Positions 1-29,096 of a stretch of DNA of 29,096 nucleotides are shown piece after piece; position 1 is the first letter of the stretch; each line of letters opens with the position of its first letter. A program made the position numbers and the translations under genes. The notes below the pieces were generated by a model. That model searched no databases, was not told the DNA's origin, and saw only the letters and a program-made list of their open reading frames with translations. This stretch comes from a virus: positions 1-29,096 of IMG/VR virus record IMGVR_UViG_3300012359_000044. One strand, 5' to 3'.

Positions 1-493
1 CCTTGTCAGGAGAGGCAATGAGAAGAGGTAACAAGGACCATCTAGATGTGTGCTTAAACGCGCTGTAGTGAGCAAGAGAGGGCATGAAACGCAGCGAGCC
101 ATGCATTTCATGTCTTCCTCATGATGCCTGGTAGTCGCGTTGTAGTGCCAGTAGGACGGTTTTATGCTCATTCTCGTACTATTCTAGTCATTCTATTGTG
201 AGTGTATAGACTATGTTAACTCAGCAGATAGTAGAAGCAATGGATGAGGTAAGCGGTGATAAGCCCTTCTGTATGGGATGTGATATGTAAAGCGGGTTGG
301 TGTAGATTATATATTGAATAGTTGATTATTATATTCGGGCGGGAGGGTAAGGTGGAACAAATGTTCCCTAGAACCATCCCCCAAACCTGCTTGGTGGTCT
401 CAAAGATGAGAGTAAAAATCCAATTGCTGAGCTTATCACATACGCACGAAAGTACCTATCTGAAATTGGGATAACGTCCTCTAAGGGTGGTGG
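1..493. other. Left-edge region without a convincing intact gene
   Basis: No intact gene can be supported here. On the minus strand an ATG at 171 opens a frame that stays open to the left edge (57 codons, start MSIKPSYWHYN); it could be the 5' part of a gene running off the window, but its ribosome binding site is weak and its later residues do not look strongly protein-like. On the plus strand an ATG at 18 behind AGGAGAGGCA gives only a 16-residue peptide. Plus-strand fragments at 213-290 and about 372-560 look like degraded coding sequence and are described separately. An imperfect inverted repeat with CATGAAA/TTTCATG arms lies near 89-114. Confidence 0.4.
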
Positions 494-560
494 TTATGGA
501 TACCTCCGCTGTATCCACGCGGTAATGTCCTTTGTTAATTCCGCTATACTCTCAACAACA
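213..560 (+). pseudogene. Possible degraded small Cys-containing protein gene
   Basis: An ATG at 213 encodes 25 residues (MLTQQIVEAMDEVSGDKPFC then MGCDM) before a TAA at 288-290. The same frame then has several stops through about 369. It reopens as a protein-like stretch (LLGGLKDESKNPIAELITYA, followed by RKYLSEIGI) with no ATG, GTG or TTG at its beginning, and runs antisense into the end of the minus-strand gene that finishes at 494. Two plausible coding stretches in one frame separated by stops suggest a decayed gene; chance open frames are the alternative. The CMGC pair resembles the small Cys-rich proteins further right. No function is proposed. Confidence 0.25.
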
Positions 561-991
561 TGAACGTCTGGTCGCTCTAAGTCCGTTTGTATCTGTACGT
601 CCTGTATGCGCTGGTATGCGGGATGTACGCCAACGAAGAGCTTCTTTGAAGTCATAGACCAGGCACCCAGTTCGTAGAGCACAATTGGGCAGAGCGTTTC
701 ACGGGGAAACCAGAAGGCAATGCCAGTCGCTTTGCGCAAATAGTGGTGTTCCCACTCGATCTGCGCCCTCGCCGCTTTTTTATCTTCGATAGGGAATGAC
801 GCACGCCGAGGATTAAAGAGTACTAGGGGCGTGTCCCGTAGTTGGGCAACCACATCTTTCTGCCAGTCAGGACATCCTGTAATGCCACCGGCAAGGAAAA
901 GGCTGGTCGTTCTTCCGTCATAGGTGTGTGGCGCTTCGATATACTTCACGATATGCTCAACTTCCATGTGCGTGTGGGTTGTGCTCAGCAT
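494..991 (-). CDS. Nucleoside 2-deoxyribosyltransferase-like protein
   Basis: The protein (about 165 residues) matches the pattern of the nucleoside 2-deoxyribosyltransferase-like family seen in phages. It has an N-terminal beta-strand with a glycine turn (SLFLAGGITGCPDWQ), then a FNPRR segment, an IEWEHHYL helix, and a YELGAWS segment whose Glu is the expected catalytic nucleophile. Family members cleave or transfer the glycosidic bond of deoxynucleosides, or act in modified-nucleotide metabolism; the substrate cannot be read from sequence. The start is uncertain: the frame opens with a TTG at 1021, but an ATG at 991 follows a GGGAG, and another ATG lies at 967. Any of these overlaps the end of the upstream gene, so the two are probably translationally coupled. 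Confidence 0.75.
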   Translation of the reverse strand: MLSTTHTHMEVEHIVKYIEAPHTYDGRTTSLFLAGGITGCPDWQKDVVAQLRDTPLVLFNPRRASFPIEDKKAARAQIEWEHHYLRKATGIAFWFPRETLCPIVLYELGAWSMTSKKLFVGVHPAYQRIQDVQIQTDLERPDVHVVESIAELTKDITAWIQRRYP

Positions 992-1226
992 CCCACTCCC
1001 GATTAGCTTCGCTACTGGCAATACTCGACAGATGCCCCTCGATGTCCCTGAGTCGGGTGTCCATAATATCGAGTCCGTCGTAGATATGCAGCAGCAGTTC
1101 CATCACGAGTACATCGTGCATAGACTGACCAATATTGCGTTCCTGCTGCTCTACCAGTAACTGCACCTGCCGTCGTATCTGTGGCATCGTGTGCATCCCT
1201 GTCTTGCCGAGTTCGTAGGTTGACAT
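957..1226 (-). CDS. Small hypothetical protein, predicted helical
   Basis: This 89-residue protein is not recognised. Most of it (residues about 14-68) is rich in Gln, Glu, Leu, Met and Arg without Pro or Gly, which fits one or two amphipathic helices or a short coiled coil. The last 20 residues are polar and probably flexible. The ATG at 1226 is preceded by AGGA at good spacing. It lies 4 bp downstream of the gene ending at 1231 and overlaps the start of the deoxyribosyltransferase-like gene, so it belongs to the same transcript. No function can be assigned. Confidence 0.6.
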   Translation of the reverse strand: MSTYELGKTGMHTMPQIRRQVQLLVEQQERNIGQSMHDVLVMELLLHIYDGLDIMDTRLRDIEGHLSSIASSEANREWDAEHNPHAHGS

Positions 1227-1230
1227 AAAA

Positions 1231-1488
1231 CTATCCTATCTGAAAAGGCTTGTGTGTATCGGCTTCAATCTTGTCCAGTAAAGTTCGCGCTCTCATAAGA
1301 AGACAATCAGAAGTATGCTCCCACCCCTGCTCTTCGTGAGGGTTAAAAATCCCTTCTTCACAAAATATGCAGTACGACCACTCATCGTCATTACAGTAAC
1401 GGTCATAGCAGAAAGCAATACCATTCGTTTGAACGATACCTGCCACAATTTCCAATAATGCACACACATGCTCATCTGAAATTGACAT
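1231..1488 (-). CDS. Small Cys-rich hypothetical protein
   Basis: This is an 85-residue acidic protein with a YCNDDEWSYCIFCEEG segment. The CxxC plus additional Cys and His residues (CxxC..H..H) could bind a zinc ion, although the spacing matches no family I can name. The start is well supported: AGGAGAAGG sits just upstream of the ATG at 1488. It is followed within 5 bp by the next gene of the operon. It belongs to a set of small Cys-containing proteins in this part of the window (others at 1597-2073, 2271-2480 and 2493-2792). The role is unknown. Confidence 0.65.
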   Translation of the reverse strand: MSISDEHVCALLEIVAGIVQTNGIAFCYDRYCNDDEWSYCIFCEEGIFNPHEEQGWEHTSDCLLMRARTLLDKIEADTHKPFQIG

Positions 1489-1516
1489 AACCTTCTCCTA
1501 GGGTACAGTGAGATAC

Positions 1517-1600
1517 CTACCAATCATGTGGATCACCGGTAAGCACAATTGCCAACTGCCTCAGAAAGTCTTTGATGGCAACGATAATCTTCCGCATCAT
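1517..1600 (-). CDS. Very small protein coupled to the ABA-sandwich gene
   Basis: A 27-residue frame begins with an ATG at 1600 that overlaps the TGA of the upstream gene in an ATGA arrangement, and ends at TAG 1519-1517. The peptide starts MMRKIIVAIKDFLRQLAIVL and ends GDPHDW. The first 20 residues form a basic, strongly amphipathic segment that could be a helix touching membrane or protein. Stop-start overlap of this kind usually marks translational coupling. It fills most of the 108-bp gap between two certain genes, which supports it being real. Size alone prevents a firm call, and no function is known. Confidence 0.45.
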   Translation of the reverse strand: MMRKIIVAIKDFLRQLAIVLTGDPHDW

Positions 1601-2073
1601 TTCTCAGCCACTGGTGCGGGAACCGCCTTGCCACCCTCGTCGAGTAGTCGCCCTGCATGGTCGGTTACTCCCAGCGCCAGCAAGATCGCCAAGCAGAGCG
1701 CTTCGGCCATGCAGTTCTTGGAGTCGTTGATGGTATCCTGGTATTGTCCTGGGTAATCCTTGACAATCGCGGCATAGCGCGTCCCACGGCGCAGCAGCAC
1801 CGACGTACCCACCAGGGGACTGGCGTTGTCGAGCAGGTGCATCGCGGCGTTCATGTCCTCGAAGTAATTGGGCGGCCCCATCGTATGCACCGTCACGCTG
1901 CCCCACACATCGCTTTTTCCACAGGCGCGGCAGCGCCAACGATGCGGGGTATCGGGGTGCTCGGCGGTTGGGCCGCTGCACACCACGTCGAGCGGCTGGC
2001 GCATGACTCGCGAGTGAATCAGTGCGTTCTTCTCAGCCAAGGTCATTACGGCTAAGGTTTGTCTATTTGTCAT
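1597..2073 (-). CDS. Phage ABA sandwich domain protein with zinc-ribbon-like knuckle
   Basis: The protein (158 residues) has an N-terminal MTLAEKNALIHSRVM helix, a WRCRACGKSDVWG knuckle (CxxC, with one further Cys upstream), then a segment PPNYFEDMNAAMHLLDNA leading to strands and an ALCLAILLALGV helix. The N-Y-x-x-D-M-N-A-A start and the A-L-C-L-A-I-L-L-A-L end are the pattern of the phage ABA sandwich domain, a common phage accessory fold of unknown function. The frame is open to 2217, but the ATG at 2073 follows GGGGGAA at the right distance, so I use that start. The region 2074-2113 upstream is a short leader. Confidence 0.7.
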   Translation of the reverse strand: MTNRQTLAVMTLAEKNALIHSRVMRQPLDVVCSGPTAEHPDTPHRWRCRACGKSDVWGSVTVHTMGPPNYFEDMNAAMHLLDNASPLVGTSVLLRRGTRYAAIVKDYPGQYQDTINDSKNCMAEALCLAILLALGVTDHAGRLLDEGGKAVPAPVAEK

Positions 2074-2113
2074 AAATGTGTTCCCCCGGTGTTTCCTGGT
2101 TGTTAACTCATCT

Positions 2114-2296
2114 CTACTCTGATGTAGGATAGAGTAGTCCTGCTTGCTGTTGCAGTCGGCGTATGGCCGCATTGATTTCCTCAAGATTATTATCTTCTGA
2201 CCAGAAGATAGTGACAAGAGGGCTATCAGGAATATCGTACTCTACTACTAAACGAACGCCTGTATCTCGGTCAATGTATACCTGCGTTTCGTTCAT
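2114..2296 (-). CDS. Small hypothetical protein
   Basis: A 60-residue acidic protein starts with MNETQVYIDRDTGVRLVVEY and ends with a helical stretch LEEINAAIRRLQQQAGLLY. It reads as a short beta-hairpin or sheet followed by one helix. The ATG at 2296 lies behind GGAGGAGGGGAAG and inside the end of the upstream gene (26-bp overlap), so translation is probably coupled. I recognise no family. Confidence 0.6.
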   Translation of the reverse strand: MNETQVYIDRDTGVRLVVEYDIPDSPLVTIFWSEDNNLEEINAAIRRLQQQAGLLYPTSE

Positions 2297-2480
2297 ACTT
2301 CCCCTCCTCCAGTATTTCTGGCATACCCGTAAGTCGTCGTAACAGTTCCGCTATGGTCAGTGCTTCCAGATAGTGGTCGTAGCAGAATTTCCAAATGCGT
2401 GGCTCATGGCTACCACCTTTCAGTGTGATGTGCGTTTCTGCTTCTTTGAGGCAGGCATGCCACTGGCACGGTTCATGCAT
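2271..2480 (-). CDS. Small Cys/His hypothetical protein
   Basis: This 69-residue protein has CQWHACLKEAETHI at residues 5-18 and CYDHYLEAL near residue 33. The pattern C-x2-H/C ... C-x2-H is the layout of a small treble-clef or zinc-knuckle protein, inferred only from spacing. AAGGAGAGG directly precedes the ATG at 2480. It sits 12 bp after the gene ending at 2493 and overlaps the next gene. Similar Cys/His small proteins are common in phage early regions; the role is unknown. Confidence 0.6.
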   Translation of the reverse strand: MHEPCQWHACLKEAETHITLKGGSHEPRIWKFCYDHYLEALTIAELLRRLTGMPEILEEGKYERNAGIH

Positions 2481-2492
2481 TACCCTCTCCTT

Positions 2493-2792
2493 TCATAGGT
2501 GTGCATGCTCCACTCTTTTCTTGCCACAACCGCTGCACTGCCACTCGCGCATCACCAGTTTATTCCAGGTTGTCGTGCCGTCGCGGTTCATGGTGTTCCA
2601 GGTGTAGTCTTTGACGTGTTCATAGACGTGCTCACCGCGCAGTACCTTACAATATGCTTTGTCCCTGTATGGAGAATGCCTACTTGCTGGATTGGGCTGA
2701 TTTTTTTCAGTTTCTAGTTGAACCAGCTGTTTTGGTACTCCCCAATCCAACTCTTTTTGCATCCTGGGACGTTTTCGTTGAAAATGCGCCAT
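2493..2792 (-). CDS. Small basic protein with C-terminal CxxC
   Basis: With the ATG at 2792, behind GGAAGGGG, the product has 99 residues; a longer GTG-started frame reaches 2843 but would overlap the DnaA-box region and lacks a site. The N-terminal half is very basic (FQRKRPRMQK), the middle carries YTWNTMNRDGTTTWNK and the C-terminus WQCSGCGKKRVEH. The last segment resembles half of a zinc ribbon, and the whole protein could bind nucleic acid. It is the first gene downstream of the origin-like region at 2836-2980. I do not recognise the family. Confidence 0.6.
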   Translation of the reverse strand: MAHFQRKRPRMQKELDWGVPKQLVQLETEKNQPNPASRHSPYRDKAYCKVLRGEHVYEHVKDYTWNTMNRDGTTTWNKLVMREWQCSGCGKKRVEHAHL

Positions 2793-2835
2793 ATCCCCTT
2801 CCAGATTGCCACTCTTGACGGTTTTTTGGTGAAAG

Positions 2836-2980
2836 TTATCCACAAGTTTTACACAAATGTGTAAAACTTCTGTTTACCTGCGAAAAAAGTCGTTTTTTGG
2901 TGTTTTCACGCGTTTTTCACGGTTTTTGAGAGTTTTTTACGCGAATTTCTCACTTTTTAGGCGTTTTTAGGCGTCTTTTT
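2836..2980. other. Candidate replication origin: DnaA box, inverted repeat, phased T-tracts
   Basis: TTATCCACA at 2836-2844 is identical to the strongest E. coli DnaA box. It is followed at once by AAGTTTTACACA / TGTGTAAAACTT, perfect 12-bp arms at 2844-2855 and 2858-2869 around AA. Next come runs of 4-6 T starting at 2893, 2903, 2913, 2923 and 2933, then 2946, 2954, 2964 and 2976. T-tracts repeated once per helical turn bend DNA and often mark origins or promoters. Origin function is inferred; a strongly curved promoter upstream region is the main alternative. Confidence 0.45.
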
Positions 2981-3113
2981 CGTTCTCTTCATCATCTAGC
3001 GTGAAATCACAGTCGTGCTTGGAAAAGCAGTCTGCGCACAACGTCGTCGCTGCCACAGAGGTCGCATCGCAAAGCCGTACAAGTATTTCCCCCTCGAAAT
3101 AGCGTGTATAACA
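2967..3113 (-). other. Protein-like open frame lacking a standard start codon
   Basis: On the minus strand, codons from 3113 to the TAA at 2969-2967 read without interruption and look like a real small protein: RYFEGEILVRLCDATSVAAT, then LCADCFSKHDC and an acidic tail. The cysteine pattern resembles the other small Cys-rich proteins here. An in-frame TAG (3116-3114) stands upstream and no ATG, GTG or TTG occurs near the beginning. GAGGGGG precedes an ATA codon and an out-of-frame TTG. It may start at a rare codon, or be the remnant of a longer gene. Its stop codon lies inside the T-tract array. Confidence 0.25.
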
Positions 3114-3151
3114 CTAGTATACGCTAATGTGGCAGACTTTTCTATTCCCGT

Positions 3152-3469
3152 TCAAGAATCCTCTACAATGTAGTTCACCGTTCCTTCGATCACGTCTCCT
3201 GCAACGACTACAGGCGCTGGAGCGTCAACAGGAACACTCGTTGGGTCGATTACCGCGTCACGCAGTAGCACAAAGGCCAGCAGTGTCTCCCTATCGGTTG
3301 AGGTGATTTCCTGATTGGGCAGAGCAGTGGCAGATGCAGGAGGTGACGGGACGTAGACGTACATGCCATCTGGACGACGGTAGAGCCAGTCCCCATTGTG
3401 ACAGACGATACGATAGCCCTGCTCAAGAGCAGCCCAACACTCCTGTATTGATGTCGGCCTAATGCTCAT
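3152..3469 (-). CDS. Hypothetical protein with Pro/Ala/Val-rich tail
   Basis: Product of 105 residues from the ATG at 3469. That start overlaps the TGA of the pentapeptide gene as ATGA, so the two are probably coupled; a GTG at 3502 is possible but less attractive. Residues 1-40 contain SIQECWAALEQGYRIVCHNG and a short WLYRRPDGMYVYVPS hairpin, which looks like a small domain. The tail is rich in Pro, Ala and Val and acidic at the end (VEDS), probably unstructured. No family recognised. It is the last gene before the origin-like gap. Confidence 0.6.
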   Translation of the reverse strand: MSIRPTSIQECWAALEQGYRIVCHNGDWLYRRPDGMYVYVPSPPASATALPNQEITSTDRETLLAFVLLRDAVIDPTSVPVDAPAPVVVAGDVIEGTVNYIVEDS

Positions 3470-3948
3470 GGCACCACTCGACGCAGAATTTCTTTTACCC
3501 ACTGCACAAGACCCCTGCTTTCGGTGTGTATTTCTCGTGGCTCCGCTACCACAGGCTTTAATTGGATAATGCGTAACTCTGGGCGGTGCGCTTGCAGGTA
3601 CTGCTGCACCTCGTGTTGTTCGTCCTCGTCGGTAATAGTGCGGTTGTCTGTGAGCGCCGTATCGCTATTGAGATGGGCCTCGTCCAACTCGCTGCCGCGC
3701 CAAGGGCAACCGGCAAAGACAGCCTTGCTGAGGTCAGCGCCACGGAAACTCGCATCACGCAGGTCGGCTCCGATAAAGTACGCGCCACGTAGGTCAGCCC
3801 AGGTAAAATCCGCGCCGTGTAGGTCGGCTCCGTTAAAGAGCGTTCCATAGGCAATCACGCTGGAGAAGTTTGCTCCAGCAAGGTTGCGCTCGCTGAAGTC
3901 CTGTTCATGGATATCGCAGTGCGAATAATCATAAAAGGTGAGGTGCAT
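3466..3948 (-). CDS. Pentapeptide-repeat protein
   Basis: Residues about 22-82 of this 160-residue protein consist of A(D/N)(L/F)xx repeats (LAGANFSS, NGADLHGADFTWADLRGAYF, IGADLRDASFRGADLSKAVF), the signature of a right-handed quadrilateral beta-helix. Roughly twelve pentapeptides give about three coils, far fewer than in gyrase-protecting Qnr or MfpA proteins, so that role is unlikely on length. The C-terminal half is polar with a helical stretch (EDEQHEVQQYLQAHRPEL). The start is well supported: GGAGAGA lies just upstream of the ATG. The function of short phage pentapeptide proteins is generally unknown. Confidence 0.85.
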   Translation of the reverse strand: MHLTFYDYSHCDIHEQDFSERNLAGANFSSVIAYGTLFNGADLHGADFTWADLRGAYFIGADLRDASFRGADLSKAVFAGCPWRGSELDEAHLNSDTALTDNRTITDEDEQHEVQQYLQAHRPELRIIQLKPVVAEPREIHTESRGLVQWVKEILRRVVP

Positions 3949-3958
3949 ACAGTCTCTC

Positions 3959-4459
3959 CTATGCTTTTTTTTGCACCTCGACGGCGCGAGGGCTTTCTAA
4001 GGATATAATGACGCGGTAACAGAGGTGGCGTACGGTCTTCCCTCCTGCGACTTTGGGTAAAATAATGCGCACAGCGCGTTCGAGATAGCCCTGCTTGCGC
4101 AGTAGGTACAAGGCGTCGCGAATCATTTTCGCGCTGTAATGGTAGAACGCATTGGAAAGGTGTTGGGCCATTTCCATAAAGCTTTCCCAACACCAGTAGT
4201 TTTTCCATTTTTTTGAGTGTGGGTGTTCTCCACCCAAATACAGTAGGACACGTAAAGCTGTGGGCGTGAGCGAGCCGTCATAGGCCGCTTCGTGCGGGAC
4301 GTAGGAAATCACAAAAAGATACCCCCTTTGGGAACAATAGAATACATTGTGAAGTACATTGTGCAACATGTGGTAGGACAAAGAACACAACTCGTTCCCA
4401 AGTATACCATACTGTATGAGGTAGCAATCACCAAAACACACGTTGAAACGGCCTGACAT
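3959..4459 (-). CDS. Winged-helix-like protein, possible replication or regulatory DNA binder
   Basis: The central and C-terminal part of this 166-residue protein (from LTPTALRVLLYLGG) resembles a winged helix: an LTPTALRVLLYL helix, a FMEMAQHLSNAFYHYSAKMI helix pair, then DALYLLRKQGYLERAVRIIL, which fits a recognition helix, wing and strand. The N-terminal about 60 residues are hydrophobic and poorly characterised. Such domains occur in phage replication initiators, replisome organisers and transcription regulators; position near the origin-like region fits either. The ATG at 4459 has only a weak upstream site (GGGTG), and internal Met codons near residue 31 are alternatives. Calling the domain from sequence alone is moderately secure; the job is not. 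Confidence 0.55.
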   Translation of the reverse strand: MSGRFNVCFGDCYLIQYGILGNELCSLSYHMLHNVLHNVFYCSQRGYLFVISYVPHEAAYDGSLTPTALRVLLYLGGEHPHSKKWKNYWCWESFMEMAQHLSNAFYHYSAKMIRDALYLLRKQGYLERAVRIILPKVAGGKTVRHLCYRVIISLESPRAVEVQKKA

Positions 4460-4485
4460 GCTGACACACCCATTCTAAGAATTGA

Positions 4486-4767
4486 TTAAGGTTTTTCTAA
4501 TGATTGTTGCGCCAGCGTATAGGTTGCGTTCCAGATTGCCTGTATGCGCGGTTCCCTGGACACCTCAATAATCGTTCCTTGTCGCAACAGCGCCATGACG
4601 GTCGAGGGCGACACCCACTCGTCGTTCCCTTTGTGGTGCAGGTTGCCTGCGGTAGCGCGGGTATGGTCGGCTGAATGCGCCCAGGCGGTGTTGAGCAGGC
4701 AGGTAAGCGTCGCACCCTGCTGCATGCGGTGCAGGACATAGGCTTGCTGTTTGGAAGGTCTAGACAC
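4486..4767 (-). CDS. Small hypothetical protein coupled to the methyltransferase gene
   Basis: The frame is open to 4881, but the sensible start is the GTG at 4767. It overlaps the methyltransferase stop by 8 bp and follows AAAGGGAA. This gives 93 residues beginning MSRPSKQQAYVLHRMQQGAT. Segments QAYVLHRMQQGATL, WVSPSTVMALLRQGTIIEVS and a C-terminal helix resemble the small helix-turn-helix-like proteins of phages that begin with 'xQxxVLxxMxxG' and include 'VxxxTvxaLxxrglI', so a winged-helix fold is possible. Function unknown. Confidence 0.6.
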   Translation of the reverse strand: MSRPSKQQAYVLHRMQQGATLTCLLNTAWAHSADHTRATAGNLHHKGNDEWVSPSTVMALLRQGTIIEVSREPRIQAIWNATYTLAQQSLEKP

Positions 4768-6157
4768 GGCGTTCCCTTTCAATGGCGGTGCGCACTTCAG
4801 CGATGTCGCAGTAGTGCTGGTCGTTGTCAATACCGATGTAGTGGAACCCTTCCCTGATCGCCCCAACAAGAGTGGAACCACTGCCCATGAACGGGTCGAG
4901 GACGATGCCTCCCGGTGGCGTAATCAAGCGGCATAGCCAAGCCATCAGGTGAGTCGATTTGACTGTAGGGTGGTCGTTCTTGACCATGTTCTTCATAGTC
5001 CTGTCGCTCGGCGAACTTTTTGGCATGTATATAAATCGTGGTATTTTTTCATAGGGGAAGTTGGTGTAGAATCTGCTTGCGCCTCCCGTATCGCCGTAGA
5101 TGGTCTCAGGGCGGATTGAATTGTTTGCAAACTTCCCATAGACCTGCGCTTTATACGGCCCTTCAAAGCCATCAGACTTCCCACTGGTACGCACGCCACT
5201 TTGGGCGTCAAGGATGGCTATAGGACATCCTTCGACACACTGCCAGACTGGTACTACTTCGTCTTCACGAGCAGGTCTGTGTGCAGAGGCATACTTACCA
5301 TAGGAGTTGACGGTCAGGTCTCCCACATGTCCTTCAAAGCCGACACTGGCTTTCACTTTTGTGGTGCCTATCTGTACGCAGCCTTCGGCGTGGGAGAGCA
5401 GGAGGTGGGCAGGCCATCTTTGACTCTCCCCGACTCTCGTAGATGCGATATTGATCGCCCCGGTACCAGTTTTGAGCACCTGCTTGACAATCGTCGGTTC
5501 TGCTAGTGGTTTCCTGACAAGGATATAATACTCAACTGCAGGTTTAAGCGATGACCCCCAACCGTCCCAATGCTCGGCCTCTGGCGTTGCAGGTGCTGTG
5601 ACTTTGTATTCCATTTCCAAGGAAGGAGAACCAGGAGCAAACTTTCCTTGCCCATGCGTGATGCCTTTTTCCCTATCCGCCTCAACGCTGCGGCGAATGT
5701 CTTTCGTTTTGTGTATGCTGATGACTTTGCGCTCTGCGCCAGCAGCCTTGTCGATGTTGAGGCCAATATTGTGAGATTTCGGCATACCTTGGGAAAATAG
5801 ATTCATGACTACATCACGTATCTCGAACCCGGCGTCTTCTAAGGCACACATCGTCCAATGCGAGGTTCGAGGAAGTGCCCACACAAAACCGTGCGCTCCA
5901 GGCTTCATCACGCGCAAGCATTCTTCCATAATCTCTTGTAGCCATGCAATCCATTGCTTCCTGCCACCTTTGTTGGAGTCCCATTCCCTTTCTTTAGACT
6001 GCATGAAGCCGATGGCGGCAGGAGGGTCGCAGACGAGCGCGTCGATGCTGTTGTCAGGAAATCCTCGTAGTACGGGTAGGTTATCACTACAGTAAATGTG
6101 GTCGAGTTCCAGCAAAGACGCGGCATCGTCTTCGTAGGTCGTTGGGTCGATTGCCAT
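4760..6157 (-). CDS. Site-specific DNA methyltransferase (amino-methyltransferase, beta-type order)
   Basis: A 465-residue S-adenosylmethionine-dependent DNA methyltransferase. The catalytic motif IV is CDPPAAIGF at residues 43-51, in the N-terminal part, and the cofactor motif I LDPFMGSGST is near residue 420, followed by YIGIDNDQHYCDIA; this order is that of the beta class, which methylates adenine N6 or cytosine N4. DPPA in place of DPPY is common in phage enzymes of this group. A long central insertion (residues about 130-400) probably holds the target-recognition part. No restriction endonuclease is adjacent, so it is an orphan enzyme. Its ATG overlaps the TAA of the next enzyme in TAATG, behind AGGGGGAAAG. 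The target sequence cannot be deduced. Confidence 0.9.
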   Translation of the reverse strand: MAIDPTTYEDDAASLLELDHIYCSDNLPVLRGFPDNSIDALVCDPPAAIGFMQSKEREWDSNKGGRKQWIAWLQEIMEECLRVMKPGAHGFVWALPRTSHWTMCALEDAGFEIRDVVMNLFSQGMPKSHNIGLNIDKAAGAERKVISIHKTKDIRRSVEADREKGITHGQGKFAPGSPSLEMEYKVTAPATPEAEHWDGWGSSLKPAVEYYILVRKPLAEPTIVKQVLKTGTGAINIASTRVGESQRWPAHLLLSHAEGCVQIGTTKVKASVGFEGHVGDLTVNSYGKYASAHRPAREDEVVPVWQCVEGCPIAILDAQSGVRTSGKSDGFEGPYKAQVYGKFANNSIRPETIYGDTGGASRFYTNFPYEKIPRFIYMPKSSPSDRTMKNMVKNDHPTVKSTHLMAWLCRLITPPGGIVLDPFMGSGSTLVGAIREGFHYIGIDNDQHYCDIAEVRTAIERERRV

Positions 6158-7308
6158 TACTTTCCCCCTTTGGCGGCAGTTATCCGTTTTTCAATCAGTG
6201 CGAAGTAGGCAGGATTGACCTCGATGCCGATGTAGTCGCGCTGGTGCTGTATGGCGACTGCGGCGGTGGTTCCAGAGCCGATAAAGGGATCAAGAATGAT
6301 ATCGCCTGGACGGGAGCCTGCTTTGAGGCAGGTTTCTACTAAATCCATCGGAAACGTAGAGAAGTGGGCTTCTTTGAGTGAGCGTGTGCTGATTGTCCAA
6401 ACATCACGTTTGTTGCGTCCTCGTTCAGCAAAGTTCGCGTCTGTCATGCCATGATGCTTTAAGAGCGGGTCGGTTGTTCCCATGCGGAAAGCAGTACGGT
6501 CGCGTTTTCCCCAATCCTTTGCTGGTTCTTTGATCGCTTCGTTGTCATAGTAATACTGTCTGGACTTTGCCAGCAGGAATATATGTTCATGGGAAGAGGT
6601 ACAACGATCCGTGACGCTTTCTGGAGTACAATTACTTTTTGCCCAAATTATGTCTGAGCGCAAGTACCATCCATCTGCTTGCAATGCTACTGCAACGCGT
6701 GCTGGGACCATCATCAGGTCTTTTGGTTTAAGACTATCGGAAAGAGGCGTTGGGCCTGGAAGAAACTCATTCGCATGCTTTCCCAATTTTCCATGGTCTT
6801 TCGCTCCGTAACCCTTCCCGCTTCCAGCGTAACTATCGCCTAGCACAATCCACAAGGTTCCGTCTTTACGTAGTACACGTCGTAGTTCGCGGAAAACGCT
6901 CACGAGATGTTGGGTGTAGAGATTAATGGTTGGTTCATGTCCAAGTTCTCCACGCCATGCGTTGCAGCGCACGCAGAACTGTCCTGCGAGGTGCTTCTGG
7001 TGGTTGCCGTCAAACCTGCGACTGGCGTCGATGTAATGGCGGTCAGTTGTGCGGGTTTTTCCATGCTGTGTCTCCTCGCGTATGTCGTGAAGCTCTCTCC
7101 ACACGTCCCACACGTGGTCGCATGATTGGCCTTCATCCCAAATCATGGGAGGTGTTTTATTGTCCCTCAACCCGTAGTAGGGTGGCGAGGTAATGCAGCA
7201 TTGGACGTAGTTGTCGGGTAGTGTTTGTAAGACTGAAAGTGCGTGGCCTTGTAGGATGACGTTGCGCGGCAGCGTGGTGTCATCGGCAGGAAGTGCGTTG
7301 ATTGCCAT
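6157..7308 (-). CDS. Site-specific DNA methyltransferase with Cys-rich insert
   Basis: A 383-residue DNA methyltransferase with catalytic motif SPPYYGLRD at residues 41-49 and cofactor motif LDPFIGSGTT near residue 339, followed by YIGIEVNPAYFALIEKRI. SPPY at motif IV is typical of N4-cytosine enzymes, though N6-adenine enzymes also use it. Between them lie CDHVWDVW, a FCVRCNAWRGELGHEPT segment (CxxC zinc-type insert widespread in phage and actinobacterial enzymes of this family), and LRKDGTLWIVLGDSYAG. The start at 7308 is behind AGGGGGAA. It is unrelated in detail to the neighbouring methyltransferase, so the pair is not a recent duplication and should have different targets. Confidence 0.9.
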   Translation of the reverse strand: MAINALPADDTTLPRNVILQGHALSVLQTLPDNYVQCCITSPPYYGLRDNKTPPMIWDEGQSCDHVWDVWRELHDIREETQHGKTRTTDRHYIDASRRFDGNHQKHLAGQFCVRCNAWRGELGHEPTINLYTQHLVSVFRELRRVLRKDGTLWIVLGDSYAGSGKGYGAKDHGKLGKHANEFLPGPTPLSDSLKPKDLMMVPARVAVALQADGWYLRSDIIWAKSNCTPESVTDRCTSSHEHIFLLAKSRQYYYDNEAIKEPAKDWGKRDRTAFRMGTTDPLLKHHGMTDANFAERGRNKRDVWTISTRSLKEAHFSTFPMDLVETCLKAGSRPGDIILDPFIGSGTTAAVAIQHQRDYIGIEVNPAYFALIEKRITAAKGGK

Positions 7309-7335
7309 TGTGTTGTTCCCCCTAAAGTTGTAGTG

Positions 7336-7530
7336 TTATTTCGGCAGAAATTGGTGTTGCTTAAACATCAGTAACCAGAGGTCAAATGAGACATCTACGG
7401 GAATGATGTCTCCACACTCTTCATATCCCACAAACAACGTTTTTGCATCCTGCTCTGCTAAACAGTATGCAATAGGTTCGTCATCTTCCATATCTGCCCA
7501 TACAGAATAAATTGTGAGTAATTCCGCCAT
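7336..7530 (-). CDS. Small acidic hypothetical protein
   Basis: A 64-residue acidic protein (MAELLTIYSVWADMEDDEPI at the start) alternating beta-type strands with polar turns and ending in a hydrophobic helix (LWLLMFKQHQF). An AGGAGGT lies at ideal distance before the ATG at 7530. It sits between the DNA polymerase gene (24 bp upstream) and the methyltransferase gene (27 bp downstream) and must share their transcript. No family recognised. Confidence 0.65.
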   Translation of the reverse strand: MAELLTIYSVWADMEDDEPIAYCLAEQDAKTLFVGYEECGDIIPVDVSFDLWLLMFKQHQFLPK

Positions 7531-7554
7531 CGTAGTACCTCCTAGGTTGTAGTG

Positions 7555-10275
7555 TTATGTCAATTCGAGTGGTTGTAGGTCGCCCCAACCAGGGCCGTAC
7601 TTCATGTCTATAGGGAATGGGACGTAGAAACCTTTGTCTTGGATGAAGTCCAGGGCGTGTTCCATTTCGTAGGTAATCAGGGCTGCTCCTTCCTGTAAAT
7701 GTTCCTTCTTGATGAAAAAGGCGATGCTGTCATGGACGAAGAAGCCTATACGCCCCAACCCGCGCCTTTGTAGTTTATCGTGCAGGGAAATCACCGCCAG
7801 CATGGTCATGTCCGAGGACAATGACTGTATTGGGCTGTTCATGGCCTGGTTCAGCGTTTCTTTGAGCGTGCGCTGGCTAATAAGGAACTTGCGCCGCCTG
7901 TGCCCCATTGGGGTGTCTACGAAGCCGTACGTGAAGACGTCGTGGCACTGCTTCTCTAGCCACTTGGTAGTGGCGGCGAAACGATTGCCCCAGGCGCGGT
8001 GATACTCGGTGGTTTCTTCTAAGGTAGCGTCAACGCCCTGACTCAGCAGGGCTTCCTGTAACCCAAGGGGCGTCTGACCGTAGAGCTTGCCGAAGTTGAC
8101 CGACTTGGCGCGGAAACGCCAGAGTTTGGCGAGTTTCTTTATCAGTGACGCCGCATCAAGTGGCGTTCTGGCGTGTTCGGCTACGAGGTCGCGGTAGGTC
8201 AGGTGACTGTTTATGAGATGCTCTAACGCGGCAAGATCGCTACCACAGGCATCGATTTCAGCAAACTGCTTATGGAACACCATACGCGCTACCGCGCCGT
8301 GGAAGTCGGACTCCATACATGCCTTCAAGAGTTCCGCATCCTTTGCGTAGAACGCCGCCATGCGCATTTCTTGCTGCCCGTAGTCAGCTTCGACAAAGTA
8401 GTGGTCTGGCGGAGCAATGTAGAGCTTTTTAATGGGAGAGTTGCCATGGTCGTCACTGGGAATGTTTTGAATATTCAAGTCGGCGCTCGATGGGCGTCCG
8501 GTGACGGGATTGAAGCTAAAGTGCGTATGCAGGTTGCCGTCCCATGCTGACTCTTTGATGGCAGCCAGGACGTAGGTCGAGTAGAGCTTCATGTCCTTGC
8601 GGAAGGCCAGCAGCGCTGCGAGGAAGCGTCGCTGGATGCTGTCGTCCATTTCTTCCATATAGAACTTCAAACTCTCTTCATCGACAGACGGTGCTCCATG
8701 TGGCGTGTACTTGACGATAGGCAACTTCCAGGCAGAGAAGAGCAGTTCTCCCAGCTGCGTCGGGGAACCTGGATTGATAGGGACGCGATCAGTCACCTCT
8801 TCAAGGGTCGTTTCAAACGTCTGTGGCTTGGGTTGTCCCTTTTTCGGGCCGACTTTGTAATGTTCGATTGGAAGTGGTAGTTTGTGGCGTATTTTCCGCT
8901 TCTTCGCGACGGTGTAGCCTGCTAAGTCCTGACACGCTTGCTTTTGTTTGAGCAATGCACCGCCAAGTTCTTCACTTGGGTAGTCGCCCATTGCTTTTGC
9001 CAGAGCAAGAGCGGCTGCACGATCTACAGGAATACCTGCAAGTTCTATATCAGTAATGGCGTTCCAAACAGGCGCGAGTACGGTGTCATGACGGTATTGC
9101 GGTTTTGGGTAGCCATTGTGCGATGATTTCTCTCGCGCAAGGGCTTTGGGCAGGTCGTCCCGTCCTAGCCTGAGCGTGTAGATGCAGTCTTTGGCATGGT
9201 AGCGTGGGTCAGTAAAGCCAACTTTCTCTGTACCGTAATCATAGTCGCCAAAGTGACGGGCACTGAGTTGCTTCAGGCTGTGAACGCCTTGCCGTTCATC
9301 GTGCGACTTGCTTTCCAGCATGGTATCGATGTCAACCCGAATGTCGTCAATACCATATTGCTTGAGAAACTGCACATCGAATTTCCCGTTATGCCAAATC
9401 CATTGAACGTCGCGACGAGCGAACAAACCACCAAGTGCCTCTTTGACGGTTATATCTGACAGCACGGCTTTCGGTATGATATATGCGTAATCCTTCCTAT
9501 GGAAGTTCCACGCGAAACCCAACTGCTCTAGTGTGTCGGTTCTCCAGTCAAGCCCCGTAGTCTCTATGTCGCAGGAGATATACTTTTTTACTGTGCGTTC
9601 TATACGGTACAGGCGATCAAGACAACGCTCAACGTCATCTTCAAGTGTGTACGCGACAATTGGTGAGGGGATTGTCCCTTTGGCAACATCGAGCAAGTCG
9701 CGGGCTTTCTGAAACGTGTAGAGTACGTCTTGATAGTAGTCTGGGTTTCTCAAGCACGCAGCAGGGTGGTAACTGAAGACAATGAAGCACCCAAACGCTT
9801 CACTCCACTCGACCTTAAAGAGGCAGGACGTAATGCCATCATTGCGACCCGTGATGGCCTTGACTGCCGATGTGCCTAATACGACGATGACGTGTCGGTT
9901 GGGCAAGGATACAATCTCTTGCTTCAAACGTTCGTTACACGCCATGGTTTCTTTGGCCGTGAGTTTGTGATTGTCAGGCAGGCGACAGAGTACCGCGTTG
10001 GTGCAGTAAACGTCTGTGCGGTGCAGTCCAACTTCTTCCAGTGTGTTGTTGAGCAGGCGACCACTCTCTCCCACGAACGGCTTGGAAAGTGTCCACTCAG
10101 TGTTTCCTGGTGCCTCCCCTACGAAGATGATGCGGGCATCCAGATTGCCAGCGCCTGGAACAGGTTTGAATGGTGCCGTGAACAGACCACAGTTGGCGCA
10201 GTCGCAGTAGTGCTCAAAAGCAGAAGGGACGCGTGCAGGGCGCGGCTTTTTCTGCAAGGTGATGTGTTGTGCCAT
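7555..10275 (-). CDS. DNA polymerase family A fused to family 4 uracil-DNA glycosylase
   Basis: A 906-residue fusion. Residues about 20-195 are a family 4 uracil-DNA glycosylase: Cys26/Cys29, Cys97 and Cys113 fit the four Fe-S ligands, and GEAPG (53-57), KPFVG and HPAACL (170-175) are family motifs. Next comes a 3'-5' exonuclease with CDIETTGLD (D236, E238), HNGKFD (295-300) and YHAKD (359-363), all catalytic residues intact. The polymerase has motif A DYGQQEMR (631-638), motif B from R720 to Y732 with Lys724 and Phe728, and motif C VHDS (847-850). The usual HDE is HDS here; the essential Asp remains. The enzyme should replicate phage DNA with proofreading, with uracil recognition or removal in the same chain. 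AGGAGGAAC precedes the ATG. Confidence 0.93.
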   Translation of the reverse strand: MAQHITLQKKPRPARVPSAFEHYCDCANCGLFTAPFKPVPGAGNLDARIIFVGEAPGNTEWTLSKPFVGESGRLLNNTLEEVGLHRTDVYCTNAVLCRLPDNHKLTAKETMACNERLKQEIVSLPNRHVIVVLGTSAVKAITGRNDGITSCLFKVEWSEAFGCFIVFSYHPAACLRNPDYYQDVLYTFQKARDLLDVAKGTIPSPIVAYTLEDDVERCLDRLYRIERTVKKYISCDIETTGLDWRTDTLEQLGFAWNFHRKDYAYIIPKAVLSDITVKEALGGLFARRDVQWIWHNGKFDVQFLKQYGIDDIRVDIDTMLESKSHDERQGVHSLKQLSARHFGDYDYGTEKVGFTDPRYHAKDCIYTLRLGRDDLPKALAREKSSHNGYPKPQYRHDTVLAPVWNAITDIELAGIPVDRAAALALAKAMGDYPSEELGGALLKQKQACQDLAGYTVAKKRKIRHKLPLPIEHYKVGPKKGQPKPQTFETTLEEVTDRVPINPGSPTQLGELLFSAWKLPIVKYTPHGAPSVDEESLKFYMEEMDDSIQRRFLAALLAFRKDMKLYSTYVLAAIKESAWDGNLHTHFSFNPVTGRPSSADLNIQNIPSDDHGNSPIKKLYIAPPDHYFVEADYGQQEMRMAAFYAKDAELLKACMESDFHGAVARMVFHKQFAEIDACGSDLAALEHLINSHLTYRDLVAEHARTPLDAASLIKKLAKLWRFRAKSVNFGKLYGQTPLGLQEALLSQGVDATLEETTEYHRAWGNRFAATTKWLEKQCHDVFTYGFVDTPMGHRRRKFLISQRTLKETLNQAMNSPIQSLSSDMTMLAVISLHDKLQRRGLGRIGFFVHDSIAFFIKKEHLQEGAALITYEMEHALDFIQDKGFYVPFPIDMKYGPGWGDLQPLELT

Positions 10276-10297
10276 TTGTTCCTCCTAGTTGTTCGTA

Positions 10298-11512
10298 CTA
10301 GCTTAGCACGCTATCCAGTGGCGTCAAAACAAGCCCGCTGATCGGGTCAAAGGGTGGCTCGTGCGGCAGCACAGGAGGCTCCCCATGGCGTTCGCGGTAC
10401 CAGCGGTCACGGTCTGGAAAGACCAGTCCTGCCTGGTCGAGCAGACGCGCCTTGTGCGCAGTCCAGAACTGCGTCTGGCGCATGCTATGTGACATGGCCG
10501 CAAAGGAACTGAGATTGCCCATGTTGACTTTCTCCAGCCGCTCGATTTTCGCGGACTCGAACCAGGGACGCAGGCATCCACGCTCACAGGCGGTAAAGTC
10601 GCAGCCCGCCCGTTGCAAGTAGTACCCTGCCTGCCAGACGACGATACCATCGGTCTTCGCGGTAATTTGGATACCGTCGAAGACGTGGGCAAGCCGTTCC
10701 AGTTGTTCAAAGATTTCTTCCTGGGTGCGCGAGGTGAGCGCGTAGTCGCTCATGCCTGCCGCAAGCAGTTCCAGTTCATTGATGCCCATCTGAATGGGGA
10801 AACTGTGGACTTTCATCAAGATGATGTACAAGGCCAGCTCGAAGCGGTACTGGCGGTCTTTGCGCTTGGCGGATTTCATATTTTCCTGCCACAACGGGTG
10901 TGTGGCGATCAATTCCGCGAGCTGAGAAGCCACGGTGTCGCGGTAGGAGCGCATGCGCTCGCCCTTCGTCAACTGCACCCCATCATTGAGGCGGCGGTAG
11001 CGTTCGTCTGCAATTTCCGCGTCTACCTCTTCCGCCACAATGATTGGAATGGAAAATTCCAGGAACCGCTGCCGCATCTCTTCTGTCAGTTCGCTAAACC
11101 GTTTGTCAAACGGCAGGCTAGGGATATTGCGGATAAGTATTCTCTTGTGATACTCGACTTCATTAAAGGTCTTGAGTTCATCGTTGAGAAACAGGTAGAT
11201 CGTAAACAGGCGCTGCAATCCATCCTCTACCGTGTAAATGAGGCTGCCGCCTTCTTCCGCCGAACGCCAGACCTTGTTGAAGTAGATTTGCGTCAGCGGC
11301 ATAAACTCCGCTGGCCGCAGCAGCGTGTCTATCCACTTCTGCCGCTTGTAGTGCGGCCAGATCGGGGCACGCTGGCGGGGGTGAATATTGTAGTACTGCG
11401 CTTTTTGCAACAGCAGCGTCCGTATCGTGACATTTTGCCACCCGACCTTCCCGAAAGAGGCTTTGGGGAGGAGGTCTGGTTTATGCGCTATGGGCTTGAG
11501 CGTCGTGGTCAC
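10298..11512 (-). CDS. DUF262 domain protein (ParB/Srx-like nuclease fold)
   Basis: The 404-residue protein carries the DUF262 signatures: a YYNIHPRQRAPIWPHYKRQ segment at about 40-58, a YTVEDGLQRLFTIYLFL motif (D97, G98, Q100, R101; the family norm is DGQQR), and ERYRRLNDGVQLTKGE at about 170-185. DUF262 belongs to the ParB/sulfiredoxin-like fold and in GmrSD-type enzymes binds NTP and drives DNA cleavage. The DUF1524 nuclease partner domain (HNH-like) is not visible in the C-terminal half, so this is not a complete GmrSD. The GTG start overlaps the previous stop by 4 bp (GTGA) behind AGAGGAG. Placed between recombination and polymerase genes, it is likely a replication or anti-defence accessory protein; this is inference. 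Confidence 0.8.
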   Translation of the reverse strand: MTTTLKPIAHKPDLLPKASFGKVGWQNVTIRTLLLQKAQYYNIHPRQRAPIWPHYKRQKWIDTLLRPAEFMPLTQIYFNKVWRSAEEGGSLIYTVEDGLQRLFTIYLFLNDELKTFNEVEYHKRILIRNIPSLPFDKRFSELTEEMRQRFLEFSIPIIVAEEVDAEIADERYRRLNDGVQLTKGERMRSYRDTVASQLAELIATHPLWQENMKSAKRKDRQYRFELALYIILMKVHSFPIQMGINELELLAAGMSDYALTSRTQEEIFEQLERLAHVFDGIQITAKTDGIVVWQAGYYLQRAGCDFTACERGCLRPWFESAKIERLEKVNMGNLSSFAAMSHSMRQTQFWTAHKARLLDQAGLVFPDRDRWYRERHGEPPVLPHEPPFDPISGLVLTPLDSVLS

Positions 11513-12078
11513 GTCGTGGCTCCTCTCTTGCTACGCACGGGTGGGTGTTCACCTGTCTTCTCAGTATCCTGTCCATGCGCCAGCGACTTGAGGATGTCGG
11601 TGCCCCCTGAAGGTACGTCTGTTTCTTCTGTCAAAGTGGTAAGTGGTACGGTGGGTGGAGCGGGCGGCACCTGGGTGATTTTGAACGCACTAATAGCGGG
11701 AATAGACGGAAGGGTATTGATTCGTTCCGTCTCGTCGTGTGGGCTTCTCAACAACATGTCAGCATTTGGCGTATGAGCTAGACGGTACACTTCGTAGCGT
11801 ATCATGCGCTTGAGTAAATAACTCAGCGTGACCTCTGCATCAATATTGGTGTACTCGTTGTCTTTGAGCATACGCATAAGAGAACCACTGTCCTCCCAAA
11901 GATGAGTGTTAATGCTCATTCGTCCATACACAAAGTGTGCTCCTGGCATAGGAAGCTCTCGTGATTGCTGGACGGCAACGTCGTAAATATCTCGTTCAAT
12001 ACTATCAAGGATAGCTTTACACGTTGCGAGGAAGTCAAGGGTTGCTTGACTGAGTTCTTGTTCTGGCTGTTCTTTCAC
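11509..12078 (-). CDS. Hypothetical protein with disordered C-terminus
   Basis: A 189-residue protein of unknown family. Residues about 1-115 are helical (ATLDFLATCKAILDSIERDI; TLSYLLKRMIRYEVYRLAHT), while residues about 120-189 are rich in Pro, Thr, Ser and charged residues (PPAPPTVPLTTLTEE) and probably unstructured. It begins with GTG at 12078 behind AAGGAA. It couples directly to the DUF262 gene through a GTGA overlap, so the two products may act together. It is preceded by a perfect 12-bp inverted repeat at 12104-12137. Confidence 0.6.
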   Translation of the reverse strand: MKEQPEQELSQATLDFLATCKAILDSIERDIYDVAVQQSRELPMPGAHFVYGRMSINTHLWEDSGSLMRMLKDNEYTNIDAEVTLSYLLKRMIRYEVYRLAHTPNADMLLRSPHDETERINTLPSIPAISAFKITQVPPAPPTVPLTTLTEETDVPSGGTDILKSLAHGQDTEKTGEHPPVRSKRGATT

Positions 12079-12103
12079 TACAATAGTTCCTTTCCATGTG
12101 GGA

Positions 12104-12137
12104 AAGCTATCTGCTCACCTTCGTCAGCAGATAGCTT
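12104..12137. terminator. Perfect 12-bp hairpin between recombination genes
   Basis: AAGCTATCTGCT (12104-12115) and AGCAGATAGCTT (12126-12137) are exact inverted repeats around a 10-base loop. It lies in the 84-bp gap between the small partner gene ending at 12163 and the next gene starting at 12078. On the minus strand only TTTCCC follows the stem, not a proper T-run. It could be a weak terminator, an RNA-processing or stability hairpin, or an operator. Confidence 0.4.
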
Positions 12138-12162
12138 GGTATAATACACGCTGCGTTACCGG

Positions 12163-12606
12163 TTAGAAGTGAGCGCTTACGATCTCCTGATATTTGTCGG
12201 CAGGCCAGTACTCCTTCATGCGCAGGGAAAGCTTGTCCGCGCCGTTGGCATCCTTGTATGTCTCGTTCTCCATGCGCACGGTGACAAGTTCCTCAAGGAG
12301 GTCTTCGGTATTGAGGCTGATCTTTGCGTTTGGCACGTATTCCTGCCCCATCACCGCACAAACAAACTGGCCCAGCTGGTTGATACCAATCTGGTTGATC
12401 TCTCCGGTTTTCTTGCGCAGGTAGAAGCCGATGAAGGAGAGTGTCTGTCCGACATCCTCTTTGTGTGGCGCTTCGACAATGGTCAGGGTAAAGGTCACGG
12501 ACTTCGGCGGGTTCTGCCCGTCGGGTGCGTCTACCACTTCAGCCTTTGAGACGGCTCCGAGGTAAATTCCCTGTAGAGTGCGAGTTTCGAGGGTGAGTTC
12601 TGACAT
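12163..12606 (-). CDS. Probable single-strand DNA-binding or DUF669-like recombination partner
   Basis: A 147-residue, mostly beta protein (VTFTLTIVEAPHKEDVGQTL, SFIGFYLRKKTGE, LEELVTVRMENETYKDANGA) ending KEYWPADKYQEIVSAHF. Its size, strand-rich pattern and position directly downstream of a Sak4-like ATPase are those of the SSB or DUF669-type proteins that accompany phage recombinases. No conserved motif proves this. AAGGAA stands upstream of the ATG at 12606. It would bind single-stranded DNA to help annealing or replication. Confidence 0.5.
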   Translation of the reverse strand: MSELTLETRTLQGIYLGAVSKAEVVDAPDGQNPPKSVTFTLTIVEAPHKEDVGQTLSFIGFYLRKKTGEINQIGINQLGQFVCAVMGQEYVPNAKISLNTEDLLEELVTVRMENETYKDANGADKLSLRMKEYWPADKYQEIVSAHF

Positions 12607-12632
12607 AATGGGTTTTGTTCCTTTCCGAAAAA

Positions 12633-13520
12633 CTAATCTTCAAACAAAAAGTAATCAAAAATGATTTTCATGGTAGGGTCGGTTAAGGTGACTGGCAGCG
12701 GGCGAGAACGGGGAGCGCGCGTCTTCGCGTCGTGCGTTTTCTCTGCTTGGCAGTAGAGCCGACGTGGCAAGGTACCATCCTGATGCGGAGGCAGGTTTTT
12801 GTCCACTTCGAGACAGAACACGCCATCAAACATCGATGGAAGTTTTTCCGCTAGTTTTGCTGGGAGATGCGGCTGTGACTCCTTTATGTGCGTCATTTGA
12901 TTTTCTGCGGTGTGTTCCAGGCAGGTGACAATCACGTGACAGAACATGTTGCTAATGAAGGCATCTATCCAGTTTTCGATAATGGACTTCTGGGAGCCGT
13001 ACTCTTGTATCTGCGCACCGCGTGGTGCGTTCCCTTGTTCGATAGCGGCACTTGCACCACTGATCTTGTCCAGTACCTTGTCGGCAAGTGCGGAGACAGA
13101 GTCGATGATGACAGTGTCAATATAAGGAATACCAGCTTCTTCAGCTGCTTTCCTATTGGTCGCCACCCTCGCGTAGCGGATAATCTCTTGCATATGCTTG
13201 AGAATATCCACCGAGACGATCTTCCCCTCTTCGTCTTTCCTCTGCCCGACATAGACCGTGTTGGCTTTGTTGCGGTGCGTTCGCAGGTAGTCGATACCTG
13301 ATTTCACCCCATTTTTCTCAACAGCAATGACGAGCACGCTTTCCACACGTGCGTCTTCCAGGACGCTGGTTGCAAGCAGCGTCTTGCCTGATCCTTGCTT
13401 CCCTACGATGAGGATGTTGACGTATTGCGATATCTCTTCTGGAGTCGCAAAGGTGAGTGTTGGAGTTTGCGTAATTTTTTTTAATTGAACCTGCGCGGCA
13501 GGAACAGGTATTTGGTTCAA
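12633..13520 (-). CDS. Sak4/RecA-like AAA ATPase (phage recombinase)
   Basis: This 295-residue P-loop ATPase has Walker A VGKQGSGKTLL (K46, T47), a Walker B-type strand DTVIIDSVSAL (D140, S141), and later strands HVIVTCLEHTAE, all in the order of the small RecA-like core of phage Sak4-type recombinases (AAA_24-like). Such proteins promote strand annealing together with an SSB, whose likely gene follows. The start is a TTG at 13520: an in-frame TAA lies directly upstream (GAGGCATAAGCCTTG) and there is no other start before the P-loop. GAGG within the end of the nuclease gene provides the ribosome site, so the genes are coupled. Confidence 0.85.
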   Translation of the reverse strand: MNQIPVPAAQVQLKKITQTPTLTFATPEEISQYVNILIVGKQGSGKTLLATSVLEDARVESVLVIAVEKNGVKSGIDYLRTHRNKANTVYVGQRKDEEGKIVSVDILKHMQEIIRYARVATNRKAAEEAGIPYIDTVIIDSVSALADKVLDKISGASAAIEQGNAPRGAQIQEYGSQKSIIENWIDAFISNMFCHVIVTCLEHTAENQMTHIKESQPHLPAKLAEKLPSMFDGVFCLEVDKNLPPHQDGTLPRRLYCQAEKTHDAKTRAPRSRPLPVTLTDPTMKIIFDYFLFED

Positions 13521-13523
13521 GGC

Positions 13524-14555
13524 TTATGCCTCAATTTCACTAAGAGCAATCTGCTCTGGCCTCTCTTTTCTTTGACGGAAAGAGTTCTTGAGTAGGTATG
13601 CGACATTTCCCCCCTTCTGTAGACTGTCGCACGGTTCTCGAAACGGGCAGCGTGGACAGCCGAACTTTGAGACGGTGCGATAGACCTCGCGGTCTTCCCG
13701 TGCCATTTCTTTATAGACAGCACGCAGTTCACGCTCAATCATCTTGAGCTCAAATTGCGTACGCATCCACCAACTTCTTTGAAAGAACGTATTGCCTTGT
13801 TGTAGCAAGGTTGTCAGGATTTTCTGGTAGCGTTCCTGAGTAGGGTCGATACCATGTTCCACGAGCGCATTCAAGTAGACCTCATAGGTCGTGCTGATCT
13901 TGGCAACCGAGACTTCCTTACCGTTCTTCAACAAATCTGGCGTATCAGGAACGGCTTTCCTCAGTCCATTATAGCAGTATCCTCTAAGTGGTGTTCCTGG
14001 TTCGACGCCTGGAACCTCTCCCGCGTTTATAACGGACTGCATCGCCCATTGGTACATCGTTGATTGGTCATCATAGGCATGATAGGACGGGTCAGGGAAT
14101 GATTTGGCCGTCTTGTGCTCGATAACCCACAAGTCGCCGTACTCGTCGCACACAATGCCATCGACACGCCCTTCAAAGAAACCATCCGTACCTGGAATAG
14201 GGACGCAAAAGGGAAATTCATGTGCCATGAAGAGAAATTCTGGTTCTTTGTAAAAGCTTTGATAGTGCTCAAGCATAGCATACCCAAGACGAAGGAGATC
14301 AGCAATCGCTATTTCTTCTTCTGGGCTGAACGTGTACTCTGCTTCAACTGCTTTGAATAGCTTGTGAAATTCCAGAGTAAATGCGAGAAGTAGATTACCG
14401 TTGTGTCCGTAGTAATTGTCCAATGCGGCATGCACTGCGCTACCAAGCAGCAGGTCGAAGTCAGGCTTGAGTGGTTCCAGGTTCATGTCATAGCGAAACT
14501 GGTGCAGCCTACGGCACTGCTTGAACGCAGTAATGCTGGAATGACTGATAATCAT
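13524..14555 (-). CDS. Cas4/RecB-like PD-(D/E)XK nuclease with Fe-S cysteine set
   Basis: The 343-residue protein has all parts of the RecB/Cas4 nuclease family: SITAFKQCRRLHQFRY with Cys14; LGSAVHAAL with His42; GRVDGIV (D132) and VIEHKTA (E146, K148) forming the PD-(D/E)XK site; QSTMY (Q164, Y168) as the QxxxY motif; and C-terminal CPRCPFREPC with Cys300, Cys303 and Cys309. Cys14 and these three are the four ligands of a 4Fe-4S cluster. It probably trims double-stranded ends into 3' overhangs for the recombinase whose gene follows by 3 bp. The long 5' leader has a strong promoter (14697-14725). No CRISPR array or other cas gene is present. Confidence 0.88.
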   Translation of the reverse strand: MIISHSSITAFKQCRRLHQFRYDMNLEPLKPDFDLLLGSAVHAALDNYYGHNGNLLLAFTLEFHKLFKAVEAEYTFSPEEEIAIADLLRLGYAMLEHYQSFYKEPEFLFMAHEFPFCVPIPGTDGFFEGRVDGIVCDEYGDLWVIEHKTAKSFPDPSYHAYDDQSTMYQWAMQSVINAGEVPGVEPGTPLRGYCYNGLRKAVPDTPDLLKNGKEVSVAKISTTYEVYLNALVEHGIDPTQERYQKILTTLLQQGNTFFQRSWWMRTQFELKMIERELRAVYKEMAREDREVYRTVSKFGCPRCPFREPCDSLQKGGNVAYLLKNSFRQRKERPEQIALSEIEA

Positions 14556-14696
14556 GGCAGGTATCCCCCTAAGAAAGTTTCACAACAGAGGCGTGGGGAG
14601 CAGGTATGGATACGACCTTTTCCACACCGCTGTTGTGACGAGGTCGGTTTTGCTGATTGGAAACACGAAACTGTCCACTCCAACCTCGTTATATGA
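14556..14696 (-). promoter_or_regulatory. Structured 5' leader of the nuclease operon
   Basis: Between the promoter at 14697-14725 and the nuclease ATG at 14555 lies about 135 nt of leader. It contains two inverted repeats: TCACAACAG..GTGG at 14580-14596 with its partner at 14622-14638 (15 of 17 pairing), and CGAGGTCGG (14639-14647) with CCAACCTCG (14680-14687 plus one base). A GTG-started frame of 32 codons (14678-14580) follows GAGG and could be a leader peptide. Leader, hairpins and short frame together suggest post-transcriptional control, which is inference. Confidence 0.35.
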
Positions 14697-14725
14697 AGTA
14701 TACTATATTATAGAAGGCTTGTCAA
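14697..14725 (-). promoter_or_regulatory. Sigma70-type promoter for the nuclease/recombinase operon
   Basis: On the minus strand TTGACA (14725-14720), a 17-bp spacer and TATACT (14702-14697) form a near-consensus promoter. It lies over the end of the helicase gene and points at the nuclease gene. The bases around the -10 box (ATATAGTATACTTCAT) nearly match the plus-strand promoter at 16562-16590, and the 18-bp segment 14690-14707 recurs, inverted and with one mismatch, at 16511-16528. This indicates a common regulator or sigma factor. Confidence 0.7.
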
Positions 14726-16442
14726 TACCTTCATCTGAATGGGCTAAAATTGCTTCAACCACGGCTTGTATCGCCAGCGTCTCATCGGCGAGGTGACTCT
14801 TTTTCTCGACGACTTCCTTGATGTGTTGCTCGATGGTTCCCCTGCCGATGATGTCGGTGATGTTTACTGGCTCCGTACTGGTGAGGCGGTGAAAGCGGTC
14901 AGTTGCTTGCTCATTCTCTGGCGGAGTCCAACTTTTCTCAGCGAAGAAGACTTCAGTGATATAGCCTAAATTGAGTGCTGTTCCAATCGCCCCAATCGTC
15001 CCAATAAGGACAGGGGTCTCTGCATACTGAAAGGCAGTGACGGCCTCGATGCGTTCTTTGGCGTCCGTGTCGCCTGTAGCCAGGACGCTGGTGATTTTTT
15101 TCTTGAGTAGAATGTTCTGGATATGCGCGGCATAGCCTTTATGCCAGCAAAGGATAGCGACTTTTTGCACGCGTGTCAAGGCATTCTCTACCAGTTCTAG
15201 GAGGACGGCATCTTTGGGAGAGTCGTAGGGTAATCCCAGTTCCTCTGGGTTGTTACACAGCTTACGCATCGAGATGAGGGTGGATGCGACATTGGAGAAA
15301 TGACGTACGTCACTCTCATACTCCAGGCGCAGGGAGTCTCTTATGGCTTTATAGTCTTTCCACTGCCTCTGGCTCAAGTCGTAGTGCATCGTGGTGTAAA
15401 TCTTTGGTGGAAGCTCCTGCGCGACATCGATCTTGTGACGTCCCATCGCGTATCTGGCAAACAACTGTTTATGCTCTGCCGCCTTTGCTGGTTTGACGCC
15501 AGTTACTTTCTTTGCCCAGTTTGTCTCTTCGACAGTGAAGTAGGTGTTCACATACGTCCAGTAGGATGGGAATATAGCGGGGTCGAGGATGTGCAGCAGG
15601 TTCCATTCAGAACTAGGCATGTTCCAGATAGGGGTGCCAGTCAACTGGAACACGTGTGGGACATTGCGTGTGACCGCAGAGGCTGCTTTGGACTGCTGTG
15701 ACCCATTTTTGGACGTGCTATGTCCCTGTAGCTTGTGCGCCTCATCGAAGATAACAGCGTCCCATTTTCTACGTACCAGTCTAAGGTATTTTGCTTTCTG
15801 CGCTGACCTGTTCTCTGTTGCAGGCTTCCCTATTGCCTCCCGCAAGATGTCGTAGTGGATAATAAGGTATTTAGGATCACTATTGATAAGGGCTAATCGT
15901 TCCTGTGGCGTTCCTTCGACAATGACGGCATCCTCATCTAACCAGTGTTTGATTTCATCTTTCCACTGCCATTTGGCCGTCGCCAGCGTGACGATGAGGA
16001 CGCTCTGCGCGTCAATAAGCTTTGTTGCGACGAGCGATTCGAGCGTCTTCCCCAAACCGCAATCGTCATATAAAAGACCACGCTTGACTTGAGAGAGCCA
16101 CTTTGCGCCAATGCGCTGGTAGTCGCGTAGGTGTGTGGTGACTTCTAAGGGAAGGTCAATATCTTTTTGCTGCGTGATGCGCAGGTGCTCTTTTTGCTTT
16201 GCAATGGCCTCTTCATACCATTGTACTAGCGTGGCATCTACTTCCAATCGTCCAAAGAGTAGGCGTTGTAGGTCGCGCAGCACGAACACGTCTGGGTTGA
16301 AGTAAATTAGCCCACTGGCCTGTGGGCGAGCGCCAGGGACGCTCACCAGGATACTTTTTTCAGCGTCGTTGGTAGGCGTACAGACGAGACGATCAGGGTC
16401 GCCTTTGGCGGAATAATGTAAGGTTACGGTGGTCAATATCAT
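14703..16442 (-). CDS. SNF2-type (superfamily 2) helicase
   Basis: A 579-residue SNF2-like helicase. Motifs in order: LRDYQRIGAKWL (about 105-116), Walker A DDCGLGKT (126-133), IVTLATAKWQWKDE (motif Ia region), FDEAHKL (DEAH box, 232-238), LTGTPIWN (267-274), and in the second lobe LIGTIGAIGTALNL and ATDRFHRLT (motif VI). Such single-chain SNF2 proteins are frequent in phage replication modules, where they translocate on double-stranded DNA and may remodel forks or strip proteins. The ATG at 16442 follows AAGGA; a GTG one codon upstream is possible. Expression should come from the divergent promoter region at 16509-16537. Confidence 0.9.
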   Translation of the reverse strand: MILTTVTLHYSAKGDPDRLVCTPTNDAEKSILVSVPGARPQASGLIYFNPDVFVLRDLQRLLFGRLEVDATLVQWYEEAIAKQKEHLRITQQKDIDLPLEVTTHLRDYQRIGAKWLSQVKRGLLYDDCGLGKTLESLVATKLIDAQSVLIVTLATAKWQWKDEIKHWLDEDAVIVEGTPQERLALINSDPKYLIIHYDILREAIGKPATENRSAQKAKYLRLVRRKWDAVIFDEAHKLQGHSTSKNGSQQSKAASAVTRNVPHVFQLTGTPIWNMPSSEWNLLHILDPAIFPSYWTYVNTYFTVEETNWAKKVTGVKPAKAAEHKQLFARYAMGRHKIDVAQELPPKIYTTMHYDLSQRQWKDYKAIRDSLRLEYESDVRHFSNVASTLISMRKLCNNPEELGLPYDSPKDAVLLELVENALTRVQKVAILCWHKGYAAHIQNILLKKKITSVLATGDTDAKERIEAVTAFQYAETPVLIGTIGAIGTALNLGYITEVFFAEKSWTPPENEQATDRFHRLTSTEPVNITDIIGRGTIEQHIKEVVEKKSHLADETLAIQAVVEAILAHSDEGIDKPSII

Positions 16443-16508
16443 CACATCCTTGTATTTTTTCTCTCTTATAGGGTATACTTGAGATAGGTATTTTCTCTTT
16501 CTTTCTAC

Positions 16509-16537
16509 ACTATACTATACTTCATATACATTTGCAA
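16509..16537 (-). promoter_or_regulatory. Sigma70-like promoter for the helicase gene
   Basis: Minus-strand TTGCAA (16537-16532), a 17-bp spacer and TATAGT (16514-16509) point at the helicase gene 67 bp away. Both hexamers are one or two changes from consensus. The spacer and -10 contain the sequence shared, inverted, with the nuclease promoter region (16511-16528). Confidence 0.55.
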
Positions 16538-16561
16538 TACCGAAACGTTTTTTCGGCACAC

Positions 16562-16590
16562 TTGACAGCATTGCTGCTATATAGTATACT
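16562..16590 (+). promoter_or_regulatory. Sigma70-type promoter for the primase operon
   Basis: TTGACA (16562-16567), exactly 17 bp, then TATACT (16585-16590) lie 39 bp before the ATG at 16630. Hexamers and spacing equal those of the promoter at 14697-14725. The palindrome AGTATACT overlaps the -10 box, so a repressor bound there would block polymerase. Confidence 0.75.
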
Positions 16591-16629
16591 ACATTTCATA
16601 AGACATATTACTCAGGAGCAAGGAACCAT

Positions 16630-17337
16630 ATGAGCATGACGATGTTACGGAAACGGGATAGGTCGGAAGAGGAGGCGCGGATAGGGGCGATGGAAGCGTT
16701 TGTCAGGAGTATGACCAGATTTCCCATTCAGAGTCTGGCACTCCTACGAGCCAGCGCACAAATTAGCCCCTATCTGGAAGAGACACGCGACTGGTTGTTA
16801 AATAACCCTGATGAGAAGGCGGGAGGGAAGCCGTATCTCAGCGTCGTTCCGTTGTTACAAGGGTCGCGGGATACGACCTGGAGATACTACCTGACACGCT
16901 ATGAGTCCGTCCTCAAGCCATTATTCAAGCCACAATTGAGGCGCACTTCTCCGCAGCTGGACGGCCCACGTATGCGGGAACAGCAAAAGATTATTGATCG
17001 GCTCTACCGTTTCCCTGTCCTGACTCCGTCACTACTACAGGCTGCTTTAAGCATATCGGCATATACCTGGAGGGAAGACATTAAAACACTTATCGATGAG
17101 CCGCTACGGTTGGTAACGGTCTGGCATCCTGATGTACTGGAGGCATCTCCGACGACGAAGGATGGAGAAAAGGTGCCGAACCTGGGGGATTGGACGGAGA
17201 GGAAAATCCATGAGGACGTGACCTATCGGGGTGTACGGTACTTTCTCACGGGGTATGCCGAACGGCTGCGTGTTTTTCTCTTGCGAGAAGAAGATTTGGA
17301 TCGCAGCATGAAAGAGGAAGGGTTTCTCCGAAGATAA
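16630..17337 (+). CDS. Unknown basic protein made of two copies of one domain
   Basis: A 235-residue, Arg-rich protein of unrecognised family. Two halves are related: residues about 19-100 and 117-219 both contain RFP-x4-5-LL-x-A-x3-IS-x-Y-x2-E (RFPIQSLALLRASAQISPYL and RFPVLTPSLLQAALSISAYT) and later an R-Y-x-LT-x-Y-x3-L segment (RYYLTRYESVL and RYFLTGYAERL). The second copy has an insertion of about 20 residues between these parts. Helical and basic, it could bind DNA as an internal pseudo-dimer, perhaps controlling the adjacent divergent promoters, or assist the primase-helicase encoded next. AGGAGcAAGGAA precedes the ATG, and a strong promoter and terminator bracket the gene. Confidence 0.7.
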   Translation: MSMTMLRKRDRSEEEARIGAMEAFVRSMTRFPIQSLALLRASAQISPYLEETRDWLLNNPDEKAGGKPYLSVVPLLQGSRDTTWRYYLTRYESVLKPLFKPQLRRTSPQLDGPRMREQQKIIDRLYRFPVLTPSLLQAALSISAYTWREDIKTLIDEPLRLVTVWHPDVLEASPTTKDGEKVPNLGDWTERKIHEDVTYRGVRYFLTGYAERLRVFLLREEDLDRSMKEEGFLRR

Positions 17338-17350
17338 CTGTTTTGCAATG

Positions 17351-17380
17351 AAAAAAGCCTCCTGGGGGAGAGGCTTTTTT
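17351..17380. terminator. Rho-independent terminator
   Basis: AAAAAAGCCTC (17351-17361) and GAGGCTTTTTT (17370-17380) form a perfect stem around an 8-base loop and end in a T-run, 14 bp after the stop of the two-domain protein gene. The flanking A and T runs make it able to act in both directions. It should separate that gene from the primase-helicase gene, or attenuate read-through into it. Confidence 0.85.
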
Positions 17381-17525
17381 CTTTCTGGTCTTGCTGAGTG
17401 GGGGGAACACTCACTTGCGCTTTTCCAGATGGCTCCAATACGTATCCCCTGCCGAAGATAACGTACTAAATGTAGTGTAACAGATATACAGCAAAATGTC
17501 CAGTGGTGCTGTACGGGGATTATTC

Positions 17526-19808
17526 ATGGTGTATCAGCACATGTCATCAAATACGGGAGACACTCACCCAGATACCTATGCCGCCGCCAAGGAGCATCTC
17601 GCGAAGGGGCGGCTTCCTGTCCCTATTCCGTACGGGACAAAAGCACCAAAGATCAAGGACTGGCAAACAACGCCATTCACTGAAGAGCATTTTCGTGACT
17701 ATCCTAATATTGGCTTGAAACTCGATCACCACATCGTCGAAGTTGACTGCGACTGTCCCTACATCATCGCGTTGGCCCCACACTTGCTGCCGAAGACAGC
17801 CATGGTGCATGGCAGGCCAAGTAAGCCGCTCTCGCATTACTGGTATGCTATTGACGGTGATGGGGAGCATGAGACCTACACTGACGCACGAGGCGCTGAC
17901 GGCAAATATCTGGTATTGGTAGAACTGCGTGGAGGGTCGGGGCGGCAGACCGTCATCCCCCCCTCGACGTACCAATTAAATGGCAGCGCACCAGAACAGT
18001 TAGCCTGGAAAGATGGTCAAGAAGGAACACCCGCGCTCGTTGAGTTGGAAGAACTCCAACAAATCGTGCGCAAAATGGCGACGATTGTCTTACTTTCCTT
18101 ACATTGGGGTGGAGCACGACACAACATCGCCCTGGCGCTTGTCGGATACCTGGTACGTGGCGGCATGGAAGATGACGGCATTTACGAGATCGTCAAATGG
18201 GTGTGCTGGTTGACGAAGGACGAAGAAGCAGACGACCGCAAGCAGGCGGCACGGGACACCATCGAAAAGTACCATAATGGGGAGGCGGTGACGGGCGGAA
18301 AAACGCTGCGGGCGTTGCTAGGAAAAGAGGTCGTTGGGAAGATTGAGAACTGGCTGCACCTCAAACCAGTACTTGAAGAAGACGCGACAAACGCTGCCGA
18401 CCTCTATAAATACGAAGGCAACGATGTAGGCAATGCTGAGGCGGTGCGTGCGCTGCACGGGGATCGCCTTCGATTTACTGCCGCAATGGGATGGTTGACG
18501 CATACAGAGACCCACTGGATGCCCGATAGTACAGAGATTGTCGATCAGGCAATTATTGATACCTTCAGAAAGCGCCGCGCTCAGGCATCTGCCCGTGAAC
18601 TAGACGTGGTACAGAAGAAGTGTTGGTTGAGTAACGCGAATATTGTTGCGTGTCGATCACGTCTACAGGCTCTGTCAGGCATAAAAGTAGGTATTGCCGA
18701 GTTCGACAACGTGCCCTATTTACTCAATACCGCGAGCGGCGTTGTGGATGTGCGGAGTGGTGCTCTGGTGTCCCACGACCCTAGTGATCGGTTCACCTAC
18801 TGTCTCTCTTCGGAAATAGGGACAGAAGAGGACGCGAACCCGTTCATAGGGTATATACGAGATGCTGTCAATGGCAATGAGGCAATGGTCGCATATATTC
18901 GGCAGGCCATCGGCTATTCTTTTACCGGATATACGCGGGAAGAGATTTTATTTTATCTCTACGGACCAACACGTGGTGGAAAGGGAACGTTTGCCGAGGC
19001 GTTGTTGGCAGCGCTTGAAGGGCCGCTTGCGCGTGGGGCCGAGTTCAAAACATTTACTGCAAAGCGTGAGGGGGGAGATCAAGGGTTTGATTTCGCTGAG
19101 TTGCGCTCGGCGCGATTCGTTGTCGCGTCAGAGAGCAACCAGCATGAGAACCTTAATTCTGGCAAGGTAAAGCAGGCAACCGGAGGGGACCTTATTACCT
19201 GCGCGAAGAAGCACCATCAACCGTTTTCGTATCGTCCTCAGTTCAAGATATGGTTGCTCAGTAACTGGCCGTGTAACGGCGACCCTGAAGACGACGCGTT
19301 ATGGGCCAGGATACGTGTTATCAATTTTCCAAATTCGCATTTAGGGGTAGAGGATAAGGAACTGAAAGAACGGATGAAATCAGAGCAGGTGCAGCGCGGG
19401 ATATTGTGGTTGGGCATTAAGGGGGCAGGAGAGTGGTTTTCTAGCAGTGGTGGCTTACTGACTCCTCAAGGAGTGCAGACTATCACGCAGGAGCATCGCA
19501 GTATGCGAGACTACGTCCAGCAGTGGATTGATGAGCATGGGGTAGAATTGCGTCCCGATGACCCTGATGCTTGGGAGTCATCTGGGGACGTTGTGCGGGA
19601 TTATACCTTATGGTGTGGTAGGAACAATGTCGAACCGAAAGGGCCAAAAGCCCTCGCTCAGTCACTAAAACACAAAGGTTGCACACCGAGCGTGCAGAAA
19701 CGCGATACGCAGGGCAACATGCTACGTGGCTTTCAAGGCATTCGGCTACGTGAGAAGCATATCGCGTCACGCAGCAGTGCGATTACACTGATTAATAAGA
19801 AGGCGTGA
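17526..19808 (+). CDS. Primase-polymerase / D5-type superfamily 3 helicase
   Basis: A 760-residue replication protein. The N-terminal third is a bifunctional primase-polymerase: KGRLPVPIPYGTKAPKIKDW, the metal-binding EVDCDCP (D74, D76), HGRPSKPLSHYWY and ELRGGSGRQTVIPPS. The C-terminal half is a D5/P4-alpha type helicase: LFYLYGPTRGGKGTF Walker A (K486), SARFVVASESN Walker B-like strand, a GGDLITCAKKHH segment, and WLLSNWPCNGDPEDDALWAR with the conserved Asn and Arg-type sensor. It should open the origin, unwind DNA and make primers. I start at the ATG at 17526 behind ACGGGGATTATTC; an ATG at 17496 has no ribosome site. No promoter is evident in 17381-17495, so it may depend on read-through of the terminator. 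Confidence 0.92.
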   Translation: MVYQHMSSNTGDTHPDTYAAAKEHLAKGRLPVPIPYGTKAPKIKDWQTTPFTEEHFRDYPNIGLKLDHHIVEVDCDCPYIIALAPHLLPKTAMVHGRPSKPLSHYWYAIDGDGEHETYTDARGADGKYLVLVELRGGSGRQTVIPPSTYQLNGSAPEQLAWKDGQEGTPALVELEELQQIVRKMATIVLLSLHWGGARHNIALALVGYLVRGGMEDDGIYEIVKWVCWLTKDEEADDRKQAARDTIEKYHNGEAVTGGKTLRALLGKEVVGKIENWLHLKPVLEEDATNAADLYKYEGNDVGNAEAVRALHGDRLRFTAAMGWLTHTETHWMPDSTEIVDQAIIDTFRKRRAQASARELDVVQKKCWLSNANIVACRSRLQALSGIKVGIAEFDNVPYLLNTASGVVDVRSGALVSHDPSDRFTYCLSSEIGTEEDANPFIGYIRDAVNGNEAMVAYIRQAIGYSFTGYTREEILFYLYGPTRGGKGTFAEALLAALEGPLARGAEFKTFTAKREGGDQGFDFAELRSARFVVASESNQHENLNSGKVKQATGGDLITCAKKHHQPFSYRPQFKIWLLSNWPCNGDPEDDALWARIRVINFPNSHLGVEDKELKERMKSEQVQRGILWLGIKGAGEWFSSSGGLLTPQGVQTITQEHRSMRDYVQQWIDEHGVELRPDDPDAWESSGDVVRDYTLWCGRNNVEPKGPKALAQSLKHKGCTPSVQKRDTQGNMLRGFQGIRLREKHIASRSSAITLINKKA

Positions 19809-19894
19809 CAGGTTGTGACAGCAAAAAAATGACTTTTCTGGGAAAAGTGAAATATTCTGGGAAAAAGTGGGAAACTGTTGTCACAACGTGTCAC
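19805..19894. repeat. Nested inverted and direct repeats behind the primase-helicase gene
   Basis: The outer arms are GTGACAGGTTGTGACA (19805-19820) and TGTCACAACGTGTCAC (19879-19894), inverted repeats matching at 15 of 16 positions, each holding two GTGACA boxes exactly 10 bp apart. Between them are two direct copies of TTCTGGGAAAA(A)GTG (19836-19849, 19855-19869), the first also lying within the hairpin ACTTTTC-TGG-GAAAAGT. The left arm includes the stop codon of the primase-helicase gene. Such symmetric box pairs next to a D5/P4-type helicase could be its origin, or an operator for the following genes. Confidence 0.55.
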
Positions 19895-19919
19895 AGAGAA
19901 GATAGTAGAGTACGGAATA

Positions 19920-20177
19920 ATGGAGAACATAGTGAAAATTTTAGATGAGGAAATGTATGGGCAGTGCGCGTGGTGTGCAGTAGTAGAAAGTGGGCCATAT
20001 GAGGGAGCCGTGGTGGCTGAGAATGAGAAGGAAACGCATCTGGTGCTATTTGAAGAGTATTCGCATGGTATATGTCCCGTGTGCGATGCTCGCCTACGTG
20101 GTACTCGACGCTTTCGCAAAACGTATAGCGGGCCCCTTGCTCTCACTGATGGAGAAATTGTCCCATACAGAGGATAA
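19920..20177 (+). CDS. Small protein with two CxxC motifs (zinc-ribbon-like)
   Basis: An 85-residue protein with CAWC near residue 15 and CPVC near residue 53, the layout of a small zinc ribbon, separated by a beta-type stretch (EGAVVAENEKETHLVLFEEY). The frame extends back to a TTG at 19878, but that extension would lie in the right arm of the 19805-19894 repeat, so I use the ATG at 19920. The upstream site is weak (ACGGAAT). It probably binds nucleic acid or protein through the zinc site; no family recognised. Confidence 0.6.
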   Translation: MENIVKILDEEMYGQCAWCAVVESGPYEGAVVAENEKETHLVLFEEYSHGICPVCDARLRGTRRFRKTYSGPLALTDGEIVPYRG

Positions 20178-20187
20178 AGGAGGGGTC

Positions 20188-20466
20188 ATGCGCCCGACTA
20201 TTCCCTATGGCAAGGCCATCTCACTGTTGCAGAACGACATGCCACAATTCCTTACGACGTTAGAGCTTGCTTTGTGGGGGATAGAAGTGTATGGCGTTCC
20301 TCCACCGAGGGTAGGTGAGCGGGAAGATTTCGACGCGCACTACTGCAATGCAGTACTGCTGGTGTTGCTGTTGGAGGAGTTCGTGGTACCGTGCCCAGAC
20401 ACGCGTCCTTATTGGAACCGTATCGCGGCAGTCACGCAGCCTAGACCGCGTATGGAAGAAGCGTGA
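20188..20466 (+). CDS. Small hypothetical protein
   Basis: A 92-residue protein starting MRPTIPYGKAISLLQNDMPQ, with helical segments (QFLTTLELALWGIEVYG; YCNAVLLVLLLEEFVVPC) and a basic end. The frame is open from 19990, but AAAGGAGGGGTC stands directly before the ATG at 20188, 10 bp after the previous gene, and decides the start. Its last 26 bp overlap, tail to tail, the end of the minus-strand gene at 20441-20962. The strongly hydrophobic second segment could be a buried helix or a membrane segment. Function unknown. Confidence 0.6.
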   Translation: MRPTIPYGKAISLLQNDMPQFLTTLELALWGIEVYGVPPPRVGEREDFDAHYCNAVLLVLLLEEFVVPCPDTRPYWNRIAAVTQPRPRMEEA

Positions 20467-20962
20467 AGCCGATGCTCAGGCGGCGAAAGCCAATGGCAAA
20501 TCCCATGATGGCCGTGGTATCTATCGCTTTGGTGTAGCCACTCATTTGCGTCTTGACGATACTGGTAGGGTACACAATGGAGTTAACGGTTAGGCCACTG
20601 TGCGACTGGATATACGTTTCCAGGTTGGCCTTCATACGTTCCAAATCCGCTGCGATGTCGAGGCGAATAGTGTCTAGCAAGAGCGGTTGTCTGTCCCAGC
20701 GATCACAGTAGTCTACCAGCACCGTGTGCATCCCATCGTAGGTGGTGAGTGAGTTGCGCGATACCTGCTGTTGCCCCGACGACAATAGGACGGCAGGAAA
20801 CACCCCCAGTGACATAGCATATTTTTGCTGCACGAAGAAGAGTTCCAGGCCATTTCCAGAGAGACTGCCTGTTGCGAGCTGAGTATTAGGACTTAAAATA
20901 CTGGGCAGGGTACCCAATAATGCAACCTCGTTAAGCGGGTTGTTAGGCGTCCTTAGAGGCAT
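20441..20962 (-). CDS. Putative tail-completion or terminator-like structural protein
   Basis: The 173-residue protein has strands and helices in the order YAMSLGVFPAVLLSSG, YDGMHTVLVDYCDRWD, TIRLDIAADLERMKANLETY and, at the end, AIMGFAIGFRRLSIGFTLLP. A beta-alpha-beta layout with a central helix of 'R..D...D..RM...L' type resembles phage tail terminator or completion proteins, but I cannot name a family with certainty. AAGGTGAG precedes the ATG at 20962. It follows the membrane protein gene by 18 bp and its 3' end overlaps the plus-strand gene 20188-20466. Confidence 0.45.
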   Translation of the reverse strand: MPLRTPNNPLNEVALLGTLPSILSPNTQLATGSLSGNGLELFFVQQKYAMSLGVFPAVLLSSGQQQVSRNSLTTYDGMHTVLVDYCDRWDRQPLLLDTIRLDIAADLERMKANLETYIQSHSGLTVNSIVYPTSIVKTQMSGYTKAIDTTAIMGFAIGFRRLSIGFTLLPYAV

Positions 20963-20980
20963 GGCTGCTCACCTTTCTCG

Positions 20981-21319
20981 TCAGGCGTGCGGTGAAGGAA
21001 TAATAATGGGAGTCGGCTCAGGGGCGCGTGCAGGTACTGGATTTTGTGCCTGTAAGAGTGCCTGTGCCTGCGCGAGCTGTGCTGCCACATCGGGTGGAAT
21101 CACACCCACGCCAAAGCGGTAGCCAAACAGCGCTCCTGCAAGGGTAGTGCTGGTGCCAAACACATAGTCGGAGTTGATGTACTGGTGGCCGAAGAGGACA
21201 AGCAGGACACATGTCGCCAGCAGGCCAAGGAGAGCTAATAAATGAACCATGTTGTCACTGAGGGAAGACATACGTTTCTTTTTCCTTTCTACGAGTTCGT
21301 GCGCAGCAACGTCAGCCAT
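20981..21319 (-). CDS. Membrane protein, possible holin
   Basis: The 112-residue protein has a basic N-terminus (ELVERKKKRMSSL), a clear transmembrane segment (MVHLLALLGLLATCVLLVLF, about 25-44) and a second moderately hydrophobic stretch (TTLAGALFGYRFGVGVI, about 57-74). It ends in a flexible Ala/Pro/Gln tail (QAQNPVPARAPEPTPIIIPS). Size, two hydrophobic segments and a place among tail genes suit a holin, but no endolysin gene is visible nearby, so other membrane roles remain open. GGAGAT lies before the ATG at 21319. Confidence 0.5.
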   Translation of the reverse strand: MADVAAHELVERKKKRMSSLSDNMVHLLALLGLLATCVLLVLFGHQYINSDYVFGTSTTLAGALFGYRFGVGVIPPDVAAQLAQAQALLQAQNPVPARAPEPTPIIIPSPHA

Positions 21320-21396
21320 ACGATCTCCTTCTGCTGTGGTACTTTTCTGCTACACGGTGGTACGCGGTGAAGCAGTATGCTATGCTCTTTTCCTGT

Positions 21397-21413
21397 CTGG
21401 TCACAGTGACCAG
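21397..21413. promoter_or_regulatory. 17-bp palindromic operator candidate upstream of the secreted-protein gene
   Basis: CTGGTCACAGTGACCAG is a perfect 8+1+8 palindrome, 24 bp before the ATG at 21437 and just upstream of its GGAAAGGA site. With a one-base centre it cannot fold into a useful RNA hairpin, so a dimeric DNA-binding protein is the likely reader. TATGCT boxes at 21376 and 21381 may be -10 elements, but no good -35 is visible. Confidence 0.5.
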
Positions 21414-21436
21414 TCTATTTTGGAAAGGAATAGTGT

Positions 21437-22528
21437 ATGTACCGTACTTCGGTGCGTCTTTCTTGTGGGGCGCTTGCTTCTTTGGCGCTCCTACTCGCGC
21501 TCTTCGCCAATTCAGGCAAGGCGAGTGCCAGCGTCGTCTTCTGTCAACTCACCGTCCCCGCCAATGCGTTAACCAGTCAGGGACTCTCTACGCCCTGGCA
21601 ACTCGGTGGCGGGTGTCATGAGAACAGTGCCAGTCAGGCCGTTTTTGTACAAGGCGTTGTATTTGACCCTGGTACGAAACAGTTTTCCACCTACAGTCCC
21701 CTGGTGATCGACGCGGGCACAACGCCTGCGGTGGTTCCTACTCCGCCAACGCTTCCCGCCAATGCAGTGGTTGCTTTGTTCGGGGGCGGGGACGACGATG
21801 TTACCCAACTGACAGGAGCCGCGAGTCAGTGCGTCAATGGCGCGAACGGCAAACTCTTTGGGCAGGTCTTTTTTTGCAACGCGCAACATTTCTTTCAAGT
21901 GGTGAATGCAGCAGGGGTGACTATCCCCTCGTTAGGGGTGGAGAACGATGGATTGCCTTGCCCAACAGTGCGAGACTTCCGCATCGTCGATCAAGACCAG
22001 AGTGATAACGTCCAGACGACTTATCTGGTGACATCTACTGGACGAACCGCGCAGAATACGGCTGCGAATCGCACGAAACTTGGTACGAACAATGCCATCA
22101 AGAACCCCAGCGACAACAGGCTGCTGACCCAGTTTGTTGACCCAGCTGTTGGGTGTAAACCGTGGACAGTTCCGGTACTGGGCGACCCTGGCGTGGTGTC
22201 TGCGACGCAGGCGACCGACGAGTTGCAGGCGGCAGCGATGCAGCACAGCCCGATTGCGCTTATTCCAGACGGCGACCCCATGGTTGGGCCAAATGACCTC
22301 GCGATGGTCAACGCCTACCGCGCAAACGTCGATCAGCCTCAGATTGATAGTCTGGTAAGGGCGAACACGCAGCCCTATTGCAGTAAGATGCAGGACTTCG
22401 CGCCGTCATGGATTGCGAATCACAAAGACGTTTTCCAGGCCAGCGCGTCCCCGCAGGCAGGAGAGAATCTCTATGATTTTATCAAGGGGAGATTTACAGC
22501 CTCGCTGGCTATTCTCGGCTGCAAATAG
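21437..22528 (+). CDS. Secreted eight-cysteine protein, probable phage-carried cargo
   Basis: A 363-residue protein with a classic Sec signal peptide (MYRTSVRLSCGALASLALLL, then ALFANSGKASAS; cleavage probably after an Ala near residues 30-32). The mature part has eight Cys in short polar contexts (VFCQL, GGCHEN, SQCVNG, FFCNAQ, GLPCPT, VGCKPW, PYCSKM, LGCK), an even number that suits disulfides outside the cell. A Pro-rich linker (VVPTPPTLPANAVV) divides two beta-rich parts. I do not recognise the family. It lies on the strand opposite to all neighbouring tail genes, with its own ribosome site and palindromic upstream element, which is typical of an independently expressed moron gene. Adhesion or host-altering roles are guesses. 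Confidence 0.8.
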   Translation: MYRTSVRLSCGALASLALLLALFANSGKASASVVFCQLTVPANALTSQGLSTPWQLGGGCHENSASQAVFVQGVVFDPGTKQFSTYSPLVIDAGTTPAVVPTPPTLPANAVVALFGGGDDDVTQLTGAASQCVNGANGKLFGQVFFCNAQHFFQVVNAAGVTIPSLGVENDGLPCPTVRDFRIVDQDQSDNVQTTYLVTSTGRTAQNTAANRTKLGTNNAIKNPSDNRLLTQFVDPAVGCKPWTVPVLGDPGVVSATQATDELQAAAMQHSPIALIPDGDPMVGPNDLAMVNAYRANVDQPQIDSLVRANTQPYCSKMQDFAPSWIANHKDVFQASASPQAGENLYDFIKGRFTASLAILGCK

Positions 22529-22545
22529 CAAAGCCGGCTTTGCTA
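22526..22545. terminator. Perfect 20-bp palindrome shared by two convergent stop codons
   Basis: TAGCAAAGCCGGCTTTGCTA is perfectly self-complementary. Its first three bases are the TAG of the plus-strand secreted-protein gene (22526-22528) and its last three, read on the other strand, are the TAG of the convergent gene (22545-22543). It probably acts as a compact two-way terminator or RNA 3'-end hairpin, although no T-run follows. Confidence 0.6.
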
Positions 22546-22860
22546 CACAGGTTTGACAATCCACGGGATAGGGTCGCACATTTGTATCTTTCCTGCGGCG
22601 TTTGTCCATTGGAGTTGGAGCGTGAAGGTGCCTGGTATGGATGTGTCGTTTGGCCCCCACGGGTAAATAAGTTGCCCAAGGGGGCCATTGGCTATCGTGA
22701 CCGTGCCTCCTCCGGTACGGTCAATTTGTCCATTGACTTCCTTGATGTACACGATGAAGTTCGTCGCTCCCGTCATAGGAGCGACATTCCCATTGTCGAA
22801 GGTCATGGTCGGCGTCCAGTCAGGGCCAGTTTGACCTTTGTACATTGGACTAAAGCCCAT
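22543..22860 (-). CDS. BppU-like N-terminal domain protein (baseplate or receptor-binding accessory)
   Basis: From the ATG at 22860, behind GGGGAGA, the product has 105 residues. The sequence GQTGPDWTPTMTFDNGNVAP, followed by MTGATNFIVYIKEVNG and a GTFTLQLQWTNAAGKI end, follows the pattern of the Ig-like N-terminal domain of phage baseplate upper proteins (BppU family), which connects receptor-binding proteins to the baseplate. Here the domain stands alone. The frame extends upstream to 23028, inside the tailspike gene, but that part is unlike protein. It is the last gene of the tail-fibre run, 14 bp after the tailspike gene. Confidence 0.65.
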   Translation of the reverse strand: MGFSPMYKGQTGPDWTPTMTFDNGNVAPMTGATNFIVYIKEVNGQIDRTGGGTVTIANGPLGQLIYPWGPNDTSIPGTFTLQLQWTNAAGKIQMCDPIPWIVKPV

Positions 22861-22873
22861 AATACTTTCTCCC

Positions 22874-24469
22874 CTAGCGTGTGGTAAGCGTGTTGCTGCC
22901 GTCCCTGGTAGTGAGCGTGCTGAATAAGGGACGATTATCATAGAGGTAGATGCGCGTAGCGACATCGTGCAGCGTGGTGTTGGCAAGTAGGACGATGAGA
23001 CGTGTAGACAAGTCGCGCCTGCTGACAAAGAGCAATTTCAGACGCATCGCAGCGTCTTTGGTAACAGGCGGTCCATAGACGTTGGTAAGTGTCTTCCACG
23101 GACCACCAGTGCCGTTGGTTTCCCACGTGGGGCTGATACCAAGCTCTGTGACGACGCGGCTCTCCATCGGCCACGGCCAGAGTGGCGTCGTCGTGAGCGT
23201 CCCATCGACGTAGCGGTAGAGGATATTTGCTCCGATGTCAGAGCCGTCCGTACCAGTCCCTTTATAGGGAGAGCCACTTGCAATGAAGATCGCGCCACCG
23301 CGCCCATAGGTGGTGGTGTCGTACAAGGGATTGGCCGTTACGTCCCCACCACCAGTTGTCGTTCCGTTGGACGTATTGCCAAAGAAGCCGCAGTTGCTGT
23401 GGCCGGGGTCGTTGTGGATGCCTGTGGTATTGCTCACGAAAGCACTGTTATTAAGAGTAATTGTGCCAAGCGTCCCGCCGCGATTAAATCCATCGACGCT
23501 ATTGCGAAAGGTGCAGTTCTGGATTGTCTGTGGATTGCCATTGCCGTTCACGAAGAACGCATCGCCCTGGTTCTGCGTCGTGTAGCCAGAACTGTTGAGC
23601 GGTGTCTCGAAGTAACAGTCCTTCCACAGCGTGTTGCTGCCGCCGATGTTATTGAGCCAGTAACCCTCGTAGTTGTCGTAAAACAAACATCCAAGAATCC
23701 TCGTATTGTCGGCGGGGAAGTTTGTGGTATCATCACTTGTCTGATAGACAGCCGTAAAGTAATCCGTGCTTCCAGGTGCGCTGGGAACACAATTACGCCC
23801 GATGCAGTTTTCTAAAATAACATTCTTTGCGCCATACACGTTAAACGCCGCCCGTGGTGCGCCGGTGAAAGCCGTTTCACTCTGCCAGTAGGCATAGCAA
23901 CGCCGAAGCGTGACGGTGTTTGCTGCTTGCGCATGATAGACCGAGTAGATGTAGCGACCCTGCCCCCATCCAGCGCAATCCTCGATCAGTACATTGGTCA
24001 TCTTCGCCGATTCGATATCGAACACATGGAAGTTTCCTGGTCCGGCATCATGCGCAGTCACCCGCCGCAGGATGATGTGATCTAGTCCGCTCCCTGACCC
24101 ACCATCCAGATAGATGACGCTGCCGTAAGAGTTTTGTACAACAACTCCTTGAATAGTTACGTAAGAACTGTCGGAGACGAGTATTGGTTCGTAGTTCCCA
24201 TTCGCTCCCGCCATCCCATCAATCACGGCTTTGCCGTCATTGGCCGCTTTGATCGTGATAGGTTGGAGATCGCTTCCATGCAGGCTGGAAAAGCGCAGGC
24301 CGTGGTTCGCGCTGGTCGTCTGATAGGTGCCGTCGTTGAGGATGAGTGTGTCCCCCGCCCGCAATACGCTACACTTCGCGACCAGATTATCGCCTGGGTT
24401 GGCGAAGTAGGTGGTCGGCGTACGCACAAGAAGCAGACGCATCTTGAGGTCTTTGAGTGTCGTGGTCAA
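22874..24469 (-). CDS. Right-handed beta-helix tailspike with fibre-repeat modules at both ends
   Basis: A 531-residue protein. Residues about 20-400 form a pectate-lyase-like parallel beta-helix: an opening TTYFANPGDNL, CSVLRAGDTLILNDGTYQTT, SSYVTIQGVVVQNSYG, NVILENCIGRNC, TIQNCTFRNSVDGFNRGGTL and TITLNNSAFVSNTTGI are typical coils. This fold is common in tailspikes that bind or depolymerise surface polysaccharide. Residues 6-17 (KDLKMRLLLVRT) and 471-515 (KDAAMRLKLLFVSR and two more units) are copies of the 14-residue repeat found in the next fibre gene, and the end (TTRDGSNTLTTR) matches that fibre's end. The start is a TTG at 24469 with AGGAGGATGAG directly upstream; the overlapping ATG is out of frame. 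Confidence 0.85.
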   Translation of the reverse strand: MTTTLKDLKMRLLLVRTPTTYFANPGDNLVAKCSVLRAGDTLILNDGTYQTTSANHGLRFSSLHGSDLQPITIKAANDGKAVIDGMAGANGNYEPILVSDSSYVTIQGVVVQNSYGSVIYLDGGSGSGLDHIILRRVTAHDAGPGNFHVFDIESAKMTNVLIEDCAGWGQGRYIYSVYHAQAANTVTLRRCYAYWQSETAFTGAPRAAFNVYGAKNVILENCIGRNCVPSAPGSTDYFTAVYQTSDDTTNFPADNTRILGCLFYDNYEGYWLNNIGGSNTLWKDCYFETPLNSSGYTTQNQGDAFFVNGNGNPQTIQNCTFRNSVDGFNRGGTLGTITLNNSAFVSNTTGIHNDPGHSNCGFFGNTSNGTTTGGGDVTANPLYDTTTYGRGGAIFIASGSPYKGTGTDGSDIGANILYRYVDGTLTTTPLWPWPMESRVVTELGISPTWETNGTGGPWKTLTNVYGPPVTKDAAMRLKLLFVSRRDLSTRLIVLLANTTLHDVATRIYLYDNRPLFSTLTTRDGSNTLTTR

Positions 24470-24483
24470 CTCATCCTCCTCTG

Positions 24484-27030
24484 CTAACGAGTAATCAACG
24501 TCGCGCTACCGTCGCGAGTAGGAAGAACCGTTGTACCGTCGCGGGTGGTCAGGGAAGTCGTCCCGTCGTGGGTCGTCAGTGTGCTGCTCCCATCGTGGGT
24601 GACAAGGAGGCTAAACGTCGCGCTGTTGTCATACAGATTGATGCGGATGCTAAGATCGAGTGTCCGTAGTCCAGCGACCAGGAACACTATTCTTGCCGCT
24701 AGATCACGACGAGTAACCGCGAGTAATCTGATACGTAGTCCCGTGTCTTTAACCTGCACTACAAGCAGGCGCACGCGCAGGGACAGGTCAATGAGTTTGA
24801 CGGCGAGCACGCGTGCTCTTGTAGAGAGATCCCTGATTCGTACGGAAAGCAGGCGCACACGTAGTGCGGTATCTCTGGTTTGCAGAGAGAGTAAGCGCAC
24901 GCGAGTCACTAGGTCTTTGACCTGAATGGCAAGGGTGCGTACTCTTGCCGCTATATCTTTGCTGGCAACAACCAGCAAACGTACCCGTGCCGTTAGATCT
25001 ACTGCCAGAACACTCAGTAAGCGTACCCTCGCTGCCATATCTTTGGTAACGAGTCCGACTATATTGAGTTTCAGGCGCGTCGTCAGGTCTTTGGTCTGAA
25101 TGGCAAGGAGCTTTGTCCTGATCGCCATGTCTTTCAGGACTGTTACGAAGACGCGTACTCTTGTGGCAAGGTCACTTGTTTTGACAGCGAGTAAACGTAC
25201 CCGTGTCGCGAGATCAGCGAGTTTGACCACAAGCAGGCGCGTTCTTGTAGAGAGGTCTTTGGTGGAGACTGCTAGCAGTCGCACGCGAGCGGATAGGTCT
25301 TTTGCTGCGATGGCAAGTACGCGAAGTCTTGTCGCAAGGTCTTTTATCGCCGTGACAAAGATGCGTATGCGCACGGAGAGATCGCTGGTTTTCACCGCGA
25401 GCAGGCGTAACCTGGAACTGACATCCTGGACGCGCACCATGAGCAGGAACACGCGAGAAGCCACGTCCCGTGCCACTACCGCCAGCAGGCGTACGCGCAG
25501 CACGGCGTCTTTGCTGGAAATAGCCAGCAGGCGTATGCGTGCGGCAAGATCAGGCTGGCGTGTCACATACACGCGCACGCGTGTTGCCAAGTCTTTGAGG
25601 ATAATTGCCAGTAAGCGCGTGCGCGTCGCTAGGTCTTTGGTAGAGATCGCAAGTAAGCGCAATCTGAGCGTGAGGTCAACCAGTTTGATAGCAAGGATGC
25701 TGGTACGGGTCGAAAGGTCTTTTGTCTGTACGGCCAGTAAGCGCGTGCGCGTCGTAAGACTGAGTACAGGCGGGATAGTTAGGCGTATACGAACGGCGAG
25801 GTCTCTGGTCTGTACCGCGAGTACCTTCAACCGCGATGACACATCAAGCGTGCGTGTTACTTGGATGCGTACCCTGGACGCGATATCTTTGGCAACAATA
25901 GCCAATAGGCGTAAGCGGAGGTTTGCGTCCTTACTGATTACAGCAAGGAGGCGTACCCTTGATGCTAGGTCGAGTTGGCGCGTCGCGAGGATGCGGGCAC
26001 GGGTAGCGAGATCCTTGACGGCGGCAGCGCCTCCATACACAACGCCTACGCCGCCATAGGTTGCACTGGCATTCCCGTACCGTATTGTGGTAGCACGTTC
26101 TAAGCGAACCCTTGCCGCGAGGTCTTTGGTCTGTACGGCAAGCAATTTAAGGCGCGTCGCTGCGTCTGTGGTCTTGATTGCAAGCAAGCGTATGCGCGTT
26201 GCGACATTCAGAAGCGATGTGAACCAGGCGTGTCCCGTACGAATAGTGCCGCCTAAGTGGCGTGGGATGTAGTTGGGGAGGAGCGCGACGCCTTTCAGGA
26301 TGGTGCCACCTAAGTGGCGTGGGATATAGCGTGCGCCGAGGGTAATGGTACCACCAAGAGCGCGAGGGATATAGCGCGTGACGAGCGTGCCTCCCAGGAC
26401 GCGGGGGTCGTAGCGAATCCTGTTGGGCGTGGCAGAAGCAAGCGTGTCGGTCGCGGTAAAATGGTCAAAGGAGCCGACAGCAGTCGTAACGGCACCACTA
26501 TTGTTGGCGTACACGCCAAACTTGCCAGCAGCGTTGATGGGCGTGCCATCAACTGCGCTAAACATCCACCCACCTGGTTCATTGCCTCCATCAGCCCACC
26601 AGTTTGCTGTAAGGGTTGAGCCAACGATACGCGCATGGAGCCAGTAGAACGTGTTCGCGTTAAATGTTGCTGAAACTGCTGTGCCGACAGCCGTACCTGT
26701 ACCCGCGTTGACGCGGGTACAGCCAAGGAGCGACCCATTATTCTTTATGCGGTAATAGGTCGTGCCAAGGCCGTCACAGCGAAACACCGCCCCAGGGACA
26801 ATATTAGTATCGGTGACTTTTACGCGCACAACGATGTCAGTGTCCGCTTGCGTTTTCGACCCCAACGCCATTACATCGTTGGCATTGAGTACCCCTGTAA
26901 GCGTGCCCTCATTGGCAGAAATAGCCGCCGTACTGGTGCCAGCCACTTGTGCCCACGGCTGTGCATCGGAAGCCGTTCCCCAATTCGATTGGTTTGCTCG
27001 TATGAAGGTATCCTGCCCGATGATTGCCAT
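24484..27030 (-). CDS. Giant-repeat tail fibre with lectin-like head
   Basis: An 848-residue fibre with four parts. Residues 1-197 begin DTFIRANQSNWGTASDAQPW and look like a concanavalin/LamG-type jelly roll, probably for sugar binding or attachment. Residues 207-264 hold four YxPRxLGGT repeats. Residues 274-803 are about 36 units of a 14-residue repeat (consensus KDLATRVRLLAVQT), broken once by a 23-residue Gly/Tyr-rich insert (316-338). Residues 804-848 are 9-residue TTRDGTTxL repeats. The repeat has almost no Gly or Pro and a fixed Asp-x3-Arg-x-Arg spacing. The ATG at 27030 follows GGAGGT. I know no described family for the 14-residue repeat; a structural role in a long fibre is inferred. 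Confidence 0.85.
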   Translation of the reverse strand: MAIIGQDTFIRANQSNWGTASDAQPWAQVAGTSTAAISANEGTLTGVLNANDVMALGSKTQADTDIVVRVKVTDTNIVPGAVFRCDGLGTTYYRIKNNGSLLGCTRVNAGTGTAVGTAVSATFNANTFYWLHARIVGSTLTANWWADGGNEPGGWMFSAVDGTPINAAGKFGVYANNSGAVTTAVGSFDHFTATDTLASATPNRIRYDPRVLGGTLVTRYIPRALGGTITLGARYIPRHLGGTILKGVALLPNYIPRHLGGTIRTGHAWFTSLLNVATRIRLLAIKTTDAATRLKLLAVQTKDLAARVRLERATTIRYGNASATYGGVGVVYGGAAAVKDLATRARILATRQLDLASRVRLLAVISKDANLRLRLLAIVAKDIASRVRIQVTRTLDVSSRLKVLAVQTRDLAVRIRLTIPPVLSLTTRTRLLAVQTKDLSTRTSILAIKLVDLTLRLRLLAISTKDLATRTRLLAIILKDLATRVRVYVTRQPDLAARIRLLAISSKDAVLRVRLLAVVARDVASRVFLLMVRVQDVSSRLRLLAVKTSDLSVRIRIFVTAIKDLATRLRVLAIAAKDLSARVRLLAVSTKDLSTRTRLLVVKLADLATRVRLLAVKTSDLATRVRVFVTVLKDMAIRTKLLAIQTKDLTTRLKLNIVGLVTKDMAARVRLLSVLAVDLTARVRLLVVASKDIAARVRTLAIQVKDLVTRVRLLSLQTRDTALRVRLLSVRIRDLSTRARVLAVKLIDLSLRVRLLVVQVKDTGLRIRLLAVTRRDLAARIVFLVAGLRTLDLSIRINLYDNSATFSLLVTHDGSSTLTTHDGTTSLTTRDGTTVLPTRDGSATLITR
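24622..26211 (-). repeat. About 36 tandem 42-bp (14-residue) coding repeats
   Basis: The region encodes units such as KDLATRTRLLAIIL, KDLSARVRLLAVST and SDLATRVRVFVTVL. Position 2 is nearly always Asp, position 6 almost always Arg, position 8 Arg or Lys, and positions 3, 7, 9, 10 and 12 hydrophobic. Only two units have 16 residues. DNA copies differ by many silent and substitution changes, although short blocks such as AGGTCTTTGGTCTGTAC recur, so the array is old and held by selection on protein. About every fifth to seventh unit is a variant (RVRVYVTRQ, RIRIFVTAI). Confidence 0.9.
26239..26412 (-). repeat. Four YxPRxLGGT repeats linking fibre head and shaft
   Basis: Residues 207-264 of the fibre read YDPRVLGGTL, YIPRALGGTI, YIPRHLGGTI and YIPRHLGGTI, spaced 13-19 residues. 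The last two copies are identical over ten residues, and the DNA is nearly identical too (CCTAAGTGGCGTGGGAT occurs twice), indicating a younger duplication than the shaft repeats. Confidence 0.85.
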
Positions 27031-27081
27031 GCATTTACCTCCCTACACGAGCGTACAGGCAGAATGAGGAACGCACGATAA

Positions 27082-27171
27082 TTACTCTTCTGTCCAGATC
27101 ATGAACACCGCAAAGGTTGTTGTGGCGACCAGTGTGCCACCGTTGATGTTAATGAAAAGCACTTGCGCCAT
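27082..27171 (-). CDS. Very small protein between tail genes
   Basis: A 29-residue frame starts with an ATG at 27171 behind AGGAAAG, immediately after the upstream gene, and stops at 27084-27082. The peptide begins MAQVLFININGGTLVATTTF and ends AVFMIWTEE. The last residues WTEE* equal the end of the tail protein at 27577-28236 (TWTEE*), so it may be a trimmed relative or a partner with a similar strand. A central hydrophobic stretch could be a beta-strand or a short membrane segment. Good ribosome site and position support it. Confidence 0.5.
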   Translation of the reverse strand: MAQVLFININGGTLVATTTFAVFMIWTEE

Positions 27172-27176
27172 ATCGG

Positions 27177-27563
27177 TTACTTTCCTATGACTGATACAGT
27201 GAAGGATAAATCCATGCTTTCTGGATTTAGCAGGTCTATTTGTATACGATCACCAAATCCGGCATCTTGAACTGATGAATGGAAAGCCAGAGTAGGATAT
27301 ACCGCAGGGCCAGCGTAAGGGTAAGAAGATGATGCAGATAAATCCGCTATTGAAATCAAGGAGCCAAATGCAGTTAGCCTGGATATAGTGAATGTATACT
27401 CAAAACGATAATTACCGTCTCCGCTGTCGCGTGGAGTACCTCCAGAATTACTTTCCACATCAATATCTACGATCACTTCATGTAAATCCCCGACATTAAG
27501 TATTCCTGACGAGTATATTGTAACGCCTGACTTTGTATCCGCTAAAACTACATATCGTGACAT
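27177..27563 (-). CDS. Hypothetical tail-region protein, beta-rich
   Basis: A 128-residue protein rich in alternating hydrophobic and polar residues (LHEVIVDIDVESNSGG, YRFEYTFTISRLTAFG, MDLSFTVSVIGK), which suggests a beta-sandwich. It has no Cys and no signal peptide. GGAAGGTGA precedes the ATG at 27563. Its AT-richer DNA than its neighbours hints at a separate origin. Placed between structural genes it is probably a virion component; I recognise no family. Confidence 0.6.
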   Translation of the reverse strand: MSRYVVLADTKSGVTIYSSGILNVGDLHEVIVDIDVESNSGGTPRDSGDGNYRFEYTFTISRLTAFGSLISIADLSASSSYPYAGPAVYPTLAFHSSVQDAGFGDRIQIDLLNPESMDLSFTVSVIGK

Positions 27564-27576
27564 CAGTTCACCTTCC

Positions 27577-28236
27577 TTATTCTTCAGTCCAGGTCACGCT
27601 AAAATCTACCACTCCGCCTGTATATGTAATGGTATTGAAGTTCAAGGCAAACTCTTGTGCAACGCCACGTAGCACGACTGGCTCCCCACCGTCTACCCCG
27701 AAGGTTACTGCGTACCTATCTGGTACGGTTGCTGTTGTGGCTGCTGGTGCCCACTGCATCCGTATCGTGCGTATAATTGTGGCCGAGGCATCTACAGTAG
27801 GCAGTGTGGTTTGATACGTATTGATTACTGCGGTTTGGGCACCATCGTTGCTGTCGTGCTTGGTAGCTGTAGCTGCGAGTGTCCCAGTTCCACCTGTGTC
27901 AGCTATAGTATGCTTTTTCAGGTATGCCAGAACTTCTGCTGATGTAGTAATGAGGCCGGATATTTCAAAGTGGATGACCTTGACCAACTTTGTAGCCGAC
28001 CCACGTAGAACGAGTAAATCGGTATGTGATGCGAGCAGAGCCAGCGCATTGATGCTATAGACATAGGTCGCCTTAGATCCACCAGTCAGTTCCATACGAA
28101 CTGGTGCAGATATATTAGTACTAGCGTCGGTGAAACTAGCGCCGCTCTGAATAGCGCGGAAAGCGCCGTCTGCTACGGAGTAGCCACTGCTGATAGGGAT
28201 GTTATTGGAATCTAAAGGCTGTGCTGGAAATGCCAT
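27577..28236 (-). CDS. Hypothetical phage structural protein
   Basis: The 219-residue protein begins MAFPAQPLDSNNIPISSGYS and has strands such as KATYVYSINALALLASHTDL, a LVKVIHFEISGLITTSAEVL segment and an end in VDFSVTWTEE. The N-terminus with P-L-x(4-6)-N-x-I/V-P-x-S-x-G and the strand-rich body are usual in phage tail or decoration proteins of unknown function. GGGGGAAT stands before the ATG at 28236. It is followed by genes for another beta-rich protein, the 29-residue protein and the fibre. The structural role is inferred from context. Confidence 0.6.
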   Translation of the reverse strand: MAFPAQPLDSNNIPISSGYSVADGAFRAIQSGASFTDASTNISAPVRMELTGGSKATYVYSINALALLASHTDLLVLRGSATKLVKVIHFEISGLITTSAEVLAYLKKHTIADTGGTGTLAATATKHDSNDGAQTAVINTYQTTLPTVDASATIIRTIRMQWAPAATTATVPDRYAVTFGVDGGEPVVLRGVAQEFALNFNTITYTGGVVDFSVTWTEE

Positions 28237-28249
28237 AGGTATTCCCCCC

Positions 28250-28807
28250 TCACATTAAATGCAGGCCCAAGACATCGAGCGCCAATGGCCCGATACGACC
28301 AATTTCAGGCCGCCATGATTGAAAGTTGTAGACGTTGTTCTGCATGAGAACGGTCATCCCGTTGAGCAGACAATCGTACGCAAAGTATTCACAGTCACCC
28401 GTTATCTTGTCGGTGACACGTCCAATAATGAGGTGGTACTCTGGCTTGCCGAAGCCGATGGATAGGTGGCGCGTTTTGAACATGAAGGCGGTGCCTGGTT
28501 CTGTGATAAAGAGTTTGGCGGTGTTACCGAGGGGGCTGTATGGGTTGGGTGGACAGACCATCCACAGTTCTTTGATCTTTTTCCAGTCTCCATTGTTGAT
28601 AATGTCGAGGGTCCAGTCAAAGGGCCGCTTGCCAGGCTCGATGCCGCGCTTAAACCCACCAGCGCCCACCTCGCGCTGCAACTCGTCCCACACCATATCG
28701 CGTTCGGAGAGGAACTTCCCCGTACTTAGCTTTACAGCCCACACAGGATAGTCAATCATAAATGGGTGCAGGACGGCACCCAGCGCCGTTTCTACAAAGT
28801 TTGGCAT
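28250..28807 (-). CDS. Hypothetical phage tail-region protein
   Basis: A 185-residue mixed alpha/beta protein. Segments include LHPFMIDYPVWAVKLSTGKF, WDELQREVGAGGFKRGIEPG, FDWTLDIINNGDWKKIKELW, a CPPNPYSPLGNTAKLFI loop and FGKPEYHLIIGRVTDK. There is no signal peptide or membrane segment. GGAGAGAAAGG stands ahead of the ATG at 28807. Context, between two tail-fibre-type genes, suggests a virion or assembly protein; no family is recognised. Confidence 0.6.
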   Translation of the reverse strand: MPNFVETALGAVLHPFMIDYPVWAVKLSTGKFLSERDMVWDELQREVGAGGFKRGIEPGKRPFDWTLDIINNGDWKKIKELWMVCPPNPYSPLGNTAKLFITEPGTAFMFKTRHLSIGFGKPEYHLIIGRVTDKITGDCEYFAYDCLLNGMTVLMQNNVYNFQSWRPEIGRIGPLALDVLGLHLM

Positions 28808-28824
28808 AACTGCCTTTCTCTCCT

Positions 28825-29096
28825 CTATACAATGCCCGTCCAGGTAGATGCTCCAGTTTTGGCATACAGTCGCTGGTTGGCTGTGCTTGGCGTATCTGAT
28901 CGGAAATAGTAATCCCCTATCCCCCCTAGGCCCGTTCCTGGTGCGCCACTGCCGCTATAGAGTGTGCAGGCCCCCGTATTGTTCCCATAGGGCATAATAC
29001 CGCCGCCTGCAAATACAAAGCCGCCGTCATCTACCCGAAAAATGGTCGATGAAAACGCCGTATTCAGCAATTGCAAAGAGCCATTGCTATTCCTCC
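28825..29096 (-). CDS. Tail fibre protein, C-terminal part (cut by window edge)
   Basis: The frame is open to the right edge (reading RNSNGSLQLLNTAFSS and onward), so the gene begins outside the window; a TTG at 29076 is only an internal codon. The visible 90 residues contain IFRVDDGGFVFAGGGIMPYG and end GIGDYYFRSDTPSTANQRLY followed by AKTGASTWTGIV. A G-D-x-Y-F/Y-R-x-D-T-P-x3-N-Q-R-x-Y tail is common at the C-terminus of phage and prophage tail fibres and virion surface proteins. It opens the structural run visible here. Confidence 0.7.
   Translation of the reverse strand, partial: RNSNGSLQLLNTAFSSTIFRVDDGGFVFAGGGIMPYGNNTGACTLYSGSGAPGTGLGGIGDYYFRSDTPSTANQRLYAKTGASTWTGIV

Follow-up and report, generated by a model that had tools for sequence, protein, structure and literature searches.

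The longest intergenic gap of a viral contig from IMG/VR is, on balance, probably a composite theta-type replication origin of this uncultured phage, at which host DnaA would help to load a P4/D5-type primase-helicase that the phage itself encodes. An earlier sequence-only reading had called the locus origin-like, and this description gains support from three consensus DnaA boxes, from the strongest predicted bend in the window (the whole stretch of DNA analyzed, 29,096 bases), from a change in strand asymmetry near 3.6 kb and from the occurrence of the same box triad in 22 other viral contigs. A+T-rich melting DNA is not outstanding here. From this arrangement we infer a series of events in which host DnaA would bind the triad at 2836-2866 and perhaps the weaker boxes nearby, and the curved T-tract segment at 2883-2980 would wrap or fold the DNA against the DnaA complex, either alone or together with a host HU- or IHF-like protein. 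A neighboring segment would then open, the primase-helicase (17496-19808) would be loaded next, and forks would depart, mainly rightward over the replication genes. Coordinates of the features are given in Table 1.

Table 1. Features in and around the proposed origin region, with the primase-helicase gene; positions are those of the window
Feature	Position	Strand	Sequence or remark
Small gene downstream of gap	2493..2790	-	without family match
Intergenic gap, proposed origin region	2791..3151	.	361 bp; from the gap list
DnaA box 1	2836..2844	+	TTATCCACA, perfect
Perfect 12-bp inverted repeat	2844..2869	.	AAGTTTTACACA-AA-TGTGTAAAACTT; boxes 2 and 3, extended by 3 bp at either end
DnaA box 2	2847..2855	+	TTTTACACA, exact TTWTNCACA; 11 bp from box 1
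DnaA box 3	2858..2866	- (inverted)	TTTTACACA, exact TTWTNCACA; 11 bp from box 2
Weak DnaA box	2879..2887	-	TTTTTCGCA, 1 mismatch
Phased A6/T-tract array	2883..2980	.	eight T4-T6 tracts, five exactly 10 bp apart
Left copy of inverted pair on either side of most of the T-tract array	2900..2911	-	GCGTGAAAACAC
Weak DnaA box	2913..2921	+	TTTTTCACG, 1 mismatch
Right copy of the same inverted pair	2999..3010	+	GCGTGAAATCAC; 11 of 12 identical
Weak DnaA box	3103..3111	-	TTATACACG, 1 mismatch
P4/D5-type primase-helicase	17496..19808	+	Prim-Pol, D5_N, TIGR01613 (above its cut-off)

Genomic context of the gap

The window is the entire IMG/VR record IMGVR_UViG_3300012359_000044, which is classed as linear and is probably a fragment. 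Its replication arm lies on the - strand and encodes two DNA methylases, a DNA polymerase A, an AAA ATPase, a PD-(D/E)XK nuclease and an SNF2-type helicase, as well as a protein with a GmrSD_N (DUF262-type) domain (10298-11512, -). A family-4 uracil-DNA glycosylase domain is fused to the N terminus of the polymerase (7555-10275, -), and this protein has matches over at least 80% of its length in 24 known phage records. A P4/D5-type primase-helicase gene, as expected of a P4-type replicon, is present on the + strand of the window, so that the phage encodes both its own polymerase and its own primase-helicase; the latter is a candidate for the replicative helicase of the phage. The right part of the window is mostly on the - strand and includes long repetitive, probably tail-related genes. 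An 848-aa protein at 24484-27030 (-) is made up of some twenty repeats of the type LATRVRLLAVxTKD, and its sole match in the plasmid collection adjoins a tail-sheath gene on a Mycetohabitans replicon. Searches of the window for RNA families and tRNAs found none, and the structure models of genes 3959-4459 and 16630-17337 were of too low confidence for use.

The gap was held in the sequence-only reading to be the longest of the replication arm, and at 361 bp it indeed heads the list of gaps for the window as a whole; both flanking genes are on the - strand. The gene downstream of it (2493-2790) has a likely start codon, ATG, at 2790 behind GGAAGGGG, and an alternative GTG start at 2843 would overlap DnaA box 1. 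One near-identical contig (99.95% over 9379-28227) was found, which ends at 9379, short of the gap locus. This sibling was the only sequence recovered when a homologous locus was sought through the AAA and primase proteins; the protein of the gene beside the gap led to no homologous locus, the relatives of the methylases were too distant to supply one, and a scan of bacterial genomes with the polymerase and tail proteins gave no match.

DnaA boxes and inverted repeat

Box 1, described in the sequence-only reading as a perfect DnaA box, occurs as a single exact copy in the window. The 12-bp inverted repeat noted beside it is also perfect, with 2 nt between its arms, but it is not a separate element: it consists of two inverted consensus DnaA boxes (2847, +, and 2858, -), which had been overlooked. 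Exact matches to TTWTNCACA, the box consensus used here, from which the preference of the host's DnaA may differ, number five in the window, and three of them lie within 31 bp at this locus with an 11-bp pitch. None of 300 dinucleotide shuffles contained three boxes within 40 bp, and a survey of 117 other viral loci (1.19 Mb) gave no case of three within 100 bp. With 0 to 1 mismatch allowed, 6 boxes were counted in the gap, where the density elsewhere in the window predicts 0.53. A DnaA-box cluster is usually defined as at least three boxes with a mean spacing of <100 bp (PMC7561715), and the triad at 2836-2866 supplies these three with consensus boxes; a DnaA-trio run was sought in the gap and none was found. 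Two other perfect inverted repeats with 12-bp arms occur in the window, one inside a gene (26697-26722) and a terminator-like one past the end of gene 16630-17337 (17350-17381). A further long perfect inverted repeat lies at 22526-22545.

The main rival to an origin is an operator or a DnaA-controlled promoter, a reading that we judge unlikely. The 26-bp palindrome would then serve the small gene at 2493-2790 (-) as a phage repressor's operator or as a switch under DnaA control, and the T-tracts, read as A-tracts on the - strand, would form an UP-element-like or curved upstream activator. Palindromes with 12-bp arms are typical of operators, the boxes stand 46-76 bp upstream of the likely start codon, the A-tracts lie upstream and on the same strand as this gene, and DnaA stimulates transcription at the lambda origin (PMC3985674 and its reference list). 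However, no sigma-70-like promoter was found on the - strand between 2790 and 3000 (the nearest is at 3144-3116), and the palindrome half-site has no second copy elsewhere in the window, whereas repressor operators are usually repeated. An operator is less likely because the palindrome is present as a single copy with no promoter-like site over it, and a repressor would leave unexplained the third box and the 11-bp pitch, which match the DnaA consensus.

IMG/VR was scanned with the pattern TTWTNCACA-NN-TTWTNCACA-NN-TGTGNAWAA, with its reversal, of equal composition and symmetry, as a control. The triad was found in 22 other contigs (L085-L106) against none for the control; by eye, from the sequence around the boxes, they fall into about seven seemingly unrelated groups. 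In these contigs the triads belong to clusters of 3-13 boxes that occupy the gaps separating gene blocks, often at the point where gene blocks diverge, and several adjoin a terminase gene. The three boxes have the same spacing and orientation as in the window; unlike the window locus, the 22 contigs have no phased T-tract array in the flanks inspected, and most of them have more boxes, of the TTATCCACA rather than the TTTTACACA type. Because 22 contigs share the layout and the control found none, the triad is, as judged from these patterns, a genuine DnaA-box architecture in phages, which alone is no proof of an origin.

Phased T-tracts and predicted curvature

Reading by eye and by script both placed the T-runs where the sequence-only reading had them (starts at 2893, 2903, 2913, 2923, 2933, 2946, 2954, 2964 and 2976), of which the run at 2946 is TTT only; the A6 run at 2883-2888 shares the phase of the T-tracts. 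That reading had further described the spacing as exactly one helical turn. The tracts are phased, and five of them are 10 bp apart, but the equation of 10 bp with one turn is loose, since the best fit for the eight T-tracts is 10.25 bp. The nine A/T-tracts of 4 or more bases had a phase coherence of 8.3 out of 9, which none of 5000 dinucleotide shuffles of the region attained; when the same tracts were placed at random, the phasing had P = 0.00015. Five tracts in series exactly 10 bp apart likewise appeared in 0 of 5000 region shuffles, and equal phasing was seen in 0 of 80 other viral loci, only 11 of which are as high in G+C as this phage. Curvature prediction, put forward in the sequence-only reading as a check on the bend it expected, ranked the array by far the first among the bends of the window, with 175 degrees over 84 bp where the next reaches 107, and centered it near 2948; absolute angles from the dinucleotide wedge model are rough. 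The locus thus has the helix-phased A/T-tracts and above-background predicted curvature expected of intrinsically bent origin DNA. Phage genomes are reported to lack strong curvature periodicity in general (PMC3431218), which makes this local T-tract array more notable.

Box, bend and palindrome had also been proposed as the make-up of many replicons, and the survey did not support this, as the combination was not found to recur in other viral contigs. Phased GTTTT arrays were present in 37 other viral contigs, mostly as simple tandem repeats and as a rule without nearby boxes, and the combined pattern of box and phased GTTTT array occurred in two other contigs, neither with a DnaA cluster. 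Degenerate arrays of the GTTTTTNNNN decamer lie in intergenic DNA without DnaA boxes in contigs L133 (7574-7618) and L140 (9065-9109, reverse orientation), and the one in L133 is located where genes diverge, next to replication genes, a hint that arrays of this kind have their own function.

These arrays bear on a second alternative, which we regard as quite improbable: the gap would be an iteron-type origin, or a control site, for an initiator that the phage encodes (its P4-type primase-helicase or the product of an unrecognized gene), with the DnaA boxes as accessories and the repeated decamer GTTTTTNNNN or the CGTGAAA repeats as putative binding sites. Within the gap, CGTGAAA occurs 3 times against 1 in the rest of the window and GTTTTT 6 times against 12, values that are uncorrected for the number of words tested, and GCGTGAAAWCAC is present as an inverted pair at 2900 and 2999. 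Together, these words and the pair could be candidate sites for a phage initiator, and the pair by itself is a possible initiator site. The degenerate decamer arrays of L133 and L140, the former beside replication genes, would fit such a site, but T-tract arrays can be structural alone, and no initiator was recognized; the candidate at 3959-4459 has no family match and only a low-confidence model.

Helical-pitch direct repeats in intergenic DNA also mark centromeres and packaging sites, as is generally known, and the gap might in principle serve partition or packaging (as centromere-like phased repeats or as a bent site for terminase) and carry DnaA boxes by chance. We consider this highly improbable: no ParA/ParM, centromere-binding or terminase gene was recognized beside the locus, and the three consensus boxes would remain unexplained.

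A+T-rich melting DNA is expected at an origin. Beside the boxes no A+T-rich unwinding element was found: the T-rich segment is broken up by G+C, and its stability, at about the 98th to 99th percentile, is low but not exceptional and lies outside the top ten places. The least stable DNA in the window is at 303-332 and in the divergent promoter region at 16433-16607. As a doubtful variant of the origin reading, the DnaA triad and the curved T-tract array of about 100 bp might replace the melting element and directly recruit the P4/D5-type primase-helicase; if this were true, a phage with its own replisome would be tied to the initiation control of its host.

Strand asymmetry

GC skew was computed on third codon positions only and for the + strand. 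From about 3.5 kb rightward to the end (3466-28807) it is mostly positive in either gene direction: coding-strand skew was -0.145 (3.15-16.4 kb) and -0.225 (22.5-28.8 kb) for genes on the - strand, and +0.172 for genes on the + strand. The sign of the skew is independent of gene strand, so that gene direction cannot explain it, and the positive skew is of a kind that a rightward-moving fork can produce. The best change point was at 3610, about 750 bp to the right of the boxes, and was matched in 0 of 300 block permutations. Cumulative GC skew, another check suggested in the sequence-only reading, had its minimum at 3552, about 700-750 bp from the boxes, with a left arm of only 2.8 kb. The fraction of G at third positions was 0.46 to the left of 2840 and 0.58 to the right (Fisher P = 3 × 10−6, with sites treated as independent); the left side comprises 426 G/C third positions, and its 0.46 is below the right side but not clearly below one half. 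Given the distance of 750 bp between boxes and change point, and a stretch of only 2.8 kb left of the boxes, the position of the skew change is consistent with an origin at this locus but not pinned to it. The replication-like asymmetry spans at least 25 kb of this phage fragment.

GC skew was also considered as support for an origin in the contigs that share the triad, and was rejected. The cumulative minimum lay within 1 kb of the triad in 9 of 15 contigs (11 if circular), and often only a few hundred bases away from it, but this is largely an effect of gene direction, as genes diverge from the triad and third-position skew shows no switch there. In ct2KA10, a relative without DnaA boxes, the minimum falls at the same terminase boundary, and the comparator skew was therefore discounted.

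Comparison with known origins and implications

Replication of lambda uses O, P and the host DnaB helicase. Unlike lambda, this phage has a P4/D5-type primase-helicase, and no O or P was recognized. The two are alike in that the lambda origin is also a phage origin with bent repeat DNA, and the role that host DnaA has in lambda is proposed here; DnaA-box-like sites have been footprinted downstream of pO in lambda (PMC3985674), and the bending of the lambda iterons is described in PMC5043065, which also covers the DnaA boxes of P1 and the bent DNA of pSC101. Those origins, like this locus, are small intergenic regions in which DnaA boxes accompany repeats or a bend, and the replicon in each case codes for a replication protein of its own; unlike them, the locus has no identified Rep protein and no classical iterons of 19-22 bp, and its phased tracts are T decamers. 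With bacterial oriC it shares three consensus boxes, two of which stand head to tail at 11-bp pitch, and it falls under the cluster definition used for oriC (PMC7561715), but it differs in having three exact boxes only, and neither a low-stability unwinding element nor a DnaA-trio run was found.

Phage and plasmid origins with DnaA boxes are already known, and Ori-Finder has been applied to predict such boxes in one phage (PMC11512268). The added interest of this locus lies in the phage's own primase-helicase and in the repeated occurrence of the triad among seemingly unrelated phages. To our knowledge, few phages use the host initiator DnaA. If the gap is an origin, the initiation signal of the host would still be read by a phage equipped with its own polymerase and primase-helicase. 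The recurrence of the triad in about seven seemingly unrelated groups of environmental phage contigs makes dependence on DnaA broadly testable in phages by sequence.
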